A stretch of 64,000 nucleotides of DNA. Source: Diprion similis. Its lineage: Eukaryota; Arthropoda; Insecta; Hymenoptera; Diprionidae. Below the pieces are notes generated by a model that worked only from the letters and a program-made list of their open reading frames with translations, had not been told where the DNA came from and searched no databases. Shown in pieces: positions 1 through 64,000 of the stretch (its first letter is position 1; each line of letters starts with the position of its first letter). Location of the stretch: positions 627,501 through 691,500 of the forward strand of contig NC_060106.1 in assembly GCF_021155765.1 (NCBI RefSeq), given 5' to 3'. A program made the position numbers and the translations under genes.

Positions 1-159
1 ATTTATGGATTACTAAGTGAATTTGGAAAATAATTATACTACCTTCTGGCATTAAAATCGTGATTTTGGTGCTTACGACATTATAGCATTAGTAACGTAA
101 TATTTTATCTACCTAACATACTTTTTTTAATCGTCGATTAGAACTCAATTCAATCAATT

Positions 160-650
160 GAGCCAAAGAAATATTTGTTCGAAAGGATCAAGTCGTAATT
201 TACAGCGAACTAATATTCAGTAAGCAATAGCACCGATCAATCGAGATGGGAAAAGAGTTTGAAATGACCGATTCGTGATCCGCAGCAACCTAAAATTCAG
301 TCGAATGGATAGCACCAAACAATCGAGCCACAGAAATAGTTGTTTGAATTGACTGAGTCGTGATTCACAGCAATCAAATATTCAGTCAAAGCGATAGCAC
401 CGAACCATTGAGCAGGAGAAATAGTTGTTTGAAGTGACTTAGTCGTGATTCACAGCAACCAAATATTCAGTCAAAGCAATAGCACCGAACCATTGAGCCG
501 GAGAAATAGTTGCATGAAGTGACTGAGTCTCGATTTACAGCAACCAAATATTCAGTTAAAGCGATAGCACTGAGCAATCGAGCCGAAAAAATACTTGTTT
601 GAAATGACTAAGTCGTGAATTAATGTGACCGAAGATTTAGTTGGTTCAAA
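160..650. repeat. Tandem repeat, about 85-bp unit, five to six copies
   Basis: Successive units share blocks such as 'gatagcaccgaaccattgag', 'agaaatagttgtttgaa' and 'gtgattcacagcaaccaaat', recurring near 310, 395, 481 and 567, so the period is about 85 bp. Outer units are more diverged than the middle ones, as expected when an array decays from its edges. No coding potential is seen. It may be the internal part of a foldback-type element whose right end lies near 775. Confidence 0.8.
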
Positions 651-1862
651 TAGCTCATTAAACTAAATAATATTGTTGTCTCAAGCAAAAACTTGTTTCG
701 CCGCCCGTGACTTCCGTATTTGGTTGAATGAAACAATATTCACTTGACTCAACATATCTTTTTTCTCAGTGTAGCGTCGATAATTTTTCTCAAAGATGAG
801 CAAGGGCTCATTGGATACAAAAGACTCCAAGCATTTGGAAGATTTTGTGACGAATCGTCTACTTTTTTGACACGTGCATCAGATTCTAAAGCCACATGCC
901 TGCACTTTTTGGTCTGACACGCTATTCACTTAACAAGAATAAACAAGCGGCTTTGGAATGGCCTTGAGCCAGCCCTCTAACTTCCCGTTCTCACATTGCA
1001 GGTTCCAAGTTCAAAGAGAAAAGAACCGATAAAAGCCAAAATCTAATCAGTTCTGAGTTTGGAAAAGCCGCGGCGATTGAGACTAAAATCATTGAAATCC
1101 AGTCACTCGTTCTTAGGATATCGTCAGCCAAGAAAATTGATTGTTATGTGCAACCAAGGCTGAAGGCTCCGGTTGTTGTCAACTTAATAAAATGAGAATA
1201 ATCTCCAAGCCGTTAGAGACTATCCTGGTGGGATTAGCTTGAATAAAGTCCTAAGGACACCTGCGATTCTGTGGATGATTAAGTTCAACTAGCGAGATAT
1301 CTTGGGTGAAACGACAAACGGTTTATTACGATTTGAACAATAAAGTGGAATCTAAATCTAGTACAATTGATGAAAAACACTTATTAGTATACTATTCTAA
1401 ATATTGACAGTTAAAATTCTCATGGGAAAATTAGAAGGTAAAGAATGTGCTATTAGAACAAGATAATCGACAAAGGAGTGAGTCCGAGCGTCACCCCTAT
1501 CCGCTCCGGGTCAGCTTTGGTTTGACCTACCGCTTGGTGTCCGTGTACGACGCGGCGACGATCGGTGCCTTGCCAGGAGACCGGGTAAGATGTATCAGCT
1601 GTTCTCGTTGAGGACCTTCAGCTCCTTTCACGTCCCTGGTCTTACTTCGCCGTCACGTCGGTACTGCTGTTCCAGCGATTGGGTGCTGCCTTGGACGGGA
1701 CTCGGGTAGTGGGCAGTGGGGTAGTGGGCCCACGGCACTCACCAAAAGCGGCAAAAGGACTGATAGCATTCACCGTAATTTCGATAAGGAAACCTCGGTT
1801 TGCCCTGATTACAAAATTATCGGCTGATGAGGCAAGGTGCAACATAAGCAGACTTGGTTCCA
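651..1862. other. No gene recognised; repeat end near 775 and a GC-richer island at 1470-1760
   Basis: The sequence to about 775 continues the AT-rich, 'ttcaac/ttgaat'-rich repeat and ends with 'tttttctcagtgta', resembling the inverse of the end starting near 1862 and the end near 12010. From about 1470 to 1760 base composition shifts clearly toward GC, with overlapping short open frames on both strands that lack recognisable domains. It could be an exon fragment or a separate insertion; the sequence does not decide. Confidence 0.4.
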
Positions 1863-2440
1863 CACGGAGGGAAAGGATTGTTTGAATCAACTGATATTCG
1901 TTTGATTCAACTAAATGCTATAGTCAAATACGGCGAACACAATGCTCACTTAATTCAACAAAATAGTTTTGTCAGATGAAATACTTATGCCAACGTAATA
2001 TAGAATTGAATCAACCCTTCGAATGATCATGTCGACTATAACTTTAGTCAAGATAACACGGCTCGGGTTCCTTGCAATAACGTGAATTTTGTATCAAGAA
2101 AATGTGTGATTGAAATGACTAAAAATTTGGTTGAACGGACCTCGATCATTTTGTTTCAATTATATGAAATTGTTGTATCAAAACAAATTGAGCTTCTTTG
2201 AATTCATGTTTTTGTTGAGTTGAGAGTTCAATGGGTAAAATAGGCAATAAAAGATGTTGTTACAAAAATCTTCTGTATTGAATGAACATTAGAGATATTG
2301 AGGCCCACTAAACCTATTCTTTGAATAATATCATTGATAATTCAGCTGACTCAAACTTTTGTAGGATTGAGTATTCATAACGTCGTTTCCACACCATACC
2401 CAGGTAGATATGATAATAATTTGGTTGAATGAAATTCGTA
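1863..2440. repeat. Fragment of an AT-rich foldback/MITE-like family
   Basis: It starts with 'acacggagggaaagg' and continues through many 'ttgattcaact' variants. The inverse of this kind of end appears near 760-775 ('ttctcagtgta') and 11995-12012 ('cctttctctccgtgta'). These look like ends of several dispersed members of one family. The right boundary is uncertain and no TSD was identified. Confidence 0.4.
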
Positions 2441-3528
2441 TTTTGTCCGGCGGAAACTATGTCTCTTCATATAGTGTAGCCTGAAGTTTGTCATATATAG
2501 GTAGCATTTTTGAGGTTTCGTCCAATGAAGGAACACGTGTGAATTTTAAGAAATTTATCAACTTTATTTACGGCATGTCAGAAACATACAAGGTAATTAT
2601 ATTAAAATTAGAATATGATGTATAGGCATGGTACACAGAGATAAGAGAGGCTTGAAATAAAATAATTTGGTTAGCGAGTCGCAGGTATATTTGTAATAAA
2701 TTATATACGTAAACGAAAGATACGTTAAGCTAAGAGCTAGTACTTTGACTAGTTTACTAATCTTTGACATACGGTATTGTCTACTAAACCTACTACAGTA
2801 GTTATCTCACAGAATCTGTACTTACATCTACACATTGCACAAAGAGTAACAAAATAGGATCATTCATCCAGAAACTATCACCATCAATACAATCATATAG
2901 TTATAACCTCAAGAACTGAGTATAATATCAAATCAATTCGTTCAGTACGTACAGGTAAAACTTTATCAGAAACTGTGCATCGGAGTTAGATTATGGTAGA
3001 AGTTAGGACGTCGATAATTGTTCAGCATCTTTCACATATGGTTTCGTCTACCAAACTTGATACATAGGTCAGCACAGCGTAACAATAATAAAATCTTATC
3101 AACGAGTAATAGAGTAGAGAAATATAGAATACGATTTTTTTTTAAATACATGCTAAAATGTCCTGCAAATCACGTAATAGCTCTATAATATAGTGTTATT
3201 GGCAAAATATTGATATAGCAGTGATCAACAATGCGCTTAAAAATATATAAGCGAACAAGGATTGAGTAAAAAAACATAATGTGGCGTAAACTTCAAAAAT
3301 AGAACACAACTACTGAGTAAACATGATAAATTGAAAATAAGTAAACACTGTAGTATCAAATATTGGTTCGTATAAAATTATGGGGTGCGTTGTTGTCCTT
3401 TGAGTGTGATCACTTATTCTAAAGTTTAATTTTCGTTCCATAGACAATTTCGAGATCAATGAAATAGCTCCGTCAAATATTTTTGTAATCAGTTTATGTT
3501 GGAGTTTTTGGACATAATTCCCAATGCA
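2441..3528. other. AT-rich sequence with no recognised gene
   Basis: No open frame with recognisable protein similarity is seen on either strand. It lies immediately 3' of the minus-strand transposase gene ending at 3529 and may contain its 3' untranslated region and the missing end of that transposon. Confidence 0.4.
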
Positions 3529-5313
3529 TTAATCGCATGGTACATACCACTTTCCGTCTGACATAATATGAATGTTGTACGTAAGATATGTGTACAAATT
3601 TTTTTGCAACACGTAGTTCCACTTATTTGTCATTTCAACTTCAAAGGCATGAATGTGTTCGACAAAACACACATTGTGTATACATAAGAATATGAAATGT
3701 ACTTCAAGTGCTTCGTCAACTAGGATGTATTTGATAGCTCCAAATTTTAATAATTCATTTTCCGTACCCCACACCAATATATTGCCTGCTTTGTAAGTTG
3801 TTCCACCTACACTTACCCATGGTACACAGAGATAGTTTTGAGTGAAATTGAAATGAACAGGTAAGCTATTTTTGAAAAAGTTATAGTCGTCCAAATTAGT
3901 TAAATCGACTTCGTAAGCACTACCCATAGAGATCCGGTTTTCGAAACCTTTTTTTGCCATAAATCTGTAGTTTAATTTTAATTTATTTTTGAAAGCGCGG
4001 GTATACGCTATATTTATTCGTGATGTCACTACTTTGGCGTTCTTTTTTAAATCGCGATGGTTGCCTTCGAAACGAATAGTCGACATGTCACATAAAGGCC
4101 CACATTTTTCAATACAAGTTGAGTGATGTAACATAAAATGGTGCTTGGGTTTTAACGGCTCTCTGAATAGCTGCAGATATAAAGAATGATGTTGTTTAAC
4201 TAAAGTGTGAAGTAAATCAGTTGTTTCCTTACGGAATGATACAGCCATAACCACCGACAGAATTTTTCTAACGACAATAAATAACTGCCAGACTTCATTA
4301 TCATTAGGAACAAGATCGCCAATGATTAAACCGAAGTTGTAGACGAAGCACAAGATTTCGGATGCTGAGAACACGATAACTTGTTTTCTTCAAAAATCAT
4401 GTGTAATTGTTGGTGGACTGTTCCCTACCATAGCACTGCCATACTTAAAAAATCTGACTCTTTCATTCAGCTGATCAAGAGAAAATAATTTGTCTACATT
4501 TATTAGTACCTGACAAATTTTACCCATGGTATACCGAAAACCTCCCTCTAGTATATCATGAGCACTATCACATGTAGGATTATCTATTAGATCATAACTT
4601 GGAATATCATTGAAAATGCATCTACCTTTGATACCATATTCACAGCGCAACAAATCATCAGCATAATTAACTTTTGTTCGTAACATACTTATATCTTCAG
4701 ATGTTTGACTTGAAAGTGTGAGCTTATCAACTCGACAAAATCTGCACACAAATAGGCATTGAAACTTCCTGTAAAGCTTAAAATCGAATGAAGCCCAAGA
4801 TTGTCACCTAATATTTTGGTCAAGACGAAATATACCTGCTTTTTTACAGTGCCCGTATTAATAATGATACCGTTTTTCTCAAGGTTAATAATTTCCAGTA
4901 TTAATTTTCTGAAAATGTCTTTATTGCCAAATGTATTATGATCTTGTGAGTTGTGTAGTTGTGCTAAAAATATGTTCTCAAGCAATGAGCTGTACTGGGG
5001 AGGTATACAGCCCAGAGTAAAGTAAACAGCACCAAGTTTATTAATGCATTTGTGGGATCCCAGTGGATTGTTCACTTCAAAATCATCAAAATATATTGTC
5101 GAAGGTAAAACGACGTTATTGTGAATTTTAAATTTCTGCTCGATTTCTATCCACTGCTTGGTGTGTACAAAAGAATAACATTCATCTTCTTTCAACTCGT
5201 TTATATAGGAAACGATGTAATTAAAAACATTTGGCAATTCGAGAAACTTTGTTAGAACTTCACCCATCCGTATCATAGTCCAGTCACTGGAGACATAAAA
5301 GGGGGCTTTCACT
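3529..5313 (-). pseudogene. C-terminal part of an arthropod DDE-type transposase, frameshifted
   Basis: Three consecutive minus-strand frames (5312-4689, 4749-4390, 4374-3529) read as one protein. The first has 'IYFDDFEVNNPLGSHK' and 'ILGDNLGLHS'. The second resumes with a C-x2-C pair ('CRFC') and 'YGIKGRCIFNDIP', and the third has 'HFMLHHS' and 'IRFEGNHRDLK'. The DDF or GDN aspartate and the FEGNH glutamate are candidate catalytic residues, with a C-x2-C element after the GDN motif as in CACTA-like and related large transposases. The frames join near 4745 and 4380 only through frameshifts. The family is one I know only as unnamed, multi-copy arthropod 'uncharacterized' proteins, so the superfamily is inferred. 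A second member of the same broad group lies at 53502-61480. Confidence 0.6.
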
Positions 5314-5762
5314 GCAAAAGGTCGAGGAGAGTTCTAATTTGGCAGATTTGTAAAGTTTGGTGTCCTTATTAATATTCCGAGTTTGCGACCTTGAGCGACC
5401 GCCGCTCGCGCCGTCATATTGGAAAAATGGTACCAACTGAAAGTTCGAGAAAAAATGTAGCGATTTTACGAATTGTAGGAATGTGCTGAGTTTGACTCCG
5501 CTGTAACTCGTGAACTGTTCATCTGATTAAAAAATACTTCATACAAAAGTTGCAGAAAATTGCATGCTTTATGATTTTTCTAATAACTATTTTTGACCTA
5601 GGTGGCACTGGAGAAAAGATATTCTCGAAAAACTGGTTTTTGGTACCATTTTTCCAATATGGCGGCGCGAGCGGCGGTCGCTCAAGGTCGCAAACTCGAA
5701 ATATTAATGAGGACACCGAACTTTACAAATCTGCCAAATTAGAACTCTCCTTGACCTTTTGC
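5314..5762. mobile_element. MITE with about 115-bp terminal inverted repeats
   Basis: The left arm runs from 'gcaaaaggtcgaggagag' through 'aagtttggtgtcc' and 'gcgaccttgagcgaccgcc' to 'aatggtacca'; the right arm is its near-perfect inverse, ending 'cctttt' then 'gc'. There is no coding capacity. It separates the two halves of the transposase gene (5766-6155 upstream, 4689-5312 downstream on the minus strand) and so inserted into it. The exact TSD cannot be fixed by eye. Confidence 0.85.
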
Positions 5763-8540
5763 AAGTCAGAACCTACCCATTGCCTGGACTATCAACTGGC
5801 CAGTTAAATCAACGATGCCAAGGTCTTTAGATCGATTAATTGTCTTCGGTTCCATAGAGGTGCCAACGACAAACGGAATCGGTTTTATTAAGGTAGTGCA
5901 ACTGTCAAAGAATTTCATTCTCTGGTACTCGGTTTTAAGATTATTAAAGGCGCTGCTCAAGATATCTAGCATGTCGTTCACGTCATTGTTTTTGGTACTA
6001 GAGTGAATGGAATTATATTTTCGTCTAATTAATTCAATGCAAGATGAAGAAAATAATTCATCAACACTTGCAATAATGTCCTGCACAACACTTCGGTTAA
6101 TTGTATTATTGGCATACAGTTTAGCTGTAAAAGAAACACAGCCATCGCTCACCAATTGCTGAAACTCTTCAACAGTTATATTGCATTCAAGATTGTCAGA
6201 ATTACAGACATCTACTTTTACAGGAGAAGTGCCAGATGAATCACATGAGTCTACATTACGAAAAAAACATCAGTCACATTTTCAAGTGCTCTGTGTTTTG
6301 GTATGATCAAGGACTGTATGGGTAATGGATGTTTCAAGGCTAAGTGCTTCATATATGAAGATGAATTACTGAAGGTCCTCCAACAATTTGGTTGTTAGCA
6401 TTGAAATTTTTAATACCATTTTACACTATGCTTCAACTTCATATGTGCCATGCGGTGATTAGAAGTCGGGTAACCGTGTTGACAAAACGGGCAATAATAC
6501 TTTTTCGTTGATATTTCTGAAATTGTCTATGGAACAGCTAATCGCATTTGAATTTTCAGTTTTTGAAATCGGGCATCGAGCTCACAAGGTTGGCAATGTA
6601 CGATATTCGCTTATCCCACTTGGTGCTAATTTTGTATAAACCGTACTGAATGAGGTACCACAAGTGCTCGCTCTCCGGTGGATACAGTGCATTACCAGCG
6701 TGGAAACATTTAAAGCATAAATCGAAAGCTTTTAATGCTGTCGATACCTTATATAGTGTACGGTCCAGTGAGACATAAAAAGTTTCAATCGAAGTCAGAG
6801 TAGGTCCCACAACAATTACGTAAGGTTGCACTGTTAGCCCCAGTTCCGCAACTTCATCAATTCGTTTTCGCTGTGCTGTCGGTAAATCGCCTGCCACCTG
6901 CAAGTTTCCAAATTTTGAAACATTGGTTATAAGCTAATGATATGAAAATTATCATTCCTATCAAACTACTCACCTTAACATGCAGGATCATACTTTTCTG
7001 ATATTCAATGATTGAAAATTTCCACTGCTCCTTTTTTCGACTTCTCTGAGATTGGGTATCAGAGGAACCTGATTGTTTCTTTGCAAAACGAAGTCTACCT
7101 CGGAGAGCAACCAAGTAAGAGAGAAGCATTATCTGAACGACGACCTTGCAATCTAAGAATAAGCATATGGTTATAAGTCTATAAACGACTATAATATGAA
7201 AAGATGAGAAGTGTCTAGTATTTTCTTACCAACAGTCAATGTTTCCAATTCCAACAGTCTAAACAGAGATTTCGCGTTGTTTTCGTTAGGTAAAGGGCGA
7301 GAGTTTTGTATATGAGTAAAGAATTTGTCCCAGTGCAAAAATACAGCATTATTTTCACGTGCGTGAAGGTACTTGTAGTCTAGTTCAAGAAGTAAGTATC
7401 CATTACTCTGCTTCAAGACGGGCCACTTCTCCAAATAACTATGAACCGTTCCGATATGACTCGTGTTTTCCAGTCGAAGAGGTGCTGTGGTTTTCCAATG
7501 CTGTATAACTAACTCCCATGGTTCACCGTTGTGCTCAAGCTAAAGCTCACTATTCTTTATTTCATCTAATAACAATAATGAATGAGTATATGAATAAGAA
7601 GGATACGTTGAGCAATCTAGATTGTAGAAACACTTTGAAACGTAGACCTGCAAGCACTCCTCGCATTCAATTGTTACCACTTAATTACGAAAGACACTGC
7701 AAATCATCGATAGTTGAAAATTGTAAATCAAACTTTTTGGTGCAAATATAAAATTAGAGGTTGTATTATAGTGAAATCCAAAACAAATTTACTGCGATAT
7801 ACACATATACATCTTCATAGCAGCCCTGTATTTAACAAAATGAATTATGACGTCACAGATTTTTTTTCAAGTGAACTACATTTGTGGTACTAACCAGAGA
7901 GAACATCACTCGTAGTACTATCAGAAGTACAGGATTCGTAAGATATGTTGGATCCTGAAAGCCTCCGATAGGTTCGTAATTTGTTCCAGTATTTATCTGG
8001 CAGCTGCCCTTTGGAAGGAACATACGTTTTTACTCTGGAAGAACACTTTCTTACTGCAAGGATGTAGTAAGTATTTTTATTTTCTTTTGGATATATTTTC
8101 GTGATTTGGTCTGCAATGTCGTTAAAGTCCACTTGCATTGGACACCTGGAGATAAAAAAAAAAATAGTGCAATCAAATTTAAATTAATATGAATATCGCT
8201 AAATTTTCAATGAGATTATAACATAATGTATCGACCATACCTATGCCCATTGAAATTTTGCAGATCTTCCGTTATAATTAAATCCACAAGTATTTTTTGT
8301 GCTGTCATAGGCAAGAGTTGATTGCGGGAGTATTTCAAGGTACATCTTCCAGCTGTTGTACTCTTCAATAGTTCTTTCACATTCAAGCTGGTGCCGGTAT
8401 TTTTACATTTTTTGTTGAATTTAGATTGTACAATGAAACAATTCTGTCTTTTTAACGTGTGAGAAGCAACGTCGAATGAGGAGCTCGATTCATCTTCCGT
8501 GCTGCTAGTGGTATCAATATTTTGTACTTCAGTAGAGACG
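5763..8540 (-). pseudogene. N-terminal and middle exons of the same DDE-type transposon protein
   Basis: Minus-strand coding blocks lie at about 8540-8225 (acidic/serine-rich segment, then 'YSRNQLLPMTAQKILVDLIITED'-like sequence, quoted here only to locate it by its start YSRNQ), 8138-7890 ('ITKIYPKENKNTYYILAVRK'), 7434-7189 ('WPVLKQSNGYLLLELDYKYL'), 6903-6556 ('VQPYVIVVGPTLTSIE', then 'FDLCFKCFHAGNALYPPESE') and 6155-5766. The order and motifs match the N-terminal half of multi-exon arthropod transposon proteins that precede the DDE part at 3529-5313. Blocks are separated by AT-rich gaps with possible splice sites, but exact exon ends were not resolved, and frames are broken in places. Confidence 0.5.
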
Positions 8541-10483
8541 TCTTCTTTAATCTGAAGTGAAAAAAGTTGTAACCAGTAAGCATATGATTTTCTTAATTGT
8601 AATATTAACTATATCTGACAACAGATTGGTCTTTTCTTTGTACATTTTAGTTCTAAGTTTTATTATTGACGTCGAATCTATTCGCCCCTGTATTTTTCTA
8701 AATATGATATTACAATTCTGACATGGTATTGATAGAAAATTCTTAGATGCCACGGATCATGTTATTTTTATTCTAGATAAAACCCTTTAACAATAAACAA
8801 CAATTATGTACAAAAAAAAAAAGGAAAATAAAAGTGTCGAGGTTCAGAGAGTAGTCTCAGTCAAGCCAGAATCTGTATAATAATTTTGTGGAAGCAGGCC
8901 AATTCGATGCAGGAATTGATGAGTATCCGGTGTGTCGTAGCTGTACATCTAAAAAATCGTTAGTCCACCCCAATCGCAAACTATCCAAATAAAATAACCT
9001 GATTACTAGGGGATGTTAAAAAATGTGAAAAATGTAATTTTCCCAATAAAGAAGTAAATAAATGAATTATTATTATGCTAGTCAGATTTCGAATTTATTC
9101 AATGCCAATGAAGATACCATTTTGGCATCAAAATATAGGAATAACATACTGCAACCCCTTTAAGAAAGTTAATGAATTTCGGCAATACAATTCATTGATG
9201 GCTTTTCAGTGGGATTCATTGTAGGTATCAAAATTATCTCAAACTATGACAGAATGTACTGATTGCCGTTGAAGAATGACGTAAAGAACTATGCTTAATA
9301 GCGAATCGACCAGTTCTTTTTAGAAAAAAAGCTATTTTAGAATCTTGCCAATAATCAATGTATTTTTCTTCAACTTAATACAGCCTCGGCCATCATCAGC
9401 ACAATAAGAATTTGGAACTGGGACTAGCTGATTATTAAGAAGGTCTACAGAAAACATTGTCTAATCGCTGCATTCAATGAACAAATAAGTCTTACTGTCA
9501 TATTACCTGAACGAAAGTCATTTAATTTTACAACTTAACATTTTTCTCAATTTTGATCACCTTCTAATAATCAATTTTTTTTTATTTGAATAGTTTGAGG
9601 TTGGGGCAGCCTAACAGTTGCTCACAGATTGAGCTCGACCATCCTGCTGCCCTGCCTCGTAGTGCTACAGTGCTGCAGTATCAACCTGCGACTCTGACTT
9701 GCGTATGTTCCCCTGTAACTAACTAGCAGGTTTTTGAAAATAGATACGGTGTATGTTATAGAATTAAGAAAACCACATGACAAGTGGCTCAGGGATTTCA
9801 GGACTAATTAGTCCGGCAAACATATACATACAGAGACCAATATGTTGTTTCACATGTGTAAAAATTAATATCGCACGCATACTAAACTCTGCTCTCCGTC
9901 GTCACCATTCCTCGGCACATTTGGGCTACCTTTGTCCTGAAAGTGTTCGTTCCATTTTTTCGAGAACTTTATTCTCAATCCAATTTTCGGAATTAATTCT
10001 TTGATGAGGGCCTCCGTTAAGCATTCTAATGCTGTTGAGTCTATTAGATTGTCTGTGTAAGCATTAGAAAATAATATTTGACGTTGAGGTTGAATATTTG
10101 AAAAGAAGGAAATGCTTTACATCAATACTTTGAAGTTACTATTTTTATGACTAGTTTAGAATAATGTGTAAGTGCTAGTTCACATAGGCACGTAGACTTT
10201 TGTGAAAAATTATACACGAGTTTTTTCACATTCCCCACGTGCTCGTCAAGTTCTGGTAAATTACTGTGCTACAAATGAATAACCCCCCTCCCCCCCCCCC
10301 CCTTGCGCTTTCATAAACTTTGTTTACTGATCTACTGTGTGAAGAACAAATTTGTGAATATTAAATAAGAATATTTAAAAAAAATTGACTCATGAACGAC
10401 GCCTTGACTAGAATGGCTACGTAACTTTGAAACTGCGGTCTCACGCAAAATATTTACAGTGTATAAAATGAAGATAAACTTAC
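8541..10483. other. Probable first intron region; no further coding recognised
   Basis: This AT-rich stretch lies between exon 1 (10484-10553) and the next recognisable blocks of the minus-strand transposase gene. A minus open frame at 8547-8753 ('GRIDSTSIIKLRTKMYKEKT') could be an additional exon. A C-run lies at about 10288-10305. Nothing else is identifiable. Confidence 0.35.
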
Positions 10484-10553
10484 CTTTGAAATCGTCAATT
10501 AGCACGTCTAAATCCCACGATTTTAAAAGATTTTGAGCTGCTTCGTCAGCCAT
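10484..10553 (-). CDS. Likely first coding exon of the DDE-type transposon gene (SAM-like start)
   Basis: The minus strand opens with ATG at 10553 and encodes 'MADEAAQNLLKSWDLDVLID' followed by DFK, then a consensus donor (AAAG|GTAAGT) at 10483. A short acidic start followed by 'LLKSW.L..LI..F' resembles the first helix of SAM-like domains that begin arthropod proteins of this transposon type. The exon is 23 codons plus one base, so it must be spliced to continue. Linking it to the blocks at 8540-3529 is inference from position, strand and motif order. Confidence 0.5.
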
Positions 10554-12175
10554 ACCTCCAACGACACTTTTTTTAGTTTATAATTACCCAGTCTTGAATT
10601 CTCAAATGACGCTATGCTGCCGGCTTCGGTGCTACGCCATGTGCTTGCAGGATCTTGCTCGCCGACACCAACGTGTTCGTTACCGTTATTACGCAGTCCG
10701 GACCAAACCCCGCACATTTCATATGGCAATGCTTCCGTCGCACGTGATTGGCTGTGCCGGAGTCTGAACCCAGACCAAGTTCATGGCGCCGTATTTCATT
10801 CAAATTTTCATGCCTAGGGCGTAGGCTCGAAAGAAAGATAACCGAGTTCTAGTGAACAGACTCAATGTAGTGAATAAAAATAATATCGCGCGTGGCAGCG
10901 TCCAGTCTTATACATTATAATATACAATTTTGCTTATTAATAATTACTAGGTATATAAATGTGGCTTCGAAGCTAGAAATCTGTGCCTCAAAGAGTTATC
11001 TATTCTTTTTGCACCAGGGTATTATTGATATCTCGAAGGAATGAAAAATAATGCAAATATTTTAGAATCAATTTAGGAAAGATAGAAAAAATTATCTTTC
11101 AAGGTAGTATAGGTTGTTGATTTGTTGTTTATTGATGACAGTGATATTAAACAAAATTTATTGTTCATTACAAAACAAAATTCGTATTCGTTGATTATAT
11201 ATAAACTGACGTGTATTTTTTCACGATGAATGTATTCCTTACATCCGTAGTGAAAATTTTCAGTACTACGTAGTTTTACAGAAATTGTGACATTTCATAT
11301 TATTTCGTCCAAAGTTGTGAATATGTATAATTTTTCATATGGAATCGTTAAATTTCTTCAAAAACTGTATAGTATCTTGTCGATTGTTTACTAAAAAAAT
11401 ACAAATTTTCATGAAAATTTACAAGTTTCTATGAGAAGCTATGCATATTTACAATTTTGTGCGGAAACAATTTTTTTGTAGAAAATTGTACGAAATATTG
11501 CAATTCGTAGAACATCGTAGGTAGAAATGATCATCACCAAGGCGGTTTCAAAGCATGTGTTGTTCCTTTTACTTCGTAAAGGAATTAGGACTACTGATTC
11601 AACCAGTTACGCCAAACAAACAACGGTTAGATCAACAAAGTACTGCATACAATCGATGTGAATTTTGTGTTAGCTGGACTCATGTGATTAATTGATTTGA
11701 CGTACATAATTGTTTCCGTTAACCAATCTGCGACTTGAATGAATAATACATGAACTTTAAATGAAATGATATTTAGTTGACTGAATTCTGGAAACGCATC
11801 TAAAGGCTTACTCGAATTAACACTTTACTTGATTGCGACAAGAAAGGCTTTTGTTAAATCAAAGAATACGCTTGACTAAATCATTTTGACAAAATAACTA
11901 AATCGAAGTTGTTGAATTGAAGTCGCCGTACTTACAACAAGTGAGGAATACTTGATTGAAGTGAATGGACCCCAAAAAAATTTATTTTGTTGGTTTAAGA
12001 ATTCCTTTCTCTCCGTGTATCGTTGCTGCTTTGCGTCATTCTCTTTTCCGCTCTACTTTCGGAAAAGCGAGCGTGTGCAGGAATGCGTTGACTGCATGCC
12101 TGGGAAATATCATCAAATATTGTGGAAAAAGGGCCGTTCGTAACATGATCACTTGCATACGTACGTACATACATA
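10554..12175. other. Upstream region of the minus-strand gene plus AT-rich repeat; no gene seen
   Basis: 10554-10820 is GC-richer and includes 'caatcacgtgcgac' and other promoter-proximal-looking sequence upstream of the exon at 10484-10553. From about 11580 to 12010 the sequence again shows the 'attcaac' repeat style and ends 'cctttctctccgtgta', related to ends near 775 and 1863. Short open frames carry no recognisable domains. Confidence 0.4.
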
Positions 12176-12656
12176 GGGGAGGGTAGGGCACGACGGCCCC
12201 CCTGAGCCGGGTATAGTATACTTTCTGTAGCTTTTTACCATCGAATTAATTTATTTTTGTTCTACTATGAACAAATTCACAAAAATTTACCAATAAACTG
12301 AAAAACAATATTTTTTCTGGTGCACGATGGCTGCCTCTAAAAATTGGTAAGAAAAACACATTAATAACAATTTTTTTATAAATGTCCATTTTTCCCAGGA
12401 TATGGTAAATTGGCCTGAAATAGTCTCAGTGGATAAATACTCTAAATTTACAAGAATGAACAAAAAATTCTTTTAAATCTTTGACCCAATCTTTTTGGGT
12501 GGTCCATTATGCCCTTGATACTTCACATTGGCCTAAAAAGAAGTAGATACATAAAATTTACGATAATTTGTCAGAAAACAAAAAAAAAAATGTTTTGGTC
12601 AAATTTTTGAGGGGCGCCGTTGTGCCCCAGGAAGGCCGTCGTGCCCCACTCTCCCC
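12176..12656. mobile_element. MITE, 481 bp, with TACATA target duplication
   Basis: The left end GGGGAGGGTAGGGCACGACGG (12176 on) and the right end, its inverse finishing CTCTCCCC (12656), form terminal inverted repeats of about 25 bp with a small mismatch. Both sides are flanked by TACATA (12170-12175 and 12657-12662). The interior is AT-rich with repeats of 'gtgcccc' type. No coding potential. Confidence 0.8.
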
Positions 12657-13007
12657 TACATACGCGGGCGCGCACACACACACACACAGACAGTACAGAC
12701 ACGTCCATCCGAAAGTGGCTGAAGGTGATTCTCTAGATCCTGAAACGGGGAGACCTAGTGAAAACTCCACTTTTCATTTTCGGGGTGATTACAATAACTT
12801 CCTTTTTTCTTCGAATCCGGAGAAACGGGAAGGTAAAAACCTATCACGAGCACTTGTAATAGCTACTATTCCAGAAAAAATATTTTGACATGACAAGGAA
12901 GATTATAGCTTGTGACAAAGTGATCTGTATGTTCAATTATCAATACGTGCAAAGAAATTCTCGGGTTATCTTCTTGCTATTGTTACGCCCCGACGTACCG
13001 CCTAGGC
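12657..13007. other. Short unique stretch with CA microsatellite
   Basis: It holds a (CA)n run at about 12670-12688 and otherwise AT-rich sequence without recognisable coding capacity, between two transposable elements. Confidence 0.5.
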
Positions 13008-13319
13008 GAACCTTTTATGTGTGTGAAGTTGGCCCAGCACTTTTTGAAAATTGTAATTTTAAATATTGTGCCAAGTTGTGCTAAACGTGTGCAAACTTGT
13101 GCCGTTTACGCGCCTTTCTTAACTTCAACGGTTTTCGAAAAAATTGCAAAAATCGAAAATGTGATAACCCCCTCACTTTTGGAAAATCGGCAAAATAAAA
13201 ATTGTGCTAGATTGTGCTCGATTTGTGCTACCTTGTGCCGTATTCGGTTTTTTCAAAAATCTGTACTTGGCGGTAAAAAAAAAATGAAAAAAAAATTGAA
13301 AAAAAATTAACAAGTTGGG

Positions 13320-13780
13320 ATGAGTTGTGCTAGGTGAGTCCGTGAACTTTTCCCACTCACAAAAATCCCTTCGACCTACCCTTGCACCGGTGAAGATGAA
13401 TTTTTTTTCCGGCTGACTTTCAAATTTCCGAAATTTTCAAAATTTCGAAAATCCGCGACTTGTGCTGAGTTGTGCTAGGCGAGTACGTCAACTTTTCCCT
13501 CTCACTAAAATCCCTCCGACCTACCCTTGCACCAGTGAAGATGAATTTTTATTCCGGCTGACTTTCAAATTTCCAAAATTTTCGAAATTTAGAAAATCCT
13601 CGAATTGTGCTGAGTTGTGCTAGGCAAGTACGTGAAGTTTTTCCTCTCACAAAAATAGCTTTGACCTACCCTTGTACTCTTAAGAATGAATTTTTATTCC
13701 GGCTGACTAGTAAACATTCATCCAAAAAAAGAAGTTGTCTGATGTACGAATGTAAGGGTCCTGATGAAAAGCCTTTCAGA
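13320..13780 (+). repeat. Left tandem array (about 144-bp unit, three copies) of the foldback element
   Basis: Each unit contains 'gagttgtgctagg', 'cgacctacccttg' and 'tgactttcaaatttcc'. Units begin near 13320, 13462 and 13608. The third copy is truncated and diverges after 'ttccggctgact'. Confidence 0.8.
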
Positions 13781-14354
13781 ATACCGTATAAACTACCAAT
13801 TTTGAGCATGTTCATTATTATGAACAATACGCAAGAGACATAGTAGTAGATTATATTGCTGTGAAAAATGTTTTTATAACCGTATTCAGGGTGAGCTCCC
13901 TCTGAAATAAAGAAATGAAAATTGGAATGAGTTTACAGAGTTTCGGTGTGAGGCCACTTTTGCAAATTTTTTTTTCAAATGCACCAGTTGATATTTTCGC
14001 TGGTCAAGGCTGTCAGTAATCAAGTTTCCAAAATCTACTGGCTGTCAACATTTGTGTTTGTCTATCACGAAGTTTTTGTTTTTCCTAAACAATTTAAAAT
14101 CTGGCACTTTGGTTGTTTCGGCAAACTGCCCTTTGAATTACGTACACGTTTGATATTTTCACTTTTCAGAAAAAACATTATAGAAGTCATTCCAGAAAGG
14201 AATAAAATTTATCAGAAAACGAGTGAAAAGTTTTTATTTAGAGTTTATATTAGAGTTGAACATCAGAATTCGTTTTTCTCGTCTATTTCGAACAAATATT
14301 CGGAGTTATTCGAGTCTTGTGCGAGTTTTTAGAAGAACGGGCTATGGCACAAGT

Positions 14355-14950
14355 TGGCGCAAGCTCGGAACAACTTGGAGAAAACGAATAACTTTGAAAA
14401 TTTCGAAAACTCGATTGTCACCTTGGAGAAAAACTCATTTTTACTAGTGCAAGGGTGGCTCAGAGCTATTTTTGTGAGTGGAAAAAGTTCACATACTCGC
14501 CTAGCACAACTCAGCACAATTTGCGGATTTTCTAAATTTCGAAAATTTTGGAAATTTGAAAGTCAGCTGGAAGAAAAATTCATCTTCACTAGTGCGAGGG
14601 TAGGTCGAAGCTATTTTTGTGAGAGGAAAAACTTCACGTACTCGCCTAGCACAACTCAGCACAATTCGCGGATTTTCTAAATTTCGAAAATTTTGGAAAT
14701 TTGAAAGTCAGCTGGAAGAAAAATTCATCTTTACTAGTGCAAGGGTAGGTCGGAGGGATTTTAGTGAGAGGGAAAAGTTCACGTACTCGCCTAGCACAAC
14801 TTAACACAATTTGCGGATTTTCGAAATTTAGAAAATTTCGGAAATTTGAAAGTCAGCCGGAAAAAAAATTCATCTTCACTGGTGCAAGAGTAGGTCGAAG
14901 GGATTTTTGTGAGTGGGAAAAGTTCACGGACTCACCTAGCACAACTCATC
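14355..14950 (-). repeat. Right tandem array (about 144-bp unit, four copies) of the foldback element
   Basis: These are inverse copies of the left-array unit, with the junction 'actcgcctagcacaactcag' recurring near 14492, 14637, 14781 and (variant) 14926. There is one more unit than in the left arm, so the arms are unequal in copy number. Confidence 0.8.
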
Positions 14951-15439
14951 CCAACGCGTTAATTTTTTTTAAATTTTTTTTGTCATTTTTTTTTTACCGC
15001 CAAGTACAGATTTTTGAAAAAAACCGAATACGGCACAAGGTAGCACAAATCGAGCACAATCTAGCACAATTTTTATTTTGCCGATTTTCCAAAAGTGCTG
15101 GGCTTATCACATTTTCGATTTTTGCAATTTTTTCGAAAACCGTTGAAGTTAAGAAAGGCGCGTAAACGGCACAAGTTTGCACACGTTTAGCACAACTTGG
15201 CACAATATTTAAAATTACAATTTTCAAAAAGTGCTGGGCCAACTTCACACACATGAACCTTTTTCAAATTTAAAACGTAACCAAAGAATTGTTTCATTTT
15301 ACTCAACACCTACCTACAGTGCTTGAGAATTTCTTTTTGATGATTATAACGTTAAGTATCAAATTGCTTTAACTGACGAGTTCCACCCCTCCTAGAAAAA
15401 GTCACGTACAGCTCCTCGTATTAGGTTTATTTTTGATGG

Positions 15440-17482
15440 CCCATCTACACCTGTTGACCCGTACCACGTGACCCTCTGGCCCAATTATCGATCACCGAAC
15501 ACCGGAAAAGGATCACGTGACGAAATCTCGCCGAAAACCGACCGAAATCGTCAGGATCGCCGCTCGTCTCTGCACACTCTACGTCCAGCTATTGTTACTG
15601 GCAGACGTGCTTTCGTTACCGCTCTACCTGTTCGCTTTTTTCTACTTTCGCCTATACATTTCAACTCGGTGTTCTTCTCTCATCTACCTGCTTTCAACTA
15701 TCGCCTATCTCTGCTATATCTTCTATCTTCGTGAGTGAGGTTTTTCTTCTATCTATTTTGTGAAGCCACGAATTTACTTGCTTTATATCTTTTTCTCTCT
15801 TTTCTTACCTATTATCGATTTTCTCTCTTTTATCTCGCAGTTTGCTCTGCGTGAGCCACGTGGGCTCGTATCGAATTCTCTTCTTATCTCTTATCTTATT
15901 CTCTTCCTTGTTATCGAATATTGCAAGTAATTTCGCGACTGGTTAGTTTCTATTATTTGTAGTGACTATTATCTATTTCCTTGATTTATCTTGTTTGAAT
16001 GATTTTCCTGATATCGCTGAATAGCAGCGCCTTACTTTTATGATTTCGTAGAAAATATCTCTGAATACCGTATCTCATTTGAATCTCCGATTCATTGTTC
16101 TCAGTAGTGATTGTTAAATCAATTAGCTTATAAAGTCTCTAATTTTGTCTCTTATTTCGTTTCTCGCGATCTAATATCCATTTTCTCTCTGTATCTCTTT
16201 TACAATTTCTCAAATATCGTTTCTTTGATTTCTTGTTATTTTACTGATTTGAATATCATCGAATATCTTTCGGATTTAATTATTATCGAATATCTTGGAG
16301 GAATTATATCGTAAGCGTACCGCGTGCGCGATCTTATATCGCTGCGCGGTATAGCCGTTGTTCTCTTTTGACATTGGAGTATTGTGCTGTACCGAATAAC
16401 ACCTTTTTCACCGCTTTCTTTACTAATACCGCTGTTACGTAGTTTGTCTGTAGATCTCTAGTTTGTAATATATCGCATCCTAATATTTTTCTCTCTATAA
16501 TACCTGTTCTTGACACGTCAAGATATCTATTTCTTGTTTATCGTAATTATAACATTTCGTCGTATCGCATATATCGCAAGCTAGAACCTACGTATTTCTC
16601 TAATTTTTCTTGTAATTTCTATCATACCTGTTTTATATCATTTCGCTATACGTGATTATTTCTGACTTCGCTTCAAGTATCGAATTATCTCACTGACTTG
16701 TAATCCTTGCCTTGTCGATTAATTGCAATATCTCTTGTTCTCGATTAATTGTAATATCTCTTGTTTCTTGATTAACTATAATATCTTTTACTTTTCGACT
16801 AACTATAATATCTCTTGCCTTCTTTTGCCAATTGTATTCTCGTATCTTCTATCTATTATCGTGCCTCGTTATTGTTACACATTGCTGCGATTATTTTGTA
16901 TTTCTATGTGATCATATTTTTCTCGCCATACTATGCTATTTGATTTGAATTGTAACAATTAGTTTAAGAACCTTAGATTGTGCATTGCATGCTAGCCTAT
17001 TTCTTATCTGCTTTGTAAACTTGCTGATTGTTATACCGAGTAATAGTATCGCGATCACCTGCTTCATACCCCTAATTACTTGAATAATTGTATCGCTACC
17101 GTGTTATTCTTGAATTTAACTTTCTCTCTGGCTGTACCTGAATTTCTCCGCTTGTCTTTTTAATACAATTGATACTATCACCATTTTCTTTGATATTGTG
17201 TTTTATCGAATTGGATACGACCCCCATCCCCTCTACCATTATCTTTACCTGCTGAGTGAGCTGTGCAAAACCCTCGTGAAATCTGATCTATTTCGTTTAT
17301 ATCGTATTCTCTAATTATCGTATCTCTGACGCTACTGCGTCTGGCGCCCAACACTCATCTCTTTTCCTAATCATCGTTTTATTTAGTGATCAGGTCAGTA
17401 ACTGCGCCGTAGGGTAGCGTGATCATCCCTCCCTCAGAATTATCTCTATTTTCCCTTTTGAATAATAATCACGTTGCAATAC
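15440..17482 (+). repeat. LTR-like 2.05-kb repeat, plus-oriented copy
   Basis: This copy matches, in inverse orientation, 43154-45235; spot comparison suggests roughly 3-5% divergence over most of its length with a more diverged patch near 15590-15730. Pyrimidine-rich sequence fills most of it. Near the 3' end a tRNA-primer-binding-like TGGCGCCCAACACTC (17342) follows about 1.9 kb of sequence. That arrangement suggests an LTR plus leader of a retroelement. Both copies start and stop at the same points, so it behaves as a discrete unit, not as two random truncations. No coding region is associated. Confidence 0.65.
17342..17359 (+). promoter_or_regulatory. Candidate retroelement primer-binding site
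   Basis: TGGCGCCCAACACTCATC lies about 1.9 kb into the repeat. TGG followed by GCGCC is the usual start of a primer-binding site complementary to a tRNA 3' CCA end. The inverse copy preserves it at 43270-43287. Confidence 0.5.
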
Positions 17483-18100
17483 ATATACAAAATTTTTTTT
17501 TAAAATATTGACGAATGGATTTTGAATAATACACAAGATTAATATTACTTAGTTTCCACATTTGAAGCCGCATCACATTCGACATTTTCTTTGATCAATA
17601 CAATTTTGGTAAACGTCGACCTTGAATTCGTGATCAATGACGTCAAAAATGCCTGTATGCCTATTATCTTTGACATCTGTCATCCTCTTATCAGATATGT
17701 CAGCTATGTTGGGTCCTTAATTTTTTTGAGAGTATGTTCGACTTCATATTCGCAATCAGTAACTTCGGAAACCCCTATATACTTCTTATCTTCGAATTCT
17801 GGCATTATTCCATGAAATGTGTTCCACATATTGGAAGCTTCATTCTGTTTATAGTAAAGTATATATATAACTTGGCGGCGATTCGCTGCCGCGAATCTAG
17901 ATTTTGGACTTAGGATTCATAATCAGTGATCTCGAAAACCCCTGAATAAAAGACTTTGTTAGAATCCAAGTTTATTCGAGGTTTACTCCTTTTTTTCGGA
18001 ATTCCGTTCCACTGAGCGCCGTGACCCGTGATTATTGTCCCGGGCTTCTGGTTCTTTCGCATGCATGAAAACCTACTTTCCGAAAAGGTATGGTTCGATG
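17483..18100. other. AT-rich spacer with no gene recognised
   Basis: The sequence lies between the LTR-like repeat and the ATAT target duplication of the gypsy element. Short open frames lack recognisable motifs. It should represent the pre-insertion flank of the gypsy element together with 32311 onward. Confidence 0.5.
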
Positions 18101-18104
18101 ATAT

Positions 18105-18377
18105 TGAAACGTTGGGGTGTTTCGCAAGGTATTAGAGTTCGTAAGTCTAATGGCTAGAAATCAAAGGCGACACAAACGCGAGAAAATGTTGAGGAAAAGG
18201 TTTTTAATGAGAAATGTGCGTGTGCTTCAATTAAAGTACGGAACAAGACTGCGTTTTACAATAATATCTGTTCACACAGCAACCTTATTCTTTTTATAAC
18301 ATCTGAGGGTTCCGAGATGTTGGCTACTAGATCATTACAAAAGGGGGGTAGAGCGGGTAATTTCACCCTTCGTAACA
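18105..18377 (-). repeat. 3' LTR of the dNK-carrying gypsy element
   Basis: 273 bp, reading TGTTACG... to ...CGTTTCA on the minus strand. It aligns end to end with 32034-32306 with about 32 substitutions. Preceded (minus sense) by a polypurine tract and followed by the ATAT duplication. Confidence 0.92.
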
Positions 18378-18402
18378 CTATCCCCCTCCCCCCCCCCCCC
18401 TC
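18378..18402 (-). promoter_or_regulatory. Polypurine tract of the gypsy element
   Basis: Immediately upstream of the 3' LTR on the minus strand lies an almost pure purine run (G-rich: GGA, a long G run, then AGGGGGATAG). That is the expected primer site for plus-strand DNA synthesis. On the given strand it appears as a C run. Confidence 0.8.
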
Positions 18403-18639
18403 CGAAGGAAAGAGTCGTCCCGACTCGGAAAACTCGAAATAATAGCAAAAGGTGATCTAATAGCCGACGCTCTAAGGTGAGTCGGAGCTACGGCTCTAAA
18501 AATTTGAAAACTTCCTTCTCAACTATCTGGCATTTGCCTACAGTCCCAAGGTAAACCATAGAAAGCCTTGAGCAGATAGCCGAGCAAAAGTCCCAAAAAT
18601 TCAGATTTTCACATTATTCTGTAATATGTGTTATAAAGT

Positions 18640-18925
18640 TGGTGTAAAGTGTATAAGTGTTATGAAATCCTCTTCATGAAAGAATCCGGAGATGCCAGGA
18701 TACCTCAGGCTATGCAGGATGGACCCGAGCGGAGGAAGTCCAAAACAGGAAAAGCCAAGGAAGGTTCCAGGAACGTCTGACATCTTTCGTAATGGAGGAA
18801 GGGATGGTCGGGAGCCGCTTCCGAGATTTCTCTGGAAACTGCGCACCCTAAATTGGGAGGACAGACGTGAGCCGTGGCCAAATAGTCGTGCTTCGTTTGA
18901 CGAATCTGAGAAAGTGAATATTTAA
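18640..18925 (+). other. Possible short coding segment, opposite strand to the gypsy element
   Basis: A plus-strand frame at 18692-18925 encodes 77 residues rich in R, P, E and K ('PRFLWKLRTLNWEDRREPWP'); an alternative frame from 18676 has a lysine/arginine-rich stretch. No family is recognised and no splice or polyadenylation signals were resolved. It shares strand and location with the spliced gene at 19308-19780, so it may be a second accessory frame or chance. Confidence 0.25.
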
Positions 18926-19155
18926 TCTGATTCAAATAAGTATTCGCATAATAATAGGTAAAAGGAACGGCCTTATCTGATCGAAATCCAGAAGAAGGCT
19001 GCATCCGCCAACCATCAGTCATCCTCAGGAATGGGAAAAGGGATGACGGGAAAAGGTTATGTCAGGAGACCTGTAAAAGCTCATGAAAACTGACATAAAG
19101 GTTGATAACACATGAAAACGGCAGATCGCTTGCTGACCCGAAAAATAATCGTGGC

Positions 19156-19187
19156 TATATTAAAGCGAAGCCTAGTCCTCTCAACGC
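19156..19187 (+). promoter_or_regulatory. Candidate core promoter of the antisense gene
   Basis: TATATTAAA at 19156-19164 is followed, about 27 bases after its start, by TCAACG (19181-19186), resembling an arthropod initiator. This places transcription start about 125 bases before the ATG at 19308. Confidence 0.45.
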
Positions 19188-19307
19188 TCGACTTGCGAAG
19201 AAAAGCTTCTAGAAAGAAACAAAAACTATAGACCAACTGAAGAAAACAAATCCACAACATAACAGTGTTAATACAACAGCCATTACTATCACCACTAGAA
19301 CCTAGAG

Positions 19308-19780
19308 ATGCAGACCGACAGACACACCCTTTTAAACACCGGGGTGCTGGTGGCCAGGATGAACCTAACCGGCAACCTAATAACCACTTCGGACGAAGCC
19401 ACTCAGATGTTGGAAGCAGCCTGGAACAACCTCAGATGCGGCATGTTCCATGGAAACTTCTTGGCAGGGGAAGCCGGCTTTTGGTTTGACTGGTGTTCGG
19501 CCCTGTAAAGAAATTTTTCTCTCTCTGGTGTTCTCTCAACTAAGTCAATGTAGAACAACTCATTAATACACACTTTTGTTTTAGCCACAGTTCTGTGACC
19601 GTCTTGAGAGGACTCACTCTCCACTTGACGGTCAGGGATGAAGGGCCCCCCTGCCAGAGCTGTCACATGGATCTCCTTTTCAGGGATCTATCGACGGTTG
19701 GCTGTGCCAACTGTCGTGAAGTGAAGGAGGCAATGAAAAACATCCTCACCCTCCACCTACGATTTCCCGGCTTAATTTAA
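19308..19780 (+). CDS. Spliced antisense gene inside the gypsy element; small CxxC/CxxC protein
   Basis: Two plus-strand exons, 19308-19504 and 19585-19780, flank an 80-bp intron with donor GTAAAG and acceptor TTTTGTTTTAG. Splicing removes the stop that otherwise follows codon 66 and keeps frame, giving a 130-residue protein ending at TAA 19778-19780. The second exon has two C-x2-C pairs ('CQSCHMDLLF' and 'CANC'), a plausible zinc-binding site. The first half has 'MLEAAWNNLRCGMFHGNF'. Third codon positions are GC-rich compared with the AT-rich surroundings. A TATA-like box, intron and AATAAA (19837) are all on this strand, opposite to gag-pol. A minus frame of 87 codons overlaps it, but nothing supports that as a gene. 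Function unknown; no homologue recognised. Confidence 0.6.
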
Positions 19781-19836
19781 AGTGTTTATATAAAAATTTT
19801 CGTTTCTGTTTCGTTTAAATATAAAAAAGGTTATAT

Positions 19837-19842
19837 AATAAA
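19837..19842 (+). terminator. Polyadenylation signal of the antisense gene
   Basis: AATAAA occurs 57 bases after the stop codon of the spliced frame and is followed by GT-rich 'gtgtggttg'. Position and strand fit the spliced antisense gene. Confidence 0.5.
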
Positions 19843-19982
19843 CAAAGTGTGGTTGAAACTCGTTCAATCTATGTTGCGTTCCGTGATTTAATTTGGTGGA
19901 TTTAGATTTGTAAACGCTTTACTTATTGTTAGATAAGAGCGTTGGTTCCAGAAAGCAAAGAATTATGGAAATTTTTATAAAC

Positions 19983-20284
19983 TTAATCAGCGGAGGCTTC
20001 GGCGTCTATGATCATAACGGGGGCAGGTAAGGAAGAAAATTTCCCTCTAATCTGCCATTTGTCATGAACCTCAGAAATAGATTTTAGAAACTCTAAGCTA
20101 ATCCCTGATTCTTCCTCACGCGAACGCGAACAAACCCGGGCGAAAGAGGTTCCGAGAGAAACTCGCAAATAAACTATCAAATCCACCGCAAGTTCAAGAG
20201 TTCGAATAAGAAGAGCAGAACTTTCTCGGAGCAAACGAGACTCGAAATCATGGGGATTTCCTAACCTTGGACGAGTTTCGATAA
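19983..20284 (-). pseudogene. dNK: Deoxynucleoside kinase, C-terminal half
   Basis: The minus strand encodes 'LAVDLIVYLRVS', then a lid-like arginine-rich stretch 'CSRSREEESGISLEFLKSI', then 'EVHDKWQI' and 'VMIIDAEA', ending at a TGA at 19983. This is the ordered C-terminal half of insect-type deoxynucleoside kinases: the DLIIYL strand, the R/E-rich LID, the helix ending in HDxW-like sequence, and a final LxxDA strand. It continues the N-terminal half at 23894-24150; the two parts are split by the hAT transposon at 20285-23893. Removing that element and one TTATC copy joins the frames. The upper part, from about 20284 to 20234, is also coding-like. Confidence 0.85.
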
Positions 20285-23200
20285 CAGGGTGTCTAGCGTG
20301 AATACAATATCAAATTCCCTGACATTTCCCGGTTTTCCAGACGGAAAATAGTGACTTTTCCAGGTCTCATTTCAACCTCATTCATCTAACGCACGCAATT
20401 TTGATTGCAAATTCAGGATGATCAAAGTCAAATGTTGTCATCTCAAATTAAAATACTCAATTTTTTCTTTCAATTTAATTCGGCTTGAACTCGATTGGCT
20501 GACCTAATAATAAACATTTCGACATAAGACATTTTTTTTCTCAACTATAAAAATCGTTTGGGTTTGCTATTATTTCTCAAAATAATGGTAACATCGATTG
20601 GATAATATGAAGTCTTTTTATTTTGCACTTGTTTAGGTTTCATAAATTTTCCAAACATAAACCTTTAACATCAATTAACCAAGTCTTAAACCTATTTTAT
20701 GTACGGATTTGTCTTACGTGCACAAGTGGTACATACCGACTATTAGTATTTCCACTGTACATATCCAAATAAAAACTTTGACCTAAATCTAATGAACTTT
20801 TCAACAGGAACTTGAACTTTATATAATTTTATATAATATTTATCCTTCATAGCATAAAAACTAAAGTAACATCACAGTTATCAAATCTCTGTTCCTTTCA
20901 AAAAATAGCATCTCTAGGGATACTCCAAAACTTTTAATTGGTCATCAATTATGGCAGTTTCTTTTACTGCATTATCGAGCAGCTTTTTTTTTCGCTTCCA
21001 GTTCTTTTTTAAGAGGAGCTGCTCGTCTTCGCTCTTTTTTCAGCTCTTCTTCTTTTTTATTCTCTCGCTGTTCTTCTGCTAAAGCTTCTTTATACCACGC
21101 ATGAGCGTTACGGGCAGAGTGAATCAATTCTTTAGGAATTTCGAAATTTTCGAGACCTTTTGTTGCACTTATTCCATCGTATATAATTCTTTGTGCAATC
21201 AAAGAATTTTGTTTTTGGTTTTCGACTAGACATTCTTTATTTATTGAAAATCCTCTCTCAACTGCCGCATTGCCGTGTGAAAGGGTCATGACAAGCTCTA
21301 CAAAACGTAACAGATTACTATAATCAGACATTCCACAGTTTTTAATAAAATTTACCCAGAAATGATCTAAACGAGGTTTAGACAGAGTAAAATTCTCAAC
21401 TTCTACTTTGAATGCAGGATTGTCTCGAATTTTTTCATACTCTCGATCGATTTTATCTGCTACCGTACCAGAAATTATTCCATGTTCTACGTAAGTTCGT
21501 AAAGCAGATTGCAAGCGCTTATCAGCTACTTCATTTTGAATTGCTATCGCTGGATCCATACAAGAAATAGCTTTTACTAAAGGATATTTAATCGGCGATC
21601 GGTCCATTGTTTTGTTTACAAAAGTCTTAATACATTTTCGGCATTGTTCTCGAAATTGTAGTATTTGAAGATCAGAGACTTGCTTTCGTTGTCGCAGTGC
21701 AGCTTCGGTCGCATATCCAAGATGAATATACTTAGCATGTAAAACATGATCTTTGTTATCGAGATCAATTTTGTCCAGCTGCATCTCCTTCAAGATGTCT
21801 GGCTTGACAAACCTTGCCACGACAGTCCTCATGAGTCCTACAATTCTATCATAAAGGAAAGGAGCAAGTGGATTATCAGACTGAAAGTGAGTAAGAAAAG
21901 ATTCTACTTCACTTGCAAGAGTCCGAAAAAATGCCAGTTTGGCAGACAATAATTCATCAGTTAATGCGTTTGAGACTATTTGATAACTGGCGCATTTGGG
22001 ATTTTTTTTTTCTTTGACAACTTTATCTTTATATTTGCAAAGATTGGGTAAGATAGCACTTGCTTTATCGACAACTGGTACATTTTCTAACCAGCGAATT
22101 GCACAAAATTTCAACGGAAATTCTTTGGAGCCTGATGCATTCGTGTACTCAGCTTTACGTGCTGGGACATTTTTGAATAAGTTATAAATGGCTCGCAAAA
22201 ATTCAATGATTTCCCATTCTGTTACCTTAATTCCAGCTTTAAAAGCACAGTGCAAAGTGTGCAACCCACAACTACCTAAATCGAGCAACTTATTGTTGTT
22301 GGGGTCCTCAGATAAATACTCCCGCAAATTTCTTAGGAACTTAAAATTTACGTTGGGTCCATCCATCTATATTTGTATCGTCTTTTTCAGCATTTGTGTA
22401 GGCACGTTACTCTTAAAAGCTTCTAATAAATCGTTGGCTGTAGTGTATCCGAGAAATGCGGAGGTGAAATACCTTGTAGATACTTCACTTTTTGTTTTAT
22501 TCCAAAATCGGACTACGATGTCCATTTGTTGCTGCTGGCACACCTTATTAAGGCTTTCGTCAAATGCGATGACAAGAGTGTCAGAGTTTTCAATTAATGC
22601 TGCAAGCTGGCCCTTAAAATATCTCGATATACCATACGTGATTGTATATGCAGCTTTTGCTTTGCTTAGTTGCATTCCCTTTGCTATTGCACTATCTGGA
22701 AATATAATCTTCATTAGGGCCGTGCTATTCCCTACATCTCGTAAAGATTCGTGATGCATCACAGCGTCTAAGCAGCACATGATCTCGGCTCTTGTAATTT
22801 TATCTCGTGCAATGAAGTTTTGTATCCCTTTCAGCTTTGGCATAGCATTCTCTTCAAATGACGAAAGCATACCACAGTGGACGCTGCAACTTTTGGAACA
22901 CACACTTGAAGTATTCAAATCTACGGGGATTACTGTAGCACTCTTATTCAAATTCGTTGTGATTTCAGCACAAGGAATTCTGTTTGTGGAGCTCGTGGAA
23001 CTTGTTATACTCGTCGTAGTAGCTGTCACAGTGTCTACGGCTGTGTTCGTTAACTCACAATCAGACAGCTTGGTATTATGATGCAGTAACAGCGAAAAGC
23101 TCGAGTTCTTGTAATTCATAATCTCGCGATGCTTCTTTCCATTCATGTGACTATTAAACGCAGTCTTGCCCATATTACTTAGTGAGAATTTGGCCTTGCA

Positions 23201-23893
23201 CAAGGAACAGAAAGCCGAAAACTTATCTGTTTAGACTTCTCGTACCCATGAAAATGCATCATCATCACACCATTTTCTCGAAAAAGCAGTTTTCCTCATT
23301 TTCGAAGCAGCCATGATGAATTTTGAGAAAAAAAACCTAAATAAAGTAAAAAAAAATTAATTATTGTATATGAACGAGTTTGAGAAACATAACCTTATAA
23401 TCTTTCTGTAAAAAAGAGTGAAAGAAAGTTGTTCTTTCTGTAAAGTTCATAAAGTAACTTGAATACATAAAACACATACCGTAACTGAGCAATTATTGGT
23501 ATTTTTTATGTCGCTGAAGTACGAATTCACTTAATTCATTACACTTTAAATGTTACCCACGACATTTCGGCTCGAGACTGATCACGAAAATACCGGCTTT
23601 GTTGTCATGCCAATGAGCAGCCATAACACTAGCTCCCGTGTACCTAGCTGTCAGATAGCGCCACTGGCGGCAAGCACGAGCGGCAAAATTCAAACCTTTA
23701 CTTCGGCGTAATTATTACGTAGAGCGTAATTTCCGCTATTATCACAATTGTGTAGCGGTAAAAATGGGATGAAAAAATGAAAAAATTCCAGACACGTGCT
23801 CGAATTCCCTGACTTTTCCCGGTTTTTCCAGACACATTCAAATTCCCTGACAATTCTCGGTTTTCCAGATTTCCCTGACAGCTAGACACCCTG
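20285..23893 (-). mobile_element. hAT-type DNA transposon, 3.6 kb, inserted in the dNK gene
   Basis: Terminal inverted repeats CAGGGTGTCTAGC occur at 20285-20297 and, inverted, at 23881-23893. Subterminal regions on both sides carry copies of 'attccctgac' and 'ggttttccaga'. The element is flanked by GATAA on both sides (20280-20284, 23894-23898). A 5-bp duplication is unusual for hAT elements, which normally make 8 bp, but a 5-bp lineage (hAT5 in Repbase) is known to me. The single transposase gene is on the minus strand. Confidence 0.85.
20972..23314 (-). pseudogene. hAT-family transposase with two in-frame stops
   Basis: One continuous minus-strand frame of 781 codons runs from ATG at 23314 to the TAA/TGA end at 20972, interrupted only by a TAA near 23233 and a TAG at 22367-22369. 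Near the N-terminus lies a zinc finger, C-S-L-C ... H-x4-KKH (BED/C2H2-like). The centre has 'LVIAFDESLNK' and 'LGSCGLHTLH', and 'RWLENVPVV' follows. The C-terminus has the hAT dimerisation signature 'LSHGNAAVERGFS'. The tail is a lysine/glutamate-rich helix. The rest of the frame is clean over 2.3 kb, so it died recently or the stops are allelic. The coding strand is the same as that of the dNK gene it interrupts. Confidence 0.85.
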
Positions 23894-24150
23894 GATAAAA
23901 CAATCGCCACTAAAAAATCGATTGCTCCATAATTTTGACAGGCAAAGAGGTTACCTGTAGGTGTCTTTGGCACATAACCATTTGAACGTGGTGTTGAAAC
24001 TGATAACTGTATCGATCAGGCACTTAATACATCAAATCTAAGAGTTTAATCCCGTCAAAACCTGGGGATCCGTCAAAAATCTCCTGGTGAAGGTGGATTT
24101 CCTACATCCGATGTTGCCCTCGATGATGATGGTCAGAGGGCGTTCCTTCC
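23894..24150 (-). pseudogene. dNK: Deoxynucleoside kinase, N-terminal half with altered P-loop
   Basis: On the minus strand 'RPLTIIIEGNIGC' begins a P-loop (24147 downward) that reads GNIGCRKS where the family has GNIGxGKS/T, so a key glycine is arginine. After 'DPQVLT' about ten residues (the EPV...W nucleoside-binding region in the family) are missing and the frame shifts. Then 'LLDLMY', a stop, 'QFQHHVQMVM' and 'KIMEQSIF' follow, aligning residue by residue with the family pattern LLELMY, FQSYV and KIMERSIF. The ERS arginine is replaced by Q. The segment follows the integrase C-terminus directly in a different frame, overlapping its last codons. With at least two frameshifts, a stop and P-loop damage, this copy cannot be active. 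Confidence 0.88.
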
Positions 24151-24389
24151 GTAACTTGACGCCGAAGAGGAGGTCTCTCCGCCAGTCGATGACAGACTGG
24201 AAGGTGGTTATGGTGATCGTAATTTTCACAGCTAAACTCTGACAGATTGAACCTCGAAAGAAGTTCCAGGTCCTCTTCAAATGGAGCAAGGCGGTCGAGG
24301 TGCACGACCCTTGCCTTACAATGAGGGCCTTTCCGGATCCTATAAACAGCATCGTTTATCCGGTTGACCACCTGGTAAGGGCCTTCCAA
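24102..24389 (-). pseudogene. Integrase C-terminal domain of the gypsy element
   Basis: The frame encodes 'GPYQVVNRINDAVYRIRKG' followed by 'ARVVHLDRLAPF', the typical SH3-like C-terminal end of Ty3/gypsy integrases (GPY/F module, then VHxDRLAPF). The downstream residues of this frame (with many H, P, R) overlap the start of the dNK frame and probably are not protein any more or mark the original boundary between pol and dNK. Confidence 0.75.
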
Positions 24390-24726
24390 GATTCGTTGTG
24401 ATTTTGGGCATCGTCCTTTCTGCCTCCTTGGTTGAAATAACTAGACGGAATCTCCGGGATTGAACTTTAAATCCCTGGCTCGCATATCGTAGCAAGCTTT
24501 AAGCTATCTGAAGCTATAGAAATTCTATTTCTTGCAAAGTTGTGAATTTCTTCCAGACGTCGCTGTAAGTCGGAGGCATAATCTGTCTGAGGTGGTGATT
24601 GCACAAAACAGGGCCTTTCTCTAAATCCGCGGGAAGTCGGAGATTCTTCCCCGTAAGCATACAAGCGGGCGTCTGTTTCGTCGTCTCGTAAATCGCAGAT
24701 CTATAAGACAGGAGGAAAAAGGGGAT
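24390..24726 (-). pseudogene. Decayed linker between integrase core and C-terminal domain
   Basis: A minus frame at 24467-24664 includes 'PPQTDYASDLQRRLEEIHNF', which matches the spacing and style of the helical linker (…LRLRLEEVHEFARE-like) between the integrase core and the GPY/F module of gypsy elements. Stops and frame changes interrupt it on both sides. Confidence 0.55.
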
Positions 24727-25266
24727 CTAGGTGTCCCAATCTCGCTGGTTCTGTTCTACGAAGGGCGACAAATATTGGAGCAAAGTCCTATTCAGACGTT
24801 CTATCATGCCGTTAGACTGAAGATGGAGGGGGGTAGTACGAGTTTTTCTAACCCCTAAAATTTGAGTAACTTCCTTCATTAAGCTTGACTCAAAATTTCG
24901 GCCCCAATCGGTGTAAAGTTCTAGTGGAACTCCGAGCCTGCAGATGAATTCTCTAACGAACGCCTGAGCTACAGTGGAGGCTTCTTGATCACTTATTGGG
25001 ACCACTTCTGGCCACTTGGTAAAGTAATCGGCAATAACCAGAGCGTATTTATCCCCTTCGTAGATGGTAGGAAGGGGACTGAGGATGTCCACCGCCACCC
25101 TCTCGAAAGGAGCGTCCACGTTGTATATTTGAAGAGAGCTCTGTCCTCTAGCTTGGGGCCCTTTCTTCGCCGTGCAGATTTGACATTTTCTGCACCATTC
25201 TTCGACGTCTGTCCGGCAGCGCGGCCAAAAGTAACGGTCGCGTATCCTGCCGAGTCACTTCTTTGA
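24727..25266 (-). pseudogene. Integrase zinc-binding and catalytic core of the gypsy element
   Basis: The zinc-binding part is in the frame 25358-24993 ('CRQTDVEEW'-type region, frame-broken). The core frame 25119-24727 has the three catalytic residues in context: 'FERVAVDILSPLP' (D), 'LYTDWGRNFES' (D) and 'GMIERLNRTL' (E). 'YALVIADYFTKWPEVVP' lies between. The D-D-35-E spacing looks right. Internal frame changes between domains show that pol is dead. Confidence 0.85.
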
Positions 25267-26176
25267 GGCGAAATGTCCATCTGCAGGAGAATCGTGATTG
25301 AGTGCAAGAACCTCTGGGACTCTAATCCTGGGAACCAGAAGTTGCCACTTGATTTCACTCAAGTCTGCGGATTCCCATTTTTGGTATAAAATTCCATCTA
25401 CTAAAGCGATGGAGTCCTACTGAGCCTAATAAACTTTTAGGTCCGGTCCAGCTGAGGATATTTCCTGCCATACCAGACGAGTCTCTGCTTCTTTCCAGGA
25501 CTTTACTCGGGCTGGAGTCGTATCCTCTTGCTGAGATATTCTCTAGTCCTCCAGGTCTCCTTCGAGTGTAATGCCTCGAATTAAACAAGCAGGGTTTCGG
25601 TATTTCTCCAGCCTTCCAAACTGTTTGCAATCTGGTATGTCTTCACAGGGTCTTCTTAAAAGGGCGTCCAGCTCGATGTTTAATGTCGAAACCATACTGA
25701 CCGAGTCTCTCTAACCAACGAGCTACCTGGCCTTCGGGCGACTTGAACGAAAGCAACCATTTTAATGAAGCGTGATCTGTTCTAACGAAAAATCGCCTAG
25801 CGTACAAGTAATGGTGGAAATGGACTACTGTTTTAATGACGGCTAAAGGTTCTCGACGGGTAACGCAGTAGTTCCTCTCAGCCTTGCTAAGAACCCGGCT
25901 TAAATAACAAATTACCCTTTCTAGACTTCCCTGAACTTGTGACAGAAACCCGCCTATCCCTGAAAGTGAAACGTCAGTATCTAAAATAGAAGGAAGATTG
26001 GCTTCAGGGTAAGCTAATGTAGGTGAAGAGGTTAGACAAGTTTTCAGCTTCTTGAAGGCCTCCTCGCACTCGAGAGTCCAATGGAAGGGAGTATTTAGTT
26101 CCGTCAGATGATGAAGAGGTTTCGCTATGGAGGCGAATCCTTTTACAAATCTTCTATAATAGGTGCAGAGTCCCAA
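25267..26176 (-). pseudogene. RNase H domain and tether of the gypsy element
   Basis: The frame 26176-25643 begins in the RT thumb ('FVKGFASIAKPLHHLTE'), then has the RNase H start 'LDTDVSLSGIGGFLSQ', where the D-T-D stands for the usual DASxxGxGAVLSQ, 'ICYLSRVLSKAERNY', 'FVRTDHASLKWLL' and 'WLERLGQYGFDIKHRAGRP'. Order and spacing are canonical for Ty3/gypsy. The part between 25643 and 25358 is frame-broken and carries no clear motif. Confidence 0.85.
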
Positions 26177-27066
26177 ATGGCTCTGTACCTGTTCTTTGTT
26201 GACAGGCGTTGGCCAGGAAAAACTTTTTCGATTTATGACGGGTCAGTCTTCACTCTGTCAGCTGAGCCGATGTGTCCAAGGAAGCTGACTTCTCGCTGGA
26301 ACGAATGGCACTTTTTCGGACTCATCTTCAGGCCTGCGTGCTTCAGCCTGGCGAAAACTTCTTCAAGATTATGCATTTCTTCTGTGAAGTCCCTGTCGAA
26401 GACGATTATGTCGTCTAGATAGACGAGGCAAATTTCCCCGATGAGTCCATGGAGGATAGCGTCCATTATCCGTTCGAAGGTAGCCGGGGCGTTACTCAAG
26501 CCAGATGGCATTACCTTGAACTGCCATAGTCCTCCTAAACCAGTGACAAAAGCTGTCTTTTCTTTGTCGGAAGAGTCTATCTCGACCTGCCAGTACCCAC
26601 TTTGTAGGTCTATGGTGCTAAACCAATTGGCGCCAGCAATCAGATTGAGAGTTTCGTTAATCCTCGGTCAAGGATACGAGTCTTTCTTCGTAATATCATT
26701 CAGCTTTTGGTAGTCAATACAAAATCGTTTCGATTCATCTTTCTTGTTGACTAGGACAATCGGAGAAGCCCAGGGGCTGGATGAAGGTTCAATAACGTCG
26801 TTCGCCAGCATGTCTTCCACCAGCTTCTTCACCTCCTCCCAGGCGTTGAGAGCAAGTCTCCGAGGAGCCTGCTTTATCGGGGGATTCTGTCCAACGACAA
26901 TCCTGTGTTTCACGGAAGTACAACGGCCTTCATCACCACTGGTTTTGGTGAACGAATCTGAAAACTCTAACAAAAGAGATCTAAACGATTCTACCTGGGC
27001 CGAGTCTAACGCAGTCGATGACCTTTCGACAAGATTCTGTAAATGTGACGGAAACTGATCTGGCAA
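26177..27066 (-). pseudogene. Reverse transcriptase domain of the gypsy element
   Basis: The frame 27066-26668 holds the start of RT: 'NDVIEPSSSPWASPIVLVNK', then 'FCIDYQKLNDITKKDSYP' with the first catalytic D. The frame 26511-26233 has 'MPSGLSNAPATFERIMD', then the active-site 'YLDDIIVF'. The two are joined by frame changes at about 26660 and 26520, and a third frame carries 'LDLQSGYWQVE'-type palm sequence on the minus strand near 26600. Confidence 0.88.
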
Positions 27067-27108
27067 TTCGTGTTGAGAAAGTGGTAATTCTTGAATTCTA
27101 GGAGGAGA

Positions 27109-27440
27109 TCAATAAATTCCATTCCCATTTGTACACGGAGCTATTTCACGATTGTTTGAAGCTGAAGAATTTCTCTTAGTCGAGATAACACAGTTATGAG
27201 CTGTAAGAAAGTCTATTCCCAAAATTCCTTCATCCTCGATATCTGCTATGAAAACCTTATGTGGAGAGTCGATACAACCGAACAGGTTAATTTGTACAAC
27301 AACCTGACTCAAAACCGGGGTTGTCTCTCCAGTGGCTGTTCGCAGGGACAAAGAGGGAACAGTCTGGTCATCGGATTTAAAGATATCCGATCTAACGTCG
27401 GTCACTTCCGCACCGGCATCTATTACCCAGAGGCAGTCGA
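27109..27440 (-). pseudogene. Aspartic protease of the gypsy element, split by a solo LTR
   Basis: The catalytic motif reads 'LWVIDAGAEVT' (D-A-G-A where D-T/S-G-A is usual), followed by 'VFIADIEDEGILGIDFLTAH' with the ILG-D flap/dimer motif. The solo LTR inserted at 27440/30442 just before the active site. Across the TCGA duplication the frame continues upstream into 'GLYARGTVNGV', which is the expected first strand of the protease. Part of a broken pol frame. Confidence 0.8.
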
Positions 27441-30400
27441 TGTCACATCCTCGATGCCCTCTGCTCCCACTCATTAGTTTTACTTTGATTACCTTTCAGT
27501 TTACGAATAAATTCATTTATATTTTCTTTTTGAGTCTCCGTATGCATTGTATGCATACGGCTCTCTTTATCACCTTTTTACGGGCTCTGGGAAATAACCA
27601 CCCTCAGCTGACAATAATCTTACTGATTAAATAATGTTACGGGATAATCCTTACCTAAACAGACTAGTATATACAATATCGTGGCCTTTAATATGGGTAA
27701 AAAAAAAATTGATCCCGCCGCCCTCCAAAGTGGTTCCCAATAATGAAAAAAAAATCCACGAAAAGTCCGAGCGATGTCCGTTGAGAGGAAGACGTGCCTG
27801 TAAGCATGAAACTTCCGTAATTTTAGTAAAAGTCCTAATTTTTTCAGAATTGGTGTCGTTATTGATTTTTTTCAATTATGATGATGTAAAACTTTTAATC
27901 GGATCGATATAAGTAAAATTATTGTAATATGCAATCGTTTGCGATATTTTTGTGGTTTAAATAAATAAATTCGTACTAAACGAACTAGTATCGATTTCTT
28001 ATGTGTACATTTTTTAAATATTATGTTTGTTCCGACCAATTCGATGACTTGTGGGAATGAATGATTTCTTTGTTTTTAATGAAACGTACAAGTTCGCCAA
28101 GTTTGAAATCCTGCTAAGTTCAAAATGTCCTTATGCATTTTTGCGAAAGTAATTTTTAAATATGTGGGGACTGCGTCTCCCACTCTCCCTCATTTTATTT
28201 CAGTTTCGCGATATTATTAATTAGTCATAATGTTACATTTATATTAAAATAAGTAAAGTAATAACGTTCCAAGTACGGACACGCCGAGCTAGTTTATGAC
28301 TCTAGCCAGGTCAGTCCGTACTGCGCTGTCCGGCAGCTAAAGCCGGCACACATCTGGCAAGACAATACCTCCACTCGGGACCTTCTAATCAACCAATAAA
28401 TGCCTTTTTACAATAGCAAATTCAGGATTTCCCCAGTGTGGGTTTTTCCTGTTCTTTATGATATGCAGTTGGTCAGCAGATGTGGATGGTAACCAGCCTG
28501 GACACCGCGGCCGCGATTGGTTCGCCTATAGTTAACGTTTACCTGATCCTTCCCAACTCTCATTACTTTACCGTTTCATTTGTCCTCCAATCCCAAAATT
28601 CGTTACATTTCCCACCAATCAGAAAAGCGCAAACCAAGCATCTTTACACACTTCTGTCTCCTACCCTCGAACCAAAAATTCCCACTCCTACTACAACATA
28701 CAACCGGAATATTTCGAAAACCGGACAGTGAGTCAGATCTCCCCGTACCGAGCCGATCGTCTCCGGTTGAACTTAGATCTCAAATAAAGTTAGGTTAGAA
28801 GTCTGTACTACCTCTTTATTCTCCTGTGCAACGCTCGATGCCCCATCGCCTAAGACGCCAAAAATACATTCTTTATTCACAGCACTGGATGTCTGATCTC
28901 AGTGAAATAATAATATATTTGTATCTCAACACGCACGGAATATTTCTAACGAGATAAAAAAAAAACAATTCTGGCCAATCCGAAAGTTCGATGTGAATGG
29001 TTCATCGTGAATTTATATTTTTTGGACTTGATAGATTTTTCTGACAAGATGCAAATTTAAGGTTTGACTTTGATGTGATTAAAACCGTTCGATAGCAGCT
29101 AAATCGAACTATTGTTCCTGAAGAATGAGATGGCAGAACTGAACGCTCATCAAATCCAGTATAAGGACCTTATTATTTGATCTGTATATTGAATACCAGT
29201 ATACGATGGCTTCGAAAAGTTGAAAAAAATTGACACATGAACGACATTGAAAAAATAAAAATTCCTCCAATCACAAAGAAAAATTGATCTATAAATTCAA
29301 GTTCATGCTTACAGGCACGTCTTCCTCTCAACGGACATCGCTCGGACTTTTCGTGGATTTTTTTTTCATTATTTGTGAACCGCTTCGGAGGGCGGCGGGA
29401 TCAATTAATTTTTTTTGACCCATATTAAGGACCACCCTAATATACAAACTCTCTAAGAGTAACCAAATGACCGGAAATCGCTTCTCGATATTTCTAGGTA
29501 TGCAGAATCTGGCAAGCACATGCAACGGTTTAAAATCCATATAGCCATTTTTGAAGTGTCTGTTTGAACAGGGTCGTCCCCAACATACAATAGGATATTT
29601 TTACCAATGTACCAAAACAAGCACGGCAATTCCCACCCGCACTCATGGAAGAGGCGGGATTAGTCAAGATAGTTTTGCATGCTACACCATATCCAAAGGG
29701 CGGGGGTAGTTAAGAGCGAATGGAAAACTCAAAATATTATCAAGACTTCCTTATTGGGCAGCTCTCTCAAAGATGCTGGGAACCAATCAGGAAGTAGTTT
29801 ACACCAGTACGTGAACCTTTAAAAAGGGTCGCCTCACGTTTTTCGCTCTCAGTTTTTTCAAAACGCTCATTGCTCATTGCTCATATGCAATTCTCATTCG
29901 CAAATCTCATTGCTCAGTTTTCTAAACTCTCTTTCGTTACAAAGTTGTCATTGAAATTACACTTAGTCGCCTATTAACAGTCTTCAACAAAAATCATTCT
30001 CTCAGTTTTGAATAGGTCAATCAGGTCAGAAAATCTGTTCAGAAAAGCTGTCAGAAATCCTAAAAGGTCTTTTATTTAATTCAATAAATAATAAAAATTA
30101 TTGTAAGCATTCTTTCTTAAACCCTAAATTGAATAAACAAATATTCATGTGTTAAACTTACATCGCGAGTTAAACAATTAATTACCTTTAACGCATAATA
30201 TAAGCTAAACAATCAGTAACTTTAACCAATCTCACCACCGGCTGAACACGCAGAGCCGCCCACACAGCCCAAAACAACAATCAACAACTAAAGGTAAGTG
30301 ACCATTTTATTATCAAAGTCGATTCAACCAAGAGAGAAAACGACATCAAAATTCAAATAATTCACCATCCGGGAGAACTAATCCGAGCCAAGCGTTATAT

Positions 30401-30441
30401 TTTTGGAGTGGTTTAGTCATCAGCCAACCCAGACCATAATA
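27441..30441 (+). mobile_element. Solo LTR inserted in the gypsy protease, itself interrupted
   Basis: The ends TGTCACATCC... and ...CCATAATA are flanked by TCGA on both sides (27437-27440, 30442-30445). The sequence aligns to another solo LTR at 54166-55414 over both outer parts, for example 'ccgtatgcattgtatgcata' and 'aggtaagtgaccattttatt'. A 1,763-bp insertion at 27677-29439 explains the extra length, leaving about 1.23 kb of LTR. The terminal A instead of CA at its 3' end is a point change. Confidence 0.88.
27677..29439. mobile_element. Non-autonomous hAT-like element with 8-bp TSD, nested in the solo LTR
   Basis: Ends of about 130 bp are inverted copies; the better-preserved right end reads TAGGGTGGTCCTTAATATGG inward. 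ATATACAA flanks both sides (27669-27676, 29440-29447), while the uninterrupted LTR at 54166 has a single copy at the matching point. An 8-bp duplication suits the hAT superfamily. The interior has no transposase. A GC-richer block at about 28260-28860 has a different texture, with 'aataaagttagg', and may be another solo LTR or captured sequence, though I could not find its borders. Confidence 0.8.
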
Positions 30442-32031
30442 TCGACACCATTCACGGTACCACGCGCATAAAGACCAGACTGTCTTAGACCTCTAATTAA
30501 AAATTGCTCATTAACAGGGCTCTCGCCGTCGACAATCTGCGATGATTTTCGCCCTGACAAATCATCCGTACCTAGTTTTTTGTACCAGTTATTCCGGTTG
30601 ACGTATATGGCTAAGGATCGTTTTCACTCTTATTTGTATCTCTATTACGCCAACTCTGGGTGTTGGAATTCGAGCTTTGGAAAAGGGTCTCTCTACAAAC
30701 TTTGTTAAGGGTGAAACAATGATTTAAATCGTGTCCCATTCTTTTGCGAAACGCGCAGGACAAAGTGGGCCTATCGCTACTATTTTTTTGAACTGTTTCT
30801 CGCCTGTCATTCTGTTTCCACGGGGGGGGGGGCACGATTATTTTTATTTTTAGAGTACCTCTTTTGATTATTTGATTTAGTTCTCGAAGAAGTAGTCTTT
30901 CCCAGGTATCTTTCGATACTTCTACTTGACGGAGTTTTCCCGAACCGAAATATTGTTTTCGCAAGGTTTCTACTTCTAGAGCCTTGGCTGAAGCTTCCCG
31001 AAGGGAAAACAACCCTGGAGAGCCGACAGCCGTTTCAATTTTGGGGTCATTCATCGCGTTCACGGAAGCCTGCACAGCCAAGAAATTGCGAGACTCTTCG
31101 TGATTCGGTAACGCTATACGTGACAGTCGCTCTATGTCCTGTCCAAGTGAGGCAAGGTCTTCGTCACGTCCCTGTTTCCTCGTTTGCAATTGGGTGATGC
31201 ATAGTTTAGTTGGGTGGTCATTTTCGTATCTCAATTCAAGTGCGGAGCTGAGCTTTTCATAATTCGAGATTTCTTCTCCAGACAAGGTTGTGAGCACATT
31301 TAAAGCTGGAGTTCGGAGGCCAGAGGCAAGGCTGGCAGCCTTCATGGCTGAATTCCATTTATTATGACTGGCAATTGTCAGGAATTGTATTTCATATTCC
31401 GCCCATTTTCCCGTTGAAAATTGGCGGTTTTAAAGAAAACAACACTTTTTCGAGAGGTTCAGAGGGAACCTCCAGATTTCTTTGGTTATTCAAATGGTAA
31501 TGAGAAATTTGAGCCTGGGGTTCGGGAAAGACGACCTCCTGCATTATTTTAGGCTTATGAATCGGAGAGTCTCCCATCACTCTAGTAAAAGGAACAGACC
31601 TTAGGATAACAGCGGAAATTGAGTTTTGAGTGAATCTAGGAGTGGGAACGAGGGAATCTCGTGGGGAAGCAGCAGGCTCCCTCACTGCCTGTAGAGCCGT
31701 CACCGTGATCTGGAATAGCTCGTGCTACTTGTACTCCAATCATTCCTGGGCCTTACGGTCAAACCAGCGCGATCGTTCTTGGGTCTCAACGATCTAACCG
31801 GCGTTGTTCTCGTTGTTCCTGCAACAAACTCAACAGCTGCTGCTGTTGTTAAGCAGCCGCTTCTTGTTGATCATGTAAGATTTTTAGCAGGTCTGCGGCG
31901 GAGACAGTGGTTGCCTGAGATGTTACGGCGGGGGTCTCCGCAGTCACGGGACCGGCGGCCTCTGGAGCTGTAAGAACTCCTAGACGCGCTGATTCTAAGC
32001 CGTCAAACTCGAAGATCCCACTTCTGGCACC
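30442..32031 (-). pseudogene. gag region of the gypsy element
   Basis: The minus strand after the PBS gives an N-terminal glutamine-rich coil ('DLLKILHDQQEAAA', stop, 'QQQQLLSLLQEQREQRR'), then 'PPIFNGKMG' introducing the capsid region, and the frame 31345-30611 with 'GLRTPALNVLTTLSGEEISN', 'LELRYEND', 'QLQTRKQGRDEDLASLGQDI'. A partial zinc-knuckle-like C...GH....C occurs in 'CAFRKRMGHDLNHC', with the first C-x2-C damaged. This is the style of insect Ty3/gypsy Gag. At least four stops or frameshifts are present. Past 30611 the frame runs to the protease start before the solo LTR. Confidence 0.8.
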
Positions 32032-32032
32032 A
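32015..32032 (-). promoter_or_regulatory. Primer-binding site of the gypsy element
   Basis: On the minus strand, one base after the end of the 5' LTR (...TTTCA), lies TGGTGCCAGAAGTGGGA. The TGG start matches the complement of a tRNA CCA end. The priming tRNA cannot be named without comparison to host tRNAs. Confidence 0.7.
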
Positions 32033-32033
32033 C

Positions 32034-32306
32034 TGAAACGTTGGGGTATTTCGTGAGGTATAAGAGTTCGTGAGTCCAATGGCTAAAAATCAAAGGCGTC
32101 ACAAACGCGAGAGAATCTTGAGGAGAAGGTTTTTGATGAAAAATATGCGTGTGCTTCAGTCAAAGTCCAAAACAAGACTGCGTTTTACAATAATACCTGT
32201 TTACACAGCAATTTTATTCTTTTAATAACATCTGAGGGTTCCCAGATGCTGGCTACTGGATCATTATAAAAGGGGGGTAGAGCGGGTGATTTCACTTTTT
32301 GTAACA
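32034..32306 (-). repeat. 5' LTR of the dNK-carrying gypsy element
   Basis: Pairs with 18105-18377 over its full 273 bp. TSD ATAT follows at 32307-32310. The LTR is short compared with the 1.1-1.2-kb solo LTRs elsewhere in the window. Confidence 0.92.
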
Positions 32307-32310
32307 ATAT

Positions 32311-32650
32311 CTTCAGTCAGTCGGAAAATAGACTTTCGAAACTTGTTATAAATTTCTGGTCGTCAGAGAAAGTCCTCCACGATCAGGAGAAAAATTGAAG
32401 AGAAAAAAAAAATATGAACCTTTTGGGATCGATTTTTCCCATAGCTACAAAGCGCACTGAACTTTGGCCTTAACTCGTATTCCTTCTTTGTATAAACTGA
32501 GCTTGTCTGTCCTTCCTTGACTTCTATTTTACTGACCGATATGTGGTACCAGACATGGACAGAAATCACGCTTATGAAACACAGTAATTATCTGCAAAGC
32601 TACGGACTTCCTGCTATGGGTGGTAGTAGTGATACAATGGGCATTGTGTG
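32311..32650. other. Flank between the gypsy element and the palindrome
   Basis: Unique-looking AT-rich sequence with no gene recognised. The last about 30 bp before 32651 retain imperfect similarity (about 80%) to the inverse of the sequence just outside the other palindrome arm at 41445-41475. Confidence 0.5.
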
Positions 32651-35600
32651 CACAGATTCCTGTTACCGGCACTTACCGACATCTTCCCTCGACTCAAACC
32701 CTTCTCCGCGATGACGTCACAGTCCGCTGTACCGACCGAAGATCAAAATGACGCTACCTATTGATCGACCGAAGGTTCAACCTTATCGCCAGTGTTATCA
32801 GCCGAAGGTCAAAGATATTAAATTGATACTTGCCTCCATATCCGTGAGTACATGCATAAATTATCCAAGCAGTGGCAGTCGATCAACACGGGCGTAAAGT
32901 GAGTGCGAGTACAACTTCCAATACACGGTCGTAGGAAAAATCCTTGTTGTAGTTGTAATGGTTAGCACACGTACACAATAGGAGAAGAACAGAGGCTATA
33001 ACCCAGTTGATTGATACGTTCACCTCGCGATTAGAAAATATTTCGATATTAGAGAATCAACTGCCCATCGGAATGGGATAGAAATTTGACATGCGGAAAC
33101 TTTTCATAAAATACCTTCGTAAACTGCCCCTTCTTAGTCGTTATGTCATAAACCAAGAAGATTCGCAGAAAGTAGGAGCTGGCTCGATTGTAAGTCGGCA
33201 TGTAGAAGGTAAGAAAGTCATCAAAGATCACTTTTTTAGTGTGAAAATAACCATTATGAGCATGTTTTTTCGGGTAAGAGATGTATTTTGGTGATATTCA
33301 CTTACCCCAAATCCAAGCGCAAAGTCAACATTCTGTTAGAGTAACCATTGATAGCTAGAACAATGGGTGGTGTAAAAATCGAGGCGACGAGGAAAAAACC
33401 AAGTATTCGGATTCCATGTTTTGGCCAACGGTAAAGTGGATGCATGACAATTGGAGATATCCAAAAGAGTTGCATATCAGCAGCCAAGTACCAGATGTGG
33501 GGTAAACACTGCAATTTTCGACATCTCGTGAGCATGAAGTAATCAGATTTACCAGGATAATAAATATCGAACTGACGGCTAATACTATTTCTGATTTGTA
33601 CCAACAACAAAGAAACTCCATGGAAATACCCAAAAACATTCAAGATACTCTAGGAAATCCACGATTTCATCAGTATCTCATAGACGCTTTATAGATGCGG
33701 GTGTTGTAAAGTTTATCAACGTTCTTACGTTTCATGAAACCTCTGAACCGAACAAAATCAACGGTACGTTTTGATTTAGCAAAGGCGTGGACCAATACTT
33801 ACAATTTTTTGCGAATTCACCAAATTCTGAAGGTACAATGAATTGACCCACCAATTTTCTTGTCAACTTTCTATGCCTCTAACGAACAAAGTATTCCAGA
33901 GGGGGCCATTTCCAAAGCTATCTGCAAACAACGAAACGGACAACAGAACGATGCCTAAGGATGGCATGAGTCTACAAGTAAACTACAAATACTGACACAA
34001 GTGAAAAAGAGTTATGTCTCATCTGTCTCTTCTGATTATACGCAGAATGATACATTACACCCCGAATGGATTGTGGAACAAAAGCGTGCATTGCACATCC
34101 TTAGCGTAAGCAGAGGTCGATCATTTTGACTCAAAGTTTTCACAATACACCTGAGATAACGATAAAGGTAGAGTAGTGGCCAATTGATTTGTCTTCCCGA
34201 TTTCATGGCTTTAAAACGCAGGTAAGCCTTGAGAAATCCGCTTATTACAAAGAAGGTCTCGACAGCAAATGGAGCGGGCTCAATGTACAAAGATGCCCAT
34301 GAATTTAACCACTGAGGATCAATTGTGACAATATTATTGTCTCACTTGGAGTGACGGTAGATATGAATAATACTATCCTCTAGTGTTAAAAATCATTTCT
34401 GCTGAAATGTAAATCACATACTCCGAAGAGTATTCAACATTATAGCAGTGTCCTGTATTCGGCTGAAAGCATTTTTGTCGTATTACTTCGATGACAAAGC
34501 AGCCGTCGAATGTTGGAGCAAGTATGATCACTACTGCATATTAGGTGTACCGTTCAACTTACTTCGTTAAATTCAAGTCCATTCACAACTGGCCTGATAA
34601 ACAGCAGAATACAACCATGAGCCAGTATAACCCAGCACATTCTCAGAACTCTAGATACCTTGGATCGATTGCAGCGTGTCCGGTTCTACTTTTGTGCTTA
34701 ACACATCGAGTGCGTTGGTGTACAGCGAGAATTTCGCCAATGTATTCATTGACGTCGATGCCTCTGTCGGCTTGTATCTTCTCGCTAAGTCGCGAATGGT
34801 GCAACCGATCATGAATACGGCAACGGCCGAGAACAAAATTCTAAAAGCAATTCACTGGTTTCTTTAATGGGTTAAACGAGATTGTTCTCTGAAACCATAT
34901 GTAATACCAACTTACAGTATAGAAAGTTCTCCAGCACTCAAGTCAACAGATTCCACTTGCGCACAGGACGCTTCACTAGCTGCTAATTCTAGGTCACTGA
35001 AGCCTTGTGTTTTCGCGATGGTGGCATTGATGATTTGCTCGACACGGGTCTCATTGCACGACAATGGAACACAAAGTGATGACAAAATGCAAAGTACTTC
35101 CACACTATTGAGCACAGCTGACGTAGGAGACATCGAACCCAGAGAAACCATGCAGTGCTTACCCCGGATACTGACGTGGTTATATTTCTCATTGACGCAC
35201 TCGTCGTTCGTTCAGACGTCTCTAAAGTTTCCTTTCATAAGCCCTGATGGAAAACTCGACGATGCATCCAACACTATCATAGAGAACAGAATCACTACTA
35301 ACTGCATAATTACACAGGGGTTTATACATTTTGTATGAGGCGAACTTTAGCATATGGAGTCACTCCTTTACTTCGGAGATAACAGAGCATTCTTCATGCT
35401 TGAAATTTGAAAAAGTTGTTTCTTGAAATGCCCCTGAAAATTATTAGTTTGCTTCTTACTTTGAAAAGCCCATTCTTGACCAGACTCGATGGCTTCTATC
35501 AATCCTTCGACTTCATCCGCACAGGAAGATTCAGTGGTATGGCGAATCGATTTCAAACCTTCTATCGATGGCCCTCGTGAAGATCTCATAATCCGTTTGA

Positions 35601-35854
35601 CCCACATCCTGCTTTTGTCCGAACCATGGATGGATGTAACCGTATTCATAGACGCGAAGGTCAAACTTTGTGTCGACGTCACGAACAGTACGGCCACAAG
35701 TATGTTAAGATGCGAAAACATCTCGCCTTCGCAGTTGGTTGATTTCGAGAAGAATGATCGAACCCAGGATTTTCTCCAGACTGTACAGTCAATGATTGCA
35801 GAAAATAAAGCAACTGGACGGGAGAAACAACTTTGGGAAGAACCTGAATACAGT
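32651..35854 (-). repeat. Left arm of a 3.2-kb near-perfect palindrome
   Basis: The inverse of this segment is 38241-41444, with equal length 3,204 bp. By eye one mismatch was found (G at 33027 against A in the inverse of the other arm). Predicted frames on both strands are identical between arms. Homology stops abruptly at 35854/38241, with only weak traces beyond; at the outer edge about 30 bp of imperfect similarity remain. Confidence 0.92.
33049..35721 (-). pseudogene. nrf-6-like acyltransferase pseudogene, left copy
   Basis: This is the mirror image of the copy at 38374-41046 (position x corresponds to 74095 - x), with the same exon blocks and the same lesions. Exon 1 starts at the ATG at 35721 with a signal peptide-like N-terminus. 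Acyltransferase exons follow at about 34340-34151, 33925-33806, 33650-33305 and 33234-33049. It is transcribed, if at all, away from the central spacer. The minus frame extends upstream of the ATG to 35907, beyond the arm; the right copy has no such extension, so the ATG at 35721 is preferred. Confidence 0.75.
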
Positions 35855-38240
35855 TTCATAGAAATAACATTGAAAAGTCTTTTTTTTCCATTCGTATTCA
35901 ATTCCAAATTCCGGACGTCGTCTCGATGAACGATGCCTAGAGTAGGTGATCACGTAAAATTATGCAATTTTATCACATTGTGTGGAAGATTCTTTGGTCG
36001 GAAATTTGATTCGTTGCACATGCGTACGTATGACCTTCCGTTTTTACGTCTCAAATTCGGAAATTTCATCAGATCCTCGCATTTAGAATGTTTTTCACGC
36101 GATTCAATGGAGAGAGAAAGAATTTCTGTCGTTCCGATGAGTTTGCTGAAGACGAAAGGTCGAGTGTGTTTTTTTTCAACTCTGTTTTCTATTCAGGAGT
36201 GGTGAAAATCTATAGATGAATAAAAATTATTCATTACAAACTGTGAGGATAAAAATGCACAATTCTCGGTTGATTTGTCTCTCTGTTATCAATAAGTATG
36301 ATTAAGAGAATGATAGTAAGAAAGATAAAAGATCGTGTCGTAACATACGACAGTTTGTACTTACGTTTTTTGCTTGCTCATTTGGATGGATCTATGTATT
36401 TTCGACGTCTCCGGAATAAATGCAAAAAAAAAAAATTAATTGCGACATTTTGCCAGTAGAATCGTATTTTCAGCGCTTACGATCTTCTGTCACCAAGCAC
36501 GTGATATCACATGTCAAAGCCCCCCGCGCACTGCTTTCACAGTAAAATTGCATACTCAATTCATACCTAGTGCCGAAGAAATTTTTTGGATCAACAAACA
36601 CTACGGGCTTGCTTTTTGATTTACGTTTTACACAATACAAAAGTTTCCAACGGTTTCAAAAATACAAGCTTCTTTCTCGGCCAATATAAGATGCTCAGGT
36701 ATCCAATTTTTTGTAAGTGGAGCCATCAAGGTCAGGTAAAGCGGTAACTCGCGGATTATTCGTTCCATGAAAATATTCGAGGACGCAAGTATTCTAATAT
36801 CGAAAGTTGTAGGAATAGATTTCTACGTGACATCTATAACTTAGATGAAGGGCGCTTAGTTTGTTTCCATCGTATATTATTCATGAATGTTTATTCATGA
36901 TTTACTGGTACCTCACTCTGTATCAACTTGACCGGATCGTATTTCCTCACCAGTTGAGGTGATGCGTAGATGAGTACTCTAATTTCGACGTGAAATTTGA
37001 TGCCTTTTCGGATGCCGATGGAAAAATTCGCTGTTTGATAGAAAAAAAAATACCAAGTTCACGTTCGCCCTCCTCCCCCTGGAATTTTTACAATCTAAGA
37101 TTGTACGACGCCGTCTGGCTACTCAGCCTATTCTAAAAAGTATGATTCACTCCACATCAAGATATTCAACCCTATGTATAACATGTGTGCGAAATTCGAA
37201 GAAAATCTCACACGATAAGGCCGGAATGTATACCCACTCAATCAACTTGACGTCTATTTTCTGATGTGAACGTATACTTTCAATTCCAAATTAATATGTG
37301 AATTGATAAACCAAAGAGTACAAACACTCGTGACTCTGTTAAGTGAGGGCATCGAGTCACACGGCCCTCATCAAGCACAATCTACAATCCGTACAAAATG
37401 CGTCAGAGTGAAACAATAATTCATTGAGTAAAGCATATAAGAAGTGGTTTTTGAGCGATCGCTCGAAGCTACAGTGAGCGGAAAATGAGCTTTGTAGTAT
37501 GACACTACTTTGTTCATTAAGCCTTAGTTTCGGAAAAAATATCCCGGAGCCACCCTTTCGCACCAAACATACCTCTGACATTTGACAGCAGGCGAGCAAG
37601 CGAGCGTGTTGCAGTTCGTCAGATCGGTGACTAGCACACTGGCGATCTGGGCTCAAGTCTTGCCCCTCTTTTGTTTTTACTTTTATTTTGGGTTATGGAT
37701 ACAAAGTAATTGAAAATTAAAGTATTGTTTTCATTGAACAGAGCAAACTTTTATTCCAGTGAGTTTTCGGTGGTATGTTGATATTATTTGAAACATGCAA
37801 TGATGGCAAAAATACAGTATCAAAAAAAACGGTATCGAAACTTCGTAACTACACCGCGAAATCTGGGTGCAACTGCGATTCAACTCCAGTAGGACGGAAC
37901 CCACCAGGTACCAAGTACTACGAGGTAATATGACCTTCAATGTCTTATTCACGGACTAACACGCTGCAACTGTAATTCAAAGTAACTTGAATTTACAGCA
38001 ACATCATTCGAACTTGACAAGAATTATGAAAACTCGGAAGACGACCAGATTATCAAGAAACAGTATGCCGATATAATAACGGATGCATTAATTCAGTCAG
38101 ATGGTACTTGATATATGATAATGTGTAGTGACCTTCGGTTTGACCTGTCACATTTACATCTGAGATGTTGGTGCTGACGCAACACACGCACGCTATTAAT
38201 GCGTTTCTTCGTGTTGAATTCATTCTAATGTTTCAACTAT
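35855..38240. other. 2.39-kb palindrome spacer; would hold the promoters of both copies
   Basis: The sequence is unique within the window and has no recognisable coding region. Both acyltransferase pseudogenes point outward from it, so their 5' flanks lie here. The two inner flanks are different from one another right from the arm edges. Contains 'cacgtgatatcacatg' near 36500, short palindromic motifs, and an inverted 'tgtttattcatga' repeat near 36890. Confidence 0.6.
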
Positions 38241-41200
38241 ACTGTATTCAGGTTCTTCCCAAAGTTGTTTCTCCCGTCCAGTTGCTTTATTTTCTGCAAT
38301 CATTGACTGTACAGTCTGGAGAAAATCCTGGGTTCGATCATTCTTCTCGAAATCAACCAACTGCGAAGGCGAGATGTTTTCGCATCTTAACATACTTGTG
38401 GCCGTACTGTTCGTGACGTCGACACAAAGTTTGACCTTCGCGTCTATGAATACGGTTACATCCATCCATGGTTCGGACAAAAGCAGGATGTGGGTCAAAC
38501 GGATTATGAGATCTTCACGAGGGCCATCGATAGAAGGTTTGAAATCGATTCGCCATACCACTGAATCTTCCTGTGCGGATGAAGTCGAAGGATTGATAGA
38601 AGCCATCGAGTCTGGTCAAGAATGGGCTTTTCAAAGTAAGAAGCAAACTAATAATTTTCAGGGGCATTTCAAGAAACAACTTTTTCAAATTTCAAGCATG
38701 AAGAATGCTCTGTTATCTCCGAAGTAAAGGAGTGACTCCATATGCTAAAGTTCGCCTCATACAAAATGTATAAACCCCTGTGTAATTATGCAGTTAGTAG
38801 TGATTCTGTTCTCTATGATAGTGTTGGATGCATCGTCGAGTTTTCCATCAGGGCTTATGAAAGGAAACTTTAGAGACGTCTGAACGAACGACGAGTGCGT
38901 CAATGAGAAATATAACCACGTCAGTATCCGGGGTAAGCACTGCATGGTTTCTCTGGGTTCGATGTCTCCTACGTCAGCTGTGCTCAATAGTGTGGAAGTA
39001 CTTTGCATTTTGTCATCACTTTGTGTTCCATTGTCGTGCAATGAGACCCGTGTCGAGCAAATCATCAATGCCACCATCGCGAAAACACAAGGCTTCAGTG
39101 ACCTAGAATTAGCAGCTAGTGAAGCGTCCTGTGCGCAAGTGGAATCTGTTGACTTGAGTGCTGGAGAACTTTCTATACTGTAAGTTGGTATTACATATGG
39201 TTTCAGAGAACAATCTCGTTTAACCCATTAAAGAAACCAGTGAATTGCTTTTAGAATTTTGTTCTCGGCCGTTGCCGTATTCATGATCGGTTGCACCATT
39301 CGCGACTTAGCGAGAAGATACAAGCCGACAGAGGCATCGACGTCAATGAATACATTGGCGAAATTCTCGCTGTACACCAACGCACTCGATGTGTTAAGCA
39401 CAAAAGTAGAACCGGACACGCTGCAATCGATCCAAGGTATCTAGAGTTCTGAGAATGTGCTGGGTTATACTGGCTCATGGTTGTATTCTGCTGTTTATCA
39501 GGCCAGTTGTGAATGGACTTGAATTTAACGAAGTAAGTTGAACGGTACACCTAATATGCAGTAGTGATCATACTTGCTCCAACATTCGACGGCTGCTTTG
39601 TCATCGAAGTAATACGACAAAAATGCTTTCAGCCGAATACAGGACACTGCTATAATGTTGAATACTCTTCGGAGTATGTGATTTACATTTCAGCAGAAAT
39701 GATTTTTAACACTAGAGGATAGTATTATTCATATCTACCGTCACTCCAAGTGAGACAATAATATTGTCACAATTGATCCTCAGTGGTTAAATTCATGGGC
39801 ATCTTTGTACATTGAGCCCGCTCCATTTGCTGTCGAGACCTTCTTTGTAATAAGCGGATTTCTCAAGGCTTACCTGCGTTTTAAAGCCATGAAATCGGGA
39901 AGACAAATCAATTGGCCACTACTCTACCTTTATCGTTATCTCAGGTGTATTGTGAAAACTTTGAGTCAAAATGATCGACCTCTGCTTACGCTAAGGATGT
40001 GCAATGCACGCTTTTGTTCCACAATCCATTCGGGGTGTAATGTATCATTCTGCGTATAATCAGAAGAGACAGATGAGACATAACTCTTTTTCACTTGTGT
40101 CAGTATTTGTAGTTTACTTGTAGACTCATGCCATCCTTAGGCATCGTTCTGTTGTCCGTTTCGTTGTTTGCAGATAGCTTTGGAAATGGCCCCCTCTGGA
40201 ATACTTTGTTCGTTAGAGGCATAGAAAGTTGACAAGAAAATTGGTGGGTCAATTCATTGTACCTTCAGAATTTGGTGAATTCGCAAAAAATTGTAAGTAT
40301 TGGTCCACGCCTTTGCTAAATCAAAACGTACCGTTGATTTTGTTCGGTTCAGAGGTTTCATGAAACGTAAGAACGTTGATAAACTTTACAACACCCGCAT
40401 CTATAAAGCGTCTATGAGATACTGATGAAATCGTGGATTTCCTAGAGTATCTTGAATGTTTTTGGGTATTTCCATGGAGTTTCTTTGTTGTTGGTACAAA
40501 TCAGAAATAGTATTAGCCGTCAGTTCGATATTTATTATCCTGGTAAATCTGATTACTTCATGCTCACGAGATGTCGAAAATTGCAGTGTTTACCCCACAT
40601 CTGGTACTTGGCTGCTGATATGCAACTCTTTTGGATATCTCCAATTGTCATGCATCCACTTTACCGTTGGCCAAAACATGGAATCCGAATACTTGGTTTT
40701 TTCCTCGTCGCCTCGATTTTTACACCACCCATTGTTCTAGCTATCAATGGTTACTCTAACAGAATGTTGACTTTGCGCTTGGATTTGGGGTAAGTGAATA
40801 TCACCAAAATACATCTCTTACCCGAAAAAACATGCTCATAATGGTTATTTTCACACTAAAAAAGTGATCTTTGATGACTTTCTTACCTTCTACATGCCGA
40901 CTTACAATCGAGCCAGCTCCTACTTTCTGCGAATCTTCTTGGTTTATGACATAACGACTAAGAAGGGGCAGTTTACGAAGGTATTTTATGAAAAGTTTCC
41001 GCATGTCAAATTTCTATCCCATTCCGATGGGCAGTTGATTCTCTAATATCGAAATATTTTCTAATCGTGAGGTGAACGTATCAATCAACTGGGTTATAGC
41101 CTCTGTTCTTCTCCTATTGTGTACGTGTGCTAACCATTACAACTACAACAAGGATTTTTCCTACGACCGTGTATTGGAAGTTGTACTCGCACTCACTTTA

Positions 41201-41444
41201 CGCCCGTGTTGATCGACTGCCACTGCTTGGATAATTTATGCATGTACTCACGGATATGGAGGCAAGTATCAATTTAATATCTTTGACCTTCGGCTGATAA
41301 CACTGGCGATAAGGTTGAACCTTCGGTCGATCAATAGGTAGCGTCATTTTGATCTTCGGTCGGTACAGCGGACTGTGACGTCATCGCGGAGAAGGGTTTG
41401 AGTCGAGGGAAGATGTCGGTAAGTGCCGGTAACAGGAATCTGTG
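38241..41444 (+). repeat. Right arm of the 3.2-kb near-perfect palindrome
   Basis: Inverse of 32651-35854 with the same length. See that entry for identity and edges. Arms plus spacer total 8,794 bp. Confidence 0.92.
38374..41046 (+). pseudogene. nrf-6-like acyltransferase pseudogene, right copy
   Basis: Members are membrane acyltransferase-3 proteins with an N-terminal cysteine-rich NRF domain. Exon 1 (38374-38635) has the signal peptide 'MFSHLNILVAVLFVTSTQS' and ends at GTAAGA. Exon 2 (about 38821-39179) has 'FPSGLMKGNFRDV', a TGA stop, then 'TNDECVNEKY' and 'SSLCVPLSCNETRVEQI', the NRF cysteine pattern. Exon 3 (39255-39532) has 'KVEPDTLQSIQGI', a stop and a frameshift, then 'LRMCWVILAHG'. 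Later exons hold 'IEPAPFAVETFFVISGFLKA' (about 39756-39944), 'NWWVNSLYLQN' (40171-40289), 'CLPHIWYLAADMQLFWISPI' (40446-40790) and 'FLTFYMPTYNRASSYFLRI' (about 40862-41046). The last transmembrane segments are missing. Confidence 0.8.
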
Positions 41445-42297
41445 CGCAGAATGCCCCTTGTATTATTACTGCTGGAACACACAAAGTATATGAACATGTC
41501 TGACTTTTCAGGACTCGATTTTCTCGGAATCATCTGAAAATCTGCCTTATAAACTATAAGGGTTAAAGTCCTAGTCATGACCTATACATGCGATGAAAAT
41601 ACATGGAATCAGTTATGTTAGGTTTACAGACTTTCTTTGTATGAGACTTTACAAATATTAATAACAGTCTCGTGACAAAAACTAAGCTTTGGGTATTTCT
41701 GTGTAATAATCTTTGACGATTCCGGATCAATTGAAAAAACCTTTTTAAACACAGACCTATGTGATCCAGTTCATTTGCATCAGAATACGTTTATATCATT
41801 ACATTCAATCAATACTGATCCAATCCAATTTCACAACTCACGAAACTGTAAATACCATTTCAAAGATATTCATATAACGTGGCTGTTTCACGCGGTTTTC
41901 TATGCGTGTTTTCCGTACACAAAGTACCCGTTTTTATGACGGTCGAGTGAGTCTGCAAATGCGCACGCACGGAGTACTGAAAATACAACTTTTTACTCCT
42001 TGGACTCGAAAGTGGTTGTTCCAGAGACATTATGCGACCCTAACCGTGATTTCATGCTTTGCAAAAAAACGCATGACATACTCTTGTTACATAAAAAATC
42101 GTTCGCAATAAGGAGACAACAGTCTTTTTGCATAGCGTAGCTCGGTCTGAAAAGGCCGAAATGGCCTCTTCATTAAGCAATGTACTGTACTATGGTAGAT
42201 GGGTCATTTTAGAAATATTCCGATTTCTCCCCGTTTTGATTTTTTTGAGATCATAGTCCTATTAATTCACATTGTACATCCAAAGAATTTATTTCAG
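41445..42297. other. No gene recognised
   Basis: AT-rich sequence outside the right palindrome arm. A plus frame of 69 codons at 41902-42111 has no recognisable motif. It may include intron sequence of the exon-like segment at 42298. Confidence 0.4.
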
Positions 42298-42449
42298 ATT
42301 TTGGCGAAGAACAGAGCTGAAGAATACTGCCATGAACTGATAGAGTGTTTATTGGCTAATTATCATCCTGACGATGGATCAACGGATGTGAAGTATGCTG
42401 TCCTTGCAGATGCAGAGATTTCTGAAAATTCCAGTATTGAAATATACCG
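42298..42449 (+). CDS. Exon-like segment of unknown protein
   Basis: A plus open frame ('ILAKNRAEEYCHELIECLLA', then 'YHPDDGSTDVKYAVLADAEI') is preceded by a pyrimidine-rich 'atttatttcag' acceptor and ends at CCG|GTAAAC. Composition is protein-like and unlike the surrounding AT-rich DNA. The family is not recognised. It could be an internal exon of a host gene whose other exons are outside the readable part, or a relic. Confidence 0.4.
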
Positions 42450-43153
42450 GTAAACGTTAACAAAACTATTCATAACTATGTTCTTTTACACAATTTTAAA
42501 TGTCATATAAGTGAAATTTACCGAACATAACTACGTAGATTTCTGATCAAGACTCGATTTCATTTGTGCTTTTACACTGAAGTATCTTACTAACGATTGA
42601 ACCTGAATTAAGAGGGATCCGACAAACTATCCGTTCATCGTTGGAATTGTTTCGCAGTAAAGAGATAGCGGGTAAAGATAGGCCTGCTATTCTACTTCCC
42701 CCCGTCAGACTCCGTTTTCTGCCTTTCGGACACTGTAATCTTATCCCATCTCCACAAGTTGGTGATCTGGTGATCGCTGGGTGCCGAAATGCCAAATGTT
42801 TTTTTTTTTCACAAGATTTCATGCTCAGAATAAAACTTGAATCACTTTTGAATTGGAATTTCGAATGACTTAAGTGTGGTTCTCATGGTCAACGATTAAT
42901 CTATGCCTTCAGAAGAGCTCACTTTATAAAAATATACTTCGATATCTTCAATTTTTGTTTTCTCATTTTGATTACACAAATTCATATTTTCCCCTCTATC
43001 AATAATATTATTTATTCGAAATCTCTTATACATGTGGTTTTTTAATGAATTTTTTGTCAACTCTACGAGCTGTGGAAGAATTTCTTCTACGTGTATTAGG
43101 CTTCTAACAAAATTCTAATTTTCATGAGAAAAGTATAGCCAAGTATCTACTGC
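42450..43153. other. No gene recognised
   Basis: A plus frame at 42641-42868 (75 codons, 'RLRFLPFGHCNLIPSPQVGD') has no known motif. The rest is AT-rich. Confidence 0.35.
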
Positions 43154-45235
43154 AACGTGATCATCATTCAAAAGGGAGAATAGAGATGATTCTGAGGGAG
43201 GAATAATAACGCTACCCTACGGCGCAGTTACTGACCTGATCACTAAATAAAACGATAATTAGGAAAAGAGATAAGTGTTGGGCGCCAGACGCAGTAGCGT
43301 CAGAGATACGATAATTAGAGAATACGATATAAACGAAATAGATCAGATTTTACGAGGGTTTTGCACAGCTCACTCAGCAGGTAAAGATAATGGTAGAGGG
43401 GATGGGTCGTATCCAATTCGATAAAACACAATATCAAAGAAAATGGTGATAGTATCAATTGTATTGAAAAGACAAGCAGAGAAATTCAGGTACAGCCAGA
43501 GAGAAAGTTAAATTCAAGGATAACACGGTAGCAATACAATTATTCAAGTAATTTAGCGGTATGAAGCAGGTGATCGCGATACTATTACTCGGTATAACAA
43601 TCAGCAAGTTTACAAAGCAGATGAGAAATAGGCTAGCATGCAATGCACAATCTAAGGTTCTTAAACTAATGGTTACAATTCAAATCAAATAGCATAGTAT
43701 GGCGAGAAAAATATGATCACATAGAAATACAGAATAATCGCAGCAATGTGTAACAATAATGAGGCACGATAATAGATAGAAGATACGAGAATGCAATTGG
43801 CAAAAGAGGGCAAGAGATATTATAGTTAGTCGAAAAGCAAAAGATATTATAGTTAATCGAGAAACAAAAGATATTGCAAATAATCGAGAAGGCAAGGATT
43901 ACAAGTCAGTTAGATAATTCGATAATTGAAGCGAAGTTACAAATAATCAAGTATAGCGAAATATTACAGAGCAGGTATGAAAGAAATAACAAGAAAAATT
44001 ACGATAGAAATTACAAGAGAAATTACGATAGAAATTACAATAGCAATAACAAGAGAAATTAGAGGAATACGTAGGTTCTAGCTTGCGATGTATGCGATAC
44101 GACGAAATATTATCATTACGATAAACAAGAAATAGATATCTTGAGGTGTCAAAAACAGGTATTATAGAGAGCAAAATATTATAATGCGATATATTACAAA
44201 CTACAGATCTACGGACAAACTACGTAACAGCGGTATTAGCAAAGAAAGCGGTGAAAAAGGTGTTATTCGGTACAGCACAATACTCCAATGTCAAAAGCGA
44301 ACAACGGCTATACCGCGCAGCGATATAAGATCGCGCACGCGGTACGCTTACGATATAATTCCTCCAAGATATTCGATAATAATTGAATCAGAAAAATATT
44401 CGATAATATTTAAATCAGCAAAATATTAAGAAATCAAAGAATTGATATTTGAGAAATTGTAAAAGAGATACAGAGAGAAAATAGATATTAGATAGCAGGA
44501 AACGAAATAAGAGACAAAATTAGAGACTTTATAAGCTAATTGATTTAACAATCACTACTGAGAACAACAAATCAGAGATTCGAACAAGATACGGTATTCA
44601 GAGATATTCTACGAAAGCATAAGTAAGGCGCTGCTATTCAGCGATATCAGGAAAATCATTCAAACAAGATAAATCAAGGAAATAGATAATAGTCACTACA
44701 AATAATAGTAAACTAACCAGTCGCGAAATTACTTGCAATATTCGATAATAAGGGAGAGAATAAGATGAGAGATAAGAAGAGAATACGGTACGAGCCCACG
44801 TGGCTCACGCAGAGCAAACTGCGAGATAAAAGAGAGAATACCGATAATAGGTAAGAAAAGAGAGAAAAAGATATAAAGCAAGTAAATTCGTGGCTTCACA
44901 AAATAGATAGAAGAAAAACCTCACTTACGAAGATAGAAGACGGGAACAGAGATAGGCGGAGAAGCAGGTAGTCGAAAAGCGGAAAGTAGAAAGCACTGAA
45001 TCGTTAGAATACGTGAGCAGAAATTAGCGATAGTAAAGTAACACTGAGTGTAGCGAAAGCACGTCTGTAATTAGCGATAGCTGGACGTAGAGTGTGAAGA
45101 GACGAGCGGCGATCCCGACGATCCCGGTCGATTTTCGGCGAGATTTCGTCACGTGATCCTTTTCCGGTGTTCGGTGATCGATAATTGGGCCAGAGGGTTA
45201 CGTGGTACGGGTCAACAGGTGTAGATGGGCGATAG
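43154..45235 (-). repeat. LTR-like 2.05-kb repeat, minus-oriented copy
   Basis: Inverse of 15440-17482, with the same two end points. On the minus strand it starts 'gcccatctacacctgttgac' (45235) and ends just after 'ttgatgatcacgttgca'-like sequence. It retains TGGCGCCCAACACT (43287 downward) as a possible primer-binding site. The minus-strand start region (45000-45060) differs from the other copy, indicating a local replacement. Confidence 0.65.
43270..43287 (-). promoter_or_regulatory. Candidate primer-binding site in the inverted LTR-like copy
   Basis: On the minus strand TGGCGCCCAACACTTATC, differing by one base from the site at 17342-17359 over the same 18 bases. Confidence 0.5.
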
Positions 45236-46272
45236 TCCATTCCTGGGTGTCTTCTCCTCCCACGATGACATATACGGAAATATCGATCCGTCGAGCGATA
45301 TGTGGGAGGGCTATGGTCAGCTGCTTGCGATACTCGTAAGAGGGGAAGGTCTACCCCTCACGGTATTGCGGTATCGATGTGTGCGAGAAGATCTAGGAAC
45401 GACGACGAGAGGAATGATCCTACTCACACTGTTGCGGTATCGATACTTTGCAGAATTCGGGATTGGTGCGTCGTCAACTTATGCAGTGCTAGTACTCCCT
45501 GCGCTGACTGTACTTCCGCTACTGCAACTCGGTGCGGGCCCTACGGCACTGTTGCACCGAGCCTTCCTGATGGTGATGATTTTTACACGCAGGGTTCCCA
45601 TCCTTAAGACCATCAGTCCGGCGTGGTCCACCTCTGTTTCTCGGGCTTGTACTCACGATGCAGTCCTTCGATAATCGTAGGTTTATAGACAGCTACGATT
45701 CTGCGGTATAGTAGGCGGAACAGTAGGTATTATGCCGGTTCAGCTCCAGGCTGATAGGTACCGCGACGGGAGGCTTGATTGTGTTTTTGACGCACAGCCC
45801 TGTACGCCGTCTACGATGCATCCATGCGGCAGTGGCGTTGTAGCGATGGTTCGACTCCTGGCCGATAAGTCTAAATGATCGGAGGTCTTCGTTGTGCTTC
45901 ACGCACGACCCTGTACGCAACCTAGGTAGGCATCCATCTGAAGTTGACTTTGCGGTATCAGATCTGTTGCAGTTGACGATAGTTGGCTGTTGACCCGGTA
46001 CGTGACCTCTGCTTCGCGATATTCAGTTCCCTCGAAGCGGTGTCGTTGAAGATAGTTCTCGTAGTGCGATACAAAGATAAAAAAAGAAGACAGGAATTAG
46101 CTTAATAATAAAGTCTCACTTAGAAATGAATTAGTTGTTCTTTTTGGAGTATTGGCCTCAGACGTGTTTTCGTTATTTTTTACGACATTCTGAAAGTAAG
46201 GAGAGCGATATTTAAACCATGTGACGGGGTATAAAATACCACGTCACACTACAAGCCACTGGAAATAACTAT
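45236..46272. repeat. Repetitive, GC-richer stretch with a two-copy 112-bp direct repeat
   Basis: At about 45738-45848 and 45849-45955 two related units share 'ccctgtacgc', 'gacgcac/cacgcac' and 'gcatccat'. 'ttgcggtatcgat' recurs at 45366, 45432 and (variant) 45950. At 46220-46247 GTGACGGGGTAT and ATACCACGTCAC form a short hairpin. No protein family is recognised in the open frames (149 codons at 45225-45674 are low-complexity in origin). It may be leader or untranslated sequence of a retroelement. Confidence 0.45.
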
Positions 46273-46800
46273 TGTGACGTTGCACCCCGCGTGCACGTCA
46301 CAATAAGCCCCAAACCCGCGGAGCGGGGCCGAACAATACCGAACCGGCCCGGGCGCACCCGAAGACGCGCCGGGCCGGCCGGAGAAGACACTCTTGTGCC
46401 AGCTACCAACGCCGCCGGACGCCTTGGAGACTGCCTAACAGCGCTACGAAAAGGTCAGCTGATCTAGATCCATTTTACCGTGCACCAACCACGCTCCGCA
46501 CCGCCACTGCCAATCACTGCATCCACACACTGCATATCCCTCAGATCCCCTCACACACGCCCCCCCCACTCCCCATACACATCCACACACTCACACACAC
46601 ACCCACCCCTTTCACTCACACGTTCATTAGCACTAATTCACTAGTTTTTAAGGATTTAGATTTAAGAAACACGCTAACCGGCTGGGGCGTGACCAGCCGC
46701 CACGCGGGACCGACCCCTTTTGTCAATTAGCTCTTAAGATTCGTCACATATTAAATACAAGATACACTTGATTTTCCACAACGCCGGCACGTGAAGTTAC
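46273..46800. repeat. GC-rich LTR-like repeat sharing 95 bp with 52441-52539
   Basis: It starts TGTGACGTTGCACCCCGC and continues with 'ccgcggagcg' and 'gcccgggcgcacccgaag'. The same start recurs in direct orientation at 52441. Read on the minus strand both could be LTR ends (...GTCACA), which would place the envelope-carrying element between them. The other end and a TSD were not found. CA/CT-rich low-complexity sequence occupies about 46500-46620. Confidence 0.5.
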
Positions 46801-49521
46801 TCTTCCCCGTCTCTCGTCTCCCTCCTCTTCCCCCCCCAAATAAGTGCGAGATTCACCTCTCGTCACACTATAAGAAACTGTTTCTTTCTTTCTATGCACA
46901 GCATTTTAATGACGCACCTACGCGCAATATAATTTCATTAGCGCAGTCACATGTACTTCACTTTGCAGTAATTCCGTTGTCGTTCCGTTTTGTTTTACAG
47001 TTCGAGGGTCACTGGTAGTCTAAATTCAAAACCGTAAGCAAATCCCGATATGTTCGGGTCCACCATTTTGAATTTAATACAAAATGGTTTTTCTTGCATA
47101 ACTCGGCCATTTTTGATTTCAACAAAAAATTGTCAAGAACAAACTGGTCCAATTTATTTTATAATTAAATTTTGGTTCCAACCTCAGTATGCCAACGGCA
47201 AAGAAAAAGAGAACCGTCAAAATATTTTGTCGCGAACCATTCCACAACTGAAAATCTCGTGAAATAAAATTCAAATTATTTTCATTGAAAAACGCTGCTT
47301 CACACCACCACAGGGGTAGAGTTTTAGGCACGTTTTTTTTCCTGACGTGGTATCCGAATTAGGCTTAATCCACGTATCATCACTTGAAACTTTGTTTAGT
47401 TTTTCGACATGCTCTGCCTCACAAGATTTTAAGATGAGAATTTCATGATTTTCTTGCAAGCGTGAAAGATCCAAGCGATGTATTTTAATTTTCTTTTCCA
47501 TTCTCTTTTTTATAATGCTTCACACTTTACGATTGTTCGTAAGGCTGATATAAGCAACAGCGGGATTTGATCAACATTTTGAATTCAGATTACCAGTGCT
47601 GCCCCCCATTCATCAATTGAAAATGCGTGCCAACAGAAGTACTTTTATTTCAGGTAGATCTTTAGGTCATAGTGACTCGACTATATGTATTTCTTCGATT
47701 CCTCCAGGTTTTTTGAAGCGAAACAAGAACTATTCACAGAGCGAAGCGTATAAGAGATATGGATATCAGATACTTGACCCTAATTGGTTACACCACAGTA
47801 GAATCGCACATCGGTCACTCTAGGTGAAATTCACCCCGGCTCCACAAAACGTGATACTTCAACGAGTTCTAAGAATCTAAAAAAAATCATCTAGGTATTG
47901 TTCAAAGGTCACAGAAAAAGCATTGTCAATTTTTCTAACGAGAATTGATTTTCTACATATTGTAAAACATCGCAAAGTTGAGGTAAAATACAAAAAAAAA
48001 ATTTTTATAGAAAACTCTATGGAACTTTCTTTTTTTTCTGCAGAATTGATTTCGAGCAAAAAAAATTATAAAAGTCTATTCCTGAACCTTACGAGGAGTT
48101 CAAAAAATGTATGGGGTGAAATTCATCCAGAGCGACCAATTGAGAGTTGGATACGATCTGAAGAGTCGCGAACATTAAGCAAGTCGTGCAGGTAATGATA
48201 CTTACTGCTTCAATATTGCGCCTACGATATTTGAGGGGGCGCACACAGTATTGCCAAATCGATTTCAGCCCGCCAAAACTCTCAACTTCTTCGAATATAG
48301 AGATTTTAATGATTACATTTATGATACAATGTTCCAAACATATTTTGGAAAGTACTTTGACAGATTCAACTTTTAAATTTATGATATTTTCATGTTCAAA
48401 TAACTAGAACCTCGACAAACACATATATTCTATGAACGAGGATAAAGTATCATGTTATGTACAGTAATTTTTCTTCCGATTAGCATTACCCAGGATTAAC
48501 GATGGGGAGGGTGGTGGAAACATGGACCCGTCTCTTCATTCATTATGTAAAAACCATTTCAAGTTGATAATTTTGTTTCATTCTTCAATTTTTATTTTGT
48601 GTTACGGGGTAGATGATTGCGATCATTACGAGTCAGCTATCGATGACCACATCCACACCCAGCCTTGATGATGTCATTACGGCCTCTTCCAGGTTCGTAA
48701 CCCGTGGACTATGCGCAACGTACGAAAGGTAAGAGGAAATGAGATGAACTTGAATTGGGTCGTGGGGGAGGTATAAGGGAAGAGAGGTGAACTTAGATGT
48801 AGGCCAGATGAAAGATGCCTTGAGAGTGAATACAATAAGGGAAGGCTGTAATGGACTGGCTAGTTACAGTTTAGGAGTAGAGGGAGCATTCTGCTGATGC
48901 GGTATGGAAACCGAGGCAACGAGGTCATGATAGAAAGAGGATACAGAGTATAAGTTGCGATACGATAAGTTCGTTTCCACAAGTAACGATCGTACACGTT
49001 TGTTTCTACAAGTACAGGTTCGTTTCTCACATAGTTAATTGTCAATTTTGTATATTTTGATTCAATTTAATCTAATTTAATTTGATTTAAATTATTTGAC
49101 CACCGCTTGTAGAAATGAACTTGTCGGATCGCAACTTGTAGAACCGAACCTTTTGTAGCAAATCGGGAGAAACGAACTCGTAGGATCACCACTAGTAGGA
49201 ATGAACTTGTCGAGAAGTCCTTTCCCATTATAACTACGTATAATCGTATATTGATTATTTTATTGTTCCCACCTTACCTTGGGTCGTGTTGTTCGAGTGA
49301 AGGTCCTCTGGCAATCGAAGTAAGCAAAATCCGTTGAAAGAAATCGGGAGTTTAATACAGCGTAATGATAATTATATAACTACCGTACCTTCATTGTTTA
49401 ATATCCGTGCCTGTTTTTATGCTCTGGTATCATACATATACACTTTACTTCGTGATTTCCCTTTCGAAAGCGATATAGAGCTGCTGCCGAGTAAAAAAAA
49501 CCATTCTTAGCAACTTGGAAT
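46801..49521. other. No gene recognised; short inverted arrangement at 48955-49200
   Basis: Frames of up to 90 codons on both strands carry no recognised domain; the minus frame at 47271-47501 ('MEKKIKIHRLDLSRLQENHE') looks protein-like but is unassigned. At 48955-49035 several copies of 'gttcgtttccacaagta'-type sequence face inverse copies ('acttgtagaaacgaac' variants) at 49100-49200 around an AT-rich centre. This would be the 3' part and flank of the envelope-carrying element, if its 3' LTR is at 46273. Confidence 0.4.
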
Positions 49522-50388
49522 CTAAATCGGTTGATGTACTTGAGAGACCAGATATGGAAAAATTACCCCAAAATAACAAAAACTAAGTTCAGTAAAGTAA
49601 ATTTCTTGACCATATTTTCCAACTGAATTATCTTCAATTTTCGGTGCTGTGCGTTGATATAAAACTGAATATTTATCGAAATTACATTTGTCTTGAACTA
49701 CATACCAATAAATGTTACCGACTTCTACGTCAATACAATTTCCTGATGAGTATTCATATCGTACTCCGGACCTAAGAAGTATTTCATTTTTCTGTAGATC
49801 CACTGTAGCTTCATAATCTTATAATGTAATAAAAATTTGTCCATATGCTACTACGTCACTCCAGCTTCCGCAATGGTCAGAAAAGTGTTCTTTTTTGCGA
49901 TTCCCTGAGCTGTCTACGTCTCCGGCTAAAATTAGGGGTCTCGATGTCGTGGCATTCAGTTTTATCTGTGTGAATAGCTGTCTGCGAGTTTGGTATGTGC
50001 GTGCGTAGTGTAGGTCTCTGCATGCATCTCGTTATATTTCGTCTATACATTCGATATCGCCATTTAAAACTACCGATATGTGTGAGTGCATTTCGCAAAA
50101 GAATACCGATCTATGGATTTCTACTTTACATTGGATAACTTCAACGCTTGGAAATTCGGCTACTTGGAGTAATTGTATACTCGTGTCTGTTGGAGTTGGA
50201 TTTGAAATTGCCATATTGCATTTCTTAATATTGATTAATGATAGTGTCGTTATATTCATCGGAAGTGATCCACAGTCATAAGCTATAAAGCTATGGCTCC
50301 GCGGAAAGTATGAAGTGTTCCGATCACAATCAATCTGCGTGAGGGCGCGTCCATGATAATCTGAAAAATTTGTATGCGTCAGCAGCAA
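49522..50388 (-). pseudogene. Envelope glycoprotein-like pseudogene of a retroelement
   Basis: Two minus frames, 50388-50032 and 49803-49522, with a frame-shifted section between them, follow the integrase in the order expected for an envelope gene. Features include regularly spaced cysteines, N-x-T/S sequons and a 'YDCGS' motif early in the protein. The style resembles glycoproteins of chuvirus/mononegavirus-like origin that have been acquired by insect LTR elements; this assignment is from memory of the pattern and needs a search. The copy has several stops and frameshifts and lacks an intact membrane anchor, so it is inactive. Confidence 0.55.
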
Positions 50389-51024
50389 TCCGAACGATAA
50401 AAATATTGAATTATATTAGTAAGCTATTCTCACTCTATCGCAGTGAACAATTTTACGTTTATTTTTCTCCAACTCTATTTCTATATCATTCGTTTCTTGA
50501 AATATTTGTGTGATTCTATACGGTCCTTTGTAACTGACGTCTAATTTTCCTATCTTTTGATTTTTCACCAGATGAATGTTTTAGTCCTACTTTGAAATTG
50601 GCTGGATTCATTTTCTTATCATAATGATGTTATGATCATGTTCTAGCTTTTTCTAAATTTCAACGCGCTGTTTTCCAAATTATTATAGTTTTAAGCATAA
50701 GGTTCTTTACATAGTCAACATAGGTCAGGACTTCTGACAGGGTGGGAATTCTAAAGGGATACGGGCGTATTAGATACTTGTATATAGATACTTGCTCGTA
50801 TTAAAAGAAAATGTCGCGTGAGACAACCATTCATCCTAATCTTTCTTTGTTAAGAAATGCTTCAGGTAATCTACGAGTACTTGATGACTTTTTTCCAATG
50901 AACCATTTGATTGAGGATGGAATGCTGTTATTTTGAATTGCGTGATTTTAAATGCTTTCGCAACTCGTCTCATTACTTGACCAACGAATGCTGCTCCTTG
51001 GTCTGTTAAAATTGTTTTCCAAGA
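50389..51024 (-). pseudogene. Decayed integrase C-terminal region of the envelope-carrying element
   Basis: Minus-strand fragments in changing frames read 'TDQGAAFVGQVMRRVAKAF' (second catalytic D region), 'FHPQSNGSLEKSHQVL' (catalytic E) and, nearer 50500, 'GPYRITQIF' with 'VHCDRVRI', the end module of gypsy-type integrases. Stops separate these blocks. Confidence 0.65.
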
Positions 51025-51594
51025 TCAGTATTTACATATAAAATTTTTTACGAATTCATCTGTGATATCTTCAGCAGTTGCATATACTAACGGTAATGCT
51101 AAACTGAATTTGGAAAGATTGTCTCGCATGGTCAACACGTACTTATAACCGTTCTGAGATGTCTCGAAGGGTTCGACTATATCTAGCGCTACTTTGTCAA
51201 ATACGGCTGCGGATGTCTCTGATATAACCATAGGTTGTTCGATTTTAAAGCACGTGAGTTTTATCTTTTGATAGCTGATGCAATTCTTGATGAAATCTTT
51301 CATTTATTTTTTCACGTTATCCCAAAAACATTGCTGTCGAATTCTGTTGTATGTTTTCGTAATACCTTTGTGTTCTACGATCGGACATTCGTGATTTTCT
51401 TGTATTATACTGAGTCCGATATCTGGAGTTGGAATGATAATTTTCTTTTTGCAGATTTGTATGACAGTTTGTGTTCCTGCAAATACTTGTCTAATGATGT
51501 TCCTTATCTTAATCCAGACAAGGTTATTTATATCACTTTTCCCTTGGGATATGGTTGCTATTTCAATTTTTAAATCTTCTATGTTTTGTTTCAA
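51025..51594 (-). pseudogene. Integrase zinc-binding domain and core, envelope-carrying gypsy-like element
   Basis: The frame 51594-51304 has the H-H-C-C zinc module start ('IIQENHECPIVEHKGITKTY', then 'CFWDNVKK'). The next frame, 51303-51025, gives 'NCISYQKIK' (second C changed to Y) and 'FDKVALDIVEPFETSQNGYK' with the first catalytic D. These features match Ty3/gypsy integrases of the errantivirus-like branch. One stop separates the frames. No reverse transcriptase or protease was found upstream, so the element is internally deleted. Confidence 0.75.
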
Positions 51595-52440
51595 ATTTAC
51601 AAATGCAACGTAAAAGTTCTTTTCTACAGGTATATCTTGTTGATGTTCTCAAGTAACTAATGAGATTATTCTTTTCTACGATGTTTCTAATATAATTGTA
51701 TGTCCAATTCGATATTCTTTTACTGGCTTAATGTTTCTTAAGTATCCTTTTTCAGCAAAAAGTTTACCTATTTCGCCTAGTGCTGTTTTACTGGTGGAAA
51801 TGAATCATAGATAATTGTCTTTTCTCATTTTTCAATCGTCTCGAGTTTCGAACAGATTAGTAGGTTCTTGTCTTTGTAATACTATTGAGGCTTGCAAATC
51901 ATCGAATAACGTGATATCTGATATACTGTCTAAATTGCTTATTTTTACTGGATTATCTGATGATTTCTGCGAATCATTGATTTCTCATATTGCGTCTAGA
52001 TTTGGTATAGCATTAGAATGGTTTATTGATATTGCGTTTTGTTGACTTTGAGGATCTGGAGTTCAATTTATTTTTGAAGATTCTTTATTAACGTTTTCGA
52101 GTGAAACTGATGTTTTCGGTATAGGTAATACTTATATTACCTGATTCCTAATTTTTTGATTGTCAATTTTGTTTTTCACGGGTTTCGGTTTGGAAGGTTC
52201 ATTTGCATGGCTGCCTTGATGATCTCTTGAGCCTTTGTAGAATGCATATTTATGCGTTGTTTCATGTTGTCTCATTGTACGCCGGAGTTCTGGCATCTGT
52301 TTCACACTGTTTCTAGGTATAACTTTTTCTGCAACTTAGATATTTTGCTTCGACACCAGTGTTCCTGGTTTTATAGTTTGCGTCCATTCTTTCTGATTGT
52401 CTGGCAAATGTCGTACTAGCGTCCGTTCTATTGTATGGTT
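51595..52440 (-). pseudogene. Upstream remnant of the envelope-carrying element
   Basis: Minus-strand pieces with protein-like composition continue upstream of the integrase ('ISTSKTALGEIGKLFAEKGY', 'EKNFYVAFVNLKQNIEDL') but carry stops. They do not contain recognisable RT or RNase H motifs. The segment could be a joined deletion product. Confidence 0.4.
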
Positions 52441-52539
52441 TGTGACGTTGCACCCCGCCCCGCGTGCACGTCACAATAAGCCCCAAACCCGCGGAGCGAG
52501 GCCGAACAAGGCCGAACAAGCCCGGGCGCACCCGAAGAC
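52441..52539. repeat. Fragment of the GC-rich LTR-like repeat
   Basis: About 99 bp matching the start of 46273-46800 with small insertions ('gccccgcg' versus 'gcg'). It is cut at the right by the MITE's ATAATTAT duplication, or was truncated before. Confidence 0.7.
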
Positions 52540-52547
52540 ATAATTAT

Positions 52548-53197
52548 TAGGGTGTTTCAAAAAAAGACAAATTTTTTTTCCTTATGCTGTCCAAAAATTG
52601 ATAGTATACCTAAAACCAAAAATTTTGGCGCCAATATGAGCTCTTCATACCAATAGTAAGGTTTGCCTCTATCCATTTCTCTATTTTCTATTTAAATAAC
52701 ACGGAAATTTTTTATTTTTGTTTTTGAATTTTCATTCCTTTGGAACGGTTTATCGTCACAACAATCTGAAAACAGAGATTTGTAGGAAATTTCTCGTTCT
52801 ACACAAAACGTCTGAAGATCAAGGTTCCTCAGATCAACCGTTTCAAAGATATCAGCGATCAAAAATAACACTAATCAAAAATTTCAAATATTTTCCAATA
52901 AAACTACAAAAAAATATCATATGTCATATTTATATTATTTTAAATTAAGTTAAGTTTCCTACAAATCTCTTTCTTCAGATTGTTGTTACGATGAACCGTT
53001 CCAAAGTAATAATAATTGAAAAAAAAAAAAAAAATCATCCCGTGTTATTTAAATAGAAAATAAAGAAACGAATAGAGGTAAACCTTACTATTGATATTGA
53101 GAGCTCATATTGGCGCCAAAATTTTTGGTTTTAGGTATACTATCAATTTTTGGACACCATAAGAGTAAAAAAATTCTTTTTTTTTTGAAGCACCCTA
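52548..53197. mobile_element. Foldback MITE, 650 bp, with ATAATTAT duplication
   Basis: The two halves are inverse copies (TAGGGTGTTTC at the left end; inverse at the right). Inner blocks 'ccaaaaattttggcgccaat' and 'acaatctgaaaacagaga' are mirrored too, giving a hairpin of about 260-bp stems. ATAATTAT flanks both sides (52540-52547, 53198-53205). It is itself palindromic, so the exact border is ambiguous by a few bases. The first bases of its end, TAGGGTG, equal those of the hAT-like element at 27677. Confidence 0.85.
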
Positions 53198-53501
53198 ATA
53201 ATTATACATTCAATTCTATTTTCAATTTATAAAAAAAAAATATTCACCAAAAGAGTAATTTTTTATTATTAAATTTGTTAAAACATCAGTTGGTAATACG
53301 TGATAATGAACGAAAATTTTTATTATCTTATTTAAATATATTATACTACAGGTGTGAAACTGATCAAGTAACAGATCACTGGTAATAGCAAGGGATGATA
53401 ACAATAAAAGGAAATTGACTTTAACACGGCTAAGGGTACAAAAATATCGAGTAATCAAAAAATTAAAAATTCAGTGTAATTAACAAGAAAATAGTCACCT
53501 A

Positions 53502-54165
53502 GCGGAACATGAGAATGATTCTTCAAGTTCATCAGATGTAAATGTAGTCGCGAATGATAATGTAATTATAGATTCTAACCTGGACATTGATTTAAATGAT
53601 GCAAGTCAAGAAGAGATAAATGAACAGGATGACAATAATTATCCAGAATTGATCACATCTATTGAAAGAAGTTCTAACGAGCAAGATGATGAGAGACAAC
53701 TTGACTTAGAACATCATCTATCTAATAGTGAAGAAAAAATTAATAGATTTGATCTTGAAATACAGCAATTACAAAAATGGGCAGTACAACATAGAATTGC
53801 TCAAGTTTATCTTGACTCTTTGTTAAAAATCCTTTGGGCGAGGCTGCTTCCTAGTTTACCTGCATGTTCGAAAACTTTTTCAAATAATGGAGGAGCTAAA
53901 TATAATGTTATCAACATGAAAGATGTAAATGGTACTTATGGAACATTTGGACACAGCGGTATTGAGTCAGGTTTACTGAAATGCGTAAATACTAGTGCTC
54001 ATAATGCATATGTTATAGAATTACAGTTTAATTGCGATGGCTTGTCTTTATCGAAATGAAGTTCTTCTGAAATATGGCCAATACTCTGCGAAGTTCACTC
54101 ACCCTTGGTTAACTATGAGCCATTTGTGGTTGCTTTATATTGCGGTCATTCTAAACCGATGCGTG
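53502..54165 (+). pseudogene. DDE-type transposase, N-terminal piece
   Basis: A plus frame starts in acidic, serine/asparagine-rich sequence, then 'WAVQHRIAQVYLDSLLKIL' and 'LPACSKTF', and reaches 'LQFNCDGLSLSK' before a stop. It then continues in the same style with 'SSSEIWPILCEVHSPL' and 'EPFVVALYCGHSKPMR'. These are stretches seen in large arthropod transposases of the same superfamily as 3529-5313, with a candidate first catalytic D in 'NCDGL'. A solo LTR cuts the frame at 54165/55415. Confidence 0.65.
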
Positions 54166-55414
54166 TGTCACATCCTCGATGCCCTCTGCCCCTACTCATT
54201 AGTTTTATTTCAGTTTCGATTAAATTCATTTATATCTCATGTTTTGAGTCTCCGTATGCATTGTATGCATACGGCTTTCTTTATCACTTTTTACGGCTCT
54301 GGGAAATAACCACCCCCAGCTTATAATAATCTTACTCATTAAATAATGTTACGGGATAATCCTTATCTAAACAGACTAGAATATACAAACTCTCTAAGAG
54401 TAACCAGATGACCGGAAATCGCTTCTCGATATTTCCAGGTATGCAGAATCTGGCACGCACGTGCACCGGATTAAAATCCATATATCCATCTTTGAAGTGT
54501 CTGTTTGGACAGGGTCATCCCGAGCATACAGTAGAATATTTTTTATCATGTACCAAAACAAGCACGGCAATTCCCACCCGCACTCATGGAAGAGGCGGGA
54601 TTAGTTAAGATAGTTTTGCATGCTACACCGTACCCAAAGGGCGGGGGTAGTTAATAGCGAATGGGAAATTCAAAATCTTATCAATACTTCCTTATTGGAC
54701 AGCTCTCTCAAAGATGCTGGGAACCAATCAGGAAGTAGTTTTTCTTAACTCTCAATTCTCAGTTTTTCTGAACAGACAGTTGTGGGATAGTCGTCAGACA
54801 GTTGTGGGATAATCGTCAGACAGTTGTGACATAGTCGTCAGTCAGTCGTGACATAGTTCAGCAGTTCTTACCGTTTCGTCAAGCAGTCATTACATAATTG
54901 TCAGACAGTCTTCAACAGAATTTGTTCTCTCAGTTTTAGGCAGATCAATCAGACCAGAGAATCTATTAGAAATTCAAAAGGTCTTTTATTTTATTTAACT
55001 TAACAAACTAAAGCGCTAAAAGGGAATTCCGTGACTTTATATTTAAAACCTTTCATCTTTTATAATCAAAATCATTATAAGAATTTTTCTTTAAACCTTA
55101 ATTGAATAAACAAATATCGTGTGTTAAACTTACATCGCGAGTTGAACAATTAATTACCTTTAACGCCTAATATAAATTAAGCGATCAGTAACTTTAACCA
55201 ATTTCACCACCGGCCGAACACGCAGAGCCGCCCACGTAGCCCGAATCAACGGTCACCAGCAAAAGGTAAGTGACCATTTTATTATCAAAGTCGGTTCAAC
55301 CAAGAGGGAAAACGACATCAAAATTCAAATAATTCACCATCCGGGAGAACTAGTCCGAGCCAAGCGTTATATTTTTGGGAGTGGTTTGGTCATCAACCAA
55401 CCCAGCCCATAACA
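54166..55414 (+). mobile_element. Solo LTR, 1,249 bp, in the DDE transposase
   Basis: Ends TGTCACATCC and ATAACA, flanked by CGTG (54162-54165, 55415-55418). It aligns to the interrupted LTR at 27441-30441 over its full length. Lack of internal sequence and of a second LTR shows loss by LTR-LTR recombination. A short four-fold repeat of 'cagttgtgggatagtcgtca' type lies at 54775-54855 and is missing from the other copy. Confidence 0.9.
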
Positions 55415-55418
55415 CGTG

Positions 55419-55624
55419 TAGAAGAATTCACAAAGAATTTTATTGTTGAAATCAACCATTTACTGAAAAACGGTATTTCCATTGGAGATACAAAGTATTC
55501 CATTGTTATTAAATGTTTAATCTGTGATACTCCTGCTAGCGCTTTTCTAGAATGCATAAAAGGGCACACAAGTTCACACGCTTGTGAACGATGCGACTGT
55601 ATTGAGAAACAGAGTTGATAGAAC
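55419..55624 (+). pseudogene. DDE-type transposase, middle piece
   Basis: After the CGTG duplication the frame resumes: 'VEEFTKNFIVEINHLLKNGI', 'KYSIVIKCLICDTPASAF' with the second candidate catalytic D, and 'KGHTSSHACERC' with GH and C-x2-C. The arrangement D-x-P...GH...C-x2-C is typical for CACTA-like and KDZ-like large transposases. A second solo LTR ends this piece at 55624. Confidence 0.7.
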
Positions 55625-56750
55625 TGTTACGTTCTGAGAGGAACGCCACGAGTCGAATATGATTCACTGCGTGATTTTGGTTAATCTCTTGACTTACGTA
55701 GTTGATGTTCGGAAATCTGCTGATCAGCTCCTCAGCTCTTCTCGTTCGGCTCAATTAATTCTGAGAGTTTGTAAGGTAATTAGGCTCGTGCCAACCATCA
55801 CTATGCGTGATTGAAATAATTCTCTTTACACAACACTTTAATTTAGAATAAACATTTATTAATAATCAACAATCTCCGTCAACTTCTCGGTTGTCGAATT
55901 TACAATGGTTTATAATTTGGTATTTTGCTTATCACAATCACAACTGTTATTAAATCTTCGAGGTTCTGAGTTTGACTCTATTCACTGAGTCTAAACTTTT
56001 CTATGATTTCTGAATTAAACTCTGTTCTAAGGTTGTTCTGTTTTCTATGACGTCCAAAACTGTTCTCTATGATGTCTGGATTTATTCTGGTCTAATTTGA
56101 ATTAGTGTTGAGAAAAGAGGTGGAAAAAGTAGGAGGAGTTCGAAAGGGTTACAGTTTCTCGCGGGTCTAGGATGATTGGATGAGGATATTAATTAGTATG
56201 GGGGTAAAGTTTCTGATTAGTGCGTAGGATCTTGGCGGGGAATTAGCGTGAGGTGGTTAGTTCAGAAAGCAAGCGGCGATACGCTAATTGGCCGCGTGAT
56301 CATTAAATAAGGGCGCTATTCCTAATTCTGAGAATAAGGCTTCTTTATCTGAGAGCTATTCATGACTTCTCTTCCCACGTTTCCTCTGTTTAGTCTACTC
56401 GACTATCTTTATTGAGTGATAATTGCAAGTGTTTATTACTTTGAAGCATTGCAGCTGCGATCGTAAATTAAGGGATTTATTTGAAAGCTAATGTTGAAAA
56501 ATATAACGGTCAAATGTGAGAAAAATATAAGTACCATATATGTATATAAGTTTAGCTGATGAAATAACGGTTAATATAGCGTAGAGAACTGTCGATATAA
56601 GAATATTGCACGTTATGATTATAATTGTGCATGTCGGTATTAGTCTAAGAACTACGGGTAAGAGCTCCTAAAGCTCTCCTATGGTAACTGCACATCGGTA
56701 ATGTAGGATACAGAGAGGGTGCCCCCGTGGATACCGGCTGGCACGTAACA
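55625..56750 (+). mobile_element. Second solo LTR, 1,126 bp, different family
   Basis: It begins TGTTACGTTCTGAGAGG and ends GGCACGTAACA. GAAC flanks both sides (55621-55624, 56751-56754). No similarity to the LTR at 54166 was seen. No coding capacity. Confidence 0.85.
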
Positions 56751-56837
56751 GAACTACGACTTTTACATCAACTAATAACAATTTGAGAACAGATAGAATG
56801 TGTTGTAGATTCTAAGCATACGTATACGTCTAAGTAT
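56751..56837 (+). pseudogene. Short transposase remnant between solo LTR and ISL2EU element
   Basis: A plus frame across the GAAC junction reads 'TTTFTSTNNNLRTDRM', continuing in the style of the DDE transposase after its zinc site, in a frame shifted by one from 55419-55620. Confidence 0.4.
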
Positions 56838-56956
56838 AGGGACCGAGCACTAACTGCAGAGGCAGCACATCTGTCGGAAGTGGCGCGCCCTGGTGTTTAG
56901 TAAAAGCAAAAAACGGGTAAAAAGTATCACAATAGCTTATGTGTTTTTAGTTAATA

Positions 56957-58659
56957 ATGGAAAAAATAATAAAATATGGTTTCCAACCAATAAGTAATAC
57001 ACGTATTCGAGGTCAAAACGACATAAAAGGCAAAAAATTACATGAATCTGGACATGTCTTTGATGTGGTTGAAAAAAAATTATTAAATGGTCTCGTAACC
57101 ATAACCGCTGATGTTGTTGCTCATTGTCAGACAAGTGTGTCTAAAACTTATAATGTTAAAATTACAGTAAGTATCTATATCTCTTACTTTTCTCAAACTT
57201 TATAACACAATTAAAAAATATAAAAAAAATGTTAATCAGAAAATTTTTGCATGAATCTTGACATGTTTTTGAAGTGGTTGAAAAAAAATTATTAAAAGGT
57301 CTCGTAACCATAACGCTGATGTTGTTGCTCAGACAAGTGTGTCTAAAACATGTAATGTTGACATTACAGTAAGTATCTATATCTCTTACTTCTTTTAAAT
57401 TTTATAATATAATTGAAAAATATGAAAAATAATGTTAATTAGAAAATTTTTGTTTTTAGCTAGATGATCAGCGCAATACAAGTGATGCTGTGTGTACGTG
57501 CAAAGCCGGATTAGCTGGTAAATGTAAGCATATTTGTGCTGTCGTCTATTACGTAAACTCACCTGATTCTGCTGATTCGAAAACAAACCACGGTCAAGAA
57601 TGGGGAAAGCCATCTCGTCGTCAGCTCTTGGAGTATGAAAAAGGAGTAAAAATAAGTAAATTATTTACTCCACTTCCCTACAGCGATAAGTATCCGAAAG
57701 TGGTACCATTAAAGTTGGAATCGCTCGTCTTTCCAGAGGATATGTCCAACTGTCCTCTTAGTACAGTGATAAACATAGACAAAAGAAATGAGAGAGAAAT
57801 AATTGCAGCTGAATCACTTGTTGCTTTAATAAAAGTAAACGATAAGCGTGATGTAGAAACAAAGGTAAATAAAGTTATCCAGGAAGTGCTTCAGCTGCAA
57901 TTGCTGAATGAGATTTATTCTCAAGAATATTTAGTAGCAAGTGATGTTTATGAGTTTTATTTGAAAGAAGTGTGTTGTGATAATCAGAAAGCTATAAATA
58001 TTTGCATTCAAACTATTCTCCAGTCTAAGATAGACGAGTGGTACAAACAGCGTATCTTCCGAGTAACAGCAAGTAATGGTCACAAGTTAAAAGGGGATCG
58101 TTTTGATACTGAAAAAGCAATCACTGGCCTATTAACACCAAGTAAAGTTGAGACACAAGCCATGGCGTATGGTAAGAAAATGGAAAGTGTAGCTCTGAAA
58201 GAGTACAAAAAGCTTATGGACCAAAATTTCGAAATTGTTCAAGTCGGTGTGGTCGTTAACATTAATCAACCCTGGTTATGCTGCTCGCCTGATGCTATTT
58301 TGATTCACGGTTCTGCTATTTGGCAAAAAAAATTAGTCGAAATAAAGTGTCCTTATACGTGCAAGAAGATACCGATATATGATGCTGAGAATGGGAAATG
58401 TAATGTGCAATATTTGAAATCAGATGAAAATGGATTACACCTGAGTACAACTCATTCCATTTACACTCAGATACAACTGCAAATGTATGTTACAAATGTC
58501 GGTTTTTGCGATTTATTTGTATACTCACCTCAGGGCTGTGTTTTGATAACAGTTGCTCGTGACGAAACTTTTCTAAGTAAGGTAGTTCCTAAGCTAGAAA
58601 AATTTTATTTTGTGCATTATGTTGAAAGGGTATTTATTAAATATAGTAAAAGTAAATAA
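56957..58659 (+). CDS. SWIM zinc finger plus YqaJ-type nuclease of ISL2EU
   Basis: Two exons, 56957-57166 and 57460-58659, are joined in phase 0 by an intron with GTAAGT and TTTTTAG, giving about 469 residues. Just after the junction lies a SWIM finger, 'CTCKAGLAGKCKH' (C-x-C...C-x-H). The nuclease domain in the second half carries 'CCSPDAILI' and 'KLVEIKCPYT', the D and E-x-K catalytic residues of YqaJ/lambda-exonuclease-like enzymes. 'AYGKKMESVALKEYKKL' supplies the usual E-containing helix. The role is presumed DNA processing during transposition. Frame intact, so it may still be functional. A partial repeat of exon 1 lies in the intron (57240-57372). Confidence 0.85.
57240..57385 (+). repeat. 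Partial duplication of exon 1 within the intron
   Basis: The stretch repeats 57040-57180 ('gtggttgaaaaaaaattatt', 'ggtctcgtaaccataac', 'attacagtaagtatctatat') with small deletions, including the donor site. The copy is out of frame, so it is likely spliced out, though a duplicated donor could compete. Confidence 0.75.
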
Positions 58660-58994
58660 AGTACAAACATACTAATAAACACTTATATGCTAATTTGTTT
58701 CAACAAATGGAAATTTTGAAGAAATGTTAAATTTTTGTTTCTTTTATTTATAGCTAAATATAATAATGATATATAATAAGGCCCAAACAAAAGTACTAAA
58801 TATTTGTGTAAGTCATTTTTTAATCATAAAATAAATAATTTTATTATAGTTTTGTAAAAGTTTTGTATTCAAATTATTATATCATAGTTTATGTATCAGA
58901 GTTTAATAAAAATTATATTTAATTACATTGTGGATTTCATTTTATCCTCTAAATTTGCAATTAATTATTTTTACTATTTAATCATATTCTTTTA

Positions 58995-60818
58995 TTATTC
59001 TGTCACTGATTTTTCCTGGTTAAACAGGGGCTTTTGAATATTTATGATAGCACATATGACAAAAACAATTTCATCAACATGAGGCAAAAGTGACACTGGT
59101 ACTTTGGAAAGAATATTAAAGTCTTTTATTCTTTGATTTACTCGTTCAATGTGTATTCTCACTGAAGCAATATTGTAAGTCTCATCAACTTCCTCAGGTG
59201 TAAATTGATTTTTGTTGCAAAACGGAGGCATAACAAAAATCTCATTTTTTTCTTGAACTCTTGTTTGTATTTGCGGGAAACCTTTATCTGCTAGCACAAC
59301 ATCATCAGGTTCAATTAAATCTACTAAACCACAATCATTTGTAATGAAACAATCACCAGCACGACCACCATAACACTTTGACAGAAAACTTATAAATCCA
59401 CTTGGAGTACATCCTACTAAAAATTTCATTGTGTGATGATGCTTATAATCTGAATACATTAAAACTCGATGTTTAACTGCTGGTGGAACTTCTGTGTTTA
59501 CTTCGGTGCAGTCAATGATAACACGAGTGTCTGGATAATGTAGCTTAAATGATTCTGGTAAGGTTGCTCGAACAGCGGCTTTAGATGGCCAGAATATAAA
59601 GTTTTTCATTACAATATTCAACTGTTGCAAATTTTTTACGAATATTCGATTAACAGTAGTTCGATGAATATTAAATAATACTGAAATCGCAGTAAATGTC
59701 AAACCGGTTTTTAGCTTCACTAATGTAATGAATAATTTTGTTTTTTTTGTCAATGGGAGAACTTTTACCTTCTGGGAGTTTATTCAAAAGCCATGAAAAG
59801 ATAGATAATGTAACACCTGTAAAGCTACTTATAGTTTCATCACTTGTAATAGATGAAAATCCATGGAATCCTTTACAGTGAGATTGTATAGACTCGAAAT
59901 TGATTGGATCGCAACTGGAACGTTTCTTTTCATGGACGGCATCGAAGCTTCACACATTTTATCTGCGGTTTTTTTCACAGATATATTGACTTGGACTGCT
60001 GCAGTACTAATACCATCATGATTATTTATATTACAAAAAAAATACGTAACATCATCAGTTGAAATATCAGGAATAAAATCCTCAGTTTGACAAGTAATAC
60101 TTCGATAGGCTGGCGGAGAAACATTCATAACATTCACGTCCCTATGACAGTCGTCCTGAGCTTCCGTTATCATTCCTCCTGCGTCTTGCTCCATTGCAAT
60201 GTCACTTGTATTATTAATATTTTTATCTCCAATACAATTATTACTGTTTACACTACTGGTGATACTGTAAATTAATCTGTCCTTATTTAATTGACGTGTT
60301 CTTGACCGTTCAAATCGTTGCAGACGTTGAATGGAATTTCTTGTATTTTCTTTTCCAGGAAAAATCGAAGGAACATAAGATGGATGATGTGAGTTGTCCG
60401 ATTTACTATTATTTATAAAATGAGCACTACAAATTCTCGTATGTTGATTTGGCTCCCATTCTTTCGGATTTTTACTGAAAAAAAACAACGAAATTTAGAG
60501 GTTAAATGTATACTATTACATAAATTTTAATTTAATTATTATACGTAACTTTTTATTCAAATAAAATACCACTCGGTTTGATTTTGTAATATTTAAATTA
60601 CAATGTCACTACTGTTAATAATTATAATGTCTTACTTACACATAATTTTTTACTGCATTTATCCACTTTATACGTTTATCATCTTTCCATGTGGCACCAC
60701 ATTTACTCGAGGGAAAACAATAAAATTTCACTGGTAAATCAACTTTCCACTTATGACGAGATTTTTCTGTGCATCCTTTGATACAACAACATTTTACTGA
60801 TGGAGACATTTCGAACAA
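58995..60818 (-). pseudogene. THAP-DDE transposase of ISL2EU, with frameshifts
   Basis: Exon 1 (60818 to about 60637) encodes the start of a THAP domain, 'CCCIKGCTEKSRHKWKVDL', and ends at GTAAGT. After an intron, exon 2 from about 60474 continues 'NPKEWEPNQHTRICSAHF' with the CxxH ending. A low-complexity linker follows. The DDE_Tnp_4-type core (59753-58995) has 'VIIDCTEV' (D), 'VVLADKGFPQ' (D) and 'VRIHIERVNQRIKDF' (E). An HTH-like 'TGLTFTAISVLFNIHRTTVN' precedes it. The frame changes near 59880 and at the A/T run near 59747; these could be mutations or, less likely, further introns. All three catalytic residues are kept. Confidence 0.82.
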
Positions 60819-60944
60819 TTTTTCAATATTTATTTAATAAAACATTAACTACATTTAAAACAACGTGCTGCTGCTTAACTTTTTCGCCCGATTATTGTAC
60901 ATTTCTGTCACCAGTTGGCGTGACAGTCTAGCGGCTCGGTCCCT

Positions 60945-61480
60945 ATTCATAAGCATACGATTGTGTAGCGATGGTACGAAGATCCCCGAGCCCTCACGAA
61001 ACTGTACGAGCGGCCGTGGGCTTCTCAGTGTCACACGTGCGCCTGGAAATAAGGACCACGATACAAGTACACTCCGGGAGTTATTAATCACATATCCTGA
61101 AAGATCCTGCCCATCCTGATATTAACTATATAACCTAAGTGCGGATCTAACAGAATGTTCTGTGACTTCGATGATCCTAATCATCATAATAAAGCATGGC
61201 CATTGACACTTATTGAGCCAAAGATTGATATAATGTCAATGTTTGTCCTTGATTTCATGCATTCACTAGGGCAACCCGTAACAGTCAACATGCATTATTT
61301 GACATACTTAGCTGATGACGCGGTAAATATGGATTGTAGTTTGAGTGAAATGAATGCATTTTCATAAAAAAATCTACTCGGGAAAATCAAGAGAATCTTG
61401 CGATCACCTCATCAATCGGTAGCTCGATTGTGGCGTAGGATTCATGACAAATCTATAGTTCAAAAACCACCTTCACTACA
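60945..61480 (+). pseudogene. DDE-type transposase, C-terminal piece
   Basis: The plus frame from 61155 reads 'FCDFDDPNHHNKAWPL', 'IDIMSMFVLDFMHSLG', 'NMHYLTYLADDAVNMDC' and 'LSEMNAFS', then a frame change and 'KNLLGKIKRILRSPHQSVAR'. This order (DFMH, then NxHxLxxLADD, then an xAF.FEN-like site, then IKRILR) is the C-terminal third of the transposase that starts at 53502. The glutamate expected near the AFS site is lost by the frame change. 60945-61154 is not recognisable as coding. Confidence 0.55.
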
Positions 61481-61739
61481 AATTGATTGAATTATTTTGA
61501 AAAAAAATGAACGGGAAATTCTTAAATTACGTTATAAAGAATTTTTCATTGATCAGAAAGTACAACAAAATGAAAAAAAAAAAGGAACAGATTAAACCAT
61601 CAAATATGAAAAATTGAGAAACATCTAAAAAGGCTATTTGTTAACCTTCAACATCAGAAAGTGTGAAACAAGATGTATCATCGAAAATGGTAACCGAAGT
61701 TCAAAGCGCGTTGGATGTAACCATGAATAATAACTAACC

Positions 61740-62080
61740 TAATTATCACCGGCCCACAAAAATAAAAGTGGTCTATACTTTTGACCGGACCTACCTATCT
61801 ATAAGTATTTGGACGCGCTAAATCCGAATCTGAAACCAGTTCTGCCCGTACACCCTCAAAATTTTGAGTAAATTGCAAAAAACCATAATAATCGCAAAAA
61901 ATTAGCAGTTTTGGTAAGAAAAAAATGTATGGAACTATAGACCAAGTATGATTTTTATGTATTTTGGTCCGCTAAATCCGAATCAGAAGTTTATTCAACC
62001 ATAAGCCATTTAAAATCTAAGTAAGTTTCAAAAAAAAAACCTGAAAATTGCGAAAAATAGCAAAAAATTGAAGGTTAGAA
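61740..62080. repeat. Two-copy imperfect tandem repeat, about 170 bp
   Basis: The block 'cgctaaatccgaatctgaa' (61815) returns as 'cgctaaatccgaatcagaa' (61970), and following 'gcgaaaaa..agcaaaaaatt' sequences correspond as well. No coding potential. Confidence 0.65.
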
Positions 62081-62454
62081 GCTGGTGCCTGTAACCAGGG
62101 CACTTCCACGTGGTGACGGTGGGCAACAGAACTATCTGGCAGAGTCCCTGGGTTAACGGCGTGTGTGCCGTCATGGCACGCACAAGCAATATGTGTTTTA
62201 CGATACAGGAACTCGGAATCAGGGGCCAGCAACTCTATAGGGGAGGACCGGCGTGTGATTCAGTGATTTGAGCCACCTAAAGAGGCGCTGGTGGTGCTGC
62301 GTCAGCGCGTCATTTCAGCCGCCATGACTGGTCATGACAGTGACGCGCAGCCATTTCGATTTTTGCAAGCATTGCGTACGGTAGTGTTCGGAGTGGCTTG
62401 TGAAAAGTAGAAAGTTTGAGATTTGCCGAGGTAAAGCAACGATTTGTGTCTACG
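62081..62454. other. 5' flank of the P-element-like transposase gene
   Basis: GC-richer than the repeat before it, with 'gcgctggtggtgctgcgtca' and 'catgactggtcatgac'. No gene was recognised; it should contain the promoter and possibly the terminal repeat of the element, which I could not identify. Confidence 0.4.
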
Positions 62455-64000
62455 ATGCCTCCTGTAAGAAAAACCACTGCGTTGTGGAAATGTGTGGTGC
62501 TTACATGTGAGACAGATGTTCGTAAAGAAAAAGCCCACCGGATCCCGGAAAATGTCAACGAAGCTAACCTCTGGGTGAAAAGTTCAGGAAATCCTGAACT
62601 GAGTAATCTAGGGATTGCGGAGTTGAACAAATATCGAGTGTGTCACCGGCATTTTTGCAGAACTGACTACCTGGCGCAAACTCAGAAGCCTACTCTAAAA
62701 AAGGCGTCTTCACCGAAATTGCGGCTGCCGATAAGTGTTGTCGAGAATGCCAGTGATTCTTCGATAAACGAGTTTCCGAGAAACTCTGAGGATCGTCGAT
62801 TAATTGTTCTCGAAACAGAGCTTGCTGAGCAGTCAATCACCCCTTCATCATACCAAGGCGATGAACCTGTGACGAAGTCCAAGGAAGGCGAACCTATATC
62901 CATCTCACGGAAACGGAAACGTCCTCTAGGGTCTCATTTATCGGGTGTTCCAAAAAGAGAAAGGTACCTTATCAAGAAAGCTCGAGATTTGAGATCTGCG
63001 GTCAATATTTACAAGAAACGAGCTTCAACATACAGAGACCCGCTACAGCAAGCTATGAAACTCTGCAAGGACAGATCTCTTGAAGCATTCGCAGCAAAAT
63101 TAACTAAAAAACAGTTTATATTTTTCAGAATGCAGCTGAAAAACTCACCGCGAGGACGGCGCTTTACACTGGAGGAAAAACTTCTATCACTTTCTTGGAT
63201 GAAAGCATCTGGTAGAGGGTATCGTTTGCTTCAGTCCCAATTTCAATTACCATCCGTTCGCACGTTAACATCATTATTGAATAGATATTCCTTAGACGCT
63301 GGAATTAGTGAGAAAGTAATTAGAGCTTTGAAAAATAAAGTAGATTCATTGAAAGATCCTCAAAACAAATTCGTCACACTTATGTGGGATGAGGTCAAAT
63401 TGGACGCAAATTCACAATATGATAGAAAACTCGATAAAATAGTAAGTTTTGAAGATTGGGGTAATTGCTGACCAAGCTCTAGTATTTATGGTCTGTGGTA
63501 TAAAAAATAATTGGAAAATGCCCCTTAGTTTCACATTTTGTGGATCACAAACAACTACAGATCTACTGATCAATTTAATAAAATCACATGTTCAAGTACT
63601 CAAGGAAGTTGGCTTGACGCTTGTTAATACAGTTTGTGATCAAGGGAGTTCTAATGTTGCTGCTATTAATCAATTGGAAGAACAATATCGTAGAGTTAAA
63701 GTGAAAAAAGGTTCAGCAAACGATTCCACTCAAATCATGCTTTCTAGGATGAAGATCATTCCCATCTTCGATCCCCCTCATCTTTTAAAATGTTTAAGAA
63801 ACAATCTTCTGAATAAACATCTGGAGGTTGAGCCTTCAGAGCAAGTCGTCGGAGAACGTCATTTTGCAAAGTGGAGTCATTTGGAGCTGCTACACGACTT
63901 GGACCTGTATGCAGAAACCGACAACCAGCATCTGTGGAGAATGACAAAGAGCCACGTTGATCGACGATCCATAAAAAAGATGAAAGTCAAATACGCAGCT
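62455..64000 (+). pseudogene. P-element/THAP9-like transposase, 3' end outside window
   Basis: The likely start is ATG 62455 ('MPPVRKTTALWKC'), preferred over 62416 because the THAP domain usually begins a few residues after the start. The THAP zinc ligands are C-V-V-L-T-C and C-H-R-H ('YRVCHRHFCRTDYL'). Then come a basic linker, 'LEEKLLSLSWMKASGRGYRL' (HTH) and 'LMWDEVKLDANSQYD' (first catalytic D) leading to 'VSFEDWG'. At about 63461 one extra base shifts frame. The protein continues in the next frame as 'ADQALVFMVCGIKNNWKMPL', 'VNTVCDQGSSNVAAINQL' (second D) and 'FDPPHLLKCLRNNL', to the end of the window without a stop. Apart from that frameshift the gene looks intact. Confidence 0.85.

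What the first reader, a model, noticed from the sequence alone, without database searches (positions are those of the whole stretch)
19983..24150. Deoxynucleoside kinase gene carried by a Ty3/gypsy retrotransposon
Immediately after the integrase end, on the same strand and inside the LTRs, the sequence encodes a dNK-type kinase. There is a P-loop (GNIGC.KS), then LLDLMY, FQHHV and KIMEQSIF blocks. After a hAT insertion come DLIVYL, an R/E-rich lid, HDKW and a final DAE strand. Order and spacing match insect dNK. Retroelements with dUTPase are known; I know of no gypsy element with a dNK. A nucleotide-salvage enzyme could raise dNTP supply for reverse transcription in non-dividing cells.
Basis: partly seen in the sequence, partly recalled or inferred. 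Interest (0 to 1): 0.87.

Follow-up and report, generated by a model that had tools for sequence, protein, structure and literature searches.

The report
Retrotransposon carrying a nucleoside kinase
In the pine sawfly genome, a family of virus-like jumping genes carries and preserves a DNA-building-block kinase, apparently made by splicing it onto the element's own polymerase and integrase protein.

Summary
Confirmed and extended. The window holds an old, broken Ty3/gypsy element (18105-32306, minus strand) with a deoxynucleoside kinase (dNK, PF01712) between integrase and 3' LTR. It is no one-off. Four of 20 fetched copies combine LTRs 99.3-99.7% identical, an open 1140-codon pol and an open dNK with its motifs. 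Kinase dN/dS between subfamilies is 0.11-0.26; a damaged pair gives 1.06. The dNK frame has no AUG before its P-loop. Between pol and dNK lies a GT-AG intron of 56-65 bases: both splice sites are in phase 0 in 18 of 19 measured copies (the exception is the broken window copy), although intron length takes all residues modulo 3; two copies lack it. So the kinase is probably made as a spliced Pol-dNK fusion. No env was found. The kinase lacks the host gene's introns, so it was probably captured as cDNA. Activity and benefit to the element are inferred, not shown.

The parts
32034..32306 (-). 5' LTR (TG..CA), flanked outside by ATAT (32307-32310)
32015..32032 (-). primer-binding site TGGTGCCAGAAGTGGGAT (tRNA-Leu type by recall, not tested)
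   Evidence: by eye; similar sequence at the same place in other copies
30614..31429 (-). gag, broken remnant (272-aa frame); matches the gag frames of other copies
27441..30441 (-). inserted LTR sequence (TCGA on both sides by eye), itself holding a nested repeat-ended element (about 27681-29435); homologous to 54166-55412
27109..27440 (-). protease region
   Evidence: weak Pfam aspartyl protease E 0.09 in the window copy; E 4e-7 in L009
26233..27108 (-). reverse transcriptase (YLDD)
   Evidence: RVT_1 E 6.8e-29; motif
25643..26242 (-). RNase H
   Evidence: RT_RNaseH_2 E 6.8e-31
24727..25254 (-). integrase zinc-binding and core domains
   Evidence: rve E 1.1e-9, Integrase_H2C2 E 1.4e-8
24282..24383 (-). 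integrase p58 C-terminal domain
   Evidence: PF22938 E 6.8e-11
24197..24252 (-). intron remnant, 56 nt: donor GAG|GTTCAA, acceptor CTTCCAG|TCT; the pol frame before it is broken in this copy (donor phase 2)
23894..24196 (-). dNK, N-terminal half (P-loop), broken by frame change, deletion and stops
20285..23893 (-). transposon inserted in dNK (TIR CAGGGTGTCTAGC, TTATC on both sides by eye), transposase-like frames 22367-23230 and 20972-22366 without Pfam transposase match
19983..20284 (-). dNK, C-terminal half (lid, DAE strand), stop at 19983-19985
   Evidence: PF01712 E 6.2e-11; 62.9% identity to P0001
18378..19982 (-). 3' region without recognisable env, ending in a G-rich polypurine tract
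   Evidence: no codon periodicity in the longest comparison of other copies; no Pfam match above a cut-off in the frames tested
18105..18377 (-). 3' LTR, flanked outside by ATAT (18101-18104)

Best explanation
A lineage of env-less Ty3/gypsy retrotransposons in the sawfly captured a cDNA of an insect-type deoxynucleoside kinase and placed it between integrase and the 3' LTR. The kinase is expressed by removing a 56-65-base intron at the end of pol, which takes out the pol stop and joins the integrase C-terminus in frame to the kinase. Unspliced RNA gives Gag and Gag-Pol; spliced RNA gives Gag-Pol-dNK. Intron retention would set the dose of kinase and keep a form of integrase without the tail. 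The kinase most likely enters the particle with reverse transcriptase and phosphorylates deoxynucleosides, the first step of salvage, to support cDNA synthesis where dNTPs are scarce. Shown from sequence: presence, position, conservation across the family, purifying selection, splice-site conservation, intronless copies, young LTR pairs. Inferred: translation of the fusion, packaging, activity, benefit.
For: Gene in element: 40 of 44 family integrase places (at least 59% identity) have a dNK match on the same strand within 6 kb downstream; three full-length relatives at 49% have none. LTR-like pairs of 90.7-99.65% identity in 13 of 20 fetched copies; identical 4-base flanks in 9 of 12 tested, and in the window. 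Selection: NG86 dN/dS 0.11-0.26 between subfamilies at dS 0.30-1.6, from 11 of 18 kinase rows (Fisher p 4e-24 for L009-L011, p 1.0 for the damaged pair L024-L025); integrase 0-0.24 with one pair at 0.48. Splicing: in L009-type copies the frames do not overlap, and there is no AUG before the P-loop; phase 0/0 in 18 of 19 measured copies, the window being the exception, with intron lengths 56, 57, 58, 64, 65; intronless L030 and L031; the L030-type junction occurs once in the genome, control 0; the public gene model P0002 joins SSQ to PLINWEH at this place, and its two pieces lie 59 bases apart in the genome. Capture as cDNA: the host gene has two introns inside the kinase that the element lacks.
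Against: No RNA, protein or activity data were available. Of 18 kinase rows one lacks EP, one lacks M[EK]RS, three lack the strict P-loop, and two have MKRS. Of the listed dNK matches, 27 (host gene and ND-42-like protein left out) have no listed integrase within 6 kb upstream; 22 of these are C-half matches. A young non-autonomous group keeps only gag and the C-half, so a full kinase is not needed by every mobile copy. In L024 the dNK frame opens above the intron and overlaps the end of pol, so a frame shift is not excluded there. Salvage needs two further kinases to reach dNTP. Two intronless copies could include a chance deletion (in L031's relative L026 GAG stands at both splice sites). 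The fold could not be confirmed (single-sequence model, pLDDT 35).
Confidence: 0.8

Rival explanations
1. The kinase is an independent third gene, like env in Drosophila errantiviruses: its acceptor is joined to a donor near the 5' end of the element, giving a subgenomic mRNA without pol.
For: env of insect endogenous retroviruses is made this way (passages of PMC12992720). The dNK frame has no AUG of its own before the P-loop.
Against: A local donor AG|GT is conserved, in phase 0 in 18 of 19 measured copies, and L030 shows integrase joined exactly to dNK with the local intron missing. A search for 5' donors was not made, and both forms could exist.
Confidence: 0.13
2. The dNK protein is kept for a task other than feeding reverse transcription, such as altering the host nucleotide pool, acting on nucleoside analogues, or serving as a tail of integrase. 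(Compatible with the structural part of the best explanation.)
For: Half-dNK copies without a P-loop still move, one group with 99.9% identical copies.
Against: Catalytic motifs are retained in open full-length copies, and the purifying signal covers up to 190 codons.
Confidence: 0.2
3. Passenger: a host dNK retrocopy was trapped once in a dying element, and the LTRs flank it by chance.
For: The window copy alone would fit: it is broken, and its LTRs are 88% identical.
Against: Same junction in copies on several contigs, young LTR pairs, dN/dS well below 1.
Confidence: 0.01
4. Several independent captures from diverging host dNK genes; the purifying selection seen is that of the host gene.
For: Origin relative to the host gene is unresolved; the element rows need 2 changes on the best tree and are one group in only 29% of bootstrap trees.
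Against: Element kinases are far closer to each other (dN up to 0.22) than to the host gene (dN 0.52-0.60); the rows read lack the host introns and share the junction; host and Drosophila dNK group apart from them at 100/100.
Confidence: 0.05

Closest known systems
Ty3/gypsy (Metaviridae) LTR retrotransposons
   Same: LTRs, gag, PR-RT-RH-IN order, Integrase_H2C2, rve and p58_C domains, 4-base flanking repeats
   Different: carries a dNK gene joined to pol by an intron; no env found
Insect deoxynucleoside kinase (Drosophila dNK, PDB 1j90; PF01712)
   Same: full-length similarity (160 bits, E 5e-46) with P-loop, EP, ERS and lid motifs
   Different: encoded inside a retrotransposon, lacks host introns, far from host dNK (dN 0.52-0.60)
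dUTPase-bearing retroviruses and bdelloid Juno/Vesta/TelKA elements (PMC5408684, first part of the Results read)
   Same: a nucleotide-metabolism enzyme built into a retroelement's pol region; per that paper it may also follow IN in vertebrate retroviruses
   Different: dUTPase (removes dUTP, recalled) lies between PR and RT in the bdelloid elements; here a salvage kinase lies after IN and is reached by splicing
Bdelloid LTR elements with enzymatic ORF3 (GDSL esterase, DEDDy exonuclease; PMC5408684)
   Same: a captured enzyme in the ORF3 place after pol
   Different: different enzyme, and an intron joins it to pol
Insect endogenous retroviruses with spliced env (PMC12992720, passages read)
   Same: the gene downstream of pol depends on splicing
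   Different: their donor is upstream of or within gag and yields a subgenomic RNA; here a short local intron would yield a Pol fusion

Membership tests
Ty3/gypsy LTR retrotransposon | domain order PR-RT-RH-IN in one pol frame | tested here: met
   on the 1140-aa frame of L009; pieces in the window
Ty3/gypsy LTR retrotransposon | paired LTRs with TG..CA and short target-site duplication | tested here: met
   13 of 20 copies with LTR-like pairs; 9 of 12 tested with identical 4-base flanks, and the window
Ty3/gypsy LTR retrotransposon | clade placement on a reverse transcriptase tree | not tested
   no reference element set at hand
Deoxynucleoside kinase PF01712 | profile score above the curated cut-off | tested here: met
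   L009 frame 141.6 bits against 27; window C-part 42.9
Deoxynucleoside kinase PF01712 | P-loop, EP, ERS and lid motifs | tested here: met
   five of 18 rows are open and have all four with true ERS (L009, L010, L012, L013, L014); the window copy has lost EP and has Q in ERS (by eye)
Deoxynucleoside kinase PF01712 | dNK fold | tested here: inconclusive
   single-sequence model pLDDT 35; the job with an alignment was never accepted
Deoxynucleoside kinase PF01712 | phosphorylates deoxynucleosides | not testable with these tools
   needs an assay
Insect endogenous retrovirus with env | env gene after pol | tested here: not met
   region between dNK and LTR: no Pfam match in the two frames tested, substitutions 61/65/60 by codon position in L009-L028
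dUTPase-bearing retroelement | dUTPase domain in pol | tested here: not met
   no dUTPase among Pfam matches of L009 pol at E up to 0.01

The most novel reading that the evidence does not exclude
A retrotransposon that carries its own nucleotide-salvage enzyme as a splicing-controlled extension of Pol: intron retention sets the share of particles with on-board kinase, so that reverse transcription can proceed in cells or stages poor in dNTPs. P-loop-less half-kinases and gag-plus-half-kinase elements then live off the kinase-proficient copies.
Probability: 0.45. Interest if true: 0.92.

Novelty: new variant of a known kind. Interest (0 to 1): 0.82.

Why it matters
Retroelements with dUTPase show that nucleotide quality can be an element-encoded trait. 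A salvage kinase kept under purifying selection would show that nucleotide quantity can be one as well, and makes it testable whether dNTP supply limits retrotransposition in animal germ lines. The short intron that joins a captured gene to pol is a way of expressing an extra enzyme that I did not meet in the papers seen here (no search was made for such introns beyond), and the intronless copies offer a natural comparison.

Tried and rejected
Frameshift or stop read-through between pol and dNK as the general route: rejected for L009-type copies, where the frames do not overlap (pol ends 6263, dNK frame opens 6301), and as a fixed mechanism because the relative frame differs between subfamilies; in L024 the frames overlap, so it is not excluded there. 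Faster divergence of the intron than of its exon flanks: tested on 10 pairs of 5 copies, not seen (L024 not measured), not used. Coding gene (env) between dNK and LTR: not supported (some short pieces show uneven counts, 18/10/9 in one L022 piece). Long annotated Pol-dNK proteins: none at E up to 0.01 among 1176 candidates of about 546-1736 aa (a slip in retyping left the last 14 residues of P0001 out of the scored region). Relatives in viral contigs and bacterial genome contigs: none. L031 as a possible host-adopted kinase gene: open 326-aa frame, but the ERS arginine is lost and leader-like and 3'-region-like element sequence lies on both sides, so taken as an internally deleted copy. Place of the kinase on the dNK tree: unresolved. 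Fold confirmation: failed.

Papers: ten searches. 'deoxynucleoside kinase' + 'retrotransposon' gave 3 papers, 'deoxyribonucleoside kinase' + 'retrotransposon' 3, 'deoxynucleoside kinase' + 'endogenous retrovirus' 1, three others none; judged by title and start of abstract only, none seems to describe such an element. The library lacks most subscription papers and preprints, and Repbase was not available.
Full report
What is in the window. The element lies on the minus strand between 18105 and 32306. Its LTRs (32034-32306 and 18105-18377) are 88% identical over 278 aligned bases, begin TG and end CA, and are flanked by ATAT on both sides. Pfam finds reverse transcriptase, RNase H, integrase core, H2C2 and p58_C domains in order. 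Immediately after the p58_C domain comes a broken dNK. Its C-half scores E 6.2e-11 with PF01712 and E 3e-9 with Drosophila dNK. The N-half is in two frames with stops. Two later insertions sit in the element: an LTR sequence with a nested element at 27441-30441, and a 3.6-kb transposon at 20285-23893 within the dNK. This copy is old and cannot encode the enzyme.

Where it comes from. A protein search with the C-half found one protein at E up to 0.001 among 53 candidates, a 223-aa 'deoxynucleoside kinase-like' protein of Diprion similis (P0001); searching with P0001 added one more, P0002, among 163 candidates. Both begin with the integrase C-terminus of the element. P0002 passes the Pfam cut-offs of both PF22938 and PF01712; P0001 passes only that of PF01712. 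The window's own assembly (269 Mb, 60 contigs) has contigs of 18,130,230 and 22,560,868 bases, the lengths given for the contigs of P0002 and P0001, so the host is Diprion similis (inference from these lengths).

The family. PF01712 gives 62 matches in the genome. By inspection, three of these are exons of the host dNK gene (L029) and one is a host protein that looks like ND-42/NDUFA10 (L035; name recalled). Twenty-two matches start at profile position 1 and reach 169 or beyond; 15 of these have no stop. A search with the window's integrase core (150 scored of 700 candidates, so a lower bound) gives 44 places with at least 59% identity, after two rows were dropped as second pieces of the same copies (C2:980434, C2:274325). 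Of the 44, 40 have a dNK match on the same strand within 6 kb downstream, 11 of them at exactly 632 bases (coordinates typed; my notebook's figure of 22 was wrong). In two of the 40, apart from the window itself, the only match lies more than 3 kb away, and several are C-half or degraded matches. Four have none; one of these (C9:10835482) does show a half dNK when read directly (L017 reverse strand). Three full-length relatives at 49% identity have none, nor do three partial ones at 47-49% as judged by eye from the lists. In the other direction, 27 listed dNK matches (host dNK and ND-42-like left out) have no listed integrase within 6 kb upstream; 22 of them are C-half matches, and one of the others (L024) does show integrase pieces when read. 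So dNK is a shared trait of this lineage, gained after it split from those relatives or lost in them.

Structure and age. In 18 of 20 an integrase core match lies upstream of dNK (not in L020 and L027). In 13 of 20 a terminal direct repeat that looks like an LTR pair was found, 90.7-99.65% identical (that of L020 spans only 149 bases and 3.3 kb); L009, L012, L013, L014 and L015 have at least 99.3%. Of 12 pairs tested for flanks, 9 have identical 4-mers (eight ATAT, one ATAC); in L015, L023 and L026 they were not identical or the end was not located. Four copies (L009, L012, L013, L014) have both an open pol frame of 1140 codons and an open dNK of 224-226 codons. The region between dNK and LTR has no codon periodicity in its longest comparison (substitutions 61/65/60 by codon position, L009-L028; dNK control 31/17/55, L009-L026) and no Pfam match in the two frames tested, so I see no env.

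Selection. NG86 over up to 190 codons on 11 of the 18 kinase rows gives dN/dS 0.11-0.26 between subfamilies (for example L009-L011 0.13, L009-L024 0.16, L009-L031 0.13). Among the pairs in that call the highest other value is 0.31 (L020-L023, close and with stops), except L024-L025, two related copies with damaged kinases, at 1.06, which serves as an inner control. Pairs with the host gene have saturated dS. Fisher tests: p 4e-24 for L009-L011, 1.0 for L024-L025. Integrase over eight copies is 0 to 0.24, with one close pair at 0.48. Of 18 dNK rows, 15 keep the strict P-loop, 17 EP, 17 M[EK]RS (two of them MKRS), 18 a loose lid pattern.

Expression. In L009 pol ends at 6263 and the dNK frame opens at 6301; its first methionine is at 6502, after the P-loop. 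So in this type neither frameshifting nor internal AUG initiation can yield a whole kinase. In L024 the dNK frame opens at 6214, above the intron, and overlaps the end of pol, so there the argument does not hold. Between pol and dNK is a GT...AG stretch: donor AG|GTT, acceptor CTAG or CCAG. It could be measured in 19 copies: 17 of the 20 fetched, L032 and the window (in L023, L026 and L027 the anchors were not found; L030 and L031 lack it). In 18 of 19 the donor follows a complete pol codon and the acceptor precedes a complete dNK codon; the exception is the window, whose pol frame is broken just before (donor phase 2). Lengths are 56, 57, 58, 64 and 65. These cover all three residues modulo 3, so the frame relation of unspliced pol and dNK differs between subfamilies while the spliced product stays in frame. 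Many of the 18 are close relatives, so the independent observations are about five. Two copies lack the intron: L030 has ACATCCTTCCAG directly followed by CCTTTAATTGATTGG, as its intron-bearing relative L022 would after splicing, with gag and integrase pieces upstream; L031, of another subfamily, has GGCGAG directly followed by TTTATTGTCGATTGG. A genome-wide pattern search for the L030-type junction with up to 2 mismatches found only L030, its control none, so spliced RNA of that type is seldom copied back. The public gene model P0002 joins the same sequences.

Origin of the kinase. The host dNK gene (L029) has two introns within the kinase (after NLL and after DLI); the element has neither. 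Element dNKs differ from the host gene at dN 0.52-0.60. Host and Drosophila dNK group together at 100/100, away from the element rows by a branch of 1.13; the 19 element rows are not resolved as one clade (one group in 29% of bootstrap trees), and the root is unsure because the outgroup is long. L009's dNK scores 160 bits with Drosophila dNK and at most 75 with dGK and dCK entries. So it is an insect-type dNK captured as cDNA, old or fast-evolving; the donor species is unknown.

Offshoots. Integrase and dNK histories disagree: L022-L011 have integrase dS 0.07 but dNK dS 1.06, which suggests recombination between subfamilies. One set of copies has lost the kinase from the intron to the TSLPVK block, hence the P-loop (read in L011 and L017 reverse strands). 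L033 and L034 are 99.9% identical over 3.5 kb, with terminal repeats 100% and 99.6% identical over 250 and 242 bases (the outer end of the 5' repeat is cut off by the fetched stretch), an open gag of 535 codons, no pol, and a 131-codon half-dNK frame: a young non-autonomous derivative.

How it probably works. Inference: full-length RNA is partly spliced at the short intron; unspliced RNA gives Gag-Pol ending after integrase, spliced RNA gives Gag-Pol-dNK, so that the kinase is carried into the particle. A deoxynucleoside kinase performs the first salvage step; two further kinases must follow (established pathway, recalled). The nearest functional parallel is dUTPase in retroviruses and bdelloid elements (PMC5408684), and the nearest expression parallel is spliced env in insect endogenous retroviruses (PMC12992720). 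None of these steps was measured.

Noticed in passing
L033 (C6:19092200-19096200) and L034 (C5:10408300-10412300): Young non-autonomous element: LTR, open gag (535 codons), no pol, half-dNK frame (131 codons), LTR; the two copies are 99.9% identical. Other half-dNK matches without nearby integrase may be of this kind (not read).
   Followed up: partly
L011 and L022: Integrase dS 0.07 but dNK dS 1.06 between these two copies: likely recombination that swaps the dNK/3' module between subfamilies.
   Followed up: partly
L031 with L036 and L037 (C2:3154700-3160300): Internally deleted, intronless copy with an open 326-aa frame ending in dNK (ERS arginine lost); could be a chance open frame or an adopted gene.
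   Followed up: partly
window 13014-15257: Inverted repeat with arms of about 700 bases (95% alike) containing 145-base tandem units: a foldback-like element.
   Followed up: no
window 32625-35854 and 38241-41470: 3.2-kb inverted duplication, 99.8% identical, just outside the retrotransposon; the one frame tested (35371-35949) has no Pfam match.
   Followed up: no
window 57460-58656: 399-aa frame with YqaJ recombinase domain (E 3e-14) and a SWIM match just under its cut-off, perhaps part of a DNA transposon.
   Followed up: no
window 58998-59783 and 62404-64000: DDE_Tnp_4 (Harbinger-like, by recall) transposase frame, and THAP plus TNP-like RNase H (P-element-like, by recall) transposase frames.
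   Followed up: no
window 54166-55412: LTR-like sequence homologous to the one inserted in this element at 27441-30441 (80-93% per piece), flanked by CACG on both sides by eye.
   Followed up: no
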